Source: Actinomycetota bacterium | GTDB lineage: Bacteria; Actinomycetota; Coriobacteriia; Anaerosomatales; Anaerosomataceae | Assembly (NCBI GenBank): GCA_009773565.1 | Contig: WSXY01000002.1 | Location: 62,001 to 126,000, forward strand | Reading direction: 5' to 3' | DNA: 64,000 bases | Shown here: piece after piece, positions 1 to 64,000 of the stretch | Layout: every line of letters starts with the position of its first letter | Numbering within the stretch: position 1 is the stretch's first letter | The notes under the pieces: generated by a model | The model's input: the letters and a program-made list of their open reading frames with translations, nothing else | Told to the model about the DNA's origin: nothing | The model's database searches: none | Made by a program: the position numbers and the translations under genes

Positions 1-1
1 G

Positions 2-745
2 CTCGATGATCTCCTCGGCGAGGAGGGTTTTGACGCCGTGTTCGTCGGCAATGGCGCGGGGCTTCCGATGTTTCTCGGCGTACCTGGCGAGAACCTCAAC
101 GGCGTGTACAGCGCGAACGAGTTCCTCACGCGTGTGAACCTCATGAAGGCCTACGAGTTCCCTACGTACGACACGCCGGTTGCACGCGGGCGCAAAGTCG
201 CCGTCGTTGGCGGCGGCAACGTCGCAATGGACGCGGCGCGTACGGCCAAGCGCCTCGGTGCCGAGGAGGTCTTCCTCGTGTATCGCCGCTCGGAGGACGA
301 GATGCCGGCGCGGCGAGAAGAGGTCCACCACGCGCGCGAGGAAGGCATCGAGTTCAAGATGCTGTGCTCGCCAGCGGAGATCGTGGGTCGCGACGGGTTC
401 GTGACCGGCATGGTCGCCACGCGCATGGAGCTCACCGAGCCCGATGCGAGCGGACGGCGGGCGCCGGTCTGCGTTCTGGACTCGGATTTCACGATCGAGT
501 GCGACACCGTGATCATCGCGCTTGGCACGCGGGCGAATCCGCTTCTCTCGCAGACAACGCCGGACCTCGAGGTGTCTTCGCGCGGCTATATCGTCACTGA
601 TGAGGATGGCGCGACCAACAAGCCCGGCGTTTTTGCGGGTGGCGACATCGTCACGGGATCGGCGACGGTCATCCTTGCGATGGGTGCGGGAAAGAAGGCC
701 GCGCAGGCGATCGACCGTTGGTTGGATGCGACGAAGCGCAGCTAG
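2..745 (+). CDS. C-terminal part of a GltD/NfnB-like NAD(P)-dependent FAD oxidoreductase (partial, 5' end outside window)
   Basis: The frame is open from the first bases of the window and ends at TAG 743-745, so only about 247 C-terminal residues are present; family members are usually about 450-480 aa. The fragment has a second Rossmann fold for NADPH with VAVVGGGNVAMDAAR (around position 200 bp) followed by VYRRSEDEMPAR, typical of the glutamate synthase small subunit and of the NfnB/SudA flavoproteins. It ends with the FAD-binding GVFAGGDIVTGSATV signature. These enzymes pass electrons from NADPH through two FADs. Whether this copy is GltD, NfnB or sulfide dehydrogenase cannot be told without its N-terminal FeS part and its upstream neighbours. 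The internal GTG at position 38 is not considered a start because homology continues upstream of it. Confidence 0.85.
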   Translation, partial: LDDLLGEEGFDAVFVGNGAGLPMFLGVPGENLNGVYSANEFLTRVNLMKAYEFPTYDTPVARGRKVAVVGGGNVAMDAARTAKRLGAEEVFLVYRRSEDEMPARREEVHHAREEGIEFKMLCSPAEIVGRDGFVTGMVATRMELTEPDASGRRAPVCVLDSDFTIECDTVIIALGTRANPLLSQTTPDLEVSSRGYIVTDEDGATNKPGVFAGGDIVTGSATVILAMGAGKKAAQAIDRWLDATKRS

Positions 746-767
746 GTACTCTCGGCGGTTCATGGGT

Positions 768-773
768 TATACT
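768..773 (+). promoter_or_regulatory. possible -10 box upstream of the LytTR regulator
   Basis: TATACT lies about 60 bp before the start of the LytTR regulator gene in the short gap after the GltD-like gene. No convincing -35 hexamer is seen at the usual distance, so this is a weak call. Confidence 0.3.
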
Positions 774-831
774 CTGTGGCACAATGGGCAGATGAGCGGC
801 ACAAAGACCGTTCGTCCGGAAGTGGGTGGCA

Positions 832-1581
832 ATGGCTGCGGAAGAACTCATCAACGTCCTATGCGTTGATGATGATGTCTCCATCGTCGAGATGATCAAG
901 ATGGGTCTCGAGAACGACGGGATGCACGTGCTCTCGGCGGGAGACGGCGCAGAGGCGCTCGAGGTGCTCGCGGCCGAGCCGGTCGATGTCATCCTGCTCG
1001 ACATCATGATGCCCCGGGTGGACGGCTGGATGGCTCTGATGGAGATTCGCAACAACCCCCTCACTGCGGACATCCCGGTCATCATGCTGACCGCGAAGAC
1101 CCAGGACCTTGCGAAGATCCTCGCGTTCAAGCAGGGCGTTCAGCAGTACGTCACCAAGCCGTTCAACCTCATGGAGCTTTCCGCACGGGTCAGGAGTCTG
1201 ACCAGGAACCGCCCCCGTGCCGCTATCGGTGGCCCGGGCGGGGAGAGCGATTTCCGCAAACTCGCCGTTCGCAAGGGCGGTCGCACCGTTTTGCTCAATC
1301 TCGACGATATCGTCTATATCTCGGCAAAGAACAAGTCGACCTATGTGCATACGTACGAGAACCAGTACCTTGTCGACCTCACGCTGACAGAGCTCGAAGC
1401 GAAGTTCCTCAAAGAGACATTCGAGCGGGTACATCGGTCATACATGGTCAACCTGAACAAGGTCAAGGAGATACTCCGCGTCGACGGGGCGTACGTGGTG
1501 GTCGTGACTGATCGCGACGAGACGCAGATCCCGGTAGCCCGACGCCAGGTTCGCGACTTCCGGGGATCGGTGGGCATCTGA
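832..1581 (+). CDS. LytTR-family response regulator
   Basis: The protein has an N-terminal receiver domain (about residues 7-122) with the acidic pocket VDDD, phospho-acceptor Asp57 in VILLDIMMP and Lys109 in YVTKP. A LytTR DNA-binding domain follows (about 145-248), with the typical KNKSTYVHTYE and FERVHRSYMVNLNKV stretches. LytTR regulators bind direct repeats and often control cell-surface or secreted-protein genes. ATG 832 is preferred over GTG 826 because GGAAG at 818-822 is 9 nt upstream of the ATG but only 3 nt from the GTG. The stop shares one base with the next start, indicating translational coupling to the membrane-anchored surface protein. No histidine kinase is adjacent. Confidence 0.9.
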   Translation: MAAEELINVLCVDDDVSIVEMIKMGLENDGMHVLSAGDGAEALEVLAAEPVDVILLDIMMPRVDGWMALMEIRNNPLTADIPVIMLTAKTQDLAKILAFKQGVQQYVTKPFNLMELSARVRSLTRNRPRAAIGGPGGESDFRKLAVRKGGRTVLLNLDDIVYISAKNKSTYVHTYENQYLVDLTLTELEAKFLKETFERVHRSYMVNLNKVKEILRVDGAYVVVVTDRDETQIPVARRQVRDFRGSVGI

Positions 1582-2657
1582 TGCTGCGGTGGCGTCGCGG
1601 ATCCGTAGCGCTTGTCGCTCTCGCCCTTATCACCACCTTCGCGCTACCGCTTCCGGCGGTTGCGGTACGTACGCTCGGACTCAGCACGGGTAAGTTCGAG
1701 TTCACCGTCGCTGCGGGCCAGAAGGGCAGCGGCGAGGTTGTCGTCATGAACAGCGGCGATGAGCCGCTCCAGGTGCTCATCTATGCGGCAAACCAGAAGA
1801 TCGACGCAAAGGGCCAGGCCGAGTATGTAGTGCCGAGCCCTGAAGATACGAACGCAATCACGAATGCCGCCTCGTGGCTTCGTCTGACGATCGATGCCGA
1901 GCAGAAGGCGCTCGGGAATACGCCGTACATCGACCTCAAGCCAGGACAGCGGGTGCCGGTCCACTTCGAGTTCGAGGTACCCGATGGTGTGCCGCCAGGT
2001 GACCACCAGATTATGCTCTTCTTCCAGATGATGGCGGGCGAAGCTCCAAAGGATAGTTCCGGGACGGCAGTCTCTGGTCGGCTCGGCTCGCGCATCCGGG
2101 TCCGCGTGAAGGGTGACATCGTCGAGCGACTTGAGGTGCGCCCGTTTGCCGTGCGCAACTTCATCATCGGCGACACAATCCCCTACACACTTCTTATCCG
2201 CAACGATGGCAACATCGACAAGACCGTCAATGGTCGCGTCATGCTGCTCGATGGGAGCGAGAACGAACTCGAATCGAGCGCTGTGGCGACCGAGACAACC
2301 ATCTTCGCAGGCTCGAACGTTGAGTTAAGCGGTTCGCTTGGCAAGGGTCGAATCGGACGCTACACGGCGCGCTTCGAGATGAAGTACCCGAAAGAGGGCT
2401 CGGACTCCGGGGTTGCCGAGCGCATCGTGAAGGACCGCACCGTCATCATCATCCCGATGTGGCTTGCCGTCGGGCTCATTCTCGTGGTGGGTGGCGCAGC
2501 GTTGTGGGCCTCCTGGCGCATGAGCGTCAAGGCGGCCGAGCGGCGCATCAGGCGGGAGCGCGCTGCGAAGCGGCCGACCGCAATGAATCGCCGGGCGACC
2601 GATGAGAGCTACTACAATCCCGATGACGAGGACCGCCCCGCGAGCCTTCCGGAATAG
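1581..2657 (+). CDS. membrane-anchored WxL-interacting-like (DUF916-like) surface protein
   Basis: The product is 358 aa, with a signal peptide (residues 1-28, hydrophobic core and AVA cleavage region), two predicted beta-sandwich domains and one transmembrane helix near 293-315. A basic and acidic cytoplasmic tail of about 40 residues follows. The first domain begins FEFTVAAGQKGSGEVVVMN and contains NSGDEPLQVLIYAANQ, and the second begins near RPFAVRNFIIGDTIPYTLL. This order resembles DUF916/WxL-interacting proteins, which hold surface proteins on the cell wall through Ig-like domains and a C-terminal anchor. The family assignment rests on architecture and remote similarity. The ATG overlaps the stop of the LytTR gene by one base, so the two are probably co-expressed. 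Two small secreted proteins lie just downstream on the other strand and are possible partners. Confidence 0.55.
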   Translation: MLRWRRGSVALVALALITTFALPLPAVAVRTLGLSTGKFEFTVAAGQKGSGEVVVMNSGDEPLQVLIYAANQKIDAKGQAEYVVPSPEDTNAITNAASWLRLTIDAEQKALGNTPYIDLKPGQRVPVHFEFEVPDGVPPGDHQIMLFFQMMAGEAPKDSSGTAVSGRLGSRIRVRVKGDIVERLEVRPFAVRNFIIGDTIPYTLLIRNDGNIDKTVNGRVMLLDGSENELESSAVATETTIFAGSNVELSGSLGKGRIGRYTARFEMKYPKEGSDSGVAERIVKDRTVIIIPMWLAVGLILVVGGAALWASWRMSVKAAERRIRRERAAKRPTAMNRRATDESYYNPDDEDRPASLPE

Positions 2658-2697
2658 CGAACCGCCGGCCACGTGTGTGACCGGCGGACAGGGGTTC
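2658..2697. terminator. bidirectional hairpin between convergent genes
   Basis: GAACCGCCGG pairs with a CCGGCGG segment and a GGTTC segment (2662-2668 with 2681-2687, extended by 2658-2662 with 2693-2697). It lies between the stops of the DUF916-like gene and the small secreted protein gene. There is no strong T-run on either side. Confidence 0.5.
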
Positions 2698-2710
2698 GTT
2701 GAGAGCGGCC

Positions 2711-2998
2711 CTACTCGGTAATGATCCAGTAGGCCGCGGTGTCTTCCGGCAGTGGGATGCTGGTTCCCGAAGTGTGACCGCCGGTGTAGGTGGAGTCCCC
2801 GCTGGCGGTCTCCATCACGAGGGTCCACTCGGTGTTCGCCTGCACGAGAATCCCGGTGTCGGTGGCGGTGACGCTCGCCCTTGTCGCAACGTGACCGGTG
2901 ACTGCCGTGCTCCCGCTGGAGGCGGCAGTGGCGGCGACGGGGAGAATGACTGCGGCTGCGAGCACCACTGCCATCATGGTGATCATCATCCGCTTCAT
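2711..2998 (-). CDS. small secreted protein with a WxL-like motif
   Basis: A 95-aa protein with a clear signal peptide (MKRMMITMMAVVLAAAVILP, cleavage near AATA/AAS). The mature part of about 70 residues is rich in Thr, Ser and Gly and is probably all-beta. ATG 2998 is chosen because GGAGGTGA sits 5 nt upstream; the in-frame GTG at 3007 falls inside that ribosome binding site. The mature part contains NTEWTLVMET, a Trp-x-Leu tripeptide in a context like the first WxL motif of Gram-positive surface proteins. The second motif is not seen, so membership in that family is only suggested. It faces the DUF916-like membrane protein gene, which fits a role as a secreted or wall-associated partner. 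Confidence 0.6.
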   Translation of the reverse strand: MKRMMITMMAVVLAAAVILPVAATAASSGSTAVTGHVATRASVTATDTGILVQANTEWTLVMETASGDSTYTGGHTSGTSIPLPEDTAAYWIITE

Positions 2999-3000
2999 CG

Positions 3001-3192
3001 TGCTCACCTCCGCCGTCAGGTCCCTCTTACTCCTGATATCGGAGGATGCACGGTATATTCATTAGGACTAACGGATGAACGGCACCGTTAAGAGGAAGAT
3101 TCATGCCACTGATTTGCGAAGAGTGACGTGCGATGCGGTACAAGTGACCACTGGTCGCCTCTATGTGCTTATAGGCCGCGTGCGAAGCGGCG
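3001..3192 (-). promoter_or_regulatory. upstream region of the small secreted protein with an inverted repeat
   Basis: About 190 bp of non-coding DNA lie between the terminator of the neighbouring gene and this start. It holds the inverted repeat TAACGG (3069-3074) / CCGTTA (3085-3090) with a 10-nt spacer. On the minus strand it also contains the word CCTAATGAA, which recurs upstream of the gene starting at 26617. A LytTR or other operator is possible; no consensus promoter was identified with confidence. Confidence 0.3.
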
Positions 3193-3227
3193 CAAAAGAA
3201 AAGAGCCCGCGCAGTGCGCGGGCTCTT
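3193..3227 (-). terminator. rho-independent terminator of the secreted protein gene at 3246-3656
   Basis: A perfect 12-bp stem AAGAGCCCGCGC / GCGCGGGCTCTT (3201-3212 with 3216-3227) with a 3-nt loop. On the minus strand it is followed by TTCTTTTG, a good T-tract. Confidence 0.85.
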
Positions 3228-3245
3228 CATCGTGCGGTGGGTGAG

Positions 3246-3656
3246 TTACTGCGCCAAGGTGAAGACGATCGAGCCAGCGGGGTTGTCGTTCGGGTTGTCG
3301 TAGCTGGCCATGCCGGAGACAGAGTAGTTGACGGCGATGCTGCCGCCGCGCAGACCGGTTGTGGCGTCAACAGTTGTCGCTGTGAGGTTCGTGAACGTGC
3401 CGGTCGTGACCACAGCAGTCATGGTCGCGGAACGGTTGGACTTGCCTTCGATCTTCTTGACAACTGTGTTTGCGGTGCCTGGCTCGAGCACACCCAGATC
3501 GATGCCGGTCGGGATGGTGATCTCAACCTTGGGGTTCGTGGTAGCGGTGACTGCGACTGAACCGGTGCTTGCGGTCGTGGGTGCTGCATTTGCATAAACC
3601 GCTACGCCGAAGAGCGCTACCACCATGATTACTGCGATGAGTGCTGTCCGCTTCAT
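3246..3656 (-). CDS. secreted beta-rich protein of unknown function
   Basis: A 136-aa product with a signal peptide (MKRTALIAVIMVVALFGVAV, cleavage near ANA/APT). The mature chain is rich in Thr, Val and Gly with alternating hydrophobic residues, suggesting a single beta-sandwich like those of small surface or pilus-associated proteins. ATG 3656 has AAGGAGTGAAGG just upstream; an in-frame extension to 3755 has no signal-peptide character and is rejected. The gene has its own strong terminator and about 200 bp of upstream non-coding DNA, so it is monocistronic. Its N-terminus resembles that of the small secreted protein at 2711-2998, and both may belong to the surface system encoded by the facing LytTR/DUF916-like pair. 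No enzymatic motif is visible. Confidence 0.6.
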   Translation of the reverse strand: MKRTALIAVIMVVALFGVAVYANAAPTTASTGSVAVTATTNPKVEITIPTGIDLGVLEPGTANTVVKKIEGKSNRSATMTAVVTTGTFTNLTATTVDATTGLRGGSIAVNYSVSGMASYDNPNDNPAGSIVFTLAQ

Positions 3657-3861
3657 TTCCTTCACTCCTTCTACTGTTTCAATGGTCTGCGCCTCTGGCG
3701 CGTTGTTCCCGTTCGAGCCAGCCCTTTTGGCTGACATAGGAAGTATCGGGAGCACCTGAACATGAATAAACCCTCATTTGCCGTACGGCGCAATAGTGTG
3801 ACTAAAGGCACATATGGGGGCGATGAGCGGCCTTTCGTCGCCCCAGCGGCTGTGTTCGCGG
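3657..3861 (-). promoter_or_regulatory. non-coding leader region with hairpins
   Basis: This 205-bp gap precedes the secreted protein gene. Read leftward it contains AGCCaaaaGGCT and GCGCCagaGGCGC hairpins shortly before the ribosome binding site, so the mRNA leader is probably structured. Comparison with c-di-GMP (GEMM) and c-di-AMP riboswitch consensus elements did not give a match by eye. Confidence 0.3.
3817..3844 (-). terminator. hairpin downstream of the UPF0210 gene
   Basis: GGGGCGA (3817-3823) pairs with TCGCCCC (3838-3844), 18 nt beyond the stop of the leftward UPF0210 gene. There is no T-tract, so it may be only a 3'-end stabiliser. Confidence 0.4.
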
Positions 3862-5226
3862 TTAGTTCCTGAGGCTGCTGAGTGGCGCCGGAACTCTGCC
3901 GCCGCGACGCACGAGCCGCGTTCCGGCCCATCCGTTGACGGCCATGACGGGCGCCGCACCGAGGAGGCCGCCGAAGGAAACGTGGTCGCCAACCACCCTC
4001 CCTGGTACGGGTATGAGCCGTGCTGCGGTGGTCTTCGAGTTGATGACGCCGATGGCGCAGGCGTCGGAGATGATTGCGGCGATAGTCTCGGCAGGTGTGT
4101 CGCCGGGAATGGCAATCATGTCGAGGCCCACCGAGCACACCGACATCATCGCTTCGAGCTTCTCCAGCGTGAGGGCGCCGCACTCGACGGCGCGGACCAT
4201 CCCGCTATCCTCGGAGACGGGGATGAATGCGCCGGAGAGCCCGCCGATCGAGCTCGTGCCCATCGCCCCACCCTTCTTGATAGCGTCATTGAGGAGTGCG
4301 AGTGCGGTCGTTGTACCTGGCCCGCCCACGCGCCCGACGCCGATCGCTTCGAGGATCTCGGCAACGCTGTCGCCGTCGGCGGGCGTCGGTGCGAGTGAAA
4401 GATCGACGATGCCCATCGCGACGCCCAGACGACGTGCGGCCTCGCGCGCGACAAGCTCACCGGCGCGTGTGATCTTGAACGACGTCGCCTTGATGGCTTC
4501 TGCTACAGCGGTCAGGTCGGCATCCTCTGGCAGCGAGCGCACGACGGCGTTGACGACGCCCGGGCCGGAGATACCGACGTTCACGACGACATCCGCCTCA
4601 CCCGAACCGTGTACGGCCCCGGCCATGAACGGGTTGTCCTCGACCATATTGCAGAATACGACCAGTTTCGCGCAGCCGATGCCGTCACGGTCGGCAGTTG
4701 CCGCGGCCGTCGCCTTCACGGTCTCGGCCATGAGCATGACGGCGTCCATATTGATTCCGGCGCGTGTGGAGGCAACGTTCACCGAGGCACACACGCGGTC
4801 TGTGGTCGCAAGCGCGGACGGCATCGAGTCGATCACCTGACGATCAGCCTGGCCGATGCCCTTGTGCACGAGCGCGGAGAACCCGCCGATGAAGTCGACA
4901 CCGACCTCTTTGGCCGCGCGATCCATCGCTTCGGCGACCGGCGTGAGGTCTCCGCGCGCACCCGCGACGATCTCTGCGATCGGCGTGACCGAGATGCGCT
5001 TGTTGATAATCGGGATGCCGAACTCGCGTGCGATTGCCTCGCACGTTGGCACGAGGTGCTCGGCGACAGTGGTGAGGCGGTCGTAGACGCGGGTTGCGAG
5101 CGTGTCGACATCACCTGACGCGCACTCCTTGAGTGAGACACCAAGCGTCACCGTTCGGATGTCGAGGTGCTGCTGCGTGACCATCGTGAGGGTCTCGGCG
5201 ATCTCCTCGGGCGTTATCTGAAGCAT
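3862..5226 (-). CDS. PFL family protein (UPF0210/DUF711)
   Basis: A 454-aa protein matching the length and conserved stretches of UPF0210: [32 protein letters not shown], a Gly-rich [16 protein letters not shown] and the C-terminal [12 protein letters not shown]. The family shares a fold with pyruvate formate-lyase-like proteins but has no established reaction. It is almost always paired with a small ACT-domain protein (UPF0237), which here lies 12 bp upstream in the same transcript, supporting the call. ATG 5226 is preceded by GGAGG. The role may involve amino-acid-responsive metabolism, inferred only from the ACT partner. Confidence 0.9.
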
Positions 5227-5238
5227 CAGGCCTCCGGC

Positions 5239-5514
5239 CTATACGCGGTGCATAAAGGCGAACACATCTTCGCGCTGCAGCGTGATCTGTAGCCCGAGTT
5301 CTTTAGCGACGGCCGTAAGGTGCGCCTGGACATCCTCGAAGGCACATGCCTCTTCATCGACGGTCACGAGCATCGTCATCGAGAAGACGCCCGAGAGAAT
5401 CGTCTGGCGGATGTCTTCGATGTTGGCGCCGGCCGCGGCAAGCGCGTTGGAGACAGCCGCAACGATGCCGACGCGGTCTTCGCCGAGCACGGACAGGATA
5501 GCTCTCGTCTTCAT
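5239..5514 (-). CDS. ACT domain protein (UPF0237 family)
   Basis: A 91-aa single ACT domain beginning MKTRAILSVLGEDRVGIVAA, followed by AAAGANIEDIRQTILSGVFS, matching the UPF0237 family in length and sequence. ACT domains bind amino acids or other small ligands. ATG 5514 is chosen over a longer in-frame reading to 5577, since it gives the standard family length and has GGGGGTG upstream. It is the first gene of a two-gene unit with the UPF0210 gene and probably regulates or assists it. Confidence 0.9.
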   Translation of the reverse strand: MKTRAILSVLGEDRVGIVAAVSNALAAAGANIEDIRQTILSGVFSMTMLVTVDEEACAFEDVQAHLTAVAKELGLQITLQREDVFAFMHRV

Positions 5515-5610
5515 CGGGCACCCCCAGGGACTGTTCGGATGTCTCACCAGGCTATACTGAGCGCGCGGGCGCTTCAAGGCGCAGGAGCCGAGGCCGGTGG
5601 AGGATATGAC

Positions 5611-5829
5611 GTGGCGATACCGATAGTCCCGATCAAATCAGGGGATGTTGTGCGGCTCAAGAAGGCACACCCCTGTGGCACGAACGAGTGGGAAGTGAAC
5701 AAACTCGGGATGGACATCGGGCTCACCTGTATGGGGTGCGGCCGCAAGGTGCGCCTCGAGCGATACGACTTCGACCGTCGCTTTCGCGGCTTCGAGCGGC
5801 GCGCAGACGAGCGTCCGACGGAATCCTAG
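5611..5829 (+). CDS. DUF951 family protein
   Basis: A 72-aa protein with the DUF951 core DVVRLKKAHPCGTNEWEV followed by GLTCMGCGRKVRLER. The three cysteines (CG, CxxC) suggest a small metal-binding or beta-barrel nucleic-acid-associated protein; the function is unknown. GTG 5611 is chosen because GGAGGA (5599-5604) is 6 nt upstream and the result fits the family length. A TATACT -10-like box at 5553-5558 is a possible promoter. The stop TAG overlaps the stop of the convergent M23-like gene at the palindrome CTAG (5826-5829). Confidence 0.85.
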   Translation: MAIPIVPIKSGDVVRLKKAHPCGTNEWEVNKLGMDIGLTCMGCGRKVRLERYDFDRRFRGFERRADERPTES

Positions 5830-6746
5830 GAGCCGGTCAGGCGTTCGAGCTTCCCGGGGACCGCTATCTGGTTGAGCTGTACATGCACGTGGTCGCCGCC
5901 GTTTCGCGTGTAGCCACCCAGTTGCAGGGCGACTTTTCCGGACATTTCCCGCACGCATGCGATGCGTGAGACGCCGCCCGCGACCCGCTCGCCGACCTTG
6001 ACGCTCACGTCGTCGACATGGATGAGCACCACATCCACTTCGGCCCAGCCGTCAGGGCGGATGTGAATCTCGTAGTCCGGATACTTCTCGTAGAGGTTGT
6101 ATGAGCGAATCTGGACGACCGTCCCCGTCACGGGGGCGAAGACATCCGTGCCCGGGTCGGCGCCGACGTCGATGGCGGTATCGGGGGCTCCCCGGCGATT
6201 GCTTCTCCACAGGCGAAGGACCTTGCCGTCCCACACGGTCTGAACGACCGACGATGCTTCGGCGCTGGCGCTGGCGCTTGCGAGTGAACTGCGCGGAACC
6301 GCCTTGTTCTTTGCAGCGAGCGCCATATCGGCATCACCGACGAGTGATGACAGGTGAATCGCCTGTTCGCCGGAGGCCTGGTGGAACGCGATCGCAGTGA
6401 CGTCGTTTCCATCGATCGGCAGCCGGAGCATCAGGCTGCGGTATGAGGCGAACGTTGGCGTGGGGTCGCGGGGCGGTACACCGGGGGTCGCGCTGACTGA
6501 TGCCGACGCGGTCGTCTCGGCAGACGGCGTCAGCGCTTGCGGACGACGCGCGATAGACGCTGCTAACAGGAGTGCGACGATGGCGAGAGCTGCTACCAGC
6601 GTGTAGACGGGCCAGCGACTCGATCTGCGACTGCGGTGGCGACCTCCGACGACGATGCCGGTGTCCCTGATCGGCCCGAGTCGCGACGGCGTCGAGGTGC
6701 GGCGCAGGGGTGCTCGCCCGCCCACCCGTGGCTGGCGCGGGGTCAC
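5826..6746 (-). CDS. membrane-anchored M23-peptidase-like protein, probably inactive
   Basis: A 306-aa protein with a basic cytoplasmic N-terminus, one transmembrane helix (about residues 45-67), a Ser/Thr/Ala-rich linker and a C-terminal LytM/M23-like beta domain. The domain shows DTAIDVGADPGTDVFAPVTG, VDVVLIHVDDVSVKVGERV and DHVHVQLN. The aligned Asp and the HxH pair of M23 zinc endopeptidases are present. The first zinc-binding His (usual HxGxD) is replaced, so catalysis is doubtful and a peptidoglycan-binding or regulatory role is more likely. The start overlaps the capA stop by 4 nt (ATGA), so the two are coupled. Confidence 0.65.
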   Translation of the reverse strand: MTPRQPRVGGRAPLRRTSTPSRLGPIRDTGIVVGGRHRSRRSSRWPVYTLVAALAIVALLLAASIARRPQALTPSAETTASASVSATPGVPPRDPTPTFASYRSLMLRLPIDGNDVTAIAFHQASGEQAIHLSSLVGDADMALAAKNKAVPRSSLASASASAEASSVVQTVWDGKVLRLWRSNRRGAPDTAIDVGADPGTDVFAPVTGTVVQIRSYNLYEKYPDYEIHIRPDGWAEVDVVLIHVDDVSVKVGERVAGGVSRIACVREMSGKVALQLGGYTRNGGDHVHVQLNQIAVPGKLERLTGS

Positions 6747-7975
6747 GGTGTCACCGTCGCCGTATCGCCCTCGATCGACACCGTCGTGGCTCGCTTCGCG
6801 GAGATGTCTTTGAGCCGCTTGAGGATGACGGTAGCCTCGCTGCCAGAAACGAACTCGGGCTTGCCGTAGCTGTCGAGGTAGACGGGCGTGACCTTCACGT
6901 CCGTGACACCGTCAGGCCCGAGCGCGGCATCCAGGATGAACGCCTCGCCGGTCTTGCGGGAGTAGTGGTCGAACACGAAGTCGCCCGTTGAATACGCGAT
7001 GAGGCGACCCTTGTAGAACTCGACGGCCTGAATGACGTGCGGATGATGCGAGAGGACCATGTCGGCACCCGCATCGATGGTCATCTGCGCGTCGCGGACC
7101 TGATCGCCGTTCGCGTCATCCTTGTACTCGACGCCCCAGTGGAACGAGACGACGACGTAGTCATACTGCTTCTTCGCCTCGCGGACTGCGGCTACAACTT
7201 CGTCCATGTTGTTGCGGCCCTGTGCGAGGCCGGCCCGCGATCCGGTCGCAACGAAGCCGGGCGGCAGAATATGCGAGAAGGACAGGAACGCCACCGTGGC
7301 GCCATCGCGCTCCACGACCGCCGGCTTCCAGGCCGCCTTCTTGTCGGCGCCCGCGCCTGCCGACCCGATTCCGCGGGCATTGAGCGAGGCGATCGTGTCG
7401 GCGAGGGCCTCGGGGCCGTAGTCGAGCACGTGGTTGTTGCCGAGAGACAACAGGTCGAAGCCTGCGGCGGCGAGACCCTCGATGCCGCGCGGGTCGCCTC
7501 GGAATGTCACGTCTTTCGTCGCGTTCTTGACCCCGCCGCTTGAGAGCGGGCTTTCGAGGTTGCCGATCGTGACATCTGCCGCCTTGAGGTGCGTCGCGAC
7601 CGCGGAGAGAGGGGCGAGTCCACCTTCCGACTGGATGAGGCTCTTCACGCGGCGATCGAAGATCATGTCGCCGACCGCGGAGATGGTGAGGGTCGCGGGC
7701 CGGCCCGCCTCTAGTACGGTGGTCGATGCAGACGCCGCGATCGAGGCGGCGCGCGTTGCGAGCGCTGAGGGTTCAGGCGAGCGGAGCGTCGCCGCCGCCA
7801 GGAGATCGCTGGTGGCTACTCGCGGCCGCACAAGGGCGAGCGTGCCGAAGGCCGCTGCAGCTACCACGATTGCGCTCACGACGAGTATGGCGACCGTTCG
7901 CAGCCGCTTGGCGGAGCGCCGCCGCGTCTCGCGAAGTGCGGCCCTTGACGCCATTCTGGAAGGGGAATCTGACAT
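6743..7975 (-). CDS. capA: CapA/poly-gamma-glutamate synthesis family metallophosphatase-like protein
   Basis: A 410-aa protein with a cytoplasmic basic segment, one N-terminal membrane helix (about residues 30-52), a low-complexity linker and a C-terminal CapA domain. The domain shows AVGDMIFDR, GNLESPL, SLGNNHVLDYG, VSFHWGVEY, LSHHPHVIQ and YSTGDFVFDH, the metal-binding blocks of the calcineurin-like fold of CapA/PgsA proteins. These act outside the membrane in making or anchoring anionic surface polymers. No capB or capC is nearby, so the substrate is unknown. ATG 7975 is chosen; a 138-residue upstream extension overlaps the ATPase G gene antisense and is rejected. It is followed by the coupled M23-like gene and is divergent from the ATPase operon. 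Confidence 0.8.
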   Translation of the reverse strand: MSDSPSRMASRAALRETRRRSAKRLRTVAILVVSAIVVAAAAFGTLALVRPRVATSDLLAAATLRSPEPSALATRAASIAASASTTVLEAGRPATLTISAVGDMIFDRRVKSLIQSEGGLAPLSAVATHLKAADVTIGNLESPLSSGGVKNATKDVTFRGDPRGIEGLAAAGFDLLSLGNNHVLDYGPEALADTIASLNARGIGSAGAGADKKAAWKPAVVERDGATVAFLSFSHILPPGFVATGSRAGLAQGRNNMDEVVAAVREAKKQYDYVVVSFHWGVEYKDDANGDQVRDAQMTIDAGADMVLSHHPHVIQAVEFYKGRLIAYSTGDFVFDHYSRKTGEAFILDAALGPDGVTDVKVTPVYLDSYGKPEFVSGSEATVILKRLKDISAKRATTVSIEGDTATVTP

Positions 7976-8102
7976 GGGCTCCGCCGTTGTGGTTCGTATG
8001 TTCTCGCGCACAAGGGTACCAGCAGCACGCAAGTCGTGCGTACCGTTCTGCTGATGGTAGAATCGGCGATACAAACGACGGACATTTGTCGAAGGTGGGA
8101 TC

Positions 8103-8408
8103 GTGGAGAAGCTCGAGAGTGTTCTGCGCTCAGAAGATGACGCGCGCGTGACTGTCACAGAGGCGCGTGCACAGGCCGGGACGCTGCTTGAAGACGCTCG
8201 GGTGCGTGCTACGACTCTCAGCGTCAAGTCAGAAGCCGAGGCCCGGGTGCTTGCGGAAGCCAGAACCGCTGAGATGCTCGAGAAGGCGCGGGCCGAGGTA
8301 GCGACAATCGCCGCTAGCGCCCATCTCGCACAAACCACCGTGCTCAAGCGGGTCGCCGGACGCCTCGACGAAGCTGTCGCGGTGGTCATGAAGGAGCTGG
8401 TGGGCTAG
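8103..8408 (+). CDS. atpH: V-type ATP synthase subunit G/H (peripheral stalk)
   Basis: A 101-aa, almost wholly alpha-helical, Ala/Glu/Arg-rich coiled-coil protein at the head of the V-ATPase operon, where thermus- and archaeal-type operons carry subunit G (AhaH). It would dimerise with subunit E to form the peripheral stalk. The GTG start at 8103 is used. A TAGAAT -10-like box at 8058-8063 lies about 40 bp upstream in the divergent region shared with capA. It is 2 bp from subunit I. Confidence 0.75.
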   Translation: MEKLESVLRSEDDARVTVTEARAQAGTLLEDARVRATTLSVKSEAEARVLAEARTAEMLEKARAEVATIAASAHLAQTTVLKRVAGRLDEAVAVVMKELVG

Positions 8409-8410
8409 CC

Positions 8411-10600
8411 GTGGCTGTCGCCCGGATGCTCAAAGTAACCGCGTTCGCGCATTCCTCGGTCGCCGAGGACGTTGTCGAGCGACTTCACGCTGCCGGTGTG
8501 CTCGAGGTCACCGCCGACGCGAATGAGTTGCCCGCGCCGCTAGACGCTCGAGACGAGGCGCGCCTTCGGGAGCTCGACGAGTCAATCGCCAATGCCCAAT
8601 TCGTAGCGAAGCTCCTCGGTCGCTATCGCACATCGGATGCGCCGTTCGCCGCATTCATCAGCGAGAAGATCCACCTCTCGGAGGCGGAGTTCGCGGCGCT
8701 GGAACCTGACGCCGGGTTCCGCGCGCTCTACGCCGACTGCGTGGACATGTCCGACTCGCTGGCTTCAATGGGCCGCCATCGCGATCGGCTCGTCAAGCTG
8801 ATCGAGGACCTGACGCCCTGGCAGGACCTGCGTCTGCAGATCGAGCGCCTTCGGGGCACCGAGCACGTCGTGCTGATGACCGGCACCGTTCCGGCGGCGG
8901 AGAGCGCATCAATCCGTCAGCGTCTGCGGGATGCGGCAGCCGAGATCACCGTTGCCGAGCTCGGGCCTGTGGGTGTTCGGGAGGCATGGGTCGTTCTGGC
9001 CCACATCTCGGTCGCTGACGAGGCCCGCTCGATCCTCAATCTGACACGTTTCGCTGAAGTCACCTTCCCGGAACTGACTGATTATCCGGCCGAGGAGCTC
9101 GAACGTGCGCGCGCCGAGATCGTGCGCATCGACACCGAGCACGAGCGGCTTATCGTCCGCGTCACAGAGCTCGCCGTTGCCGAATACCCCCATGCGGTCG
9201 CGCTTGCCGAGGCGTTCGAGAGTGCCCGGGGAGCGATCGCGGTGCGCGAGCACCTCGGTGCGACCGAGCGGACAGTGCTCGTGACCGGCTGGGTGCCCGT
9301 GCGGTCGCGCGAGAAGCTCGAGCATGCGCTCGCACCGCTTGACGCGCTCGTCGACGTGGCGCTCGAGGAGCCGACGGACGCGGATTCGCCGCCGGTGCTT
9401 CTCGAGAACTCGAAGTTACTCAAGCCGTTCGAGACGCTTACGGACCTCTACGGGCGCCCCGTATACGGTGAGCTTGATCCGACGATTCTCCTGGCGCCGT
9501 TCTTCACCGTCTTTTTCGCCATCTGTATCGGTGATGTGGGCTACGGCCTGATGCTCATGATCGGCTTCTACCTCATCAAGACGAAACTCGACGTTGCGCC
9601 TGGCGTGAAGCGGTTCAGCGACCTCATGATCATCGGTGGTGCCGCGTCGGTCATCGCGGGCATCATGTTCGGGTCGTATTTCGCGATCGACTTCAAGGTG
9701 GTCACGCACGTCCTGCCGTTCCTGGAGCCACTGCAACTCATCGACCCGCTCGCCGAGCTGCAGACTTTCTTGCTGTTCACTGTCGCGCTCGGTGTGATCC
9801 AGGTGTTCTTCGGCGTTCTTGTGGCGGCGTACGATGCGGCGCGCAAGGGCGACTTCTCTGGCGCTGTGAATGACCAGATATCGACGGTCGTGCTCGCGGT
9901 GATGATCGCGATCGCCGTCATCGTTCCTGGCGCGTCGTCGTGGGGGATCGTGCTCGGCCTCGGCATCTCGATGCTCATGAAGGGGCACGCGATTGAGGCG
10001 GCTCTCACCGCCGAGGATCTTCCCGCGCGTGAGCGCGCGCTCGGGGGCGCGTGGCTCGCGCTCACGGTCGCGTGGATGCTCGCGCTCGCATTCCGCGGCC
10101 CTGCCGTGATCGGCTGGACGCTTCTCGGCGCGACGGTCCTCGGTCTGGCGCTCTCCAAGGGCGTTCGCAAGACGTTTGTCGGTATCCTCGGCGGCGCATA
10201 TGCCGTTTACGGTATGTCCGCCTTCATCGGCGACATCCTCTCGTACACCCGGCTTGCCGCGCTCGGATTGTCGGGGACGCTCGTGGGTATGGTGTTCAAC
10301 TTGCTCGCGGGTCTGGTGTGGAGCGGCTCGGCCGGGCTCTTCGCCAAGGGCGGCCTGTCGATCGTGTTCGGGCTGCTCGTCATCGTGATGGCGGCTCTCG
10401 TGTTCGTCGTCGGACATGTCTTCAACGTGGTGATCAACCTGCTTGGCGCGTTCGTGCACCCCGCGCGCCTGCAGTTCGTGGAGTTCTTCAGCAAGTTCTA
10501 CGAGGGTGGCGGCCGGCCGTACAAGCCGTTCGGCCACCAGACGTCAGCGGTAGTGCTGCACGCATCGAGCGTGCAAGGAGAAGGAGGAACAACGTCGTGA
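8411..10600 (+). CDS. atpI: V-type ATP synthase subunit I (membrane subunit a)
   Basis: A 729-aa protein with a soluble N-terminal half of about 320 residues, containing coiled-coil arms that hold the peripheral stalks, and a C-terminal membrane half with about 8 helices. The membrane half carries the conserved DPTILLAPFFTVFFAICIGD and SYTRLAALGLSG segments; the latter holds the Arg of the ion half-channels. It forms the stator channel next to the K ring. The GTG start is 2 bp after the G/H stop, and the gene ends in a 4-nt overlap with subunit K. Confidence 0.93.
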   Translation: MAVARMLKVTAFAHSSVAEDVVERLHAAGVLEVTADANELPAPLDARDEARLRELDESIANAQFVAKLLGRYRTSDAPFAAFISEKIHLSEAEFAALEPDAGFRALYADCVDMSDSLASMGRHRDRLVKLIEDLTPWQDLRLQIERLRGTEHVVLMTGTVPAAESASIRQRLRDAAAEITVAELGPVGVREAWVVLAHISVADEARSILNLTRFAEVTFPELTDYPAEELERARAEIVRIDTEHERLIVRVTELAVAEYPHAVALAEAFESARGAIAVREHLGATERTVLVTGWVPVRSREKLEHALAPLDALVDVALEEPTDADSPPVLLENSKLLKPFETLTDLYGRPVYGELDPTILLAPFFTVFFAICIGDVGYGLMLMIGFYLIKTKLDVAPGVKRFSDLMIIGGAASVIAGIMFGSYFAIDFKVVTHVLPFLEPLQLIDPLAELQTFLLFTVALGVIQVFFGVLVAAYDAARKGDFSGAVNDQISTVVLAVMIAIAVIVPGASSWGIVLGLGISMLMKGHAIEAALTAEDLPARERALGGAWLALTVAWMLALAFRGPAVIGWTLLGATVLGLALSKGVRKTFVGILGGAYAVYGMSAFIGDILSYTRLAALGLSGTLVGMVFNLLAGLVWSGSAGLFAKGGLSIVFGLLVIVMAALVFVVGHVFNVVINLLGAFVHPARLQFVEFFSKFYEGGGRPYKPFGHQTSAVVLHASSVQGEGGTTS

Positions 10601-11091
10601 AGGAATTTATGTGGGGATTGTCGGGCGTCGACTGGGCGCTCATGGGTGCCGGGTCCGCGGCCATTCTCGGCGGAATCGGCTCGGCGATCGGTATCACGAT
10701 CGCAAGCGCGACCGTTTCGGGAATCCTGTCCGAGGACGGGACCAAGTTTGGCAAGCTGCTGCCGATTGCCGCGATGCCGGGTACGCAGGGCATCTACGGC
10801 TTCATCGCAGCCGTGCTTGTGATCGTGTTCTTCAACCTACTCGGCGGCAATGTGGATATTGCGGGCCCCGTGGGCTTCAAGATCTTCCTTGCCTGCCAGC
10901 CGGTTGCGTGGCTGTGCCTCGTGAGCGCGATCTACCAGGGGATGACGGGCTCCTCGGCAGCGGGCATCGTGGCTGCGGACCAGCCGGCTCCGGCACTCAT
11001 CTTCCCGGCGCTTGTCGAGACGTACGCCGTCCTCTCGCTCATCGTCACGATTCTCATGTTGCTCAGCCTCCAGACCGCATACATGAAGTAA
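10597..11091 (+). CDS. atpK: V-type ATP synthase subunit K (rotor proteolipid), Na+-type ligand set
   Basis: A 164-aa protein with four transmembrane helices, the duplicated-hairpin form of the proteolipid. The essential carboxylate is Glu141 in ALVETYAVL. Thr63 and Gln64 (PGTQGIYGF) and Gln114 (IYQGMTG) are also present, matching by alignment the Na+ ligands described for the Enterococcus hirae K ring. GTG 10597 overlaps the subunit I stop (GTGA) and has AAGGAGG upstream. Several K subunits form the membrane ring turned by ion flow. Confidence 0.93.
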   Translation: MKEFMWGLSGVDWALMGAGSAAILGGIGSAIGITIASATVSGILSEDGTKFGKLLPIAAMPGTQGIYGFIAAVLVIVFFNLLGGNVDIAGPVGFKIFLACQPVAWLCLVSAIYQGMTGSSAAGIVAADQPAPALIFPALVETYAVLSLIVTILMLLSLQTAYMK

Positions 11092-11103
11092 CGGAGTGGT
11101 CCT

Positions 11104-11712
11104 GTGGCACTTGCTGACATCCTGAACCGAATAGACGCCGACGCTACGTCTGAGGCGCAAACGGTCACCGACGCCGCACAGGCCGAGGCCGACCGGCTGC
11201 TTGACGGAGCGCGCGAGCAGGCCGATGCGGCCGCCGAAGCAATCGTGCGAGAGGCCGCTCGAAGGGCATCGCTTGAAGCTGAGACGCTGCTCGCGAACGC
11301 GCGGCTCGAGGCACGTGACTCGCTGTTGACCGCAAAGCGCGACGTGCTCGACGGCGCGCTCGGGCTCCTCGCAGAGCGCATCGTCGGGCTTCCGGATGCC
11401 GACTACGCGGCATTTCTCGCGCGCGCGATCGTGAGCGCGGCACGCGGGGGCGAGCGCGTGCTCGTAGCGGCCGCCGACGCGAAGCGGCTGGGTGGCTTGC
11501 GCGCAGCGGTCGACGCGGCTGCGAAGGCTGCTGGTCGCGACCTTGCGCTCGCGTACGACGATGCACCCGCAGGTGCCGAGCACGGCGTCGTGCTGCTGGG
11601 CGAGCGAGACAGCGTCGACCTTTCGATCGCCGGTCTCATCGACGGACAGCGCGACGAGCTACTCATGCGACTTGCCGCGCTCGTCTTCACGGGTGAGGGG
11701 ACAGGCGCGTGA
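11104..11712 (+). CDS. atpE: V-type ATP synthase subunit E (peripheral stalk)
   Basis: A 202-aa protein with a long N-terminal Ala-rich coiled coil (to about residue 95) and a C-terminal alpha/beta domain ending DSVDLSIAGLIDGQRDEL, which corresponds to the conserved subunit E tail that contacts the A3B3 head. It follows subunit K and precedes subunit C as in archaeal/thermus operons. Start GTG 11104. Confidence 0.88.
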   Translation: MALADILNRIDADATSEAQTVTDAAQAEADRLLDGAREQADAAAEAIVREAARRASLEAETLLANARLEARDSLLTAKRDVLDGALGLLAERIVGLPDADYAAFLARAIVSAARGGERVLVAAADAKRLGGLRAAVDAAAKAAGRDLALAYDDAPAGAEHGVVLLGERDSVDLSIAGLIDGQRDELLMRLAALVFTGEGTGA

Positions 11713-12710
11713 GTGTCCCGCTCCTCAAAGCGGTTCGCGACGCGCAGCGCTACGGCTTCGCGGTCGGGAAGGTGCGCGTGCTTCAGACGCGTATCTTCGG
11801 CGCCGGCACATACGAGCGTCTTCTCGACGCGCCCACCTTCTCCGAGCAGATGCGTGTCGTGTCAGACACCATCTACGGGCGCTATCTGGAGGATGCGAAG
11901 AGCGCTGACGATGTCGAGGACGGTCTCGAGCGTGCGCTCGACGACTTCTACCGCTTCCTCGACGATGCGAACCTGCCTGATGCGGTCGTGCGCTTCTTCC
12001 GTGTGCGCTACGACTACGCGAACGTTCGCGCCATTCTCAAAGCGCGTGCACTTGGCGTGTCGACCGAGGGGATGGTCGTCGGTCTCGGCACCGTTTCCAC
12101 AGAGGTCGTCACCGGTCCCGTGGCCGGTCTGCCACCGTTTCTCGGTGACATCGTCTGGGCGCTTACGCCTGTCGCCGGCGAGAGTTGGGTCGGTGCCGAA
12201 GCGATTGACGCGACGGTGGAAGCAGCACTCTTCGCCGATCTCGTGCATACGGCGCATGCATCAAAGAGCAGCACGCTTCGGGAGCTCGCCGCGCTGACCG
12301 TCGATGTCGCCAACGCCCGCTCGGCGGTACGCGCTCATCGTCGCGGCGTTCCAGCGGGCGTGCTTGCGGGGATGCTCCACGGCGGCGGCGCGATCAAAGT
12401 CGCCGATATCGAGGCGGCCTACGAGCTGCCGTTCGACGAATTCATCGAGGTGCTCGCGGCATCACGCGCGCTCAAGGGAGTGACGGCGGACGAGTTGGCC
12501 GCTGATGGCGGTCTCGACGTCGTGCTCGACAATCTCGTTGCGCGTTTCGTTCGACGCGTGCGCGTCGTGCCGTTCGGCCCCGAGCCGGTCATCGCATACG
12601 TTATGGCGCGTGAGGCCGAGGTCGTCGCGGTACGGACCCTGCTCATCGGTCGGCTCGCCGGCCTCGATCGCGAGGCGCTCCGGCGCCGTCTTCGCGACTT
12701 GTCTGTGTAG
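11709..12710 (+). CDS. atpC: V-type ATP synthase subunit C (central stalk cap)
   Basis: A 333-aa, mostly helical protein of subunit C/d type, with three repeated helical domains and the conserved C-terminal VIAYVMAREAEVVAVRTLLIG. It links the central stalk (D/F) to the K ring. Its GTG start overlaps the subunit E stop by 4 nt. Confidence 0.9.
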   Translation: MSVPLLKAVRDAQRYGFAVGKVRVLQTRIFGAGTYERLLDAPTFSEQMRVVSDTIYGRYLEDAKSADDVEDGLERALDDFYRFLDDANLPDAVVRFFRVRYDYANVRAILKARALGVSTEGMVVGLGTVSTEVVTGPVAGLPPFLGDIVWALTPVAGESWVGAEAIDATVEAALFADLVHTAHASKSSTLRELAALTVDVANARSAVRAHRRGVPAGVLAGMLHGGGAIKVADIEAAYELPFDEFIEVLAASRALKGVTADELAADGGLDVVLDNLVARFVRRVRVVPFGPEPVIAYVMAREAEVVAVRTLLIGRLAGLDREALRRRLRDLSV

Positions 12711-12719
12711 GTGGAGTAG

Positions 12720-13046
12720 ATGGCCCGAATCGCGATAGTGGGTGACTCGACAAGCGTGGCGGGATTCCGCCCGCTCGGCTTTGCGGTCTACCCGGTCGAG
12801 CGTCCCGAAGACGCTCGTGATCTGTGGGCCGGGCTTGTGGGCGGCGAGTATGGCGTCGTGTTCGTGACAGAGCCCGTGTACGCCGCGGTCGAGGACCTCG
12901 CAGCAGAGGCGATCGACCGCCCGATTCCCGCGGTGACCATCATCCCGGGAGCGGGAAGCAGCGGCGGCGTGGGTGGAGCGAAGATCAGTCGCGCAATCGA
13001 GCGCGCGCTCGGTACCAGCATGTTGATCCGAGAAGAGGAAGAGTAG
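12720..13046 (+). CDS. atpF: V-type ATP synthase subunit F (central stalk)
   Basis: A 108-aa Rossmann-like protein beginning MARIAIVGDSTSVAGFRPLG, with the later EDLAAEAIDRPIPAVTIIPG block characteristic of subunit F. It binds subunit D in the rotor. GGTGGAG lies upstream of ATG 12720 and the stop abuts the start of subunit A. Confidence 0.9.
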   Translation: MARIAIVGDSTSVAGFRPLGFAVYPVERPEDARDLWAGLVGGEYGVVFVTEPVYAAVEDLAAEAIDRPIPAVTIIPGAGSSGGVGGAKISRAIERALGTSMLIREEEE

Positions 13047-14990
13047 ATGGAGCAAGGCAGAATCGTGAAGGTCGCCGGCCCCCTCGTTGTCGCTGAGGGC
13101 CTCGTCACTTCCAGGATGTACGACCTCGTGCGCGTGGGCAAAGACGGCCTCATGGGCGAGATCATCGAGATGCGAGGCGACCGCGCTTCGATCCAGGTGT
13201 ACGAGGAGACCGAGGGCCTCGGCCCCGGCGACCCCGTCGAGGCGACCGGCGCACCGCTCTCCGTCGAGCTTGGCCCCGGCATGCTCGAGGCCGTCTACGA
13301 CGGCGTCCAGCGGCCGCTCGACGCACTCGAGCGCATGACGGGCGCGTTCCTCACGCGCGGCGTTACGGCGCCGGGTCTCGATCGCGAGAAGCAGTGGGAG
13401 TTCGTGCCGACCGCCAAGGCGGGCGACCGGGTCGAAGCGGGCGACATCATCGGCACCGTGCAAGAGAACAAGGTCGTCGAGCATCGCATCATGGTGCCGC
13501 CGGGCGTCTCGGGCACGATTGCCACGCTCGCCGCCGGAACCTATACGGTCACTGACCCGGTTGGCAGCCTCACCGCTGACGACGGCACGAAGACCGACCT
13601 CCTCATGATGCAGACGTGGCCCGTGCGCGTCGCGCGCCCGTACACGCGCAAGCTGTCGGCAAGCGAGCCCATGACCACCGGTACGCGCGTCATCGACACG
13701 TTCTTCCCGCTCGTGATGGGTGGTGTGGCGTGCATCCCGGGCCCATTCGGTGCCGGCAAGACGGTCACGCAGCATCAGATCGCCAAGTGGAGTAACGCCG
13801 AGGTCGTCATCTTCATCGGCTGCGGCGAGCGCGGCAACGAGATGACCGACGTGCTCATGGAGTTCCCTGAGCTCGTCGACCCGTACTCGGGCGAACCGCT
13901 CATGAAGCGCACCGTGCTGGTCGCCAACACGTCCAACATGCCGGTTGCGGCGCGAGAAGCGAGCGTCTACACAGGCATCACGATGGCCGAGTACTTCCGC
14001 GATATGGGCTACAACGTCGTGCTGCAGGCGGACTCCACGTCGCGCTGGGCCGAGGCGATGCGCGAGATCTCCGGACGGCTCGAAGAGATGCCGGGCGACG
14101 AGGGGTTCCCGGCGTACCTCGGGACGAAACTGGCTGCGTTCTACGAGCGAGCCGGCAAGGTTGAGTGTCTCGGGGGCGGAGGCGGAGGCGGAGCTGTCGC
14201 CTCCTCCGCGGCCGACGACGCCTTCGGCGCCGACGGCCTCGCTTCGCGAGTCGGTGGCGACAGCTCCGACTCCGCCTCGGCCGCCACACAGGCCCCAGTC
14301 TCCACGTCAGCCTCCGTCGCGGCACGCATCGGGTCGGTGTCGGTTGTTGGCTCGGTGTCGCCTCCGGGTGGGGACCTTTCGGAACCGGTTGTGCAGAATA
14401 CGTTGCGCGTGGTGAAAGTGTTCTGGGCACTGCAGGATCAGCTGGCGTTCCAGCGGCACTTCCCGGCGATCGACTGGCTTACGAGCTACTCGCTCTACCT
14501 CGACAAGGTGACGCCGTTCTGGAACGAGGCGGTCTCCGCTGGATTCCGTGGACGTCGTGACCAGTGCATGGCGATCCTCCAGCGCGAGAACGAGCTTGCC
14601 GAGATCGTGCGGCTCGTCGGACTTGAGGCGCTCTCTGCCGAGGAACAGATCCTCATGGAGACCGCCAAGTCCATCCGCGAGGACTTCTTGCAGCAAAACG
14701 CCTTCCGCGAGGACGACCAGTTCAGCTCGCTCGTCGAGCAGGACCTGCTCCTCAAGACGATCCTCCTCTTCCATGAGAAGGCGATTCAGTCGCACGACAA
14801 GGGGATGGCGCTCAAGGACATCTTCGCGGCGCCCGTGCGCGAGCGCGTCACGCGCGCCAAGTACCTCACAGGCGAGGCTGCCGCCGTGGCTGCCGAGTTC
14901 GCCTCGATCGCCTCGGACATCGAGACACAACTGGTCGGCGGTGGCACTGACGACGGTGCATACGCCGCACGTGCGGGAGGTGAGCAGTAA
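13047..14990 (+). CDS. atpA: V-type ATP synthase catalytic subunit A with an in-frame insertion
   Basis: A 647-aa catalytic subunit (usual length about 580-595). The N-terminal beta-barrel starts [19 protein letters not shown], the non-homologous bulge domain ends near residue 200, and the P-loop is GPFGAGKT with the catalytic GERGNEM further on. The arginine-finger and nucleotide-site blocks [20 protein letters not shown] and [12 protein letters not shown] are intact. Between [12 protein letters not shown] and [15 protein letters not shown] (about residues 376-428) lies a Gly/Ser/Ala-rich stretch of about 50 extra residues where normal subunits have only a short loop. The DNA of that stretch is an imperfect long palindrome. 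The reading frame stays open, so the subunit is expected to be functional with an extended surface loop. Confidence 0.93.
14179..14278. repeat. palindromic element inserted in-frame in the ATPase A subunit gene
   Basis: Two 23-nt arms (14179-14201 and 14256-14278) are inverted repeats matching at 22 of 23 positions. They flank a 54-nt centre that contains two smaller hairpins, CGCCttcGGCG and CTCGCttcGCGAG. The element is read through as Gly/Ser/Ala/Asp-rich protein. It resembles mobile palindromic elements that tolerate insertion inside genes, such as those known from Rickettsia. Other copies in the genome would be needed to prove mobility. Confidence 0.6.
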
Positions 14991-16402
14991 TGCGCGAGTA
15001 CATGACCACCCGCGATATCGTCGGGCCGCTCCTGCTCATCGAGAGCGTTGTCGACGTCACGTACGGTGAGCTTGTCGAGCTTGAGTATCCGGACGGCACA
15101 CGCAGCCTCGGCAACGTGCTCGAGGTCAACGGCGACGTTGCGCTCGTGCAGGCGTTCGAGGGTACCCGCGGTGCAAACCCGTCCCAGACGAAGGCGAAGT
15201 TCCTCGGTCGCTCGCTTGAGCTGGGCGTGTCGCGAGACATGCTCGGCCGCGTGTTCGACGGTCTCGGTCGCCCGAACGACGACGGTCCGGAGATCATCGC
15301 CGACAAACGGCTGTCGATCCAGGGCTCGCCGATCAACCCGACGGCCCGCGACTTCCCCGATGACTTCATCCAGACGGGCGTCTCGGCCATCGACGGTCTC
15401 AATCCGCTCGTGCGCGGCCAGAAGCTACCGATCTTCTCGGGCAGCGGCTTGCCGCATAACGAGCTGGCGGCGCAGATCGCCCGCCAGGCGGCGGTTCTCG
15501 CCAGAAGCGCGAAGGCTGATGTTGTCGGCGACAAGCTTGAGGGCGAGTTCGCCGTCGTGTTCGCCGCGATGGGCATCACCTTCGAGGACGCCGACTTCTT
15601 CACCCAGGAGTTCCGTACGACCTCGGCCATCGAGCGCGCGGTGCTCTTCCTCAACCTCGCCGACGATCCGGCCGTCGAGCGCATCGCGACGCCGCGTATG
15701 GCGCTCACCGCCGCCGAGTACCTGGCGTACGAGTGTGACATGCACGTGCTCGTCATCCTCACGGACATGACGTACTACTGCGAGGCGCTCCGCGAGGTCT
15801 CCGCCGCGCGCAAGGAAGTCCCCGGCCGCCGCGGCTACCCCGGCTACCTCTACACCGACCTCGCGAGCCTCTACGAGCGCGCCGGTCGTGTGAAGGGCCG
15901 TGCAGGTTCGATCACGCAGGTGCCGATCCTCTCGATGCCCGATGACGACAAGACGCACCCGATCCCCGACCTCACCGGTTACATCACCGAGGGGCAGATC
16001 ATCCTCGACCGCAACCTGCACCGGCGCGGCATCTATCCGCCAGTCGCCGTGCTGCCGAGCCTCTCGCGGCTCAAGCAGAAGGGTATCGGCGCCGGCAAGA
16101 CGCGCGAGGATCACGCGGACCTCTCCAACCAACTCTTCGGTTCGTACGCGCGCGGGCTGCAGGCGAAGGAACTCGCGGTCATTCTCGGCGAGGCAGCGCT
16201 TTCCGACGACGACAAGGCGTTCGTCGCGTTCGCCGACGCGTTCGAGGACCGCTTCATCCGCCAGGGCAAGCACGAGGAACGCTCCGTTGCCGAGACACTC
16301 GCCCTCGGGTGGGAGTTGGCGGCGCTGCTTCCGCGCTCGGAACTCAAGCGCATCAAAGACGAGTATGTCGAGAAGTACCTGCCGACGGGAACGGACGCGT
16401 AG
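14990..16402 (+). CDS. atpB: V-type ATP synthase regulatory subunit B
   Basis: A 470-aa protein of standard length with [40 protein letters not shown] (the degenerate P-loop region of B subunits), [20 protein letters not shown] and [20 protein letters not shown]. It alternates with A in the hexameric head. Its ATG shares one base with the TAA of the A subunit gene. Confidence 0.95.
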
Positions 16403-16603
16403 ATGGGAAGCTCGCTGCAGGTCGGCTTCGCCATCGTGCTCGCGCTGTTCTTCTGCGCGCTGGCGGGCTTCAACATCTACAGCATGCGAACGGTCGCGCG
16501 CGCTGGCGGGAAGGTCGCCGGTGCCACGATCGCGATCCGTATCCTGAATGCGGTGCTGCTCCTGGTCGCCCTGGGCCTCGTCGTCTACGCGTTGGTGCGG
16601 TGA
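16403..16603 (+). CDS. small two-helix membrane protein inside the V-ATPase operon
   Basis: A 66-aa protein starting immediately after the subunit B stop, with two predicted transmembrane helices (about residues 6-28 and 43-64) and a short basic loop containing MRTVARAGGKVAG. It is followed 7 bp later by subunit D. Known thermus- or archaeal-type operons run B to D directly, so this is an added gene. Its location, coupling and codon use suggest it is real and associated with the enzyme or its assembly. I do not recognise a family. Confidence 0.6.
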   Translation: MGSSLQVGFAIVLALFFCALAGFNIYSMRTVARAGGKVAGATIAIRILNAVLLLVALGLVVYALVR

Positions 16604-16610
16604 TGACGCG

Positions 16611-17252
16611 ATGACGAAGATGCGCGTCAATCCAAACAGGATGGAGTTGCTCAAGCTCAAGCGCCGTGGCGAGGTCGCCAAGCGCGGCCACAAGCTGCTC
16701 AAGGACAAGTTCGATGAGTTGCTCAAGGAGTTCATCAAGCGCATCTCGGAGAACCGGAAACTGCGTGTGGAAGTCGAGCGACGGCTTCTCGGTGCGTACG
16801 GTCTCCTCGCGGTTGCGCGTGCCGAGGCGGGCAAGGCGAACCTCACGCAGGCGTTGCTCGCGGGCGAGCCGGGAGACCTGGTCGACGCTGCCGAGCTTCG
16901 TGTCATGAGCGTGCGAGTCCCCGAGTTCACGCTTGGCGAGATACCCGAGCCCGGCGGCTACTCGCTTGCGACGATGCCGGCGGTACTCGACGATGCGCTT
17001 GAGGAGCTGGCGGCGGTCGCGCCGATGATGGTGGAGCTTGCCGGGCGCGAGAAAGCGATCGAGTTGCTCGCTGCCGAGATCGAGCGCACCCGGCGTCGCG
17101 TGAACGCGCTGGAGTACGTTCTGATGCCGTCGATCGCCGAGACGGTGAAGGACATCCAGATGAAGCTCGACGAGGCCGAGCGGGGCAACCTGACGCGGCT
17201 CATGAAGGTGAAAGACATCATCGCGGCACAAGAGGCTGCTGGCGAACGATAA
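16611..17252 (+). CDS. atpD: V-type ATP synthase subunit D (central rotor shaft)
   Basis: A 213-aa protein made of N- and C-terminal helices that form the coiled-coil shaft. It has the conserved NPNRMELLKLKRRGEVAKRG start and RRRVNALEYVLMPSIAETVK near the end. ATG 16611 gives the usual length. It is the last gene of the ATPase operon; hairpins 3' of it may end transcription. Confidence 0.92.
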   Translation: MTKMRVNPNRMELLKLKRRGEVAKRGHKLLKDKFDELLKEFIKRISENRKLRVEVERRLLGAYGLLAVARAEAGKANLTQALLAGEPGDLVDAAELRVMSVRVPEFTLGEIPEPGGYSLATMPAVLDDALEELAAVAPMMVELAGREKAIELLAAEIERTRRRVNALEYVLMPSIAETVKDIQMKLDEAERGNLTRLMKVKDIIAAQEAAGER

Positions 17253-17290
17253 GCGGCGCTTCTGACGTGCTGAATGGGCTAAAGTCGGGC

Positions 17291-17460
17291 CCTGACCTGC
17301 CGATACAATCATTGTCAGGGAAGAACAAGTTCCGACCTGACAGCTTGGATGGTTCGGCAGGCGGCGCCCCTCCATCTGTCGAACTGGAAACACCTCGTAG
17401 GGCTCCGGCGTGAGAAGATCGCCGGGGCTCTACGGTCGTTTTCGGCCCGGAACGACGAGG
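17291..17460 (+). ncRNA. candidate structured RNA or complex 3' region after the V-ATPase operon
   Basis: The 246-bp gap between two convergent operons contains three consecutive strong stem-loops. The first is TGTCAGG (17313-17319) with CCTGACA (17336-17342) and an inner GAAC/GTTC pair. The second is GTTCGGCAG (17352-17360) with CTGTCGAAC (17376-17384). The third is a 14-bp stem, 17397-17410 with 17420-17433, followed by CGTTTTC. CCTGAC at 17291-17296 can pair with the same GTCAGG as the first stem, giving two exclusive folds. A TACAAT -10-like box is at 17304-17309. The third hairpin could terminate ATPase transcription. No known RNA family was recognised. Confidence 0.35.
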
Positions 17461-17498
17461 TTGCCAGCGCGCCCTACCACGTTCCGCGCGCAGTCGCC

Positions 17499-18842
17499 CT
17501 ACCGTGTCTGTCCGGTGACCGCCCACTTCGCGATGAGCAGCGCCGGAGCCAGATTCGCGCCGCCCTCCTCGGGACCTATGAGTGCGCGACGGTCGCCGAC
17601 CGCCTCCACGTCGGCGAGCGCATCGACAACGCTTTGTGTGAAGCGCACGTTCTTGACTGGCTTCGTGAGGCGGCCATCCTCGATCATGAACGTGCCGTCG
17701 CGCGTCATGCCCGTGAGCACGACACGGAGCGGGTCCTCGACGTTCACGTAGTGGAAGCGCGTCACATAGAGGCCGCGAGTCACGCCTGCGATCATCTCGT
17801 CGACGCGCGTGTCCCCGGCCGCTAACTCCAGGTTCATCGGCAAGGGCCCGTATGAGTTAGGGGCGGGGAGCGCGTGGCCGGTGTTCGACAGGCCGAGCTT
17901 GGCCGCCCAGTATGAGTCCGTGACCGGTCCGCGAACAACACCGGCCTCGATGAGCGGGACGGCATGCTTCGGGCTGCCCTCGAAGTCGAAGGTCAGACCG
18001 ACCGTCTCGGCACCGAGCGCGTTCTCGGTCAGCGTGATGCACTCCGAGAGGAGCTTCTCGCCGATATGCCCGGCGATGAACGACGACTTCTCGTCGACAG
18101 CGCGTGCGCCGAAGGCGAGGTAGCCGAGGAAGTCGAGGAGGTCCGAAACGGCCTCGGGCGCGAGGACGACCGCGTACGTGCCGGCATCAAGTGAGCCCGG
18201 GTCGGCGGAGCGCTCCGCGATCGACGCGGCCTCGTCGCCAAGCGCCTCGGGGGCGAAGTCGTTCGCGTCACGTCCGAGCCACGAAGCCCAACCCGAGCCG
18301 CCGTCAGTACCGCTCGAGAGCACCGTCGCCTTGAGCGCGGTCACGCCCATCGCTGCGTCGACGCCCTTGGAGTTGGCGACCGCCACGGCGTAGTCGGAGC
18401 GGCCGACGGTTCCTGCCGCCGAGAGGCCCCGGAACGCTGACTGCTCGATGATCGCCGCCGCCGCACGTGCACGCGCGTCCGCATCGAACGCGCGCGTGCT
18501 CTCGCACCCGCGCTCGGCACGCTCGAAGGGTGCGGGCGCGGGAAGACCCGGGAAGCCGTCGTCTGCGGGCGCTACACGCGCGGCGGCGACTGCCGCCTCG
18601 CAACACGTGCGCAGCGCGTCATCGTCGAGCCGGTTCGTGCCCGCAACGCCGGTCCGCTTGCCGAGGACCGCGCGCACCGAGACGGTCGTGTTCTCCTCGG
18701 CTACATTCTGGTGGATGCGGTTGCCCGCGAAGCGCGTGAGCGCGGCATCGTTGCTCGTGACGAGCACCTCGGCCTCATCTGCGGGTGTCATCGCGACGAC
18801 GCGTGCAGCGAGTGCGCGTACCTGGTTCTCTGAGAGCCTCAT
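17499..18842 (-). CDS. pmbA: TldE/PmbA family metalloprotease-related protein
   Basis: A 447-aa protein with the PmbA/TldE layout: an N-terminal domain with LTRFAGNRIHQNVAEENTTV, a middle part with GRSDYAVAVANSKG, and a C-terminal domain with TFDFEGSPKHAVPLIEAGVV and RFHYVNVEDPLRVVLTGMTR. TldE lacks the HExxxH site and acts with TldD as a heterodimeric protease that trims unfolded or modified peptides in the cytoplasm. ATG 18842 overlaps the tldD stop by 4 nt (ATGA); a longer frame to 18971 is rejected as it runs into tldD. Confidence 0.9.
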   Translation of the reverse strand: MRLSENQVRALAARVVAMTPADEAEVLVTSNDAALTRFAGNRIHQNVAEENTTVSVRAVLGKRTGVAGTNRLDDDALRTCCEAAVAAARVAPADDGFPGLPAPAPFERAERGCESTRAFDADARARAAAAIIEQSAFRGLSAAGTVGRSDYAVAVANSKGVDAAMGVTALKATVLSSGTDGGSGWASWLGRDANDFAPEALGDEAASIAERSADPGSLDAGTYAVVLAPEAVSDLLDFLGYLAFGARAVDEKSSFIAGHIGEKLLSECITLTENALGAETVGLTFDFEGSPKHAVPLIEAGVVRGPVTDSYWAAKLGLSNTGHALPAPNSYGPLPMNLELAAGDTRVDEMIAGVTRGLYVTRFHYVNVEDPLRVVLTGMTRDGTFMIEDGRLTKPVKNVRFTQSVVDALADVEAVGDRRALIGPEEGGANLAPALLIAKWAVTGQTR

Positions 18843-20281
18843 CGTCCCACCCCCACCTGGACGTCGCGGAATCGCGCGGGTGCGGCCCCGTGCGCCACGT
18901 GAGCCACCTGCATCGGCTCGCCCTTGCCGCAGTTGGGGATGCCCCAGACGCGCCAGTGATCCTGCGAGCACACCGCGTCGCAGGCGCCCCAGAACTTGGG
19001 CGTGATGCCGGTGTAGTTGGGGTTCTTGATCATGCGGCCAAGCTTACCGTCCTTGATCTCCCAGCCGATCTCGCACGCGAACTGAAAGTTGAGGCGTCGG
19101 TCGTCGATGGACCACGAGCTGTTCGTCTCGAGGTAGATGCCGTCGTCGGTATCGGCGATGAGGTCCTCGAAGCTCCATGCGCCGGGCTCAAGCGAGAGGG
19201 TCGCCATGCGCACGAGCGGGATGCGGTTCCAGCCATCGGCGCGTGCGCACCCGTTGCTCGCGCGACCGATGCGGGGCGCGGATTCACGCGAAGACTGGAA
19301 ACCGGTGAAGAGCCCGTCTCGCACGATGTAATCGCGCTGGGCTGGAACACCCTCATCGTCGTAGCCAAAGCTGCCGAGAGAGCCTTGTACGGTCGCGTCG
19401 GACACTACCGAGACATGCTCGGAGCCGTACCGGAGCGTGTCGAGGTCCTCGAGTCGCACGAATGACGTTCCCGCGAAGGCGGCCTCGTCGCCGAGGACGC
19501 GGTCGAGCTCGGTCGGATGGCCGACCGATTCGTGAACCTGCAGCGCGATCTGGCTGCCGTCGATGATGACGGTCGTCGTGGTCGCGGGGCACGGAAGCGC
19601 CGAAGCGAGCGCCGCAGCCTCCGCTGCAACGCGCGGCGCGTTCCCGACGATATCGAGCGCGAGGATTGCCTCCCAGCCGCCCTGAACCGCCTGCCCGCCG
19701 TGCGAGTTGGGGTACGAGCGGGGGAGCATCTCGCCGTCGCCAAGCGCGTAGGCGACGATGCCGGCGCTGCTCTCTACATACGATTGCTCGATGATGCTGC
19801 CTTCCGAGGAGCCGAAGACCTTCTCGACCTTCACAAAGCTGAGCGATGCGCTCGTGACGGTGACGACGTCTTGTGTGCGCAGGCCCTCATCGGCCGCGAC
19901 GAGGAGCGCAAGCTTGTCCTCGAGCGGAACGGAGAACGGGTCGATCTCGCAGGGGCCGCGCCATACGTCGTCGAAGACGCCGACGGGCGCGAGGCGAATC
20001 GGTGCGGCGGCTGTGAGCGAAGACGCGCGGGCGATCGCGACGGCCTGACGCGCGCAGGCGGCGATGGTGTCGTCAGTGAGCGATGAGGTGGATGCGAAGC
20101 CCCAGGCGCCGTCGGCGATCACGCGCACGCCGATACCGAGGGATTCGGAGCGCTCTACGGCCTCAACGCGCCCGGTACGCACGGAGATGCGCTCCTCGGT
20201 GGTGAGGACGACGCGGGCGTCGGCGTAGGACGCGCCCGCGAGCGCGGCAGCGTCGAGCGCTACGGATACAAGATGCTTCAT
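18839..20281 (-). CDS. tldD: TldD family zinc metalloprotease
   Basis: A 480-aa protein with the TldD active-site motif HESVGHPTELD (HExxxH type), preceded by VIIDGSQIALQV, and the family block GCARADGWNRIPLVRM. Near the end it has NCGKGEPMQVAHVAHGAAPA, matching the conserved C-terminal Cys/Gly-rich block. It pairs with the downstream coupled TldE. GAGGGGGG precedes ATG 20281. No modified-peptide precursor gene was recognised nearby. Confidence 0.92.
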   Translation of the reverse strand: MKHLVSVALDAAALAGASYADARVVLTTEERISVRTGRVEAVERSESLGIGVRVIADGAWGFASTSSLTDDTIAACARQAVAIARASSLTAAAPIRLAPVGVFDDVWRGPCEIDPFSVPLEDKLALLVAADEGLRTQDVVTVTSASLSFVKVEKVFGSSEGSIIEQSYVESSAGIVAYALGDGEMLPRSYPNSHGGQAVQGGWEAILALDIVGNAPRVAAEAAALASALPCPATTTTVIIDGSQIALQVHESVGHPTELDRVLGDEAAFAGTSFVRLEDLDTLRYGSEHVSVVSDATVQGSLGSFGYDDEGVPAQRDYIVRDGLFTGFQSSRESAPRIGRASNGCARADGWNRIPLVRMATLSLEPGAWSFEDLIADTDDGIYLETNSSWSIDDRRLNFQFACEIGWEIKDGKLGRMIKNPNYTGITPKFWGACDAVCSQDHWRVWGIPNCGKGEPMQVAHVAHGAAPARFRDVQVGVGR

Positions 20282-20328
20282 AGAGGCCCCCCTCAGCGGT
20301 AGTGCGAAGAATCAGTGCAAAGACCACA

Positions 20329-21498
20329 TTACCGCAACGCGCCAAGCGGGTCGGTTCTTGCGCCAAGAATCGGACCGGTGCGGTACGACCAGTCGTAGCG
20401 ACGGGCACCTGCGTAGTCCTTGCGATCCGCAAGCTTTGAGAGCTTCACGAAGTCGCCGGTGCGCGGTGCGTGGAGGAAGTAGCCGCTGCCGACATAGATG
20501 CCGACGTGGTAGACGGGCGAACCGAAGAAGACGACGTCTCCCGCTTCCAGCGACGAGGGCGCGATCTTCTCGCCCATAGCGAACTGCGCGCGCGAGTAGT
20601 GCGGCAGGCTCACGCCATGCTGCTTGTACACGTACATCACGAGGCCCGAGCAGTCGAACGCACTCGGTGTGGCGCCGCCCCAGAGGTAGGGGATGCCGTG
20701 GTAAGCAAGCGCGGTCTCGATAGGCGAGCCGGGCTCGACGGTGATGCCAGCTTTGTTCGCACCCGAGAGGATCTCGCGCATGAACGCAGCCTCTTCGGAC
20801 TGCCGATGCCCGGCCTCGCTGTCGAGGAGTTCGAGGAGGTCTGTCTCCGCCTCGGCGAGGAGCTTCTGGCGGTCCTCGATGCGAAGTAGCACCTCGATCT
20901 GACGCGCCTTGAGAGTGAATTCGAGTTCGGCGGCCTTCTGCTCGGCGGACTTGAGGTCATCGGCCGCCTGACCGATCTGGTCACGCTGTGCGCGAAGCGT
21001 CGCCGCGATATCCGCATCACTTTCGCCAATGGCGTTGAGGAATCGGAGGCGCCCGACGAGGTCGGGAAGGGACTTCGCGCCGATAAGGAGGTCGAGAACA
21101 TCGAGCTCACCGGCGCGGTAGATGCTCCGCGCACGCTCCTGGAGTAGGTCCGACTGCGCACCGTAGGCGGTCTCGGCGTTGCCGAGGTCGATCTGTGTGG
21201 CGCTCAGCCGGTTTCGCGTGGCCGCAAGCTCCTCGACGGAGGCGTTGTACGCCTCGGATGCAATGCCGAGCTCACGATCGAGAGCGTCAAGCTGCGCCTT
21301 GAACTCCTCGAGGCGGGCCTGTTTGGCAGCGAGTTCAGCGCGGAATGCCGATGTCCGGGCATCGAGGACGGCGGTGCTTTCCGAGGACGCGGCAGGTGTG
21401 GAAGGTACGGCGAACGCAGGCGCCGCGAACGCGAGGCTCGCGATGAGTGCTGCGGAGGTGATCCGCAGCCCGAGAACGCTATGGTTCCGGTGGTTCAA
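20329..21498 (-). CDS. secreted NlpC/P60 endopeptidase with coiled-coil N-terminus
   Basis: About 389 aa: a signal peptide (hydrophobic AALIASLAFAAPAFA), a long coiled coil (about residues 45-240) rich in Ala, Glu and Leu, then a C-terminal NlpC/P60 domain. The catalytic Cys is in AFDCSGLVMYVYKQHG, and the catalytic His residues are in PVYHVGIYVGSGYFLHAPR. Such RipA/CwlO-type proteins cut stem peptides of peptidoglycan during division or elongation. The start is uncertain: no ATG precedes the signal peptide, and TTG 21498 with GGAAAGG about 8 nt upstream is preferred over TTG 21531. Confidence 0.85.
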   Translation of the reverse strand: MNHRNHSVLGLRITSAALIASLAFAAPAFAVPSTPAASSESTAVLDARTSAFRAELAAKQARLEEFKAQLDALDRELGIASEAYNASVEELAATRNRLSATQIDLGNAETAYGAQSDLLQERARSIYRAGELDVLDLLIGAKSLPDLVGRLRFLNAIGESDADIAATLRAQRDQIGQAADDLKSAEQKAAELEFTLKARQIEVLLRIEDRQKLLAEAETDLLELLDSEAGHRQSEEAAFMREILSGANKAGITVEPGSPIETALAYHGIPYLWGGATPSAFDCSGLVMYVYKQHGVSLPHYSRAQFAMGEKIAPSSLEAGDVVFFGSPVYHVGIYVGSGYFLHAPRTGDFVKLSKLADRKDYAGARRYDWSYRTGPILGARTDPLGALR

Positions 21499-21584
21499 GC
21501 CGAGTACCTTTCCCTGCTCCGACCGTCGCAAGGTCGGTTAACGCCAGACACCAGGTAACAGCACCTCACGTGCCGAGTTGAGAA

Positions 21585-21616
21585 CTGAAGGGCCGCAACA
21601 GCGTGCGGCCCTTCAG
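21585..21616. terminator. strong hairpin between the 15-heme cytochrome and the NlpC/P60 gene
   Basis: A perfect 12-bp stem CTGAAGGGCCGC / GCGGCCCTTCAG (21585-21596 with 21605-21616) with an 8-nt loop, 23 bp after the cytochrome stop on the minus strand. The following T-tract is poor (GTTCTC). Confidence 0.6.
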
Positions 21617-21638
21617 AAGAGACCGGTCGGATGTATGC

Positions 21639-24600
21639 CTACGGCCAGTAAACGGAGCCGTTGAGCGTGCTTGGATGCGTCCCGGTCGTGCATCCCGCCG
21701 AGCAGTCGCCTGCAGCGCCCTTCCCCCAGTTGGAGGTGGTGTAGTTCTTGTTCGCGCGAATCTTGGATGTGCCGTTGGCGATCGTCGCGTACGGTGCCGG
21801 ATCGGTCGTGTAGCCGAGCATCCGCGGCCGCTTCCAGCCGTGCGGGGTCTTGATATGGCAGTACCGGCAATAGCCACCCTCGGCGCCCCGGGTGTCGTGC
21901 TCGGAGTGGACGTTGTTACTCGTTGCGAGGTTCTGGTGACACTTGCCGCAGATGACGGTGCTGTAGTTCGTCAAGCTTGTCGTCGCGGTCCAGTTGGTGT
22001 AGTTGGGATCAAGGAGCCACTGTACGCTCGAGCCGTGCGGACCGCTCGCCTGTGTGGTCGGGTTCTGAGCGTTTGTGTGACAGTCGGTACACGTCATCTT
22101 ACTGTTGAGACCCCAGTTGACTGGTGTGGTCTTGAGGAACGCGGAAGCCGCAGGCGGCGTCCAAGTGTCAGTGTAAGCGGTACCGTTCGACGCGGTGTAC
22201 GTGAACGAACTCTTCACGCCGACGCTCTGCCCGAGCACGTTGTGGTAGCTGAAGTTGCTCGGGTTGAACTCCTGAGCGATGTTTGTCTGTGTGGCAGGAA
22301 TAGTGGTGTTGCCGCTGTGGCACTTGAAGCAGAGGTTTGCCTCAAAATCGTTCGCTCCACCGGCAATCCGAGCCGGAGTGTACGCAGTTGGAAGACCCCA
22401 GTTTGATACTGCATAGGTGATGCTCGTGCCCCATGCACCGTAAACGGCGCCTCCAGCCAGGCTCGAAGTGCCGTTATGCAGGGCAAGCGCAGTAGTCCCG
22501 CCCACCTTCTTCGCAACATGCGGATCGTGACAGTCCGTACACTCAGCGTGGCGGTTCGGGGTTCCAAGCAGCGCCGCGGTCTCCGTGTCGGTATGTGCTC
22601 CCAAGTACTTGTCTGGGTCATGCGAATAGGTGAGGTTCGCCTTGGTGTAGACATTCAGCGCGCCGGCCGAACGTGGGTACGTCGCCGAGCCGTCGCCGTG
22701 GCACTTATAGCAAAGGTTCTCTTCGCGAGCCACGGTGCCGGTGTTGACGCGTGATCCAGCGATGCTGGGCCCGCCGACCGCATTTAGGGTTGTCATCCAT
22801 GTCACGCCGGCTGGTCTCGTCCATGCACCAAGCCGAGCGTTATCCGAGGCGTGCGGGTCGTGGCACGTCTCGCAGAGTGCCTGGCCGTTTGCGAGCAGTT
22901 CGGTCTTGTGGCCAGATTCGGAGAACTTGAGGTTTGTTCCGCCTTCTTTGTTCCAGCCCGGGAAGTACGGCGCCGTGACCGTGCCGAAGGCCGCGCTATA
23001 GGGAACAACGACGCCGGCAGTGGTCGTAGCCGTCGCCGCTGCGCCATCGTGGCACCTCATGCAGAAGTCCGAAGCCGCGGAGCCGTAGACCGTGCTCGTT
23101 ACGACGAGCTTGGTGTTGTCCGGGTCGCTTGCGCGATCCATGTCCCATACGCCGTTTGCCTTGTCGGCTTTGTTGTAGTGGACGTTGTGGCAGCTCGCGC
23201 AGGTAAGTGAGCCCTGGCTGGTCGTATAGACGTCGTAGGTCGAGGTTACCGACCAGTCCGAGAGCATCGGCGTGAGCAAGTTATTGGTCGTCCGCGTCAG
23301 GTCGGCCGTAAGCCGAAGCTTGGAGTAGGCAAGCACGGTACGGGAGCTGAGGTCGATCGTGGTCAGGTCACTCTGGCTGACGAGCACTTCCCACAACGAT
23401 GTGAGGGTGTTGAAGCCCTCGACCGTGACGCGCAGGTCGGTCGTTGCCGGCTCCGTCTTTGTGAGCGTAAGCGTTCCCCACTTGTTCGCGCCGGCGTACG
23501 GGAGGATCTCGGTTGAGACGGCGGTGCCACTCGCGCTGTAGACGAGGCTGCTGGTGTTGGGGGGCTGCCAGGCCGGGTTGATCGCGATAGACGACCCGGC
23601 TGCCTGCGCGAAGGAAGCCGTCAGCGACGTCCACGTCCAGGGCCCGGCAACGGGGTTGGCCGGGATAAGTGCGCGCCTGAATATCGTTGAACTGCCTCCA
23701 GCGAATGCGTAGAGGTAGTCGCCGCCGTCCCACGCGAGGGCGCCGCCGTCACCCAAAGTGGTGCCGTTAAGCGGGTCGACGTTGGTATCGGTCTTCGCAA
23801 TCGCACCGCCGAGTGTACTGATGACAATACCGTCGCTGACATCGCCCGTGTCGCGGCCGATTACGAACAGGTACTCGGTACCGCCCTTCGAGAAGTACGT
23901 CATACGGGCGTAGCGGCTTTGTAAATCCGAGGTCGTGAGTGGTCCCTGGGCGAAGTCGCTACCGATAATCGAACGGTCAGGGGCGCTACGGTAGTAAATT
24001 CGCCCATCACCGGCAGTGCCGTTCTGGTAGATGACGAACAGCCTGTCGGCGCCGGGAGCATACGCGATCGCTGAGCCTACGCCGAGGTTACGGGCGGTGT
24101 TGGTAGCGGTCTGGAAGTCGAACTGCCCGGTGAGCGTACCGCTGTAGTCCCACCACATGATGGGTGCTGTGCCCGCGCCCCTGGTGTAGTAGGCACATGT
24201 TCCCGCTGTTCTGGTATTGACGGTCGAGTCGCCGCCGGCGCCGATGGTAGCGGGCAGATTCGTCGCCTGCAAAAGCGTCGACCACGTGTTCGTCGAGACA
24301 TCGTGCCATGCCTGCATGTTTGTAGTGCCAGCGTTTCCGCCTGCAGTCACGTACACCTTGCCGTTGACGTAGAACGATGATGAGCCTGTGGCTGGGCTGA
24401 ACCGTGGATTCACCGCTGCTGCTACCCATGCCGTCCCAGCCGTGTCGTACTTACTAAACGTCGTTGCGGCACCCTGGCTGGCATAGAGCATGGGTCGGGT
24501 CGGGGGCGTTACGACCAATGTCTCCTGGCCAAGGACAATCTCGCCGCCGGCCGTGTTGGTTGTCACCACACTTGTCAGTGTGTCGGTATTGAACTCGGCC

Positions 24601-25904
24601 TGCGTCGTCTGGCTCCACGGGGTCCCAAGCGTCGGCACCCAGACACCTGAAGTAATCGCGGTCGGGTGATGTGAGCCACGCGTGGTGAACTCGAGTTTGA
24701 CGTCGCGCCCGTTCCACGAGAATGGCTTGGTAAAACCAGCCGCGACCTTGGTCTCACTCGTCCCGGCGCTATGGCACTTATAGCAGAGCTCGGCTTCCTT
24801 GTTCGCGTTCGCATCGGTGGTACGGCTTCCGCGGTAGTCGATCAGATGCGTGGTCGCCGAGCCGTGGTTATCGTGACAGACCTCGCACTGCACGCCGGGG
24901 TTCGTCGCCGGGTAGTCGTTGCTGTAGATGGTGGAGCCACCGTGCGCTGAGGCTTTGTAGTTGGCGGTGTTGTGATCCCCGCCGGTGTTTGCGAACGCGC
25001 TCGGACCGCCCGCGAGCCCCATGGTCGTTGCCGCGACGACCGACTTACCATCGACTGTCACGGTGCTTCCGTGGCACGAAAGGCAGAACCCGTTGTCGGG
25101 TGTAGGCGAGCTGTTCTTGGAGGCGTACGCATAGACGTTGGTGCCGTATTTCACTCGAAGCATCATGCGGTACGAGCTCGCGGCCTGATATGTACCCGAG
25201 GAATCGTACATGTAAGACGATCGGTGTGCGGTGTGGCACGCCGTGCATTCGGTCTTATTGTCGGTCATGTACTGGTTGCGGTGTCGCGAACCGAAGGTCT
25301 GCCCGGAGTAGTCGGCGAAGTCCTTCTGGGTGTTGTAGGTGCTCTTTGCGCCCGTGGCAGTTGCGGCATTCGTGCTGCCGTGGCACGTGTAGCAGAGGTC
25401 GTTCGTGTGGTAGTCAGCCTGATAGGCGCCGTGAACCTGGTGGCATCGAGCGCAGGAAATGATGGCGGGGTCAGTGCGGTAGCCGTGCATGTTTGGCGCC
25501 ATATTGCCCGAGGGGGCGGAGTGTAGGAGCCCCGGCTGATCTACAGCAACAACCGCGTAGAACCAGGTGTATGACTGCGCTACCTCGCTCGTTTCAGCCG
25601 ATACAGGCAGGCTGGGGGTTCCAGCATAGTTTGATGTAATGGGCGTGAGGCTGCGGGAGAGGATCGTTGCTGACGTGATCGGAACGACGTCGCGATAGAT
25701 GTCGTAGTAGACGGCATGACCGGAGGAGTCGGTCGAGAGGTTCCACTTGACGGTGACCTGGCCAACCCCGCTCACATAGGCGTCAGTGATGGTCGGAACG
25801 CTCGGTACAGCCGCGAACGCCGGAAGCGCCGCCGCGAACAACAGCGCCAATGAAAGGGCTGTAATCCGGACCGTTCCCCGAAGCCAGTTCCTGTTTGTAA
25901 CCAC
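21639..25904 (-). CDS. secreted 15-heme c-type cytochrome with beta-propeller insertion
   Basis: A 1421-aa protein with a signal peptide (residues 1-31) and a fibronectin-III-like domain (about 35-125). Six CxxCH motifs follow between about 151 and 378. A stretch of about 520 residues without heme motifs contains Kelch-like repeats (about 470-765) and a beta-sandwich (about 790-890). Nine more CxxCH motifs follow from about 902. Motifs include CARCH, CYTCH, CLSCH, CMRCH, CETCH and CRYCH. The final CSAGC lacks the following His and is not counted. GTG 25904 is chosen because GGAGGTGG is just upstream and the signal peptide starts there. It probably acts outside the membrane in electron transfer; ResB/CcsA nearby would mature it. 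The electron acceptor is unknown. Confidence 0.9.
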   Translation of the reverse strand: MVTNRNWLRGTVRITALSLALLFAAALPAFAAVPSVPTITDAYVSGVGQVTVKWNLSTDSSGHAVYYDIYRDVVPITSATILSRSLTPITSNYAGTPSLPVSAETSEVAQSYTWFYAVVAVDQPGLLHSAPSGNMAPNMHGYRTDPAIISCARCHQVHGAYQADYHTNDLCYTCHGSTNAATATGAKSTYNTQKDFADYSGQTFGSRHRNQYMTDNKTECTACHTAHRSSYMYDSSGTYQAASSYRMMLRVKYGTNVYAYASKNSSPTPDNGFCLSCHGSTVTVDGKSVVAATTMGLAGGPSAFANTGGDHNTANYKASAHGGSTIYSNDYPATNPGVQCEVCHDNHGSATTHLIDYRGSRTTDANANKEAELCYKCHSAGTSETKVAAGFTKPFSWNGRDVKLEFTTRGSHHPTAITSGVWVPTLGTPWSQTTQAEFNTDTLTSVVTTNTAGGEIVLGQETLVVTPPTRPMLYASQGAATTFSKYDTAGTAWVAAAVNPRFSPATGSSSFYVNGKVYVTAGGNAGTTNMQAWHDVSTNTWSTLLQATNLPATIGAGGDSTVNTRTAGTCAYYTRGAGTAPIMWWDYSGTLTGQFDFQTATNTARNLGVGSAIAYAPGADRLFVIYQNGTAGDGRIYYRSAPDRSIIGSDFAQGPLTTSDLQSRYARMTYFSKGGTEYLFVIGRDTGDVSDGIVISTLGGAIAKTDTNVDPLNGTTLGDGGALAWDGGDYLYAFAGGSSTIFRRALIPANPVAGPWTWTSLTASFAQAAGSSIAINPAWQPPNTSSLVYSASGTAVSTEILPYAGANKWGTLTLTKTEPATTDLRVTVEGFNTLTSLWEVLVSQSDLTTIDLSSRTVLAYSKLRLTADLTRTTNNLLTPMLSDWSVTSTYDVYTTSQGSLTCASCHNVHYNKADKANGVWDMDRASDPDNTKLVVTSTVYGSAASDFCMRCHDGAAATATTTAGVVVPYSAAFGTVTAPYFPGWNKEGGTNLKFSESGHKTELLANGQALCETCHDPHASDNARLGAWTRPAGVTWMTTLNAVGGPSIAGSRVNTGTVAREENLCYKCHGDGSATYPRSAGALNVYTKANLTYSHDPDKYLGAHTDTETAALLGTPNRHAECTDCHDPHVAKKVGGTTALALHNGTSSLAGGAVYGAWGTSITYAVSNWGLPTAYTPARIAGGANDFEANLCFKCHSGNTTIPATQTNIAQEFNPSNFSYHNVLGQSVGVKSSFTYTASNGTAYTDTWTPPAASAFLKTTPVNWGLNSKMTCTDCHTNAQNPTTQASGPHGSSVQWLLDPNYTNWTATTSLTNYSTVICGKCHQNLATSNNVHSEHDTRGAEGGYCRYCHIKTPHGWKRPRMLGYTTDPAPYATIANGTSKIRANKNYTTSNWGKGAAGDCSAGCTTGTHPSTLNGSVYWP

Positions 25905-25942
25905 GATCTCCACCTCCGCCGCACTGCACATACACTCGCGAC

Positions 25943-26617
25943 CTACATCTGGACCGATTGAACTGAGAGCAACCCTTCGGTTCCAGAACCTATGTCAGTC
26001 AGATACCATTTGCCGCCGATGAACCGAAGCGGCACCACGATCGTGTGTTCGGAGACAAGACCTGCGTCTACCCATCGCACGACAGAGTACCCGTAGTATA
26101 CCGTGCTACTGGCCACCGTGAACACGCCTACCGAGGACTGAACGTTAGAACTCGATATTTTCGGGTAACCGGTGGCAAGGCTCTGGATGAACGCGGCGTC
26201 CATGGTCTCATCAGGTGCGAAGAGCGTGCCGAGTTTCGCAGCATCGTTCTTAATGATGGCTGCCATCGCCACATCAACCACGGACTTGAGCTCATCAGCG
26301 TTGTCCAGGACGACTTTCTTGGTCTCCGCGAGATACGCATTCCAGGCAGATCGTTCAGCTGCCGTCATTGAGTCGGCACCTGAGTCGGTCACCTTTCGTG
26401 CGAGACCCTCCGGCGGCCGAGGCTTGTCCACGACTTTGCGTGCATTCACCGTGCTAAGTGTTGCACTACTGCTGGGGGCAACAGCGCCCCGAACAGCACT
26501 TCCGAGTTCCGTTGCCGGCGTCGGGGTCGCCTTTGGTCTGCGGGCAACACTGAAAGATCCCACCGCAATAAGTGCGACGGCGACGAGGCCAATCATCCAG
26601 TAGTTCCGTGCACGCAT
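25943..26617 (-). CDS. single-pass membrane-anchored protein of unknown function
   Basis: A 224-aa protein with a short N-terminal cytoplasmic part, one transmembrane helix (about residues 7-24), a Pro/Ala/Thr-rich linker (to about 75) and a C-terminal alpha/beta domain. The domain contains MTAAERSAWNAYLAETKKVV and WVDAGLVSEHTIVVPLRFIG, somewhat like small extracytoplasmic NTF2-like or DUF4878-type folds (low certainty). It lies 38 bp upstream of the 15-heme cytochrome in the same direction, so it may help its export or anchoring. AAGGGTGAT precedes ATG 26617. Confidence 0.6.
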   Translation of the reverse strand: MRARNYWMIGLVAVALIAVGSFSVARRPKATPTPATELGSAVRGAVAPSSSATLSTVNARKVVDKPRPPEGLARKVTDSGADSMTAAERSAWNAYLAETKKVVLDNADELKSVVDVAMAAIIKNDAAKLGTLFAPDETMDAAFIQSLATGYPKISSSNVQSSVGVFTVASSTVYYGYSVVRWVDAGLVSEHTIVVPLRFIGGKWYLTDIGSGTEGLLSVQSVQM

Positions 26618-26642
26618 CTACCGATCACCCTTCCGATGATCT

Positions 26643-26747
26643 AATCCTTCATAAGGATTGTCGGCCGTAACAGCACCGTTCATTAGGGTCGAAATTTGAG
26701 AAGTGTGTCCTGTGTCACAGATCCCGTACGTTCTGCGTGCGTACGGG
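26643..26747 (-). promoter_or_regulatory. leader with hairpin and operator-like palindrome
   Basis: Upstream of the gene starting at 26617 there is a perfect hairpin AATCCTT-cat-AAGGATT (26643-26659). Further out, an 8-bp inverted repeat CCCGTACG (26723-26730) / CGTACGGG (26740-26747) has a 9-nt spacer, suitable for a dimeric repressor. The minus-strand word CCTAATGAA near 26685 is shared with the region upstream of the 2711-2998 gene. The functions are not known. Confidence 0.35.
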
Positions 26748-26805
26748 GTAGTGGGCGTCGTGTCGAAGGTGAATACATACACGAGGATCCAACTTCGATA
26801 ATCGG

Positions 26806-26835
26806 TTGCGCTTCCGCGTGGGGCGGTGATAGTAT
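26806..26835 (+). promoter_or_regulatory. putative promoter of the initiator tRNA gene
   Basis: TTGCGC (26806-26811), an 18-nt spacer and TAGTAT (26830-26835) end 28 bp before the mature tRNA. Matches to the sigma-70 consensus are partial. Confidence 0.45.
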
Positions 26836-26863
26836 GACGAGCCGCGTCGCGAGACGCTCATAG

Positions 26864-26940
<77 letters not shown>

Positions 26941-26951
26941 AAGAAACCGCA

Positions 26952-26990
26952 GGTCGGGAAGGCACATCGCCTCCCGGCCTGTATTCTTTG
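26952..26990. terminator. bidirectional terminator between tRNA-fMet and the 8-heme cytochrome
   Basis: AGGTCGGGAAGGC (26952-26964) pairs with GCCTCCCGGCCT (26970-26981), with one bulge and a G:U pair. It is followed on the plus strand by GTATTCTTT and on the minus strand by TTTCTTT a few bases further. Confidence 0.75.
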
Positions 26991-26993
26991 TCC

Positions 26994-28109
26994 CTACGGT
27001 AGGCCCGCCTGAGGATGGCAGTTCAGGCACAGGTCGTCAGTCTGCGCAGTCGTGTCTGCCTCGACGAGCATGCGGAATCCCTGTGCTTCGTGGGGGAAGT
27101 TCTGGAAGCGCGGGTTGTCGGCCGCATTGCGTCCATCGCCGCCAACAGGGAGAAACGTAGCTGTAGACTCGCTCGGGGTCGCCTGCGTGCCGCTCGCGGT
27201 GAGATCGCCGACGTACCGCTCATCTTCGTGGCACTGCTGGCATATGGGGAGGTGCCCGGCTTGAGCGTCCGTGCGCGGGAATGGCATCAGGTAAGCCCGA
27301 TTATATGAGGAGAACTGTGTATTGATTCCGGCAGCGCCGATGGTGGTTTCGCTTGTCGGATATGGGCCGGGTCCGATGATTCCGAGGCGGCGATAGTTGT
27401 ACGGTGCCGCGACCGTGGCAGACGCTTCGACGGGGTGATTCATGACAGCCGGCAGGCTTGACGAACGGCCCTGGTGGCAGGCAAGACACCAATCCGAGCC
27501 ATACTCGGCCACGGCGGTCGTCACTCCACCCGGCCGCTGCTTGAGTAGGCGGTTTGAAGTCCCCACAGGGTACAGGCCGCCTTCAGGCATCCGCTGGCGT
27601 TCGCCGAGGAACGGGGTGACGCAGTTCTTGGCGTGGGGAGAATGGCAATCGCTGCAGGTGAGCGTGGAGTTCGGTCCCGAGAATGCCATGGGGACACTGC
27701 CTCCGGTTGACGCGCTGCCACCGGGCACCATCGAGGTCGTCTCGATCTTGTGCTGGCCGCCCACCGGGAGCCCGCGCTGTGCGATGGCGCCGTACACACC
27801 TCGTCCCGCAGTGCCGTCGTGACATACCTGGCACGCGGCTTTGACGGTCTCGCCGAGCAGGAGGCTATTGGATGTCGGAGCATCGTGGAGCGTGTGGCAG
27901 ACCTTGCAGACCTTCGTGCCGGAGCTGTAGCCACCGTGCGGTCCGTAATTGACACCCGGTATGCCAACGCCTGAGATGTGGCAGGTGACGCCGCAAATTC
28001 CCGCGCCAGTCCATCCAGTCTCGTTGTACGCGAAGGCGTTCGATGCCCCACCGACGTACATGACCGTCAGAGCCACCACTGTGAGAATCGTGAGTATGCG
28101 AGCTTTCAA
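26994..28109 (-). CDS. secreted 8-heme c-type cytochrome with one CX3CH site
   Basis: A 371-aa protein with a signal peptide (MKARILTILTVVALTVMYVG, cleavage near AFA/YNE) and seven CxxCH motifs: CKVCH, CQVCH, CSDCH, CLACH, CQQCH, CLNCH and one further in the same series. The first potential heme site, CGVTCH at residues 39-44, has three residues between the cysteines. TTG 28109 is used, with GGAG 6 nt upstream. The gene is divergent from resB/ccsA, the System II cytochrome c maturation genes, which supports heme attachment outside the membrane. It is likely an electron-transfer partner of the 15-heme protein. Confidence 0.87.
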   Translation of the reverse strand: MKARILTILTVVALTVMYVGGASNAFAYNETGWTGAGICGVTCHISGVGIPGVNYGPHGGYSSGTKVCKVCHTLHDAPTSNSLLLGETVKAACQVCHDGTAGRGVYGAIAQRGLPVGGQHKIETTSMVPGGSASTGGSVPMAFSGPNSTLTCSDCHSPHAKNCVTPFLGERQRMPEGGLYPVGTSNRLLKQRPGGVTTAVAEYGSDWCLACHQGRSSSLPAVMNHPVEASATVAAPYNYRRLGIIGPGPYPTSETTIGAAGINTQFSSYNRAYLMPFPRTDAQAGHLPICQQCHEDERYVGDLTASGTQATPSESTATFLPVGGDGRNAADNPRFQNFPHEAQGFRMLVEADTTAQTDDLCLNCHPQAGLP

Positions 28110-28146
28110 GTGGGGCTCCAGGCGATCGTGGGTTGAGCACGCTGCA

Positions 28147-28175
28147 AATATAGCAACGCGAGGGTGTCAGAGCAA
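28147..28175 (-). promoter_or_regulatory. putative promoter of the 8-heme cytochrome gene
   Basis: On the minus strand TTGCTC (28175-28170), a 17-nt spacer and TATATT (28152-28147) lie about 38 bp before the TTG start. Confidence 0.55.
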
Positions 28176-28240
28176 ACCAGCGGAGGCCCCGACGCCGGAT
28201 CGAGCTGAAGGCACTTGTCTTGCTCCTGTGCATCGACCGC

Positions 28241-28246
28241 TATACT
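28241..28246 (+). promoter_or_regulatory. possible -10 box of the resB-ccsA operon
   Basis: TATACT lies about 58 bp before the preferred resB start. Upstream TTG-containing hexamers sit at non-ideal spacing (15 or 20 nt), so the call is tentative. Confidence 0.4.
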
Positions 28247-28303
28247 GAAGGGCATAGATTGTATCTCGCGAGGCTGCGGACATATCGTGGCCTCGAGTGG
28301 AGA

Positions 28304-29713
28304 ATGGTGGCGCGTGGATTTGGAATCATCGACTCTCGGATACGCACGGTGAGCAGAATCTACGGATTTCTTCGCTCCCGTCGCCTTGCGGTGTGGTTGA
28401 TCGTTCTTTTCATCATCTATGTGGCGATCGGGTCGATCGTCCCTCAAGGCGATCCCGGATCGTCCGCAGTATCTACATGGGTCGCGGGGCATCCCATACT
28501 CGCAGCGATCGCAATTCCCCTCGGCCTTAATCACGCGTACTCTACGCCTTTCTTTTTGCTACTCCTGGCGGTCTTGATGCTGAGTACGGGCGCATGCGCG
28601 TGGGAGCGTACACGTCGTGTTTGGCTCAGGACTCGCCGAGATGTCGCCTCGACGAAACGTGTAGCGGACCGGTTGCGGGACAAGCCTACCTTTGTGATAC
28701 CTGTTGAGAAGCTGGGTGCATCCGACGTGGCCTCCGCGTTCAAGTCGCTGCGGATGCGAACAACTCCTGGTGATGAAATCACCGAGGCGCGTTCCGGCCG
28801 CTTGGGTACGCTCGGCAGCCCCATCTTCCATTGGAGCCTGGTCTTGCTCTTCCTCTTCGTTGGGCTAGGTCAGCTAACGCGTTCAGAAGGCCTGATGGGA
28901 GTTGTAAGCGGCAGCTCGAAGCCGGATGTGGAGGCATCATACGGAGTCCTCACGACAGGACCCCTCCACGGCGCCATGAGCGGACGGCTGATCGCTGTGA
29001 CCGGGATCGAGCGGTCGTTCTCGGCCAACGGACTTACGCAGGGGCCGACGCCGTTCATCGAGTTGCGCGATGCAGACGGCACGTTGCTGAAGGCTGATTA
29101 TGCGTACTCGAATCATCCGTTGCGGTATAGGTCGACGTTCATCCACATGAATGCAGACGGACTCGCGGCCGTGGTCAGTGTCGGTTCTGCGGGATCGATG
29201 GGACAGTCCGAGGTTCTCATCGACTATGCCGCGGAGTCGCCTACCGGCGTGCAGCCCACAATGGTGGCCTTCAGTAATGCGCAGGGTGTGCCCATCGCTG
29301 ACGTCGTATTCGATCTTCCACCGAGTGCCGAGAATACGGTTGCGGTCGCCGTACGCTACGCACCTGTCGGTGGCCTCACGGGTCCCGATGCACGCGAGGT
29401 GGTCCTCACGCCCGGGGGGAGCGTTGCGCTTTCCGGCGACGTGGTGCTCAGGATCGATCGGCTGACAAGTTATGCGCGCCTCTCTGTTGTCGATGACTGG
29501 TCGGTCGCGTACATATATATATCGTTCGGGCTTGCGCTCCTCGGCCTGATGCTTGCTCTGTTCGTCTCGCCGCGCACACTATGGGTCACTCGGGTAGAGA
29601 CTGAGTCGGGAGCCGCGCTGCATGTACTTGTTCGACACGCACGAGGCGATGCAGCGTTTCCGACGCGGACGGAGAACGCATTCCGGGCGTCCGTCGATTC
29701 AGAAGGGGCATAA
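28304..29713 (+). CDS. resB: ResB/Ccs1-like cytochrome c biogenesis protein
   Basis: About 469 aa with the ResB layout: two N-terminal transmembrane helices (SRRLAVWLIVLFIIYVAIGS and the helix containing PFFLLLLAVLMLSTGACAWE), a third near SPIFHWSLVLLFLFVGLGQL, a large periplasmic or extracytoplasmic domain, and a final helix near SVAYIYISFGLALLGLMLAL. With CcsA it forms the System II heme-handling complex that attaches heme to CxxCH motifs. The start is uncertain: ATG 28304 and GTG 28349 are both possible, and an extension to 28220 is unlikely. It is 3 bp from ccsA. Confidence 0.85.
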   Translation: MVARGFGIIDSRIRTVSRIYGFLRSRRLAVWLIVLFIIYVAIGSIVPQGDPGSSAVSTWVAGHPILAAIAIPLGLNHAYSTPFFLLLLAVLMLSTGACAWERTRRVWLRTRRDVASTKRVADRLRDKPTFVIPVEKLGASDVASAFKSLRMRTTPGDEITEARSGRLGTLGSPIFHWSLVLLFLFVGLGQLTRSEGLMGVVSGSSKPDVEASYGVLTTGPLHGAMSGRLIAVTGIERSFSANGLTQGPTPFIELRDADGTLLKADYAYSNHPLRYRSTFIHMNADGLAAVVSVGSAGSMGQSEVLIDYAAESPTGVQPTMVAFSNAQGVPIADVVFDLPPSAENTVAVAVRYAPVGGLTGPDAREVVLTPGGSVALSGDVVLRIDRLTSYARLSVVDDWSVAYIYISFGLALLGLMLALFVSPRTLWVTRVETESGAALHVLVRHARGDAAFPTRTENAFRASVDSEGA

Positions 29714-29716
29714 CAC

Positions 29717-30556
29717 ATGACTGCCACGGTAGAGATCCTCTTGATGTGGGCCACGGTGACCGCATATGCGCTGTCGGCGGCACTGTTCGTAGTGAGCATC
29801 ATCTTCAAGCAGGACACGATTTCGAGAATCGCGCTTGGCATGACTTGCGCGGGGGTCATCCCACACGTCGCCGCAATCGTCGGTCGCTGGGTCAGAATCG
29901 GGCACGGTCCGTACATCGGTTTCTATGAGGTCGTATCCTCGTACGCGCTGATCGGCGTCGTTATATTCATCGCTCTTGCGCTCGCCAGAAAGCCGTTCCG
30001 GGCGTTCGGTGTAGCGCTCATGCCGATGGCGTTCCTCGCCCTTGGGGGTGCGATGCTCGCTTCGAAGACCGAGGTAGCGATCACGCCCAACCTGGCGAGC
30101 TATTGGTTGGTGGTACACGTCGCGTTCGCCAAGCTGTCGTACGGCTCGTTCATCACGGCGACCGGGTTGGCGATCGTCCACATTCTTCGGCTGAGCAGGC
30201 GCGAGGTGAAGGGTGACGGGTTCTTTGCGAGCCTGACGCCCGAGTCCCTTGATGACCTCACAGCCAAGTTCGTCAGTGCCGGTTTTGTCTTTCTCGGCAT
30301 CATGATCGCGGCAGGTGCGATCTGGGCGAACGAGGCCTGGGGACGCTACTGGGCCTGGGACCCGATCGAGACCTGGTCGCTCGTATCATGGCTTGTCTAT
30401 GCGGTCGTCTTGCACCTTCGACGGACGATGGGGTGGGTGGGCAAGCGGTTCGCATGGATCACCATCGCGGCCTTGCCCGTGCTGCTCTTCGCGCTCATCG
30501 GCGTCGTCATCGTCTACGAGTCGATCCATGGGGCGTATCTGCTTATCGGCGGCTGA
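29717..30556 (+). CDS. ccsA: CcsA/ResC-type cytochrome c assembly protein
   Basis: A 279-aa protein with about eight transmembrane helices and the tryptophan-rich heme-binding motif WGRYWAWDPIETWSL. Conserved His residues are in AYW-VVHV and near the end (ESIHGAY). It works with ResB in System II cytochrome c maturation, needed for the two multiheme cytochromes nearby. Its TGA stop directly abuts that of the convergent ATPase gene at the palindrome TGATCA. Confidence 0.92.
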   Translation: MTATVEILLMWATVTAYALSAALFVVSIIFKQDTISRIALGMTCAGVIPHVAAIVGRWVRIGHGPYIGFYEVVSSYALIGVVIFIALALARKPFRAFGVALMPMAFLALGGAMLASKTEVAITPNLASYWLVVHVAFAKLSYGSFITATGLAIVHILRLSRREVKGDGFFASLTPESLDDLTAKFVSAGFVFLGIMIAAGAIWANEAWGRYWAWDPIETWSLVSWLVYAVVLHLRRTMGWVGKRFAWITIAALPVLLFALIGVVIVYESIHGAYLLIGG

Positions 30557-33082
30557 TCAACTACTCTTCGCGTACGTGCGCATGTCCCCCGCGGTCGCGA
30601 GGGCGTGACGCACGCGCGCGAGAAGGATCTCGCGGCGCACGGGCACGTGGAAGAAGTCGAGAGCGCCAGCCATGAGCGCCCGCACCTCATCCGCCGGGTC
30701 GGTGCTGGCCGAGTAGATCACGAGCGGAACACTGAAGTTGCGTGCGGTCTCGTTGAGCAGCCCGAAGCCGTCCATGAGCGGCATGCGGAGATCCGACAGC
30801 ACGAGGTCGAACGTCCCACGCTCAAGAAGCCGGACGGCCTCCACGCCATTGCGCGCGATCGAGACGCTCAGCCCGGCCGACGTGAGTGTCGACTGGAGCA
30901 GTTCACGGTTATCCTCGGCATCATCGACGAGGAGGATCGAGGTTGCTTCGGGGTTGTGGGTGGCGGAAGCGAGGGCGATGCGTCCTGCCAGAATCTCCTG
31001 GTCATCCGCAAGTCCCGCGGCGAGCGCCGCTTCGACGGTGAGCCGGCCCGCAGTGAGCGCCTCGAGCGCGACCGATCCGAGGATCTTTGTGTCGGCGTCC
31101 TGAAGCGTCGATCGAATCTCCGCCGGCGTGGCCCCTGAGGCGATCTGCTCGCGCAACGCGTCCGTGAGCACGAAGACCTCGAAGATGCCCGTACGACCCC
31201 TGGATCCGGTGCCCCTGCACGTTGTGCAACCCGCCGGGTCGGCAACCTGCACGTCAGGGGTTACGCCGAACGGCGAGAGCATTGCTTGTTCCTCGACGGT
31301 GAGCGTGCGAGGGCTTGAGCACTCGGGACAGGGCAACGGTGCGATCCGAACTCCAACGAGGCACAACAGGCTTGCGGCGAGGCGAGGACGAGCGATGCCA
31401 AGCGCTTCAAGCGCGGAGATCGCCGAAGTCGCGTTGGACGCCGTGATCGTCGCGATCGCGAGGCCCGTCTCGTCGAAGCGCAGGATTGATCGGGCGCTTT
31501 CGGCATCACGGATCTCGCCGACGAACAGCACATCCGGTTCCTGGGAGATGATCGATGAGATGACGGAAGGGTACGTCGCGCCGTTGGGCTCGTCGACGCT
31601 CTGCTGATGCGTGAAGGGAACGCGGAACTCTATGGGGCTTTCGGCAGTCGTGATGCGCCTGCCCGAGGGCCCGAGCATCGAGAGCACCGTGTACGCGGTG
31701 GTCGTCTTTCCGGATCGAGGTGGCGCAGCGACGATGATGAGGCCCTGGCGAGCGGCGAGGCACGATGCGAGCATTTCCGCTTGCTCGGGCAGCATGCCAA
31801 GGTCGGCCGATGTCTTTGGCGGGACATCGGCGCGAATAAGACGGAGGCTCATCGCCTCGCCGTATGCCGAAGCCGCAGTCGTGACTCGAACCGCATAGCG
31901 GGCGCCTGCGATGACGACCTCGAATGCTCCGCGTTGTGAACGGCGACGTTCGTTGATGTCGAGACCAGCGAGGGCCTTGAACCGGGAGAGCGCCATCGAT
32001 GTCTGTTCGTGCGAGACCATGAACGCTTCATGAACGACATCATCGATGCGGTAGCCGACTGACACGCCCTCGGCTTTCGGTTCGAACTCGATATCCGACG
32101 CGCCGTCCGCCTCTGCCGCCGCGAGTGCGTGATCGGCGAGGAAGGCGGGCGGTCGCATACCGAGCTCCCGGGCGCCGGGGCGTGGCGCTCCGGCCCGTAA
32201 CCCGACCGCTTCGGGGTCGATCGTCAGCAGTGTCCCGCGCTCAGATGGCGCCTCTCGCTCGAAGACATCGCGAATCGTGCCGGGAGAGGCGACGAGGAGC
32301 GTGTACGAGTCGGTTCCGGATGCGCGCTCAAGTGTATCGATGAGGTCCCAGTTGAACGGGTTGGCGACCACAAATGCAGCGCCGACTGCCTGGTTGTTAA
32401 TGGGCACGACGAGGTTCGTCCGGCAAAAGGGCGTAGGCAGCACGCCCAGCTGGATCTCGCTCGAGATGACCCGCGGGAGGAAGCCGACACCGAAGAATCG
32501 CGCCACAAGCTCGGCAATCCGTGCTTCCCCGACGCCGGTGCTCTCGGCGAGCGAGTAGATGGTCGCCGGAACGACCGCGGTAACCGCTGGGGCGGCCTGC
32601 TCGCCGAGTTCCGCGACAAGCGTCTCCTTGAATGTGGCGAAGTCTGCAGGCGTGACTCGCTCCGTCCAGCCGGTTCGCGAGGTGCCGATTGCGGCAAAGC
32701 GCGCACCCGTATTGAGATGGCGCTCTACCGCGGCGACAAGGGTGTTACCGGCGAAGGGCTTCGTCACGTAGTCGACAGCACCGGCTGCGAACGCGCTCTG
32801 TCGGTCGTGTTCGCCGGTGAGCGCCGTCAAGAACACGATCGGTGTACCCTGCAGGTCGGGGATCGACAGCATCTCGGTAGCGACGGCGTAACCGTCCATG
32901 CCGGGCATCATCGCGTCGAGAAGCACCAAAGACGGTCGGTTCTTCACCGCGAGGCGCAATGCGTCTTCACCGTTCTCGGCGGTGATGACTTCGTATCCGG
33001 CGGTGCCAAGTGTGATTCGGACGATCTCCAGGATGTCGCGATCGTCGTCGACGCTCAGAATGACCGCATGTGCCGCTTCCAT
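30557..33082 (-). CDS. receiver - MshEN - GspE-type ATPase - receiver protein with decayed catalytic motifs
   Basis: An 841-aa protein. The first receiver (about 6-122) has Asp56 and Lys108 intact. A MshEN/GspE N-terminal-like domain (about 165-275) contains ELVARFFGVGFLPRV. The GspE/PilB ATPase core (about 305-690) has Walker A altered to APPRSGKT (453-460), a Walker B region ending VGEIRD (521-526) and two CxxC pairs (CPEC, CTTC). The second receiver (about 714-835) has Asp764 but a Val where the conserved Lys should be. The His of the His box is lost (TITASNATS near 545-552). The ATPase is therefore probably weak or inactive, and the last receiver is a pseudo-receiver. It is a paralogue of the protein at 41656-44340 and may act as its regulator or partner. 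Confidence 0.8.
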   Translation of the reverse strand: MEAAHAVILSVDDDRDILEIVRITLGTAGYEVITAENGEDALRLAVKNRPSLVLLDAMMPGMDGYAVATEMLSIPDLQGTPIVFLTALTGEHDRQSAFAAGAVDYVTKPFAGNTLVAAVERHLNTGARFAAIGTSRTGWTERVTPADFATFKETLVAELGEQAAPAVTAVVPATIYSLAESTGVGEARIAELVARFFGVGFLPRVISSEIQLGVLPTPFCRTNLVVPINNQAVGAAFVVANPFNWDLIDTLERASGTDSYTLLVASPGTIRDVFEREAPSERGTLLTIDPEAVGLRAGAPRPGARELGMRPPAFLADHALAAAEADGASDIEFEPKAEGVSVGYRIDDVVHEAFMVSHEQTSMALSRFKALAGLDINERRRSQRGAFEVVIAGARYAVRVTTAASAYGEAMSLRLIRADVPPKTSADLGMLPEQAEMLASCLAARQGLIIVAAPPRSGKTTTAYTVLSMLGPSGRRITTAESPIEFRVPFTHQQSVDEPNGATYPSVISSIISQEPDVLFVGEIRDAESARSILRFDETGLAIATITASNATSAISALEALGIARPRLAASLLCLVGVRIAPLPCPECSSPRTLTVEEQAMLSPFGVTPDVQVADPAGCTTCRGTGSRGRTGIFEVFVLTDALREQIASGATPAEIRSTLQDADTKILGSVALEALTAGRLTVEAALAAGLADDQEILAGRIALASATHNPEATSILLVDDAEDNRELLQSTLTSAGLSVSIARNGVEAVRLLERGTFDLVLSDLRMPLMDGFGLLNETARNFSVPLVIYSASTDPADEVRALMAGALDFFHVPVRREILLARVRHALATAGDMRTYAKSS

Positions 33083-33157
33083 GGTGCCTCCAGGTCGATC
33101 GAGAGGACTGAATGAACATACCCATGCGGAGCGCCTGATGAGTGAAGCTGGTGCACC

Positions 33158-34357
33158 TTAGGTGAGCGGTAGATCCCAGATACGCCACTTCTTGTACTCG
33201 TGACCGCCCATGAACTCAGATGCCCGGATGATAAGGTCGTTGTTCTCAAGCAGGAGCGATGCGTCGCACGACTTGTAGCCATGCTCTTGTGTGTATGAGA
33301 GCACCTCTTCGAAGAGGAGCGCATCGGTGCCGAGTTTCCGGTAGCCGGGCAACACGCCGAAGAACATCAGCCTGACCCTTGGAATAGGCTTAGGAGTCGT
33401 AAGCAGACGTGCGATGCGAACGTAGTCGGAGTCGCCGTACCATTTCCAGCGCGGGCGTAGCGCGACGTTGGGGTCAGGGAAGCAGCCGAGAACCGCGATC
33501 GGTACGCCGTCGTGGTAGGCGAATCGGATGAGCTCGGGGTCGATGATCATCTTGAGCGCCTCGACGAGCGCATCTGCCTCCCAATCGGTGATCGGCAGGA
33601 AGCCCCAGTTCTCGGCCCACGCCTGGTTGTAGATCTCGATGATGAGTTTGACCTCGGCCTCGAGGTTCTTCATGACGACGGGCCGGGTCGTGATTCCACC
33701 GCGTTTGCGCACACCGGTCGCGATCCGGGTGAGCCGTTCGTTCGCCGGCTTCGTGAGGTCGATGAGGTACGCGACGTAGTCCTTTGTCTTTTGGAAGCCG
33801 TACCGCTCGATGAACTCCGCGTAGTACGGCGGGTTGTAGGTGTGTTCAACGTAGACATCCTGATCGAATCCCTCGATCAGGCACGCCTGACGCTCGTGGG
33901 TGATGTTCGAGTACTCGCCAGGCCCGCGTAGTATCTCGGCGCCGTGTGCCTTGCACCAGTCGCGCGCTGCATCAAGGAGCTTCTCGGCAACGGCGTACTC
34001 TTCGATGACCTCGAAGAAGCCGAAGAAGCCGAACTTGCCACCCCAGCCTTCGTCGATGCGCTCATTGACGACGGCCGAGACACGCCCGACCGGCTCGCCG
34101 CCACGGTACGCCATGAAGTGCGTCGCCTTGGCGGTCCTGTGATAGGGGTGATCCGGCGTCAGCAGCCCCTGCATGCCGAGCAGCTTATTGCCGAGGAGGT
34201 CGGCATCGAGCTGTGGCGTCCAGTGCGGGTTCCCCTTGTAGAGGCGATACGGGAATCGAACGAACGCTTTCAGGCGCGGGTCGCCAAGGGGGATTTCGAT
34301 GATCTCTAGAGCCGGTCGTGTGTCGTGTGTGCTTGAGCCGCCTCGTGTGTCCGCCAT
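33158..34357 (-). CDS. GNAT-like acetyltransferase family protein (YghO-like)
   Basis: A 399-aa protein resembling the uncharacterised YghO-type family: FPYRLYKGNPHWTPQLDADL near the N-terminus, GGEPVGRVSAVVNERIDEGW (a GNAT beta-strand pair), a central FGFFEVIEEYAVAEKLLDAA, RGPGEYSNITHE, and a second GNAT-like half with LMFFGVLPGYRKLGTDALL. The substrate is unknown. ATG 34357 with GGGGA upstream is preferred over a frame to 34501 that would overlap the divergent acyltransferase gene. It lies 75 bp upstream of the receiver-ATPase gene on the same strand. Confidence 0.7.
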   Translation of the reverse strand: MADTRGGSSTHDTRPALEIIEIPLGDPRLKAFVRFPYRLYKGNPHWTPQLDADLLGNKLLGMQGLLTPDHPYHRTAKATHFMAYRGGEPVGRVSAVVNERIDEGWGGKFGFFGFFEVIEEYAVAEKLLDAARDWCKAHGAEILRGPGEYSNITHERQACLIEGFDQDVYVEHTYNPPYYAEFIERYGFQKTKDYVAYLIDLTKPANERLTRIATGVRKRGGITTRPVVMKNLEAEVKLIIEIYNQAWAENWGFLPITDWEADALVEALKMIIDPELIRFAYHDGVPIAVLGCFPDPNVALRPRWKWYGDSDYVRIARLLTTPKPIPRVRLMFFGVLPGYRKLGTDALLFEEVLSYTQEHGYKSCDASLLLENNDLIIRASEFMGGHEYKKWRIWDLPLT

Positions 34358-34485
34358 CGTCCCCGCGTTCGCCTCCCGGTGGTTGCGCGTCGTCGAAACG
34401 AGCGTAGCAGAAGCAGGAGTGGGTCGCACAAGAGAGACTGATACACTTACCTGGTCGTCGTGACCCGGAGGGAGGCCGTCCACGC

Positions 34486-35376
34486 GTGGATTTCGAGTCA
34501 CTCTCCAATAGCAGGCTCGGTATCGGCCTCGCGCTTACCGTCAGTCGCGCGATGCCGCAGGCGCCCGGGTATAGCCTCGCGCGCGCGGGCGCGAGGCGTC
34601 TTGCCGCGAGTCCGGATTCGCCACTGGTGCGCGCGATTCGCACGAACCAGTGGATGGCGTCAGGCCGAACGCTTGCCGGCCCCGCGCTCAACGAAGCCGT
34701 TCGCGAGACGATAGAGATGAGCGGACGCTTTCTCTACGACATCTACCACCTCCCGAAAGATCCCGCAGCGCTCGTGCGCATGGTTGCCGTCGACGACGTC
34801 TTCGAGCGGTTCCTCGCAGAGACGTCGAACGGCCCGCGCGTCGTCGTCGGCGTCCACTTGGGGAACTTCGACCTGGTGGGACAGGCGCTTGGCGCCTCGG
34901 GTTTTCGCGCGCAGGTGCTTTCGGTGGCGGACCCCAACGGCGGATACCAGTGGCAGAACGAGATGCGCGCGAGAAACGGCCTCGATATGACCCCGGTGAC
35001 CATCGAGTCGCTCAAGCGTGCGGCCCGACGACTTGCCGACGGGGGTACCGTCCTGACGGGTATCGATCGGCCTGTTCCCGGTTCCGAGCACCGACCGCGG
35101 TTCTTCGGTGCGCCTGCAAACGTGCCGCTCCTGCACATTCGGCTCGCAATGCGCGCCTCTGTGCCGGTCGTGGTCATCTCGGCGATGAAGCGCGAGGACG
35201 GACTCTACGAGTTGCAGGCATCAGAGCCGCTTGCGATGACGGGTTCGGTCAAGAGCGCCGACGACGTGCTTGCCAATGCCGAGCGTGCGCTGAGAGTTGC
35301 CGAGGAGCTGATCACCCGCTCGCCCCGGCAGTGGGTCATGCCGCATGCAGTCTGGCCCGATCTACAGGCGCCATAG
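34486..35376 (+). CDS. LpxL/PatA-like lysophospholipid acyltransferase
   Basis: A 296-aa protein with the acyltransferase motif HLGNFD (H-x4-D) near residue 123 and the later block GGTVLTGIDRPVPGSEHRPR. These are typical of the LpxL/HtrB superfamily, which in actinobacteria includes acyltransferases that acylate phosphatidylinositol mannosides. It is GTG-initiated and 30 bp upstream of a CDP-alcohol phosphatidyltransferase, then a patatin-like gene, so a phospholipid or glycolipid role is inferred. No glycosyltransferase is adjacent, so the acceptor is not known. Confidence 0.75.
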   Translation: MDFESLSNSRLGIGLALTVSRAMPQAPGYSLARAGARRLAASPDSPLVRAIRTNQWMASGRTLAGPALNEAVRETIEMSGRFLYDIYHLPKDPAALVRMVAVDDVFERFLAETSNGPRVVVGVHLGNFDLVGQALGASGFRAQVLSVADPNGGYQWQNEMRARNGLDMTPVTIESLKRAARRLADGGTVLTGIDRPVPGSEHRPRFFGAPANVPLLHIRLAMRASVPVVVISAMKREDGLYELQASEPLAMTGSVKSADDVLANAERALRVAEELITRSPRQWVMPHAVWPDLQAP

Positions 35377-35406
35377 GAAGTACCGACACAGGAGAAAGCA
35401 GCCAAG

Positions 35407-36078
35407 ATGTCCGACATCAAGAAGCACCAGCGCGTGAACAACATGCTCCTCGGTCCACTCGAGCGCCCCGCGCTTCAGTGGCTCGCAGCCCGCATGCCGC
35501 TCTGGATCACGCCTGACGTGCTCACCGGCATCGGGGTTGTGGCTGCGATCATGATCTTCGTCGGCTACTGGCTGACCAACCAGAGTCCGTGGTGGCTTTG
35601 GTTCGTCAACTTTGGTTTCGTCCTCAACTGGTTCGGCGACAGCCTGGACGGCACCCTCGCGCGCTTCCGCAAGATCGAGCGGCCCAAGTTCGGCTTCTAT
35701 ATCGACCACACTGTCGATGCGGTGGCCGAGTTCCTGACCATCGTCGGCATCGGGATGTCGCCGTACATGCGACTCGACATCGCTGCCTTCGCGCTCATCG
35801 GCTATCTGCTGGTGTCGGTCCACGTGTACGTGCGCACAGCGGTCGACGGGGTCTTCAAGATCAGCTATGCGATGATCGGCCCGACTGAGATGCGCGTCAT
35901 GATCATGCTCGCGAACACTGCGATCTTCTTCCGCGGAAACCCTCGAGTGACACTCCCGTACGTTGGCGAGACGACCGGTTTCGATATCGTCGGCGTCATG
36001 CTGGCAATCGGGTTGGCCGTCGCGTTCCTCGCATCCTCAACGCGCGAGGCCGTTCGACTTGCGCGGGAGGGGAAGTAG
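35407..36078 (+). CDS. CDP-alcohol phosphatidyltransferase family protein
   Basis: A 223-aa membrane protein with about six helices and the complete CDP-OH-P signature D-x2-DG-x2-AR-x8-G-x3-D-x3-D, spanning GDSLDGTLARFRKIER to GFYIDHTVD. It joins a CDP-activated lipid to an alcohol such as inositol phosphate or glycerol phosphate. The specific alcohol cannot be told. The neighbouring acyltransferase makes an inositol-type phospholipid plausible. AGGAGAAA lies upstream of the ATG. Confidence 0.85.
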   Translation: MSDIKKHQRVNNMLLGPLERPALQWLAARMPLWITPDVLTGIGVVAAIMIFVGYWLTNQSPWWLWFVNFGFVLNWFGDSLDGTLARFRKIERPKFGFYIDHTVDAVAEFLTIVGIGMSPYMRLDIAAFALIGYLLVSVHVYVRTAVDGVFKISYAMIGPTEMRVMIMLANTAIFFRGNPRVTLPYVGETTGFDIVGVMLAIGLAVAFLASSTREAVRLAREGK

Positions 36079-36082
36079 TCGG

Positions 36083-36946
36083 ATGTGGCCGTTCGGACAC
36101 CGCAAGCTTGGTCTAGCACTTGGGAGCGGAAGCGCGCGCGGTCTGGCGCACGTTGGCGTGCTCAAGGTGCTCGAGGAGGAGGGTCTCGCTCCTGATGTCG
36201 TCTCGGGCACGAGCATGGGCGCGCTCGTAGGCGCGCTCTGGTGCGCTGGCACAACGCCCGCGCGCATCGAGGAGATCGCGGGTGCTTTTGACATGCGAAG
36301 CCTCATGTCGCTCGCGGACGTGACGATCAAAGGGAGTGCGATCCTCTCTGGCGAGAAGGTCGAGGAGTTCTTGCGCAAGCACCTGCCAGCGACGTTCGAA
36401 GAGCTCCGGGTGCCCTATGCGTGCGTGTCGACCGACCTGGCATTGGGAGAGCGGGTCGTTCACCGTAGTGGCGACCTCGTGCGTGCTGTGCGTGCGAGCC
36501 TTTCCGTACCGGTGGTTCTTATGCCGGTTCATGAAGGTGCACGCATCCTTGTTGACGGGTTTCTGACCGACCCTGTTCCCGTGGAGCTTGCCCGTGAGTT
36601 AGGTGCCGACGTTGTGATCGCTGTCGACGTCTGTGGTGCCGGGCGACTCACCACCCGTGAGGGGCAGGACGAGCCGGGTGGCTGGCTCGGCGATCTTCGT
36701 GCGGCGCTCAAGGGCGAAGGGCCGCGGTCGCGCGGTATATCGGGTTTTGAGATCGCAGCGGCAACGGTGGAGGTCATGGAGCGCCAACTCGCTCTCGCAT
36801 CGCTCGCCAAAGCCGATGTCGTCATCTCGCCTGAGGTTCACGAATTCGCGGGCTATCAGTTCCTCTCGGCAGCACGGTTGATAGAGCTCGGAGAGACCGC
36901 CGCCCGTTCTGGCGTTTCGGCCATGCGACGGGCGGCGCATCGCTAG
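36083..36946 (+). CDS. patatin-like phospholipase (RssA-type)
   Basis: A 287-aa protein with the patatin elements in order: oxyanion-hole GLALGSGSARGLAHVGVL, nucleophile elbow GTSMG, and the catalytic Asp in LVDGFLTDPVPV. The family cleaves acyl esters of phospholipids. ATG 36083 has a GGAGGGGAAG site overlapping the preceding stop region and lies 4 bp after the phosphatidyltransferase gene, so the two are co-transcribed, consistent with lipid turnover. Confidence 0.88.
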   Translation: MWPFGHRKLGLALGSGSARGLAHVGVLKVLEEEGLAPDVVSGTSMGALVGALWCAGTTPARIEEIAGAFDMRSLMSLADVTIKGSAILSGEKVEEFLRKHLPATFEELRVPYACVSTDLALGERVVHRSGDLVRAVRASLSVPVVLMPVHEGARILVDGFLTDPVPVELARELGADVVIAVDVCGAGRLTTREGQDEPGGWLGDLRAALKGEGPRSRGISGFEIAAATVEVMERQLALASLAKADVVISPEVHEFAGYQFLSAARLIELGETAARSGVSAMRRAAHR

Positions 36947-37084
36947 GAACGCCGACCACGGGCATACCGCTTGTCGCTGGATTTCGACCGCACTAGCACA
37001 TCGCCGTTAGTTCGCTCTACCATGGGGTCATAGGTAGGTGTGACTTTGCGATGTGCGATGCACGTCGCGATGATGGGGAGGATC

Positions 37085-40000
37085 ATGGGAGCGCTCCTGA
37101 GCACCGAGAACGACTACCTCCTCTTCCTGGCGGGTATCGGCTTCCTACTTGTCGCGATGCAGGCGTATAGCCTTCGGCGCGTGAGCGATCGCTCGCTGCC
37201 GTGGGAGTATTTGTCGGCATTCGGGCTCGTCTTGACGCTCGTCAGTTGGATGAAGACGGTGGCGCTTGTATACCTGCCGCCGGAGCCCGTTTCCGTGGGC
37301 GCCTATCTACTCGCAGCGGTCGCCTATCTTTGTCTTGTTGAGTTCTGGCGTACCGGAGCTGCACGCCTCGGCAGATGGACGCAGTCGCCGTTGATCCTCG
37401 TTCCGCCGCTTATCCTGGTGGCGCTGGGAATCAGCACCGGACAACTTGGCATCGCCATCGCCGTTAACTACCTTCTCGGTATTGTGGCCTGTAGCTTTGC
37501 GGCATACGTCATGTTGGCGCAAGCGCGTCGAAGCGGCGCGGCGGGTCGGCCTCTCGTTATCTCGGCGGTCGCGCTTGGTGTGTACGGGCTCCTCGGCATC
37601 TTCTCGGAGCCGACTGCGCATGTCTTTCCGCTCAGTGTCTTCAACGCCACGACTTTTGAGTCGATCGTCGGAATCAGCGCACAGGCGCCACGCACGTTCG
37701 CGATACTTTTGTGCGGATGGCAACTCGGCAGCTATGTTCAGGTGCGGACGTCCGAGATGCTTGAGCCGACGGTCAAGCGCGACTATGCCCGGCTTCGTCT
37801 GCTGACGACCGCTGTGCTGCTCTTCTCGTTCGCTGTGGGCTGGGTGGCTACGAGCTTCCTCGGAAACGTGGGACTGCGAAACGAGACGGAATCGATACTC
37901 GTCCATGCGCGGGTTGCCGCCGCCGCTGTCGATGTCAAGCCGGTGAGCATGCTCAGTGGTGTCCGGGCAGACAGCATGACGAACGCGTATCTCACGGTTC
38001 AAACCCGGTTGAGTGCCATCCTTGCCGCAGATCGCAAGGACACCTACCTCTACCTGATGACGCTGCGGGATGGCAAGGCGGTCATCATGGCCGAGGGCAC
38101 CCCGGTCTCCTCTGCTGATACGGCCGAACCTCCAGGGACGCCCTACGAGGATGCGAGTCCCGAACTACTCGCGGCGTTCGAGCAGCCTCGCGAGTTCGTC
38201 GAAGGCCCGCTATCTGATGAGTTCGGCACCTGGTACTCGGCGTTCGTGCCGGTGAGAACCGCTGACGGTCGGACGATTGCATTGCTTGGCGTAGACCGTC
38301 ATGCATCTTCCGTCTCCACGGTTGTGGCTAAGGCGCGCATGAATGGCGTCTTGTTCAGTCTGGTGATGAGTCTTCTCATACTGGGTTCCTATATGGCGGC
38401 GCAGATATCACGTACGTGGGCAGCAAACGTCACCTCGACAGAACGTCGCTTCAGGACGGTCTTCGATAATGCCCCCGAGGGTATCTTCATCATGGCCCTC
38501 GCGGACAGGCGCATTCAGGAAGCGAACCCGTACATGTCCAGCTGGCTGGGCTATCCGCTCGACCAGGTCATAGGCATGGATGTGACTGAGTTGGTGGTTG
38601 TCGGTCTCGATGGAATCTCGTCATGCCTCGCCTCGCTTGAAGAGGGTGCCACCTCGGTCAGCCACGAGTGCGTCTACAAGACGGCCGATGACCGACGCGT
38701 CGATGTCGAAGTCACAGCCGTGCCGATGAGTTACGAGGGCAAGGAGTGCGTCCTCGTGTTCGCGCGTGACATGACTGTCCGCAAGCAGGCGCAGGATGCG
38801 ACCGAGTATCGTGCGCGCTTCTACGACATCGTCAGCGATATCTCGACCGGCTTCATCAATATCGAGCCCGATCGTGTTGATGAGGGTGTCGATCGCGCAC
38901 TTGAGCTTGTGGGCAGGTTTGTCGATGCGGACCGCGCGTATGTCTTCGAGCTGAATGACGGGCGCGACCTCATGAGCAACACGCATGAGTGGGTGCCGCT
39001 GCTGGCACTGTCGCGCAAGAGCAGCCTTCACAACGTCGAGGTCACGCGGTACCCGTTCATTATGGAAATGCTTGCACGGGGTGAGCACGTTGTCGTGTCT
39101 GACATACGCAGCGACACCCGTCTGTCCGACACTGAGCGAGCGCTTCTCTTGGCTGAGGGAATGAAGTCGCTCGTCGCGGTGCCGATGCAATGGCGAGGCG
39201 AGTTCATCGGGCTTCTCGGCTTTGACTCGGTTTCCCGCGAAGCGGCCTGGACCGATGATTCCGTTGTTCTTCTCCGTATGGCGGCGTTCTCCATCGTGAA
39301 TGCCCTTGAGCGCAAGCGAACGAACACCGAGGTGCGCCGGTTGACCACTGCGCTCGAGCAGAGCCCCGTCGGCGTTGCGATGACCGACACAACCGGAGCG
39401 ATAGAGTACGTCAACCAGAAGTTCATGGGCCTCACCGGTTACTCGCTTAATGAACTCCGCGGTAGGAATCCACGGATCCTCAAGTCGGGGATCACACCTG
39501 ATGAAACGTACCGAGCATTGTGGGAGACGATCACCGCGGGCAATGAGTGGCGTGGCGAGTTCATGAACCTGCGCAAGGACGGGACGACGTTCTGGTCCTC
39601 GGCGACGATCAGCCCGATTCGTGATTACACCGGACTCATTCAGCATTTCGTATGCGTCCAGGAGGACGTAACCGCGATCAAGGCGGCCGAGGACGCGATG
39701 CGGGCGGCGCAACGCGCTGCGGAGGACGCGAACCGCGCCAAGAGCGAGTTCCTGGCCTCAATGAGCCACGAGATACGTACGCCGATGAATGCCATCATCG
39801 GTATGGCTGAACTGCTCGAGGAGACCGAGCTTGCACCTGCGCAGAGGCGGTACGTGGATATCTTCAAGTCAGCCGGTGAGGCTCTCCTTACGCTCATCAA
39901 CGATGTGCTCGATCTGTCGAAGATCGAGGCCGGCAAGCTTGAGATCGAGGAGATTCCGTTCGACCTTGCGGATCTTGTCGAACGGACTGTGACCGTTCTT

Positions 40001-41320
40001 GGCATTCGCTCTCGCGAGAAAGGCGTGGAGCTGCTCGCGCGTGTCGCTCCCGGGACGCCGACGAAACTCAAGGGCGATCCCGACCGCCTGAGGCAGGTCC
40101 TGACCAACCTCGTGGGCAACGCCATCAAGTTCACCGATGACGGTGAGGTGCTCGTTACGGTCGAGATGGGCCGCGAGGTCGAGGGCCTCGAGGACGGCTT
40201 TGAACTGGCCATCTCGGTAACGGATACCGGCATCGGTATTCCTGCCGAGAAGCAGCAGACGATCTTCGAGAGTTTCACGCAAGCCGACTCATCGACAACC
40301 CGACGTTTTGGCGGCACCGGGCTGGGACTGACGATATCGCGGCGCCTCGTCGAGCTCATGGGCGGAAGGATTGGCGTCACGAGCATCGAGGGCCAGGGAA
40401 CGACATTCCACGTCAAGCTTCCTGTGAGCCGGGTCGACGCATCAGAGGCCGTACCCGAGCGCGGACTTGCGCGGCTCGACGGATTGCGCGTCTTGGTGGT
40501 CGATGACAATGCAACGAACCGGCTCATCGTCGAAGAGATGCTTGCGGCGTGGGGCTCGGTCGCCGATGCCGCCGAGGACGGTCCGGGCGGTCTGGACAAG
40601 CTTACGCGGGCGTTTGTCGCTGGAACGCCATTTGACGTTGTGGTGCTCGACAATCGCATGCCCGGAATGGACGGGATGCAGATGCTCGCGATCATGCGCG
40701 AAGATCCACTTCTCGCCGAGACGGGAATCGTGCTGCTCTCCTCAGACGCAGTCTCCTTGTCCGGACGGTTGCGCGAACTTGGCGTGAGCGACTACCTGAT
40801 GAAGCCGGTGAGGCGAACCGACCTCCACGACGCCATTGCTGCGGCCGCGGGATCGCGAATAGCACCGCTGGCCCCCGAGGCCGCTGCTTCGAACGTGCAT
40901 GCTGCGGTACAGGTGCCGATGCGCGTGCTACTGGTGGAAGACTCAGAGGACAACCGCTTCCTCCTCCTCGCCCATATGTCCAAGACCCCGCACGAGATGT
41001 TCGTCGCCGAGAACGGCGAGGAAGCGCTGGCTGCGTTCGAACAGGCGAGCGAGCCGTTCGACCTTATCCTGATGGATATGCAGATGCCGATCATGGATGG
41101 CTATGAGGCCACGCGCCGTATCCGTGCGCTCGAAGCGGTGCGTGGCGGGCATACTCCGATTGTTGCACTGACCGCGTATGCACTTAAGGAAGAGGTAAAG
41201 AGAAGTATCGATGCGGGGTGCGACGACCACCTGACAAAGCCGATAAAGAAACAAGTGCTGCTTGAGGCAGTTGCCAGCTACGCGAAGGAGGCGGGAGATG
41301 ACGGACCTGTTGGATCGTGA
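37085..41320 (+). CDS. hybrid histidine kinase with 7TM sensor, PAS, GAF and two receivers
   Basis: A 1411-aa protein. About seven N-terminal helices (residues 10-235) are followed by an extracytoplasmic segment between helices near 250 and 425, then PAS (about 450-570), GAF (about 585-745) and a second PAS/PAC (about 755-870). HisKA has His895 in SMSHEIRTPMNAIIG. HATPase_c shows DLVGNAIKFTDD-type, DTGIGIP and GTGLGLTIS blocks. Two receivers have Asp in VVLDNRMPGMDG and LILMDMQMPIMDG. ATG 37085 has GGGGAGG upstream and is preferred to GTG 37040. The HPt gene overlaps its 3' end by 23 nt. A phosphorelay from the kinase through the HPt to the downstream receiver-ATPase protein is inferred. Confidence 0.93.
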   Translation: MGALLSTENDYLLFLAGIGFLLVAMQAYSLRRVSDRSLPWEYLSAFGLVLTLVSWMKTVALVYLPPEPVSVGAYLLAAVAYLCLVEFWRTGAARLGRWTQSPLILVPPLILVALGISTGQLGIAIAVNYLLGIVACSFAAYVMLAQARRSGAAGRPLVISAVALGVYGLLGIFSEPTAHVFPLSVFNATTFESIVGISAQAPRTFAILLCGWQLGSYVQVRTSEMLEPTVKRDYARLRLLTTAVLLFSFAVGWVATSFLGNVGLRNETESILVHARVAAAAVDVKPVSMLSGVRADSMTNAYLTVQTRLSAILAADRKDTYLYLMTLRDGKAVIMAEGTPVSSADTAEPPGTPYEDASPELLAAFEQPREFVEGPLSDEFGTWYSAFVPVRTADGRTIALLGVDRHASSVSTVVAKARMNGVLFSLVMSLLILGSYMAAQISRTWAANVTSTERRFRTVFDNAPEGIFIMALADRRIQEANPYMSSWLGYPLDQVIGMDVTELVVVGLDGISSCLASLEEGATSVSHECVYKTADDRRVDVEVTAVPMSYEGKECVLVFARDMTVRKQAQDATEYRARFYDIVSDISTGFINIEPDRVDEGVDRALELVGRFVDADRAYVFELNDGRDLMSNTHEWVPLLALSRKSSLHNVEVTRYPFIMEMLARGEHVVVSDIRSDTRLSDTERALLLAEGMKSLVAVPMQWRGEFIGLLGFDSVSREAAWTDDSVVLLRMAAFSIVNALERKRTNTEVRRLTTALEQSPVGVAMTDTTGAIEYVNQKFMGLTGYSLNELRGRNPRILKSGITPDETYRALWETITAGNEWRGEFMNLRKDGTTFWSSATISPIRDYTGLIQHFVCVQEDVTAIKAAEDAMRAAQRAAEDANRAKSEFLASMSHEIRTPMNAIIGMAELLEETELAPAQRRYVDIFKSAGEALLTLINDVLDLSKIEAGKLEIEEIPFDLADLVERTVTVLGIRSREKGVELLARVAPGTPTKLKGDPDRLRQVLTNLVGNAIKFTDDGEVLVTVEMGREVEGLEDGFELAISVTDTGIGIPAEKQQTIFESFTQADSSTTRRFGGTGLGLTISRRLVELMGGRIGVTSIEGQGTTFHVKLPVSRVDASEAVPERGLARLDGLRVLVVDDNATNRLIVEEMLAAWGSVADAAEDGPGGLDKLTRAFVAGTPFDVVVLDNRMPGMDGMQMLAIMREDPLLAETGIVLLSSDAVSLSGRLRELGVSDYLMKPVRRTDLHDAIAAAAGSRIAPLAPEAAASNVHAAVQVPMRVLLVEDSEDNRFLLLAHMSKTPHEMFVAENGEEALAAFEQASEPFDLILMDMQMPIMDGYEATRRIRALEAVRGGHTPIVALTAYALKEEVKRSIDAGCDDHLTKPIKKQVLLEAVASYAKEAGDDGPVGS

Positions 41321-41636
41321 GGAGCCGGCGGATGACCGCCCGGTCGCGCACGTCGATCGAACGCTTGAAGAGCTTATTCCGCGGTTCCTTGAGCGCCGAC
41401 GCGAGGACGTTGCGACAATTGAGAGCCTCGTAGGCTCCGGCGACTTCGAGACCATCCAGTCCATGGGTCATTCGATCAAGGGTTCGGGAGGTGGCTACGG
41501 ATTCGATCCCATCACCGATTACGGCGCTGAGATCGAGGCCGCGGCCAGAGAGTGCGACGGAGCCGCTACCATCGTGGCGGCGCGTAGGATGCGAGCCTAC
41601 ATCGACGTGGTGAAAGTCGTCTTCGTCGATGAGTAG
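41298..41636 (+). CDS. HPt domain phosphotransfer protein
   Basis: A 112-aa, mostly helical stand-alone HPt protein. The phospho-accepting His58 lies in SMGHSIKGSGGGYGF, the canonical HxxKG motif. ATG 41298 is preceded by GGAGGCGGGAG inside the end of the hybrid kinase gene, with a 23-nt overlap. The next gene begins 19 nt after its stop. It would move phosphate from the kinase's receiver domains to those of the downstream ATPase fusion. Confidence 0.9.
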   Translation: MTDLLDREEPADDRPVAHVDRTLEELIPRFLERRREDVATIESLVGSGDFETIQSMGHSIKGSGGGYGFDPITDYGAEIEAAARECDGAATIVAARRMRAYIDVVKVVFVDE

Positions 41637-41655
41637 GACGCGGAAGGCAGATCCT

Positions 41656-44340
41656 GTGAAGGTATCTCCGGAAATCACCATTCTGAGCGTGGACGATGAT
41701 GCTGATATTCGGGATCTGGTAGGAACGATTCTTGGCGATCGCGGGTATCGCATTCTGACCGCGGCAAGCGCCACAGAGGCACTGGGAATCCTCGCAGACA
41801 GGCCGGTCGACCTCATCCTGCTCGACGTCATGATGCCGGAGGTCGATGGCTACATGTTCTGTGACGCGGTCCAGGAAGCAGATCTGGCGCCGCTCACGCC
41901 CATCATCTTCATGACGGCACTCAGCGAGGCCGGCGACCGTGCGCGCGCGTTCAGTTGCGGTGCGGTCGACTACATGGTGAAGCCGATCTTGCGCGAGGAT
42001 CTCGTCGAGAAGGTTGAGCACCACCTTGCGACGGCGAGCAACTGGTGCGATATCGACGAGCATGAGCCGTGCGAGAGCGACGATGCCGCTGTTGATGATT
42101 ATGTGAGGTTCCGGGACCAGATCGCCCGGGGCTTCGAAGCCGATTCCTCGCAGCGAGCGGCCGTTGTTGCAATGCGTCCGGAAGAGGTCTATCTCGTCGG
42201 CAGGGCAGTCGGCATCACTCCCGACAAGATGGCTGAAAGCATCGCCAGGTTTCTCTCGCTTGAGTACATGTCATTGATCGACGTGAGCACCGTCGCGTTG
42301 GGGACGCTTCCCATCGCGTTCTGCCGCAACAATCTCGTGGTGCCTGTTGCGACGCCTGACGCTCTGATCTTTGTGTTTGCCAACCCGTTCAACTGGGAGA
42401 TCGTCGACATCGTTCAGCGGCACGCTCCGAGCGAGCTGCCGGTCAAGATCGCGGTCGGGGATCCGGATGCCATTCGCGCTCTCTTCCGGCAGGGTGGGCT
42501 TGAGGCTCGCTCCGTAGAAGAGCCCGCGCAGGAGGCTGAAACGCTCTCAGAGCAGCAAAGCGCCTCTGATGACTCCACCGTCTCCGCGGCTGATATGGAA
42601 TCGCGACCGATCGTCTTTATCGCAAACAGCCTGATCGCCTCGGCGGTTCGTGAGCGGGCGAGTGATATCCATATCGAGCCGAAAGAGTCGGTGTGCCACG
42701 TCAGGTTCCGTATCGACGGTGACATGCGCGACATGATGACGCTGAAGCGACAGACGGCGCACATGCTCGTCTCGCGCCTCAAGGCGATCGGCGGTCTCGA
42801 TATCGCCGAGCATCGGCGGCCGCAGGACGGCATGGTGGAGACGACGGTCGCCGGTAAGCGGATCAAAATGCGGCTTGCGACGACTTCGGGGCCGTACGGC
42901 GAAAGCATGGTCATCCGTATTCTCGACACCTCGACCACGCCGAGTACGCTACAGGAACTCGGAATGACCGCGGATCAGGCCAAGCGCCTCTATGGCTACG
43001 CCGAGCGTGCCCACGGAATGATTCTCGTCGTGGGCCCCACGGGCTCCGGCAAGACGACAACGCTCTACAGCGTCTTGTCCAGCATTGACGCTGACCGTCG
43101 AAGCCTCATGTCGGTTGAGGACCCGGTCGAGTACGTCATTCCGCGCGCCAACCAGCAGCAGGTCAACGACAAAGCTGGCGTTACTTTCGAGAACCTTCTC
43201 AAGTCCTCGGTGCGCCAGGATCCCGACGTGCTCTATCTTGGTGAGATCCGCGATCAGTTCTCGGCGCGCACGGGCCTCGACTTCGCATCGACTGGTCACC
43301 TGACAGTCACAACGCTGCACACGTCGAACGCGACCACCGCCATCTTCCGGCTCGAACGCTTGGGTATCGAGCGCGGAATGATGGCCGACGCCGTGCTGTG
43401 TATCGTGGCGCAACGACTTCTCAAGCGACTGTGCCCGCTCTGCTGTTCGGTTGCGCCCATCACCGAGGAGGAGCGGGCTCTGCTTGAGCCGTTCACCGAC
43501 GAGATACCGCCCGAGGTCGCGCATCCGGTCGGTTGCCCCGAGTGCCGTGAGGGATATCGCGGACGTGTTGGTGTCCAGGAGGTACTCGACTTCGATCGTG
43601 ACGTAGCGAACTGGATCCGAGATGGCATCCCTGTGAGCGATATTCGGCGTCGCGTACGCGCGCGTGGATCATACCTGCTGACTGACAGCGCAATTGACAA
43701 GGTGCGCTCCGGTGATCTGTCGGTCGCCGATGTGTACGAGCGTGTTCTTGTTGAAGAGGAGCCTGCGGGCGACACCGCTGCCGCGGAACCCAGGCCCGTC
43801 TCAGCGCTGTTCCAGCAACTCGATAGTGAGGCGCTGATCGGTCAGAAGTGTGCCGGGGCACCCGACGCTGCGGCTACCTTTCCCCGTCCGTGGGGGTCAA
43901 CGCCGACAGGCGCGTCCGATGAACCCGGGGACGGGGCGTCAGATGAAATGCTCATCGGGGCGGCCGAGGCGCGTCACCGACTGCGTGTGCTCATCGCCGA
44001 TGACGATCCGCCAACCAGAGATCTTCTCGCATCCGTTCTGAGCGACGCGGATTATGACGTATCGCTTGCCGCTGATGGCGTGAGCGCACTTGCTCGCGTT
44101 CATGAGCAGCCGTTCGATCTCATCCTCTCCGACGTCAATATGCCCGGTCTCGATGGGCTGGCGATGCTCGACCAGCTACTCCGCGAAGGAATCACCACGC
44201 CCGTGATCATGCTGACCGGTGTTGCGGACGGCGAGTCAGAAGCATCGGCGCTGCGGCTCGGCGCCGTGGACTTCATTCGGAAGCCGGTGCGCAAAGACGT
44301 ACTATTGCTCCGCGTAAGGCGGATACTGGAGCACCGCTAG
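41656..44340 (+). CDS. receiver - MshEN - GspE/PilB ATPase - receiver fusion
   Basis: An 894-aa protein. The first receiver (about 6-122) has Asp57, Thr87 and Lys109. A MshEN-like domain (about 170-280) contains IARFLSLEYMSLIDVSTVAL. The GspE/PilB ATPase (about 310-700) has Walker A GPTGSGKT (460-467), Walker B ending LGEIRD (528-533), His-box TTLHTSNAT with His555, and the Asp-box region RASDIHIEP. Zinc-type cysteine pairs CPLC and CPEC follow. The second receiver (about 770-890) has Asp826 and Lys retained in FIRKPVRK. All catalytic elements are intact. GTG 41656 has GGAAGG 8 nt upstream; an ATG at 41629 lacks such a site. It is probably the output of the phosphorelay encoded just upstream, driving a pilus or type II secretion-like machine encoded elsewhere. 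Confidence 0.88.
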   Translation: MKVSPEITILSVDDDADIRDLVGTILGDRGYRILTAASATEALGILADRPVDLILLDVMMPEVDGYMFCDAVQEADLAPLTPIIFMTALSEAGDRARAFSCGAVDYMVKPILREDLVEKVEHHLATASNWCDIDEHEPCESDDAAVDDYVRFRDQIARGFEADSSQRAAVVAMRPEEVYLVGRAVGITPDKMAESIARFLSLEYMSLIDVSTVALGTLPIAFCRNNLVVPVATPDALIFVFANPFNWEIVDIVQRHAPSELPVKIAVGDPDAIRALFRQGGLEARSVEEPAQEAETLSEQQSASDDSTVSAADMESRPIVFIANSLIASAVRERASDIHIEPKESVCHVRFRIDGDMRDMMTLKRQTAHMLVSRLKAIGGLDIAEHRRPQDGMVETTVAGKRIKMRLATTSGPYGESMVIRILDTSTTPSTLQELGMTADQAKRLYGYAERAHGMILVVGPTGSGKTTTLYSVLSSIDADRRSLMSVEDPVEYVIPRANQQQVNDKAGVTFENLLKSSVRQDPDVLYLGEIRDQFSARTGLDFASTGHLTVTTLHTSNATTAIFRLERLGIERGMMADAVLCIVAQRLLKRLCPLCCSVAPITEEERALLEPFTDEIPPEVAHPVGCPECREGYRGRVGVQEVLDFDRDVANWIRDGIPVSDIRRRVRARGSYLLTDSAIDKVRSGDLSVADVYERVLVEEEPAGDTAAAEPRPVSALFQQLDSEALIGQKCAGAPDAAATFPRPWGSTPTGASDEPGDGASDEMLIGAAEARHRLRVLIADDDPPTRDLLASVLSDADYDVSLAADGVSALARVHEQPFDLILSDVNMPGLDGLAMLDQLLREGITTPVIMLTGVADGESEASALRLGAVDFIRKPVRKDVLLLRVRRILEHR

Positions 44341-44400
44341 AGATCGACCCCTTGAAGTACGCCTGCAACGCTATGTTGACCGTGTTTGAGAGGAGTTCCC

Positions 44401-45093
44401 GTGCGCCAGCTCTCTTCGCGTACTCGCGTTACCCTGGTCGCCCTCATCGTCGGAGCTGTCATCGGCTGCGTGGTCTCGGTGCTTATGACGCCACCGGACG
44501 AGAAGCTCGGCACGATGGTGCGCTTTGTGATGTTCCACGGTGCGTCGACCTGGGTGAACCTGCTGACCTTCACACTCGCCGGTGCCGCAGGACTCGCGTT
44601 TGCGCTCGGGAGCCAGGGCGTCCGGGTGTGGGGCGAGGCGTTTCGGTGGATATCGTTGCCGCTGTGGGTCATCAACAGCATTCTCGGTCTGCTCTCGATG
44701 CAGCTCATCTGGGGCGGCATTCTGTGGAGTGAGCCGCGACTCGGTATGACGTTCGGCGTGCTCGGCGGTGCGCTCGCCATCTTCGCGGTGCAGCTGATCT
44801 TCGACGCACCCCGCGTCACAGCCGCACTGGATTCGCTCCTTGCAGGCACCGTGTGGACGCTCGTGCTCGTGCTGCCGAACCTCTTCCACCCCGACAGCCC
44901 GATCTTCCAGTCGGGCAACTGGGCGTTCATCGTGCCGTTCCTTGGCATGGTCGCCACTATCGCCATCGTCGCGCTGTCGCTGGCGGTTCTCATCGCGCGG
45001 CGTGGTAGTGATGAGCCCGGCGGGATTGTGTTTGGTGTTGATCCGGACGCGCCTGCTCCCGTGCTGGTCGGTGCGGCATCCTTCGAGAAATGA
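44401..45093 (+). CDS. CcmC-like six-helix membrane protein
   Basis: A 230-aa protein with about six transmembrane helices. The block FVMFHGASTWVNLLTF recalls the His-containing helix of CcmC/CcsA heme-handling proteins, and LIWGGILWSEPRLGM resembles their Trp-rich loop in a weakened form. A heme-handling or cytochrome c assembly role is thus possible but not certain. GTG 44401 has GAGAGGAG upstream. It precedes another small membrane protein gene in the same direction. Confidence 0.5.
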   Translation: MRQLSSRTRVTLVALIVGAVIGCVVSVLMTPPDEKLGTMVRFVMFHGASTWVNLLTFTLAGAAGLAFALGSQGVRVWGEAFRWISLPLWVINSILGLLSMQLIWGGILWSEPRLGMTFGVLGGALAIFAVQLIFDAPRVTAALDSLLAGTVWTLVLVLPNLFHPDSPIFQSGNWAFIVPFLGMVATIAIVALSLAVLIARRGSDEPGGIVFGVDPDAPAPVLVGAASFEK

Positions 45094-45146
45094 GAGAGGC
45101 CCGCGCGTAGTACACATGTGGGGACGGACTGAAGGGCGATGATCGC

Positions 45147-45644
45147 ATGGCGCGTCCAACGAAGAATGCAGCACTCATCTGCGGGATTCTTTCGGCGGTG
45201 GCGCTCGTTGGCGTCATTGTGGGACTGGTGGCGAAGAGCCCCATCGTCGTGCTGATCGCCATGGCGCCGAGCGTTGGCTATGAGGTCTACCGCACCGAGG
45301 GTGAGACCACGAAGTGGGCATCGTGGGCGCTTGCTGGCGTGCTCGTACTCGAGTTCATCCTGATCGTCTTCAAGATCAGCATCGATATCGGTGCGTTTCT
45401 CGGCAGCACCACGCAGCAGGTCGCCGGATACCAGATTCCGCTCGGTGACTTGCGCATCGTGGGTCCCGCCGTGATTGCGGTCTGCGCGCTCATCCTCATC
45501 ATTCGGACGCGCGGCGTGTACACACGGTGGCTCGCGGTGAACATCATCGTGGCAGCGCTTGCGCTCACGTACGTGCTCGACCCGACGGTCTTCGTCGACC
45601 TGCTTCGCCAGGGCGCGCAAGAGGGGCTCAACCAGATCCAGTAG
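45147..45644 (+). CDS. hypothetical membrane protein
   Basis: A 165-aa protein with about four to five predicted transmembrane helices (around residues 9-28, 31-45, 58-75, 103-122 and 128-145) and a short polar loop between. I do not recognise a family. It lies 53 bp downstream of the CcmC-like gene in the same direction and may form a unit with it; it is convergent with the alpha-oxoamine synthase gene 10 bp later. Confidence 0.55.
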   Translation: MARPTKNAALICGILSAVALVGVIVGLVAKSPIVVLIAMAPSVGYEVYRTEGETTKWASWALAGVLVLEFILIVFKISIDIGAFLGSTTQQVAGYQIPLGDLRIVGPAVIAVCALILIIRTRGVYTRWLAVNIIVAALALTYVLDPTVFVDLLRQGAQEGLNQIQ

Positions 45645-45653
45645 CGCCGCTCT

Positions 45654-46847
45654 TTACGCGGACAGGACGCCGAATTCCCGGCCGATGCGCTCGAACGCGT
45701 CGAGAACGAAGTCCATCTGCTCTTCGGTGTGCGTCGCCATGTACGAGGTCCTCAGCAGCGCACGTCCTGCTGGTACTGCCGGCGGCCGCACGGGGTTCAC
45801 GAAGACGCCCTCCTCGAGCAGCCGCTTCCAGAACGCAAAGACGAGCATCTCGTCGCCAAGGATGATCGGGATGACGGGTGTCTCGCTCGTGCCGAGGTCG
45901 AAGCCGAGGCGCCGATACTCGGACTGCATGCGGCGCACGGTCTTCCACAGCTGTTCGCGATGCTCCGGCTCTGACTCCATGACGTCGAGCGCGCCGAGGC
46001 ACGCCCCGACGGACGGCGGCGCCATCGCGGCCGAGAAGATGAACGGCCGGGAGTTGTGCTTGATGTAGTCGATGACGTTCGCATCGCCCGCGATGAACCC
46101 GCCAAGCGAGGCGAACGACTTGCTGAACGTTCCCATGATGAGATCGACGTCGTCGGTGACGCCAAAGTGAGCTGCGGTTCCCTCGCCGCGCGGGCCAAGG
46201 ACGCCGGATGCGTGCGCGTCGTCGACCATGAGGCGGGCGCCGTACTCCTTGATGATCGGGATCATCTCGTCGAGCGGGGCGATGTCGCCCTCCATCGAGA
46301 AGACGCCATCGACCACGACAAGCGCGCCACCGTGCTCGTTGGTGTTGCAGCTCTCAAGCGCGCTTCGCAGGCTCGCCACGTTGTTGTGCTCGAAGCGCGT
46401 GACCTTCCCGTACGCGAGTTTGCAGCCGTCGTAGATGCTTGCATGGTCGTCTTTATCGATGACGATGCAGTCATGTCGCCCGGCGATTGCGGAGATCGTG
46501 CCGAGGTTCGTGCCGAAGCCGGTCGAGAAGACGAGCGCCGCCTCTTTCCCGACGAACTTCGCGAGACGCTCCTCAAGCTCCATGTGGATGTCGAGGTTGC
46601 CGTTGAGTAGTCGTGAGCCGGTGCACGAGGTGCCGTACTTCGCAAGCGCGTCGCTCGCACGCTCACGCACGTGGGGGTGTGTGGTGAGGCCGAGGTAGTT
46701 GTTGGAGCCGAGCATGACGAGTTCGCGACCGTCGAGGAGCACCTTCGAGTCTGACTCGGATTTGATGACCTGGAAGTATGGATAGTAACCAGAGGCTCTC
46801 GCCTCGTCGGCTTCAGTGTAGTCGCGACACTTCTGAAACACGTCCAT
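45654..46847 (-). CDS. PLP-dependent alpha-oxoamine synthase (KBL/BioF/serine palmitoyltransferase-like)
   Basis: A 397-aa protein with family blocks LGSNNYLGLTTHPHV, GTSCTGSRLLNGNLDIHMEL, the Asp/His pair VDDAHASGVLG, and the PLP lysine in GTFSKSFASLGGF. It condenses an amino acid with an acyl-CoA and releases CO2. The N-terminus MDVFQKCRDYTEADEARASG and the next PYF motif resemble bacterial serine palmitoyltransferase-like and CqsA-like members more than biotin or threonine enzymes. No bioB/D or tdh is near, so the substrate is open. ATG 46847 is used. A longer reading to 47429 would cross the cobalamin riboswitch and is rejected. Confidence 0.82.
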   Translation of the reverse strand: MDVFQKCRDYTEADEARASGYYPYFQVIKSESDSKVLLDGRELVMLGSNNYLGLTTHPHVRERASDALAKYGTSCTGSRLLNGNLDIHMELEERLAKFVGKEAALVFSTGFGTNLGTISAIAGRHDCIVIDKDDHASIYDGCKLAYGKVTRFEHNNVASLRSALESCNTNEHGGALVVVDGVFSMEGDIAPLDEMIPIIKEYGARLMVDDAHASGVLGPRGEGTAAHFGVTDDVDLIMGTFSKSFASLGGFIAGDANVIDYIKHNSRPFIFSAAMAPPSVGACLGALDVMESEPEHREQLWKTVRRMQSEYRRLGFDLGTSETPVIPIILGDEMLVFAFWKRLLEEGVFVNPVRPPAVPAGRALLRTSYMATHTEEQMDFVLDAFERIGREFGVLSA

Positions 46848-46948
46848 GCGCACCCCTCGTCGCTTCGAACTATTCGAGCGTCCCGTAGGGATTCTAACCT
46901 TTCTCGGAAGCGCAGGTGCGCGTATAGTGGCGTCTACAACTGAATAGC

Positions 46949-47065
46949 GGTCCTGGGTGCCCGTGAACATTGCGGGAGAATAGGGAAGCCGGTGTGACTC
47001 CGGCGCGGACCCGCCACTGTGACGAGGAGAGCGATTCCTCGAAGTCAGGAGACCTGCCCAGGTAT
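46949..47065 (+). promoter_or_regulatory. cobalamin riboswitch
   Basis: It shows the conserved core GCGCGGACCCGCCACTGTGA (from about 47003) and the B12 box AGTCAGGAGACCTGCC (47043-47058). The closing stem is CCTGGG (46952-46957) with CCCAGG (47057-47062). A TATAGT -10-like box at 46923-46928 is just upstream. It precedes the cobalamin uptake genes; cobalamin binding should favour the terminator at 47139-47164 and shut the operon off. Confidence 0.95.
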
Positions 47066-47138
47066 TCCGCGATGCGGCCTTCGAGGAAAGAGGCTCCGTC
47101 GCATACGCATCGCGTGTGCCCCGGAAGATCGGACATCG

Positions 47139-47164
47139 AAGACCCGCCATTGTGCGGGTCTTTT
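47139..47164 (+). terminator. riboswitch expression-platform terminator
   Basis: AAGACCCGC / GCGGGTCTT stem (core GACCCGC 47141-47147 with GCGGGTC 47154-47160) with a 6-nt loop, followed by TTTT at 47161-47164. It lies between the B12 box and btuF, as in transcription-attenuating cobalamin switches. Confidence 0.88.
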
Positions 47165-47226
47165 GCGTTCCGGTCGCGCTATTCAGTGAGGCGGACACGT
47201 GCGATGCGGACAGAAGGAGAACAGTA

Positions 47227-48150
47227 ATGAAGAACCGATGGTTGCGCTCAGTGGTACTTGCGGTGGCAGTTCTCGCCATCGCCCTGGCGGCCGGTTGTGG
47301 CGCCAAGAAGGACGAGGCCGTCAAACCGGCGGGTGCAGCGTTTCCGGTCACCGTGACTGACGACGCGGGCCGGAGCGTCACCGTGAAGGCCGCTCCCCAG
47401 CGGATCGTGAGCCTTGCGCCTGCGAACACGGAGATCCTCTACGGACTGGGGCTCCTCGGTAAGGTCGTCGGCGTCACGACATACGATGACTATCCGCCTG
47501 AGGTGGCGTCGATCGGTAAGGTCGGCGACTTCGTGACGCCGAATCTTGAGGCGATCACTGCGGCGAAACCCGATATGGTACTGGTGACGACCGGCATCCA
47601 GGCAGATGTGATCGCGAAGCTTGAGAAGACGGGCGCCGCGGTTATCGCCGTCGACCCGCAGTCACTCGAGGCGCTCTACACGTCGATCGGAATGGTCGGC
47701 AAGGCGACGGGTACCACCGCCAAAGCCGCCGAGCTGGTCGCGGGTATGAAAGAGGAGCTCGCCTCGATCCAGAGCGTCATAGATGCGAGCCCCGTGCGCT
47801 GCTTCATCGAGATCGCGCAGGAGCCGCTCTTCACGGCCGGTGCGGGCACGCTCTTAAACGACCTCATCGAGCAAGCCGGCGGAGAGAACGTCGTGGTCCA
47901 GGAAGGCTACGTCGGTTACTCCGTGGAGCAACTCCTTACGGACGATCCCGAGGTCTATCTCGCAACGAAGGGATCGATGAGCGACCCGGCCTCAATCAAG
48001 GGGCGGGCGGGCTACTCCAGGCTCTCGGCGGTCAAGAACGGACGTGTCGTCATCCTCGATGACAACCTCGTGAGCCGCCCCGGTCCGCGGGTGATCGAGG
48101 GTATCCGACAGATCGCCAAGGCGCTCAACCCGGATTCGTTCGGGCAGTAG
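47227..48150 (+). CDS. btuF: cobalamin ABC transporter substrate-binding lipoprotein
   Basis: A 307-aa type III periplasmic-binding-like protein with a lipoprotein signal (LALAAGCG lipobox near residue 24), then VTVTDDAGRSVTVKAAPQRI, SLAPANTEILYGLGLLGKVV and KPDMVLVTTG. These features match BtuF/FecB-type binding proteins. ATG 47227 has GAAGGAGAA upstream. The riboswitch upstream and the adenosyltransferase downstream indicate B12 or a cobinamide as ligand. Confidence 0.9.
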   Translation: MKNRWLRSVVLAVAVLAIALAAGCGAKKDEAVKPAGAAFPVTVTDDAGRSVTVKAAPQRIVSLAPANTEILYGLGLLGKVVGVTTYDDYPPEVASIGKVGDFVTPNLEAITAAKPDMVLVTTGIQADVIAKLEKTGAAVIAVDPQSLEALYTSIGMVGKATGTTAKAAELVAGMKEELASIQSVIDASPVRCFIEIAQEPLFTAGAGTLLNDLIEQAGGENVVVQEGYVGYSVEQLLTDDPEVYLATKGSMSDPASIKGRAGYSRLSAVKNGRVVILDDNLVSRPGPRVIEGIRQIAKALNPDSFGQ

Positions 48151-48151
48151 G

Positions 48152-49174
48152 ATGCCCCTCTCGGCGGGCTCGCGGGCCCGCATCACGCTCGTCTCACTCG
48201 CCGGAGCGCTCACACTCGCGGTGGTGGCAGGCGTCGTGTTCGGTGCGGTTCGTATCCCGGTCGAGGACGTGTTCGGCGCGCTCTGGCGCGCGCTTGGTGG
48301 CAACGGCGGCGGAGTCGGCGATGCGGTCATCGTCGACCTCCGCCTGCCGCGGGTGCTGCTGGCGGCGCTTGTGGGGGCTTCGCTTGCGACCGCCGGTGTG
48401 CTCTATCAGGCGCTCTTCCGCAACGCGCTCGCCGACCCGTACATCCTCGGCGTCTCGTCGGGTGCGGGACTCGGCGCCACGATCGCACTCGTTGCGGGCG
48501 GCACGTCGCTGCTCGGTCGCGTGGTCGGCGTACCACTCGGGGCGTTCGTCGGAGCGCTCCTGACAATCACGCTTGTCGTGCGGCTTGCGAGTCGCGCCGG
48601 GCGACTTGAAGCGACATCACTCCTGCTCGCAGGCGTGGCGGTGTCGTACACGCTTGCGGCGGTGACGTCGTTCATCATGGTGTTCGCGCGCGAATCGATG
48701 CAGGCCGTCGTCTTCTGGATGATGGGCGGCCTCACAGGCGCGTCGTGGCCGTATGTGGGGATGCTCAGCGTCATGCTGGCCGTGGGAATCACGGCGCCAC
48801 TGCTGCTCTCGCGTCAGCTCGACCTGATGCTGCTGGGTGACGAGCGCGCGGGGCAGCTCGGCCTCGATGTTGAGCGCTTCAAGCTGCTCGCGCTCGCGTG
48901 CGCGTCACTGATGGTCGCCGGTGCGGTTTCCGTCTCCGGACTTATCGGCTTCGTAGGACTTATGACGCCGCACATGGTGCGGCTCATCCTCGGGCCGAAC
49001 CACCGCGTGCTACTGCCTGCGTCGGCGCTTGCCGGTGCGCTCGTGATGGTGCTGTCGGATCTTGTCGCGCGCATCGTGCTGGCGCCGGTCGAGATTCCGG
49101 TGGGTATTGTCACCGCGCTCGCGGGCGGCCCGTTCTTCGTGTGGCTGCTCGTTCGGAAGGTGCGTGCCCGATGA
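48152..49174 (+). CDS. btuC: cobalamin ABC transporter permease (FecCD family)
   Basis: A 340-aa protein with about ten transmembrane helices and the FecCD/BtuC blocks VDLRLPRVLLAALVGASLAT, GVLYQALFRNALADPYILG, ISGLIGFVGLMTPHMVR-type sequence (SGLIGFVGLMTPHMVR) and a C-terminal GGPFFVWLLVRK. It forms the membrane dimer of the B12 importer. It starts 1 bp after btuF and overlaps btuD by 4 nt. Confidence 0.92.
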   Translation: MPLSAGSRARITLVSLAGALTLAVVAGVVFGAVRIPVEDVFGALWRALGGNGGGVGDAVIVDLRLPRVLLAALVGASLATAGVLYQALFRNALADPYILGVSSGAGLGATIALVAGGTSLLGRVVGVPLGAFVGALLTITLVVRLASRAGRLEATSLLLAGVAVSYTLAAVTSFIMVFARESMQAVVFWMMGGLTGASWPYVGMLSVMLAVGITAPLLLSRQLDLMLLGDERAGQLGLDVERFKLLALACASLMVAGAVSVSGLIGFVGLMTPHMVRLILGPNHRVLLPASALAGALVMVLSDLVARIVLAPVEIPVGIVTALAGGPFFVWLLVRKVRAR

Positions 49175-50448
49175 GCCCTGGCGAAGTCCTTGTCAGCTTC
49201 TCGCATGCGACCGTCGGCTATGGCGCGAAGGCGGTCGTATCAGACGCGACATTCGAGCTGCACGCGGGAGAGATCGTCGGTCTCGTTGGCCCGAACGCGG
49301 CCGGTAAGTCCACGCTTCTGCGCGCGCTCACCGGTGGCGCCGATGTGCTTGGCGGAGACGTCATGCTCGCGGGGACACCTCTGGCCGCGCTCGGCTCTCA
49401 GGAGCGTGCGCGGCTCGTCGGCGTCGTGCCGCAGACGCCGACGGCGACCTTCGCGTTCACCGCGCGCGCGTTCGTCGAGATGGGCCGCAATCCGCACCTG
49501 GGGCGCCTGCAGGATCTCTCGGCCGAGGACCGCGCTGTCGCCGCCGACGTGATGGAACTCACCGACACGGCGCGTCTCGCAGACGAGACCATCGACAAGC
49601 TCTCCGGCGGCGACCTGCAGCGCCTCACGGTCGCGCAGGCGCTCGCGCAACAGCCGCGTGTCTTGCTGCTGGACGAGGCGACCGCTCACCTTGACCTCAA
49701 CCACTCGCTCCAGGTGCTCGATCTCGTGCGGCGTCTTGCCGACAGCGGCATGGCGGTTCTCGGCGTCTTCCACGATCTCGACCTGGCGGCGCGCTTCTCG
49801 GACCGCATCGCGATCGTGGCCGAAGGTCGCGTGATCGAACCCGTCTCGCCCGAAAAGGCACTGGACGCCGATGTCATCTCGCGTGTGTTCGACGTGCGGG
49901 CTGTCGTGCGCCCCGACCCGGTCACCGGTGCCGTGAGCGTCACGCCGATCGTACGTGGTGCGGACGTCGCCCGACCGTCGCGTGGACCGGTCGGTGTCGT
50001 GTGCGGCTCCGGCACCGGCGCCCCGCTTCTGCGAAGACTTGCTGTCGCCGGTGTTCGCGCGACGTGTGGGGCGCTCTCCGAGGGCGACGTCGACTTCGCG
50101 GTCGGCGGCGCGCTCGGGGCGGACATCGTGACGCTGCCGCCGTTCGGGGAGATCGACGAGACGGCCGAAGCTCGTGTGAGAGAAGCGTTTGCCGCGTCGG
50201 CGATGTGCGTCGTGTGTGGCACGCCGTTCGGGCGGGCGAATGTCGGCAACCTGCGCGCGGCCGTCCGGTCGTGCACGCGTCTTGTACTGGTTGGCGAAAT
50301 GACCGCAGAGCGCGACTTCAGCGGGGGCCCGGCTACCGCGCTCTGGGACGAAGCGATCGCAGCGGGGGCGGTGCGGGTATCCACTGATGGGGAGGCGCTC
50401 GAAGCGCTCCTCGGCATGCTTGATGATGAGGAGAAGCGAGATGGCTGA
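49171..50448 (+). CDS. btuD: cobalamin ABC transporter ATPase with a C-terminal extension
   Basis: A 425-aa protein. Residues 1-250 are an ABC ATPase with Walker A GPNAAGKST, signature LSGGDLQRL, Walker B VLLLDEATAHLDL and the switch His in GVFHDLD. A further ~165 residues form an extra alpha/beta domain starting near VRPDPVTGAVSVTPIV, with VGVVCGSGTGAPLLRRL (nucleotide-binding-like turn) and AMCVVCGTPFGRANVGNL. The standard BtuD is about 250-260 aa, so the extension may bind a ligand or regulate transport. The start overlaps the btuC stop (ATGA) and the 3' end overlaps cobO by 8 nt. Confidence 0.9.
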   Translation: MSPGEVLVSFSHATVGYGAKAVVSDATFELHAGEIVGLVGPNAAGKSTLLRALTGGADVLGGDVMLAGTPLAALGSQERARLVGVVPQTPTATFAFTARAFVEMGRNPHLGRLQDLSAEDRAVAADVMELTDTARLADETIDKLSGGDLQRLTVAQALAQQPRVLLLDEATAHLDLNHSLQVLDLVRRLADSGMAVLGVFHDLDLAARFSDRIAIVAEGRVIEPVSPEKALDADVISRVFDVRAVVRPDPVTGAVSVTPIVRGADVARPSRGPVGVVCGSGTGAPLLRRLAVAGVRATCGALSEGDVDFAVGGALGADIVTLPPFGEIDETAEARVREAFAASAMCVVCGTPFGRANVGNLRAAVRSCTRLVLVGEMTAERDFSGGPATALWDEAIAAGAVRVSTDGEALEALLGMLDDEEKRDG

Positions 50449-50974
50449 GGTCACGCGCACGGGACTTGTGCAGGTCTATACCGGCGACGGCAAGGGCAAG
50501 ACGACTGCCGGCGTCGGGCTGGCGGTTCGCGCACGAGGCGCGGGACTGACCGTCGCGTTCGTACAGTTCATCAAAGGCGGCCCTCGTTCGGCCGAGCTGG
50601 CGGCGCTCGAATCGCTCGGCGTGACCGTGTGGCGTCCGGCCGAGGCGTCGACGGGGCTTCTCGGCGAAGGGCTGAACGACGAGGACCGCCGGGCCGCCGC
50701 CGAGGCGTGGGAGATAGCCGCCGGGGCGATCGACTCGGGGCACTACGACGTCATCGTGCTTGATGAGGGGTGTGTGGCGCTGGCTCACGAACTCGTCGAC
50801 GCCGTCGCGCTGCTTGCGGCGCTCGCTGCACGGCCCGCACATGTGGAGGTCGTCATCACCGGTCGGGGAGCGACGCCTGCGCTTATCGAGGTCGCCGATC
50901 TGGTCACCGAGATGCGGCTCGTGAAGCATCCGTACGACCGCGGGGTACCGGCGAGGCGAGGCATGGAGTTCTAG
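50441..50974 (+). CDS. cobO: cob(I)alamin adenosyltransferase (CobA/CobO type)
   Basis: A 177-aa P-loop protein with VYTGDGKGKTTAGVGLAVRA near the N-terminus, VQFIKGG, and the VIVLDEGCVAL block of the CobA/BtuR family. It transfers adenosyl from ATP to Co(I) corrinoid to make adenosylcobalamin, completing the uptake operon. ATG 50441 with GAGGAG upstream overlaps btuD by 8 nt. Its TAG shares the palindrome CTAG (50971-50974) with the convergent WalJ-like gene. Confidence 0.92.
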   Translation: MAEVTRTGLVQVYTGDGKGKTTAGVGLAVRARGAGLTVAFVQFIKGGPRSAELAALESLGVTVWRPAEASTGLLGEGLNDEDRRAAAEAWEIAAGAIDSGHYDVIVLDEGCVALAHELVDAVALLAALAARPAHVEVVITGRGATPALIEVADLVTEMRLVKHPYDRGVPARRGMEF

Positions 50975-51774
50975 CGCGCGTTAACGATCGCGCATACGAG
51001 CGGGGTGCGTTGAGACGCGACGTGCACCTCCGCGCTCAGGCCGAGCGACCGCGAGGCCGCCCCGAGGCTTGCCCGCGCCAGGCGCGGATGGTTGTTCTGC
51101 TCGGAGAGGTGGAGTCCGACGATCGTGTGGAGCCGGTCGGATGCGAGCCGTTCGAGCGCATCGCCCGCGGAGCGGTTTGAGAGATGCCCGCGGTCGGAGC
51201 GTATCCGCTGTTTGAGGAAGCCCGGGTACGGTCCGTTCTCGAGCATGTCGTAGTCGTGGTTAGCCTCGATACCGAGCACGTCGCAGCCTGCGATCGCCTC
51301 CGCAATCTCCTCGGTCAGCACGCCGGTGTCGGTCATGATGCCTATGCGACGACCCCTGGTGTCCTCGAAGACGTAGCCAACGGGATCGGCAGCGTCGTGC
51401 GATGTCCGGAATGCCACTACTGAGAACGTCGCAAGCGCAAGCGTCTCGCCAGGACGTATCACGCACACATCCGGCACGTCGACGAGGTGCGCGTCCATGC
51501 GCGCGAGCGTCGCGCGGGTAGCGTACACGGGCGCGCCGATCGCTCGCGAGAGCACGCGTACGCCCGCGACATGGTCCGAGTGCTCATGCGTGACAACGAG
51601 CGCCTCGATGCGCACGTCCGAAAGGCCCGCGTCATCGATGCGCCGACGTGCTTCACGGGCAGAGAGGCCGCAGTCGACAAGCACGCCTCGCCCGCCGTCG
51701 TAGATGAGGGCGGCGTTGCCGCGGGAACCCGAGGCGAGGAAGGCAATACCGCTGTCCTGAGGGAGGGAGGTCAT
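50971..51774 (-). CDS. WalJ/YycJ-like metallo-beta-lactamase fold hydrolase
   Basis: A 267-aa protein with the MBL metal motif THEHSDH, an N-terminal IAFLASGSRGNAALIYDGG and later DTG, LGIEANHDYDML and GLHLSEQNNHP, which match the YycJ/WalJ family (putative 5'-3' exonuclease linked to repair or cell-wall regulation). ATG 51774 has no Shine-Dalgarno site. On the minus strand TACAAT ends 6 nt before the ATG, so the transcript may be leaderless. Confidence 0.87.
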   Translation of the reverse strand: MTSLPQDSGIAFLASGSRGNAALIYDGGRGVLVDCGLSAREARRRIDDAGLSDVRIEALVVTHEHSDHVAGVRVLSRAIGAPVYATRATLARMDAHLVDVPDVCVIRPGETLALATFSVVAFRTSHDAADPVGYVFEDTRGRRIGIMTDTGVLTEEIAEAIAGCDVLGIEANHDYDMLENGPYPGFLKQRIRSDRGHLSNRSAGDALERLASDRLHTIVGLHLSEQNNHPRLARASLGAASRSLGLSAEVHVASQRTPLVCAIVNAR

Positions 51775-51857
51775 GCGGAGATTGTACAACCTGTCACTGA
51801 CGCGCGTGCTTCGGGAATAATGGAGCCAGTCAGAGTTTCGACGATAGGAGACGACCG

Positions 51858-52217
51858 ATGTCGAAGGATCGCTGGTCACTACGCAACATCTATCTGTATC
51901 TCGTGTGCCTCATCACGCTCATCATGGTCATCGTCGCTGCAGTCAACGCGGTTCGTGCGACGGTGGAGCTTGTCTATCCGGATCCCGGATACGGGTATAG
52001 CGTGCCGGCCGAAAAGGGCGGCACTTCGGGTATGACGCAGGCGGAGATCGATAAGCAGAACGCCGCGCAGCTGGAACAGTCCCGTCGCCAGGCCGTTCTC
52101 AATCTCGTCGGCGCGGCAGCCATGCTCATCATCGCCGGTCCGCTCTATGTCTATCACTGGCGCAAGATCGAGACCGAGCGTCCGGCCGAACTACCCGAGC
52201 CCGCTGCGTCCGCATAG
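51858..52217 (+). CDS. small two-helix membrane protein of unknown function
   Basis: A 119-aa protein with two predicted transmembrane helices (about residues 11-32 and 80-98) and a polar loop containing EIDKQNAAQLEQSRRQAVLN between them. RNIYLYLVCLITLIMVI at the start is typical of small DUF5671-like membrane proteins, a weak resemblance. AGGAGACG precedes ATG 51858. It is followed by the glutaredoxin gene 28 bp later. Confidence 0.6.
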   Translation: MSKDRWSLRNIYLYLVCLITLIMVIVAAVNAVRATVELVYPDPGYGYSVPAEKGGTSGMTQAEIDKQNAAQLEQSRRQAVLNLVGAAAMLIIAGPLYVYHWRKIETERPAELPEPAASA

Positions 52218-52245
52218 CGCATCCGACACTCCGAGAGGAACGCGC

Positions 52246-52491
52246 ATGACAGTCAAGGTCTTCGCCCTTTCGACCTGCCCGTATTGCCGCATGACGCGGA
52301 AGTATCTCGACGAGAACGCGGTTGCATATGACGTAGTCGAGGTCGATCTGCTAGAGGGCCAGGCGCGAACCGATGCTATCGATGAGGTCAAGCGACTCTC
52401 GGGCGGCTCGTCTTTTCCAGTCGTGATCATCGGTGATGAGGTCATCGTCGGCTTCAACAAGAAGCGCATCAAGGAGTTGCTGGGCCTGTGA
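52246..52491 (+). CDS. glutaredoxin/NrdH-like thiol-disulfide protein
   Basis: An 81-aa single thioredoxin-fold protein with VKVFALSTCPYCRMTRKYL (active site CPYC), the cis-Pro block FPVVIIGDEVIVGFN and a C-terminal helix. GAGAGGAA precedes ATG 52246. It overlaps the FTR-Rieske gene by 4 nt (GTGA), so the two are coupled. The likely role is to receive electrons from the reductase and pass them to disulfide substrates. Confidence 0.88.
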   Translation: MTVKVFALSTCPYCRMTRKYLDENAVAYDVVEVDLLEGQARTDAIDEVKRLSGGSSFPVVIIGDEVIVGFNKKRIKELLGL

Positions 52492-53156
52492 CTGACGCTG
52501 CGCTGGTGCGCCGGCGTTTCCTCGCCGGCACGACCATCGATGATCTCAAGGCGTATATGGAGCCGTTCGCGGATCGTCTCGGTTATAAGTTCAATACCGA
52601 GACGGAGTTTGTGGACGAGGTGCTCGCCTCGGAGATTGAGATCCTGGAACTCACCGGTGACGTCTACTGCCCTTGCCGAGTGCGGACTGGCGATCCGAAA
52701 GAGGACGCGAAGATTGTCTGCCCGTGCATCCCGTTCTTCCGCGACCAGTTCGCCGGCCTTAGTAAATGCTGGTGTGGGCTGTTCATCCTCAAGAGCATCG
52801 ATGACGGAGGCGAGCTGCTCGGTGTCATCGATGAGCCTAAGGATCCGGTTGACGTCCCGGTCTTCCGCTTGGACGACCTGCCACCGGGTCAGATACGGCA
52901 CGTGAAGGTCGGGAGACGCGACATTGCTGTCGCGCGCGTGGGCGACGAATTCTTCGCACTTGCCAACGTGTGTCGGCACGCGTTCGCACCACTCGCCGAG
53001 GGTTTCATGGACGGATACACCGTGATGTGCCCGTGGCACGGATGGCGATACGACGTGCGCGACGGCACCACCGATCATCCCGATGCGGACGTCAGGACGT
53101 TCCCTGTCAGTGTGGTCGAGGGAGAGGTATTCGTGACGCTTTCGCCAAGAGGCTGA
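52488..53156 (+). CDS. ferredoxin:thioredoxin reductase catalytic subunit fused to a Rieske domain
   Basis: A 222-aa protein. Residues 1-120 are an FTR-beta domain with Cys motifs YCPC, VCPC and KCWC, which supply the 4Fe-4S ligands and the active-site disulfide. Residues 130-222 form a Rieske domain with the ligand motifs CRHA and CPWHGW (C-x-H ... C-x2-H). The first accepts single electrons from ferredoxin and reduces a disulfide; the second adds a 2Fe-2S cluster that could be another electron entry point. The coupled upstream glutaredoxin is the probable disulfide partner. I see no FTR alpha subunit. Confidence 0.88.
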   Translation: MTDAALVRRRFLAGTTIDDLKAYMEPFADRLGYKFNTETEFVDEVLASEIEILELTGDVYCPCRVRTGDPKEDAKIVCPCIPFFRDQFAGLSKCWCGLFILKSIDDGGELLGVIDEPKDPVDVPVFRLDDLPPGQIRHVKVGRRDIAVARVGDEFFALANVCRHAFAPLAEGFMDGYTVMCPWHGWRYDVRDGTTDHPDADVRTFPVSVVEGEVFVTLSPRG

Positions 53157-53375
53157 AGCAATCGTCCGTGTCGGCGCGGCCCTTCTCGCCGAAACACGCC
53201 CGCAATGAATCATCGAGACCGTTCCAGGCATAGCCTCGTGCTGGCGTAATCCGCGCGTCATGAGCCTGTTGCATAGTCAACGGATGTGTTACATTCTCAA
53301 AATCTTAGGCAGAGTGCGAGTTGACGTGGGGACGGCAACTTGCACGAAGACGTGTGTGCGCAAAGGAGGAACGGT
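53157..53375 (+). promoter_or_regulatory. non-coding region with the probable livK promoter
   Basis: A 219-bp gap holds TTGCAT (53269-53274) and TACATT (53290-53295) with a short 15-nt spacer, about 80 bp before the start of livK. AAAGGAGGAA forms the ribosome binding site at about 53361-53370. No other clear signal was found. Confidence 0.35.
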
Positions 53376-54587
53376 ATGACTAGCAAGCGTAGGCGGTTTA
53401 TCGCCGTCGTCGCGGTTGTTGCAGCCATGGCCCTCATGGTCACCGGTTGTGGCGCCAAGAAGGACACCAGCGACACGGGTGGAACCAAGAAGGCGACCGA
53501 AGTTGTTATCGGTATCGGTGCTCCGCTCTCTGACGGCGCAGTAGCGCTCGGCAAGGGTATGGTGCGCGGCACGGTTCTCGCAGTAAAGCAGGCCAACGCG
53601 TCCCAGGAACTCAAGGACCTCGGTCTGACGATCGCCACCGTTGAGGGCGACGACAAGGGCGACCCGACCACGGGCGGCAGCGTTGCCACCCAGTTCACGT
53701 CGAACCCGAATCTCGTCGGCGTCATGGGCCACCTGAACTCGGGTGTCACCCGCGTTGCCGTCAAGATCTACAACCAGGCCGGTATTGTTCAGGTCAGCCC
53801 GGCCAACACGGCCGTTGACCTCACCGAAATGGGCATGAAGAACTACTTCCGCGTGTGCACCGTGGACTCCGTCCAGGGTCCCGCCGCGGCTGACTACGCG
53901 TTCAAGGTCGCCGGCAAGAAGGTTGCCTTCGTCGTCGACGACGCGACTGTCTACGGCACCGGCCTCGCCGATGAGTGGGCAAAGCAGTTCGCTGCTGACG
54001 GCGGCAAGGTTGCCGGCCGTGAGAAGACCACCGACAAGGACACTGACTTCAAGGCGCTCGTTACCCTGATCAAGTCCTCCGGTGCCGAGATCGTGTACTA
54101 CGGCGGCATCTACAACTCGGCCGCTCTTCTCTCCAAGCAGATGAAGGAAGGTGGCGTCAGCATTCCCCTGATGGGCGGCGACGGCATCTACGATCCTGAG
54201 TTCATCAAGCTCGCCGGTGCGGCTAATGCCAAGGGCGACTTCTGCACCTCGGTCGGCCTCCCTATCGACCAGCTCCCCAAGGGCCAGGAGTTCCAGGCTG
54301 CGTTCAAGGCTGAGTTCCCGAGCGAGGCAATCGCTGCCTACGACGCGTACTCCTATGACGCCGCGAACGTGATCATCAAGGCGATCGTTCAGGTTGCCAA
54401 GGATCTCGGCGCCGACAAGCTCACGACCACCGAGGGCAAAGCGGCAATCGTCGCTGCCGTCGCGAAGTCCAGCTTCGAGGGCGTTACCGGCAAGGTCGAG
54501 TTTGACGCCAAGGGCGACACGACCAACAAGGCAATCACCGTTTACACCGTTGGTGCCGACGGCACGTGGGCGCCGGCTGCCAAGTAA
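53376..54587 (+). CDS. livK: branched-chain amino acid ABC transporter binding lipoprotein
   Basis: A 403-aa periplasmic-binding protein of the LivK family with a lipoprotein signal (MALMVTGCG lipobox near residue 26). It continues VVIGIGAPLSDGAVALGKGM, VEGDDKGDPTTGGSVATQF, and VGVMGHLNSGVTRVAVKIY, the family's ligand-binding blocks. ATG 53376 has AAAGGAGGAA upstream. It heads the five-gene transport operon. The substrate could be leucine/isoleucine/valine or a related amide. Confidence 0.92.
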   Translation: MTSKRRRFIAVVAVVAAMALMVTGCGAKKDTSDTGGTKKATEVVIGIGAPLSDGAVALGKGMVRGTVLAVKQANASQELKDLGLTIATVEGDDKGDPTTGGSVATQFTSNPNLVGVMGHLNSGVTRVAVKIYNQAGIVQVSPANTAVDLTEMGMKNYFRVCTVDSVQGPAAADYAFKVAGKKVAFVVDDATVYGTGLADEWAKQFAADGGKVAGREKTTDKDTDFKALVTLIKSSGAEIVYYGGIYNSAALLSKQMKEGGVSIPLMGGDGIYDPEFIKLAGAANAKGDFCTSVGLPIDQLPKGQEFQAAFKAEFPSEAIAAYDAYSYDAANVIIKAIVQVAKDLGADKLTTTEGKAAIVAAVAKSSFEGVTGKVEFDAKGDTTNKAITVYTVGADGTWAPAAK

Positions 54588-54604
54588 TACGCTTCTCTGA
54601 TTCG

Positions 54605-54664
54605 TCTCGATCTCGCGAGAGCGAGACACGACCCGGGCGGGTAGCAGTACGCTGCCCGCCCGGG
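54605..54664 (+). terminator. tandem hairpins between livK and livH
   Basis: A first stem GTCTCG / CGAGAC (54605-54628) is followed by a perfect 10-bp stem CCCGGGCGGG / CCCGCCCGGG (54632-54641 with 54655-54664). There is no T-tract. Such a structure after the binding-protein gene may protect livK mRNA or reduce read-through, keeping the binding protein in excess. Confidence 0.5.
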
Positions 54665-54743
54665 TTCCAAGACGGCAATTTCGTCTGTGCGGGGTTTCGT
54701 CTGAAGATGAGCCTCGCACGACTCAGGAATCGGGAGTCCAGCT

Positions 54744-55730
54744 TTGTCCCTCAGCTACTTGCTTGAGCAAACCCTCAACGGCATCACCCTTGGCGGGCTC
54801 TACGCTCTCGTAGCGCTCGGCTACACACTTGTGTACGGCATCCTCCTGATGATCAACTTCGCGCACAGCGAACTGTTCATGCTTGGTGGCTATGTCGGAC
54901 TGGGCGTTCTCAAGGTGTTGTCGGATCCCGCTGTCGCCAAGGCGACGGGCTGGGGTTTCCTCGAGCCAATCCAGTCATTCTTCATGTCAGGGAACTTCGG
55001 TTTCGTGATGCTGCTTGTAGCAACGTTCGGCATATCAGCGATCGTTGTGGGTATTCTCGGTATGTTTATCGAGCGATTCGCCTACCGACCGCTGCGACAT
55101 GCGCCGAGACTTGCGCCACTCATCTCGGCCATCGGCGTGTCCATCTTCTTGCAGAATGCGGTTCTGCTCTGGATCGACAGCAAGCAGCTTCCGTATACGC
55201 GGGTCGACGGTAGCGCGTTCGTGACCGCCAAGACGGCGTTCACCATCGGCTCCGTCAACGTCTCGACGATGCAGGTATTCATCGTTGTGACCTCTCTCGT
55301 CCTTCTCGCACTGCTCGACACCTTCGTGTCCAAGACGCGAATCGGGCGAGCGATGCGCGCCACCTCACAGGACCGCGAAGCTGCCGGTCTCATGGGCGTC
55401 GACATCAACAGAGTCATTGCGCTCGCGTTCTTCATCGGGCCGGCACTTGGAGCGATCGCGGGTGTGTTCAACGGCATGTACTACGGGTCAGTCAAGTTCA
55501 ACATGGGCTTCATTCCCGGCATCAAGTCATTTACTGCGGCCGTCATTGGCGGAATCGGTAACCTGCGCGGGGCTATGCTCGGCGGGTTCCTTCTCGGCAT
55601 TGTCGAGTCGCTCGCCAGCGGGTTCTTGAGTAACGCCTACCGCGACGTTGTCGCGTTCGTCGTTCTCATCCTTGTCCTCATCTTCCGTCCGGGCGGTCTG
55701 CTCGGCGAAGCTGTCGCGGAGAAGGTGTAG
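54744..55730 (+). CDS. livH: branched-chain amino acid ABC transporter permease
   Basis: A 328-aa LivH-family permease with about eight helices: LNGITLGGLYALVALGYTLV, YGILLMINFAHSELFMLGG, MGVDINRVIALAFFIGPALG and the C-terminal FRPGGLLGE. The TTG start at 54744 has GGGAG upstream. It forms the channel with LivM. Confidence 0.93.
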   Translation: MSLSYLLEQTLNGITLGGLYALVALGYTLVYGILLMINFAHSELFMLGGYVGLGVLKVLSDPAVAKATGWGFLEPIQSFFMSGNFGFVMLLVATFGISAIVVGILGMFIERFAYRPLRHAPRLAPLISAIGVSIFLQNAVLLWIDSKQLPYTRVDGSAFVTAKTAFTIGSVNVSTMQVFIVVTSLVLLALLDTFVSKTRIGRAMRATSQDREAAGLMGVDINRVIALAFFIGPALGAIAGVFNGMYYGSVKFNMGFIPGIKSFTAAVIGGIGNLRGAMLGGFLLGIVESLASGFLSNAYRDVVAFVVLILVLIFRPGGLLGEAVAEKV

Positions 55731-55733
55731 CCG

Positions 55734-56933
55734 ATGGGACGTACATCGACAGGAGCGAACACCTTGACCGCAGAAGCAAAGATGGCGCGCAACAAGAAGC
55801 GGATCCTTTACACGGCCATCGCCGTGCTGATGGTCATCGTTCCCCTGGTCTTCCAGGCATCGACCGGCCTTGGGTTCCTCGTCCGCATTCTCGTTATCGT
55901 GGGCATCTGGGTCTTGCTCGCACTCGGATTGAACATCGTGGTCGGCTATGCTGGCCTGCTCGACTTAGGTTATATCGCGTTCTATGCCATGGGCGCGTAC
56001 GCAGGCGTCCTGATCGGACAGTCGTTCTCAAGTGTGCTCGGCGGCGCCACGTACTGGGTGATGTTGATACCAGCCGCTATCGCCGGAGCTGTCACGGGGC
56101 TTGCACTCGGGTTCCCGGTGCTGCGTCTGCGGGGCGACTACCTGGCCATCGTCACACTCGGCTTCGGAGAGATCGTCCGCATCTGCCTCAACAACAACAT
56201 CTTTGGCCTCACGAACGGTGCGAACGGGCTCCCGCAGGGAAGCGATCAGCTTGTTCCCCCGTTTGGCGCGATCTGGCTCCAGGACAATGTCCGGTTCGAA
56301 ACGCCGCTGGGGCAGTTCGTCTTCAGCCAGAACCTGTTCTGGTACTTCATCGTGGTGGGGCTCTGTATCGGTGCGATTATCGTTATCACACGTCTTGACG
56401 ATTCCCGCCTCGGTCGCGCCTGGGTTGCCATGCGCGAGAACGAAGTCGCGGCGGCCGCATGCGGCGTGAACATCATGACCCAGAAGCTCTGGGCGTTCTC
56501 GCTGGGCGCGCTTTCTGGCGGTGTCGCCGGTGTGACGTTCGCGTATGTACAGCAGTTCATCAGCCCCGAGTCCTTCACCTTCATGGAGTCGGTGTTCGTG
56601 GTCTGTATCATCGTCTTGGGTGGTATGGGCTCGATCCGGGGCGTTATCGTCGGAGCGCTGCTTATCCGTGGTGTTCCTGACCTCATCCAGGGCCTGGCCG
56701 TGGCCGGCGTTCTCAAGCTGCCGGGCGAGGCGATCTCGATGATCACCGGATACCGCTTCCTGGTGTTCGGACTTCTCATGGTCGTCATGATGGCCGTGAG
56801 ACCACAAGGAATCATTCCAAGCTCGCGGCGCGCGCGCGAGTTGCACCCCGAAGATGACAGTATCCTCGCCGATGAAGATCAGTCCCTCTGGGACCTCGAG
56901 CATCGCGAGCAATCGTCTGCGCATAACCCGTAG
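55734..56933 (+). CDS. livM: branched-chain amino acid ABC transporter permease
   Basis: A 399-aa LivM-family permease with about nine helices. It has LGLNIVVGYAGLLDLGYIAF, FPVLRLRGDYLAIVTLGFGE, GLTNGANGLP, and a C-terminal RPQGIIPSSRRARELHPED tail of hydrophilic residues. GAGAAGG lies upstream of ATG 55734, 3 bp after livH. The acidic C-terminal tail of about 35 residues is longer than usual. Confidence 0.92.
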   Translation: MGRTSTGANTLTAEAKMARNKKRILYTAIAVLMVIVPLVFQASTGLGFLVRILVIVGIWVLLALGLNIVVGYAGLLDLGYIAFYAMGAYAGVLIGQSFSSVLGGATYWVMLIPAAIAGAVTGLALGFPVLRLRGDYLAIVTLGFGEIVRICLNNNIFGLTNGANGLPQGSDQLVPPFGAIWLQDNVRFETPLGQFVFSQNLFWYFIVVGLCIGAIIVITRLDDSRLGRAWVAMRENEVAAAACGVNIMTQKLWAFSLGALSGGVAGVTFAYVQQFISPESFTFMESVFVVCIIVLGGMGSIRGVIVGALLIRGVPDLIQGLAVAGVLKLPGEAISMITGYRFLVFGLLMVVMMAVRPQGIIPSSRRARELHPEDDSILADEDQSLWDLEHREQSSAHNP

Positions 56934-56959
56934 GCACCGGCGGAGAGGCACGCACACAG

Positions 56960-57751
56960 ATGGCACTCGTCGAAGCGACCAAAGTGACGATGATGTTCGG
57001 AGGGCTCAAGGCCCTCTCCGACATCAATCTCAGCATCGATCCGGGTGAGATCGTCGCCCTTATCGGCCCGAACGGGGCCGGCAAGACGACATTCTTCAAC
57101 CTCATGACCGGTATCTACAAGCCAACCGAGGGTTCTGTGACGTTTGATGGTCACGAGCTTGGGGGTAAGAAGCCGCACCAGGTCTGTGAGATCGGCGTCG
57201 CCCGTACATTCCAGAATATTCGCCTCTTCGCGAACATGACGACGCTTGAGAACGTCATGATCGGTCGTCATTCGCGTACGAACGCCGGACCGCTGCAGGC
57301 GATTCTTCGCACGGCGAAGTTCAAGCGCGAAGAACAGCACACGCAAGATGAAGCCCTCAAGTGGCTGCGCTTCGTGAACCTTGCGGATAAGGCGAACGAC
57401 CTTGCTAAGAATCTTCCCTACGGTGCGCAGCGTCGGCTTGAGATCGGGCGTGCACTCGCGACCGAGCCCAAGCTCCTGCTCCTCGATGAGCCGGCCGCGG
57501 GTATGAACCCCCAGGAGAGCGCCGAGCTCACGAAACTGGTCGGACGGATCCGTGACCTCGGCATAACAGTCCTGCTCATCGAGCACGACATGAAGGTCGT
57601 CATGGACATCGCTGATCGTATCTACGTGCTCGACTTCGGCGAGATGATCGCACAAGGTCTGCCGAAGGAGATCCAGCGTGACCCCAAGGTCATCGAGGCC
57701 TACCTCGGCAAAGGTGCCGAAGCCCTGCTCGCCGCGGCTCAGTCGGAGTAA
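56960..57751 (+). CDS. livG: branched-chain amino acid ABC transporter ATPase
   Basis: A 263-aa ATPase with Walker A GPNGAGKTT, Q-loop region VARTFQNIRLF, Walker B LLLLDEPAAGMNPQE, the NLPYGAQRRLEIGRALA signature variant of LivG proteins, and LLIEHDMKVVM. It starts 26 bp after livM. Confidence 0.95.
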   Translation: MALVEATKVTMMFGGLKALSDINLSIDPGEIVALIGPNGAGKTTFFNLMTGIYKPTEGSVTFDGHELGGKKPHQVCEIGVARTFQNIRLFANMTTLENVMIGRHSRTNAGPLQAILRTAKFKREEQHTQDEALKWLRFVNLADKANDLAKNLPYGAQRRLEIGRALATEPKLLLLDEPAAGMNPQESAELTKLVGRIRDLGITVLLIEHDMKVVMDIADRIYVLDFGEMIAQGLPKEIQRDPKVIEAYLGKGAEALLAAAQSE

Positions 57752-57753
57752 CG

Positions 57754-58476
57754 ATGTCGAATACGGTACTCTCAGTCGAGAACATCCACACCTTCTACGG
57801 CCAGATCGAGGCCCTTAAGGGAATCAGCGTACGCGTAGACGAGGGCGAGATCGTCACCCTTATCGGCGCGAACGGTGCAGGTAAGTCGACCACGCTCAAC
57901 ACCATTTCGGGGTTGTTGACGCCGAAGAAGGGCACTATCAAGCTCTTCGGCGAGACGATCTCGGGGCTCCCCGTTCACAAGGTCACCGCAAAGGGAGTCG
58001 TCCAGGTTCCCGAGGGACGACGTATCTTCCCCCGCATGACGGTGGAGGAGAACCTTGAGATGGGCGCGTTCCTGCGCAATAAGGAGCCAGCCGCTGTCAA
58101 AGAGTCGGTTACGCGTGTGTTCGATCTCTTCCCGCGACTCAAAGAGCGCCGCACCCAGAAGGGTGGAACGCTTTCCGGTGGCGAGCAGCAGATGCTCGCT
58201 ATGGGCCGGGGCATCATGGCCAGCCCCAAGCTGCTCATGCTTGATGAGCCGTCGATGGGCCTGGCTCCCGTGGTCGTCGAGATCATCTTCGACACGATTG
58301 TGAAGCTGAACCAGGAGGGCATCACGATCCTGCTTGTCGAGCAGAACGCTGCTATGGCCCTGCAGGTTGCCAACCGTGGCTACGTGCTTGAGGTCGGTAC
58401 GCTCGCGCTTGAGGGTCCGGGTAAGGAGCTGCTCCATAACGAGCAGGTCCGCAAGACCTATCTCGGCGAGGTGTAG
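57754..58476 (+). CDS. livF: branched-chain amino acid ABC transporter ATPase
   Basis: A 240-aa ATPase with Walker A GANGAGKST, VPEGRRIFPRMTVEENLEMG, signature LSGGEQQMLAMGRGIM, Walker B LLMLDEPSMGLAPV and LLVEQNAAMAL, as in LivF. It follows livG by 2 bp and closes the operon. The terminator lies just beyond it inside the convergent gene. Confidence 0.95.
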   Translation: MSNTVLSVENIHTFYGQIEALKGISVRVDEGEIVTLIGANGAGKSTTLNTISGLLTPKKGTIKLFGETISGLPVHKVTAKGVVQVPEGRRIFPRMTVEENLEMGAFLRNKEPAAVKESVTRVFDLFPRLKERRTQKGGTLSGGEQQMLAMGRGIMASPKLLMLDEPSMGLAPVVVEIIFDTIVKLNQEGITILLVEQNAAMALQVANRGYVLEVGTLALEGPGKELLHNEQVRKTYLGEV

Positions 58477-58486
58477 GCCGAGGATT

Positions 58487-59785
58487 CTACGTTCTGTTGA
58501 GTGCCCGGGCTGCCTTCTCGGCTACCCGGGCATTCTTGCGCTCGAGTTCGGCTGTGAGGAATGCTGGCTTACCGTCGATGACACGCCACACGCCGGCGCT
58601 AATCACCGAACGAACCCGGGATGGTGTGCCTTCGCGCACGAGCGTCTCGACAGGATCGGCGGTGGCCTCCACCGCGACCGAGATGACGTCGGCGTACTTT
58701 CCGACCTCAAGCGAACCATAGTCGCGCGCCGCACCCAGCACCTGCGCGCCCTCAAGCGTCATGATGGCAAGCGCACGCTTCGCGGTCATTCCCGGGTCTG
58801 CGCCAAGCAGTTCGCGTGTCTCAGCGAACAGGTCGAGTGACTCGTTGCTCGCAAGTGAATCGGTACCCACGGCCATGCGCGCGCCCGCCTCGCGAAGTGC
58901 CGTCACAGGCGGACGCCCGTTGAGCAGGTAGCGGTTCGAGCGCGGGCAGAGCACGACCCCTGCCGCGTGTGCAGCGAGGAGTTCCGCTTCGCCGGGCATG
59001 AGTTGGACGCAGTGGATGGCGACGGAGTCCTTGAGAACTCCAAGGTGCTCAAGGTAGCGAATCCCGCCGGTACCCGGAGGCGTGAAGCCCACGGCGAGTC
59101 GCTCGGCTGTTTGGCGAAGCGCTCCCTCACCTGCAGCCAGGAGACGAATCTCGGCGGTCGATTCGGCGATGTGAATGGCATGGGCGTACCCGTAGCGCCG
59201 TGCGTGCTGGTAGACAGCCTTCATGAGGCCGGGACCGGATGTGTACGGCGAATGAGGGCTGAGTCCGCAGAGCGTCCTGCCATCGCATGAGCCGGCATCG
59301 GTCGGGAAGTCGTGTCCATCCAGTCGTTGTGCGAGCGTATCGACATCTCCGCCGAGGACTTCCCAGAAGAAGACGCCCCCAACGCCAGCGTCAGCTGCTG
59401 CTGCCGGTGCCTCGGGTCCGAACGCGATGTCGCCGACCACCGTTACACCCGAGCGGAGGCACTCCAGTGCGCCAAACGACACGGCATCCGCATAGTCGTC
59501 CTCGTCAAGCGCGGTAATCACCGGTGCGAGTCGTGCGATCCAACCCGGAAACTCGCCTGGTGGGAACAGCCCGCGAAGCGATGTCAGCGACAGGTGGGTG
59601 TGGGCGTTCACGAGTCCCGGCGCAATCACACAGCCGGGTTGCACATGTACGGCATCGGCGGGGTAGCTTCGCTTGAGGTCGTCGAGGGTTCCGATCGCGA
59701 CGATCCGAGGGCCGGCGACTCGCACTGCCCCGTGTCTGATGGGCGGTCTACTAACGGGCAGGAGCCACTCGCCTGCAAGTATCAT
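58487..59785 (-). CDS. amidohydrolase of the MTA/SAH/aminofutalosine deaminase group
   Basis: A 432-aa metal-dependent amidohydrolase with GLVNAHTHLSLTSLRGLF (HxH metal motif), GLSPHSPYTSG, HIAES, HCVQL and the metal Asp in VGTDSLASNESLD. These fit the ATZ/TRZ branch that deaminates 5'-thio- or 5'-deoxy-adenosines such as methylthioadenosine, S-adenosylhomocysteine or aminofutalosine. It follows an MTA-phosphorylase family gene by 7 bp and lies in the same cluster as mqnA/mqnC, so either a futalosine-pathway or a nucleoside-salvage role is likely. ATG 59785 is preferred over a longer frame that overlaps the upstream gene. Confidence 0.82.
   Translation of the reverse strand: MILAGEWLLPVSRPPIRHGAVRVAGPRIVAIGTLDDLKRSYPADAVHVQPGCVIAPGLVNAHTHLSLTSLRGLFPPGEFPGWIARLAPVITALDEDDYADAVSFGALECLRSGVTVVGDIAFGPEAPAAAADAGVGGVFFWEVLGGDVDTLAQRLDGHDFPTDAGSCDGRTLCGLSPHSPYTSGPGLMKAVYQHARRYGYAHAIHIAESTAEIRLLAAGEGALRQTAERLAVGFTPPGTGGIRYLEHLGVLKDSVAIHCVQLMPGEAELLAAHAAGVVLCPRSNRYLLNGRPPVTALREAGARMAVGTDSLASNESLDLFAETRELLGADPGMTAKRALAIMTLEGAQVLGAARDYGSLEVGKYADVISVAVEATADPVETLVREGTPSRVRSVISAGVWRVIDGKPAFLTAELERKNARVAEKAARALNRT
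58502..58532 (+). terminator. livF operon terminator lying inside the convergent deaminase gene
   Basis: TGCCCGGG (58502-58509) pairs perfectly with CCCGGGCA (58525-58532), followed by TTCTTG, starting 25 bp after the livF stop. It overlaps the C-terminal codons of the opposite gene. Confidence 0.6.
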
Positions 59786-59792
59786 GTGCGGC

Positions 59793-60635
59793 TCACTTCG
59801 TTGGTAGGTCGAGCAGGCTTGGTTTGCGAAGATCCATACAGCCGCACGCAGCATCCAGGTCAGCGTCTGCGACGGCGTCGATCACGCAGCGGGCCACATC
59901 GGCGGACTCCTCAAAGAAGATAGCCTTGAGCTCGCTGTGCTCCCACTCCTTGACCACGCCTTCGCCATAGTTCACGACCATGTATATGCCGGCGTAGCAT
60001 GCGCCGATGTCGCGGGCGAGGAACACCTCGGGGGCAAGTGATTGTCCGATAACATCGGTGCCAAGGCGCTTCATGTAGTCGACCTCGGCGGGGGATTCGA
60101 AGCGTGGACCATCTGTCACGAGGTAGGTTCCGCGGCGAAAAACGCGCCCAAACCGCTCGCTTGCGGAGAGGAACAGGTGATTGTGTAGGTCGGGGCAGAT
60201 TGGCTGCCGCATGATGAGCAGGTGATCGCCTCGGACATAAATGTCCTGCTTCACAGTGAGGTCGATGAAGTCATTTGGGATGAGTACGTCGCGCGGGTCG
60301 AGGAGATGGTTGAGCGATCCCACGCCACCGTCGGCGAGTACCTTACGGACACCCGCTTCCGAGAAGACCCAGAAGACCTGAAGGCTTGCGTCGGCACGCT
60401 TCACTTCGCGACGCCAGCCGTGCATCTTCACGGCCAGCGCTTCGCGCGGACCGCGGGGTCCCGTCACTCTGAAATGGGTGAACGCGGGAGAGCGGCCGAA
60501 CGGTGTCTCGAACACGAGGTTCTCGGCGAGTACTTCGACACGGTCGTCGGCGAGCCCGGCCGGGAAGGCGAACGAGAGCGTCCCGCTTCCTCCGCAAACA
60601 CCGAAATCGACATGTGGTATAGCTGCTGTAGTCAT
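59793..60635 (-). CDS. MTA/MTI phosphorylase family nucleoside phosphorylase
   Basis: A 280-aa protein of the PNP/MTAP superfamily with FGVCGGSGTLSFAFP near the N-terminus, GVGSLNHLLDPRDVLIPNDF, YLVTDGPRFESPAEV and the methionine-rich AEVDYMKRLGTDVIGQSLAP. Family enzymes release adenine or hypoxanthine from methylthio- or deoxy-nucleosides with phosphate. The neighbouring deaminase suggests the sequence deaminate-then-phosphorolyse, i.e. methylthioinosine or 5'-deoxyinosine as substrate; a role on a futalosine intermediate is also possible. GAAGGAGG precedes ATG 60635. Confidence 0.82.
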   Translation of the reverse strand: MTTAAIPHVDFGVCGGSGTLSFAFPAGLADDRVEVLAENLVFETPFGRSPAFTHFRVTGPRGPREALAVKMHGWRREVKRADASLQVFWVFSEAGVRKVLADGGVGSLNHLLDPRDVLIPNDFIDLTVKQDIYVRGDHLLIMRQPICPDLHNHLFLSASERFGRVFRRGTYLVTDGPRFESPAEVDYMKRLGTDVIGQSLAPEVFLARDIGACYAGIYMVVNYGEGVVKEWEHSELKAIFFEESADVARCVIDAVADADLDAACGCMDLRKPSLLDLPTK

Positions 60636-60687
60636 CGGTACCTCCTTCTGTAAGAGGGTACCTGAAGCGGGCGGGGAGTGCGCACTA

Positions 60688-61962
60688 TCAGCGTTGCATC
60701 GAGAGCATCTCGCGGGTTCGTTTCCACGTGAGTTTGATGCCGCCAACCGAGAACCAGTACATGAGGTAGGTCATGCGCTTCATCATGATTGCCGGAAGGC
60801 CTGAAAGGTGCGCCTTGAAGGCCCAGCCAACGCCCCAACTCGGTCCGATGCTCACAAACTCGCCATGCATGTTCGGCACGAATGGCGTCGGTTGCTCGCC
60901 GCGAGCCTCGCGGATGAGGTTATCGGCGGTCTCCTCGGCTTCGCGGATTGCGAACTGCGCCAGCATGGGGAGCGTGCGGTTGTCCTTGGGGTCACGGAAT
61001 GCGGCAACGTCGCCGATGGCGTAGATGTCATCGTAGCCGGAGGTCTTGCACGTCTGACCGACGATGAGTCTGCCTGTGGGATCGATCTGCATGCCCCATG
61101 TGACCGCATCAGGGTCGGGCTTTGCGCCCCCGCAGAAGACGAGCACGCTCGCGTCGATGACGTCACCGTTCGCCAGGTTCACGCGATCCGACTCGACGCT
61201 TGAGACCATGGACCCGGTCACAAGCTCGATACCGAGCCTCGCGAGACGCCCGCGTGCCTTCTCTCGTAGCTGCTCGGGCAAGTCGTAGAGGACATCAGGA
61301 CGGCCTTCGATGAGCCGGATCTTCAGGTCGGCCGGATCGAGACCTGCTTCGAGCATACGCTTCGGCAGCATCTGGCCAAGCGTTCCGATGATCTCGACGC
61401 CGGTAGCGCCGCCCCCGATGACGGCGAAGGAGAGCGCCATGCGGCGCGCTTCACGGTCTGCGAGCATGGCTGCGATGCGGAACTGGGCCTCGATGCGGCG
61501 CTGGAGCTCCTGCGCGTCGGCCACGGACCACATCGTGACGGCGTACTCGGCAAGCCCGGGCACGGGCGGGATGAAAGCGATAGCGCCGGTGGCGAGCACG
61601 AGCCGCCAGTAAGCGACCTCTTCGTGCGGTCCGGAGCGTGGGCCGACCGTGAGGACGTGGTCGTCGGGGCGCACATCATGCAAACGGTTGTAGCACACCG
61701 TGACGGGGAGGTTCTTGAAGAGTGTGGGCAGCCAGAGCTCGCAGAACTCGGCACGGGCGGGGCCGACAGCCACCAGGTCCAGCTCGGACAGGGCCTGCTG
61801 GCACGGGTTCGGCTCGATGAGGACGATCTCAATGTTGTCGCCCGGGCGCAACGCTTTCGCGAGACGGACGGCGAGTGTGGTACCTGCATAACCTCCACCA
61901 GCGATGACGACCTTGCGGGTGGCTGGTGGTGTGGTGCGGGTGGGCGTGGGTGTGCTTTCCAC
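60688..61962 (-). CDS. type II NADH dehydrogenase-like FAD oxidoreductase
   Basis: A 424-aa two-Rossmann flavoprotein with KVVIAGGGYAGTTLAVRLAK (FAD site), FAVIGGGATGVEIIGTLGQM (NAD site) and YAIGDVAAF. The C-terminus PSWGVGWAFKAHLSGLPAIM and following hydrophobic helices resemble the membrane-attaching end of NDH-2. It would pass electrons from NADH to menaquinone without pumping ions. It lies between mqnC and the MTAP-like gene, a fitting place for a quinone-using enzyme. The GTG start at 61962 has GGAG upstream. Confidence 0.85.
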   Translation of the reverse strand: MESTPTPTRTTPPATRKVVIAGGGYAGTTLAVRLAKALRPGDNIEIVLIEPNPCQQALSELDLVAVGPARAEFCELWLPTLFKNLPVTVCYNRLHDVRPDDHVLTVGPRSGPHEEVAYWRLVLATGAIAFIPPVPGLAEYAVTMWSVADAQELQRRIEAQFRIAAMLADREARRMALSFAVIGGGATGVEIIGTLGQMLPKRMLEAGLDPADLKIRLIEGRPDVLYDLPEQLREKARGRLARLGIELVTGSMVSSVESDRVNLANGDVIDASVLVFCGGAKPDPDAVTWGMQIDPTGRLIVGQTCKTSGYDDIYAIGDVAAFRDPKDNRTLPMLAQFAIREAEETADNLIREARGEQPTPFVPNMHGEFVSIGPSWGVGWAFKAHLSGLPAIMMKRMTYLMYWFSVGGIKLTWKRTREMLSMQR

Positions 61963-62082
61963 GTGGGCTCCTCTCGGGTTATGTAGTGAAGATACCCGAA
62001 CTCGGGCAGTCCGTACGGGAACGCCAAATCGTATTCGGAACAGCCGAGGGCATTCTCGGTCGATCAGGTGCCATTCTCGCAG

Positions 62083-63201
62083 CTAGAACCTGCGTACCTC
62101 CCGGTAGAGCGTGTCGCGCTGAACCGGCCTGAAGCCCGCATCGCCGATGAGACGGATCAGCTCCTCGCGCGCGAGCATGAAGCGCGTGCCCGCGGCCGCG
62201 ACCACGTTCTCCTCGATCATCGTCGAGCCCATGTCATTCGCTCCGAAGACGAGGGCGACCTGGCCGATCTTGGGGCCCTGCGTCACCCACGATGCCTGGA
62301 TGTTGGCGACGTTGTCGAGGAACAGCCGCGAGACCGCGAGCGTGCGCAGATACTCCCAGCCGCTCGCTGCGACGCCGCCCTGCTCGCCCTCGAGGTCGGT
62401 GTTGCCGGGCTGGAAGCTCCACGGGATGAACGCGCGGAAGCCTACGTGGCCGCCGGCGACAGCTGCGTCCTGCACCTCGCGCACGCGTACGAGGTGCTCA
62501 ATGCGTTCCTCGAGCGTCTCGGTGCCGCCGAACATCATCGTCGCGGTCGTCGAGATGTCGAGCTCGTGTGCTTCGCGCATCACGTCCAGCCACTGGTCGC
62601 TCGTCGCCTTCTTGGGGGAGACGTGCGAGCGCACACGGTCGACGAGGATCTCGGCGCCGCCGCCCGGCAGCGAGTCGAGACCCGCGTCGCGCAGGAGGGT
62701 GAGTACCTCGCGGGTGGAGATGCCAGAGATCTTCGCGATGTGCACCATCTCCGGCGGGCCAAAGCCGTGCACGTGGATCGGATAGCGGCTCTTGAGCTCG
62801 CGCAGCATGCTCTCGTACCACTCGATGCCGAGGGTCGGGTGCAGTCCGCCTTGCAGCAGGATCGCCGTGCCCTCGAGCGCGAGCGTCTCCTCGACCTTCG
62901 CGTAAAGGTCCTCAGGCGCCAGCACGTACGCGTCGGGCGCGTCCTCGGCGCGGTAGAAGGCGCAGAAGCGGCAGCCGCTCACGCACACGTTCGTGTAATT
63001 GACGTTGCGGTCGACGATGAACGTCGCCTCGCGCTCCGGGTGCAGCCGATCGCGCATCGCATTCGCGGCGGCCGCGAGTTGCAGTATGTCGGCGTCGCGC
63101 AGGAGAGCGAGCGCTTGCACGGCATCGAGCCGCAGCGTCCCGGCAGCCGCGCTGTTCGCGACCGCGGCGAGGCCGTCCTGCGTGCGCGCGGGTGTCGTCA
63201 C
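62083..63201 (-). CDS. mqnC: cyclic dehypoxanthine futalosine synthase (MqnC)
   Basis: A 372-aa radical SAM enzyme with the cluster motif CVSGCRFC, HPEREATFIVDRNVNYTNVC upstream, the MqnC-specific LLQGGLHPTLGIEWYESMLR and AGLDSLPGGGAEILVDRVR, and MMFGGTETLEERIEHL. It performs the spiro-ring closure in the futalosine route to menaquinone. GTG 63201 overlaps the mqnA stop (GTGA); a longer frame to 63528 runs inside mqnA and is rejected. Confidence 0.93.
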   Translation of the reverse strand: MTTPARTQDGLAAVANSAAAGTLRLDAVQALALLRDADILQLAAAANAMRDRLHPEREATFIVDRNVNYTNVCVSGCRFCAFYRAEDAPDAYVLAPEDLYAKVEETLALEGTAILLQGGLHPTLGIEWYESMLRELKSRYPIHVHGFGPPEMVHIAKISGISTREVLTLLRDAGLDSLPGGGAEILVDRVRSHVSPKKATSDQWLDVMREAHELDISTTATMMFGGTETLEERIEHLVRVREVQDAAVAGGHVGFRAFIPWSFQPGNTDLEGEQGGVAASGWEYLRTLAVSRLFLDNVANIQASWVTQGPKIGQVALVFGANDMGSTMIEENVVAAAGTRFMLAREELIRLIGDAGFRPVQRDTLYREVRRF

Positions 63202-64000
63202 GGGGTCTCTCCGAAGATGCGAATCTCCGGTACCGCCTCGAGCTGGCCGATCGCAACCGCCTCGGACAGGTAGCGCTTGAGGCCCTCGCGGTAGCGCGGC
63301 TCGTAGCGGAAGTGGAGCGCGTCGAAATACGACCGGAACCGCTCGGCGGGGAACTGCTCCCAGCGCGCGGCATATTCGCTGATGTCGTCGAGATGGTCGC
63401 GGCAGTAGGCGAGCGAGCTGGTGAGCGCGTCGGCGACCGCCTGCACGGCGTCCGGGCTCGTCTCGGCATACTCGCGGCGGACCGCCCACACGGCGTACAC
63501 CATCGGCAGCCCGGTCCACGTCGTCCACTCGCTGCCGAGGTCGTACGCGTGCAGCCCCTCGGGAACCTCCCAGTAGGCCCGGAGTGCCTCGTCGCCGATG
63601 AGGAGCGCGGCATCGGCATCCCGAAGCATCGCCGGGAGGTCCGGCGGCATCTCGACGTACGTTGCCGAGGCACCCCAGCGCTTCTCGATGAGCACGCGCG
63701 CGAGAACCTGCGAGGTACGCGACGTGTTCGTGAGCGCGACGGTGCGGCCGGAGAGCTCGTCTGCGGGCACTTTCGAGAGCAGCAGGATCGACTGCACCTC
63801 GCCGTCCGAGGAGATCGCGATATCCGGAAGCAGCACGAGGTCGGCCGCGTGACGTGCGTACTCGATCGCAGGGATCGGCGCGATGTCGAGCCGTCCTTCA
63901 AGGATCTCGCCGACGAGGTCGGCCGGGTTCGCCTTCACGAGATCGACGTCGAGAAGCACGTCGTTCTTCACCATGCCGTAGTACAGCGGCAGGCAGTTGA
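63198..64000 (-). CDS. mqnA: chorismate dehydratase (MqnA), 5' end outside window
   Basis: The frame is open to the window edge: codons 63975-63998 read NCLPLYYG, the usual N-terminal block of MqnA, so the true start is beyond 64000 and only about 10-15 residues are missing. Further blocks are DIAPIPAIEYAR, GRTVALTNTSRTSQVLARVL, ALLIGDEAL, DLGSEWTTWTGLPMVYAVWA and the C-terminal LHFRYEPRYREGLKRYLSEA. It converts chorismate to 3-enolpyruvyl-benzoate, the first futalosine-pathway step. It is followed by mqnC with a 4-nt overlap. Confidence 0.92.
   Translation of the reverse strand, partial: NCLPLYYGMVKNDVLLDVDLVKANPADLVGEILEGRLDIAPIPAIEYARHAADLVLLPDIAISSDGEVQSILLLSKVPADELSGRTVALTNTSRTSQVLARVLIEKRWGASATYVEMPPDLPAMLRDADAALLIGDEALRAYWEVPEGLHAYDLGSEWTTWTGLPMVYAVWAVRREYAETSPDAVQAVADALTSSLAYCRDHLDDISEYAARWEQFPAERFRSYFDALHFRYEPRYREGLKRYLSEAVAIGQLEAVPEIRIFGETP

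Follow-up and report, generated by a model that had tools for sequence, protein, structure and literature searches.

The motors of pili and of secretion systems are generally regarded as engines. For PilB, roles have been assigned to individual residues: H420, the proposed mediator of cooperativity between chains, makes contact with the gamma phosphate and with T411, and the two arginine fingers, R271 and R286, are donated to the neighbouring subunit (PMC5424180). TfpB of Acinetobacter baylyi works with PilB in pilus extension (PMC8213720). Combinations of MshEN with receiver domains have already been reported, as MshEN-REC proteins (PMC5013675), and a receiver missing one or more of the five receiver residues is classed as a pseudo-receiver (PMC12632262). 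A search of the open-licence literature brought up no Rec-PilB protein described as catalytically impaired. Here we describe a candidate for such a protein, the product of gene B, in a 64,000-nucleotide stretch of DNA from a member of the Coriobacteriia (the window), which also carries a paralogue, gene A.

B encodes an intact protein of 841 amino acids with an ATG start and GGAGG a few bases 5' of it (Table 1). Its Pfam domain order, Rec, half MshEN, PilB/GspE-type ATPase (T2SSE) and Rec, is identical to that of A, as the initial annotation had proposed. The T2SSE (PF00437) match has an E value of 6.7e-65 and scores 219.6 bits against a cut-off of 24.9; the corresponding match in A has an E value of 5.1e-106. 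The MshEN match covers Pfam positions 20–82 of 90, the C-terminal part, and the start of the model is unmatched; the criterion for a c-di-GMP receptor is the presence of two N-terminal 24-residue binding motifs. An AlphaFold2 model of B (mean pLDDT 83.7) was compared with known structures using Foldseek and VIA-align 2. Residues 311–695 superpose on PilB of Geobacter metallireducens (5tsh_E; Z 42.3, rmsd 2.4, 381 residues, 29% identity) and residues ~4–128 superpose on receivers. B is a homologue of the T2SSE/PilB-GspE family by descent and fold, and is classed with it on those grounds and not as a motor.

Table 1. Positions in the window of gene B, its domains and motifs, and the genes of its surroundings.
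Feature	Position	Strand	Basis
Gene B: Rec, half MshEN, PilB/GspE-type ATPase, pseudo-Rec; 841 aa	30557..33082	-	
Rec1 of B; five active-site residues intact	32717..33067	-	
MshEN, C-terminal part, of B	32243..32566	-	Pfam
N2D and CTD of the T2SSE ATPase of B	31013..32158	-	Pfam, conservation
P-loop APPRSGKT of B, residues 453–460; first Gly lost, Lys/Thr kept	31703..31726	-	
ASP box AESPIE of B; Mg-binding Glu (PilB E357 equivalent) kept, Asp to Ser	31628..31645	-	
GEIRD of B; catalytic Glu retained	31505..31519	-	
HIS box remnant of B; PilB H413 and H420 equivalents gone	31433..31462	-	
Zinc site of B; C585, C588, C619, C622 retained	31217..31330	-	
Rec2 of B, pseudo-receiver; DD, D, S/T kept, Lys to Val at 30644–30646	30590..30946	-	
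GNAT-family protein directly upstream of B, 75 bp gap	33158..34501	-	
Hybrid histidine kinase (PAS, GAF, HisKA, HATPase, two Rec), A cluster	37040..41320	+	
Hpt phosphotransfer protein; overlaps kinase and A	41262..41636	+	
Gene A: catalytically canonical-looking paralogue of B; Rec, half MshEN, T2SSE, Rec	41629..44340	+	

Homologues were sought in 69 genomes of the order. Orthologues of B, 62–63% identical, are present in three of them (G017, G018 and G019), and looser relatives, 37–39% identical, in two (X_G040 and X_G035, together called X). The close orthologue set is four copies including that of the window, three of them from one genus. A is present in the window genome and in G017, G018, G019, G021, G015, G064, G042 and G043; it occurs without B in G015, G064, G042 and G043, and was not found in the X-bearing genomes G040 and G035. 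The ATPase domains of A and B are only 34–38% identical. In a full-length tree B and X form one clade, and all Coriobacteriia copies together form one clade (100/100 in both cases). The ATPase-only tree places B and X outside all other Rec-ATPase-Rec proteins, a position that is probably a long-branch effect because the N-terminal and full-length trees unite all Coriobacteriia copies. Proteins with Rec-ATPase-Rec organization also occur in Myxococcota, Thermodesulfobacteriota, Chloroflexota, Omnitrophota, Acidobacteriota and others.

Residues were numbered as in G. metallireducens PilB, through an alignment to the 5TSG chain (tag offset 20), and scored on an alignment that also contained A, further relatives and this genome's canonical PilB proteins, across which the residues missing from B are otherwise almost invariant. 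The initial annotation had pointed to changes at three sites, and all three are real. The P-loop reads APPRSGKT in B and GPTGSGKT in A; against the Walker A motif GxxxxGK[ST], each of the four B copies has Ala or Ser in place of the first Gly and retains the Lys and Thr. The general P-loop pattern [AG]x4GK[ST] (PROSITE PS00017) still matches the window copy but not the orthologues (SPHSGGKT, SPARGGKT and SPALGGKT). The HIS box is TITASN where A has TLHTSN, and the loss goes further than had been noted: the equivalents of both H413 and H420 are absent from every B and X copy. In Rec2, HVP stands in place of the RKP of A, the Lys being replaced by V or I in B copies and by L or M in X; the DD, D and S/T of B are retained. 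In addition, the Arg of RQDPD is absent from all four B copies, and the ASP box of B is ESPxE where EDPxE is expected. The two X copies have a canonical P-loop and share the HIS-box and Rec2 losses. Relatives in which all catalytic residues are restored, named beforehand as evidence against a degenerate ATPase, were looked for among the B and X copies on the alignment, and none was found. These patterns suggest that B arose by duplication, within this Coriobacteriia order, of a Rec-PilB-like-Rec signalling ATPase of the A family; the earliest losses would have been those of the HIS box and of the Lys in Rec2, in the ancestor common to B and X, with the first P-loop Gly lost later.

Other parts of the machinery persist. 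The P-loop Lys and Thr, the ASP-box Mg Glu (E357) and the catalytic Glu that follows the atypical Walker B motif are retained in all B and X copies. The zinc cysteines, in two CxxC pairs, are invariant, and the active site of Rec1 (DD, D, T, K) is complete in all copies. The equivalent of R271 is kept in all four B copies and lost in X; that of R286 is Arg in the window copy and His in the three orthologues. The retention of the CxxC pairs and Rec1 thus stood as first described, and GEIRD is indeed present in the window copy, but it reads GELRA in the orthologues of G018 and G019 and is not a fixed motif. B may retain weak ATPase activity, since the P-loop Lys/Thr, E357, catalytic Glu and R271 equivalents are kept. 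The earlier label of pseudo-ATPase is supported for the motor cycle, as no relative has all catalytic residues restored, and tentative for ATP binding or slow hydrolysis.

Selection was compared by NG86, a simple method, mainly on the pair G018 and G019 (dS about 0.7). For the ATPase domain, dN/dS is 0.162 in B (CI 0.119–0.221) and 0.042 in A (0.022–0.068), a B/A ratio of 3.8 (2.1–8.1); the ratio is also 3.8 for G017 against G018. For Rec1, MshEN and Rec2 combined, the values are 0.062 in B and 0.052 in A. Identity follows the same division. Between the window and G018, A is identical at 330/383 ATPase and 216/345 regulatory positions, whereas B is identical at 213/383 and 256/344. In each of the four pairs tested, this contrast runs in opposite directions in A and B, with Fisher p values for B from 1.6e-4 to 1.2e-7. 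The ATPase is the most conserved part of A and the least conserved of B (52–81% among B orthologues), in which Rec1 is best conserved (76–94%). Constraint in B has shifted away from the ATPase domain, towards the receivers and MshEN. In every domain dN/dS of B is well below 1, and the constraint on Rec1 matches that in A. Given the shared losses and purifying selection, B is a conserved pseudoenzyme, its inactivity predicted from its residues, and not a pseudogene.

The GNAT gene precedes B on the same strand, with a gap of ~65–90 bp, in all four B genomes, and A lies ~8–9 kb from B in each, in a conserved arrangement. Both the GNAT-B pair and the linked unit running from LPLAT to the histidine kinase, Hpt and A are retained in G017, G018 and G019. 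A promoter scan gave nothing above chance, and no terminator-like site was found between the GNAT gene and B. The hybrid kinase and Hpt always adjoin A. X genes sit among unrelated genes, with no adjacent Hpt-A unit; G040 and G035 retain a kinase homologue (43% identical) elsewhere in the genome. Within the genome, the receiver nearest to Rec1 of B is Rec1 of A (94.7 bits), and a receiver of a chemosensory cluster is nearly as close (90.1 bits), so this similarity is no decisive argument for a relay in common. The position equivalent to PilB R257 (QDGR) is occupied by M, T, S, A or I in A and in almost every Rec-ATPase-Rec protein, and even A is thus no textbook PilB. At 21639–30556 of the window, large CxxCH-rich proteins (1430 and 371 aa), likely multihaem cytochromes, adjoin the cytochrome c maturation genes ResB and CcsA.

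In the genome of the window, a cluster of CheR-TPR, Rec, CheW and MCP genes encodes an MshEN-T2SSE protein (C12:385044-386783; L191:3045-4784, +). Its P-loop Lys, catalytic Glu and HIS box are lost in 24 of 24 genomes checked, and, across 298 genomes of the class, matches at E 1e-110 or better occur in 58, every one of which belongs to this order; judged by these residues, it is a clearer pseudo-PilB than B. Also in this genome, an open frame reported as 572 aa (C11:81733-83157, -) matches a receiver and T2SSE and is possibly a Rec-PilT fusion. A third paralogue, protein C, consists of Rec, half MshEN and Rec, with the whole ATPase domain absent (L104:12711-14498, +, in G043; L105:11141-12481, -, in G042). 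It lies in the kinase-Hpt-A cluster of both genomes, between kinase and Hpt in G042. In the N-terminal tree C groups beside the A copies of its own genomes (97/93), which argues that its ATPase was lost separately from the changes in B. Homologues from Gemmatimonadota (L128, L131 and L132) have a single C-terminal receiver, Asn in place of the HIS-box His, and altered RQDPD and GEIRD; their HIS-box loss is apparently an independent event.

The reading we favour, at a probability of about 0.6, takes B for a conserved pseudo-motor. Its ATPase domain would still fold and may bind Mg-nucleotide, but could not drive the cooperative cycle of PilB. Rec1, which is intact, would be phosphorylated, possibly via the nearby kinase and Hpt, and the protein would act on a PilB-like machine as a phosphorylation-controlled scaffold or modulator. 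Candidates for that machine are A, a canonical PilB (this genome has three) or another partner. Protein C of G042 and G043 indicates that a receiver/MshEN frame can persist without a motor. In a narrower version, which we hold to be quite unlikely, B would be a phospho-gated pseudo-subunit that enters a PilB-like hexamer, donates its arginine fingers and cannot cycle, forming a brake set by a two-component relay.

Two alternatives tie B directly to A. B might mix into A hexamers as a poison or tuning subunit whose incorporation is set by Rec1 phosphorylation. All four genomes with B proper carry A at a conserved distance, and the Arg equivalents of R271 (four of four copies) and R286 (window copy) match residues that PilB donates to its neighbour. 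We nevertheless consider this unlikely: A occurs in four genomes without B, the two ATPase domains have low mutual identity, and protein C dispenses with the domain altogether. Moreover, mixed hexamers with A cannot account for X, since A was not found in the X genomes. Competition for the relay, raised in the initial annotation, is conceivable because Rec1 is intact and nearest to Rec1 of A. Taken as the whole function, it would make B a phosphoryl sink or competitor in which Rec1 drains Hpt and the ATPase part is a mere frame. Rec1 is indeed complete and the most conserved domain of B, but the chemosensory receiver is almost equally close, X copies have no adjacent Hpt-A unit, and purifying selection on the ATPase (dN/dS 0.16) exceeds the needs of a mere frame. 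We regard this role, too, as improbable.

The remaining alternatives concern the ATPase itself. An active, divergent ATPase with its own catalytic arrangement would fit the finding that no B or X copy departs from the P-loop Lys/Thr, the Mg Glu or the catalytic Glu. Such an enzyme is made doubtful by the absence from all B copies of the HIS-box pair, of the Arg in RQDPD and of the P-loop Gly, by the change of R286 to His in three of four, and by a dN/dS for the domain about four times that of A. Early decay of the gene is highly improbable. Constraint on the ATPase is relaxed relative to A, but all four copies are intact with synteny retained, dN/dS is well under 1 in all domains and Rec1 is constrained as in A. 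Simple decay is rejected on the same observations, in agreement with the initial view of the gene.

If B is a conserved pseudo-motor, its lineage has retained the frame of the engine, under selection and wired to receiver domains, with the residues of the cycle removed. Related losses arose separately in the same order, in the ATPase-less paralogue and the order-wide dead PilB, and apparently in Gemmatimonadota. The PilB fold would then be a reusable signalling scaffold, and a motor annotation for every PF00437 protein would be wrong in these groups.

With the PilB/GspE extension ATPases (5TSG, 5TSH, 5ZFR and 4KSR), B shares the N2D-CTD fold, the zinc Cys, the P-loop Lys, the ASP-box Glu and the catalytic Glu. 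In contrast to them, it lacks the HIS box, the RQDPD Arg and the first P-loop Gly, and carries a Rec at both ends with only the C-terminal part of MshEN. The Rec-PilB-like-Rec proteins (A; L112–L118, L129, L135 and L136) have the same domain order and belong to the same tree family, but retain the HIS box, P-loop and Rec2 Lys. Set against the MshEN-REC proteins, as far as the accessible part of that study describes them (PMC5013675), B differs in its degenerate PilB-type ATPase and in having the C-terminal part of MshEN alone. Compared with pseudo-receivers (PMC12632262), Rec2 of B keeps the Asp and acid pair, so it may still be phosphorylated. Like TfpB of A. baylyi (PMC8213720) and PilU, B is a divergent motor paralogue that exists alongside a principal one; unlike them, it is predicted from its residues to be catalytically impaired, and it lies outside any pil operon.
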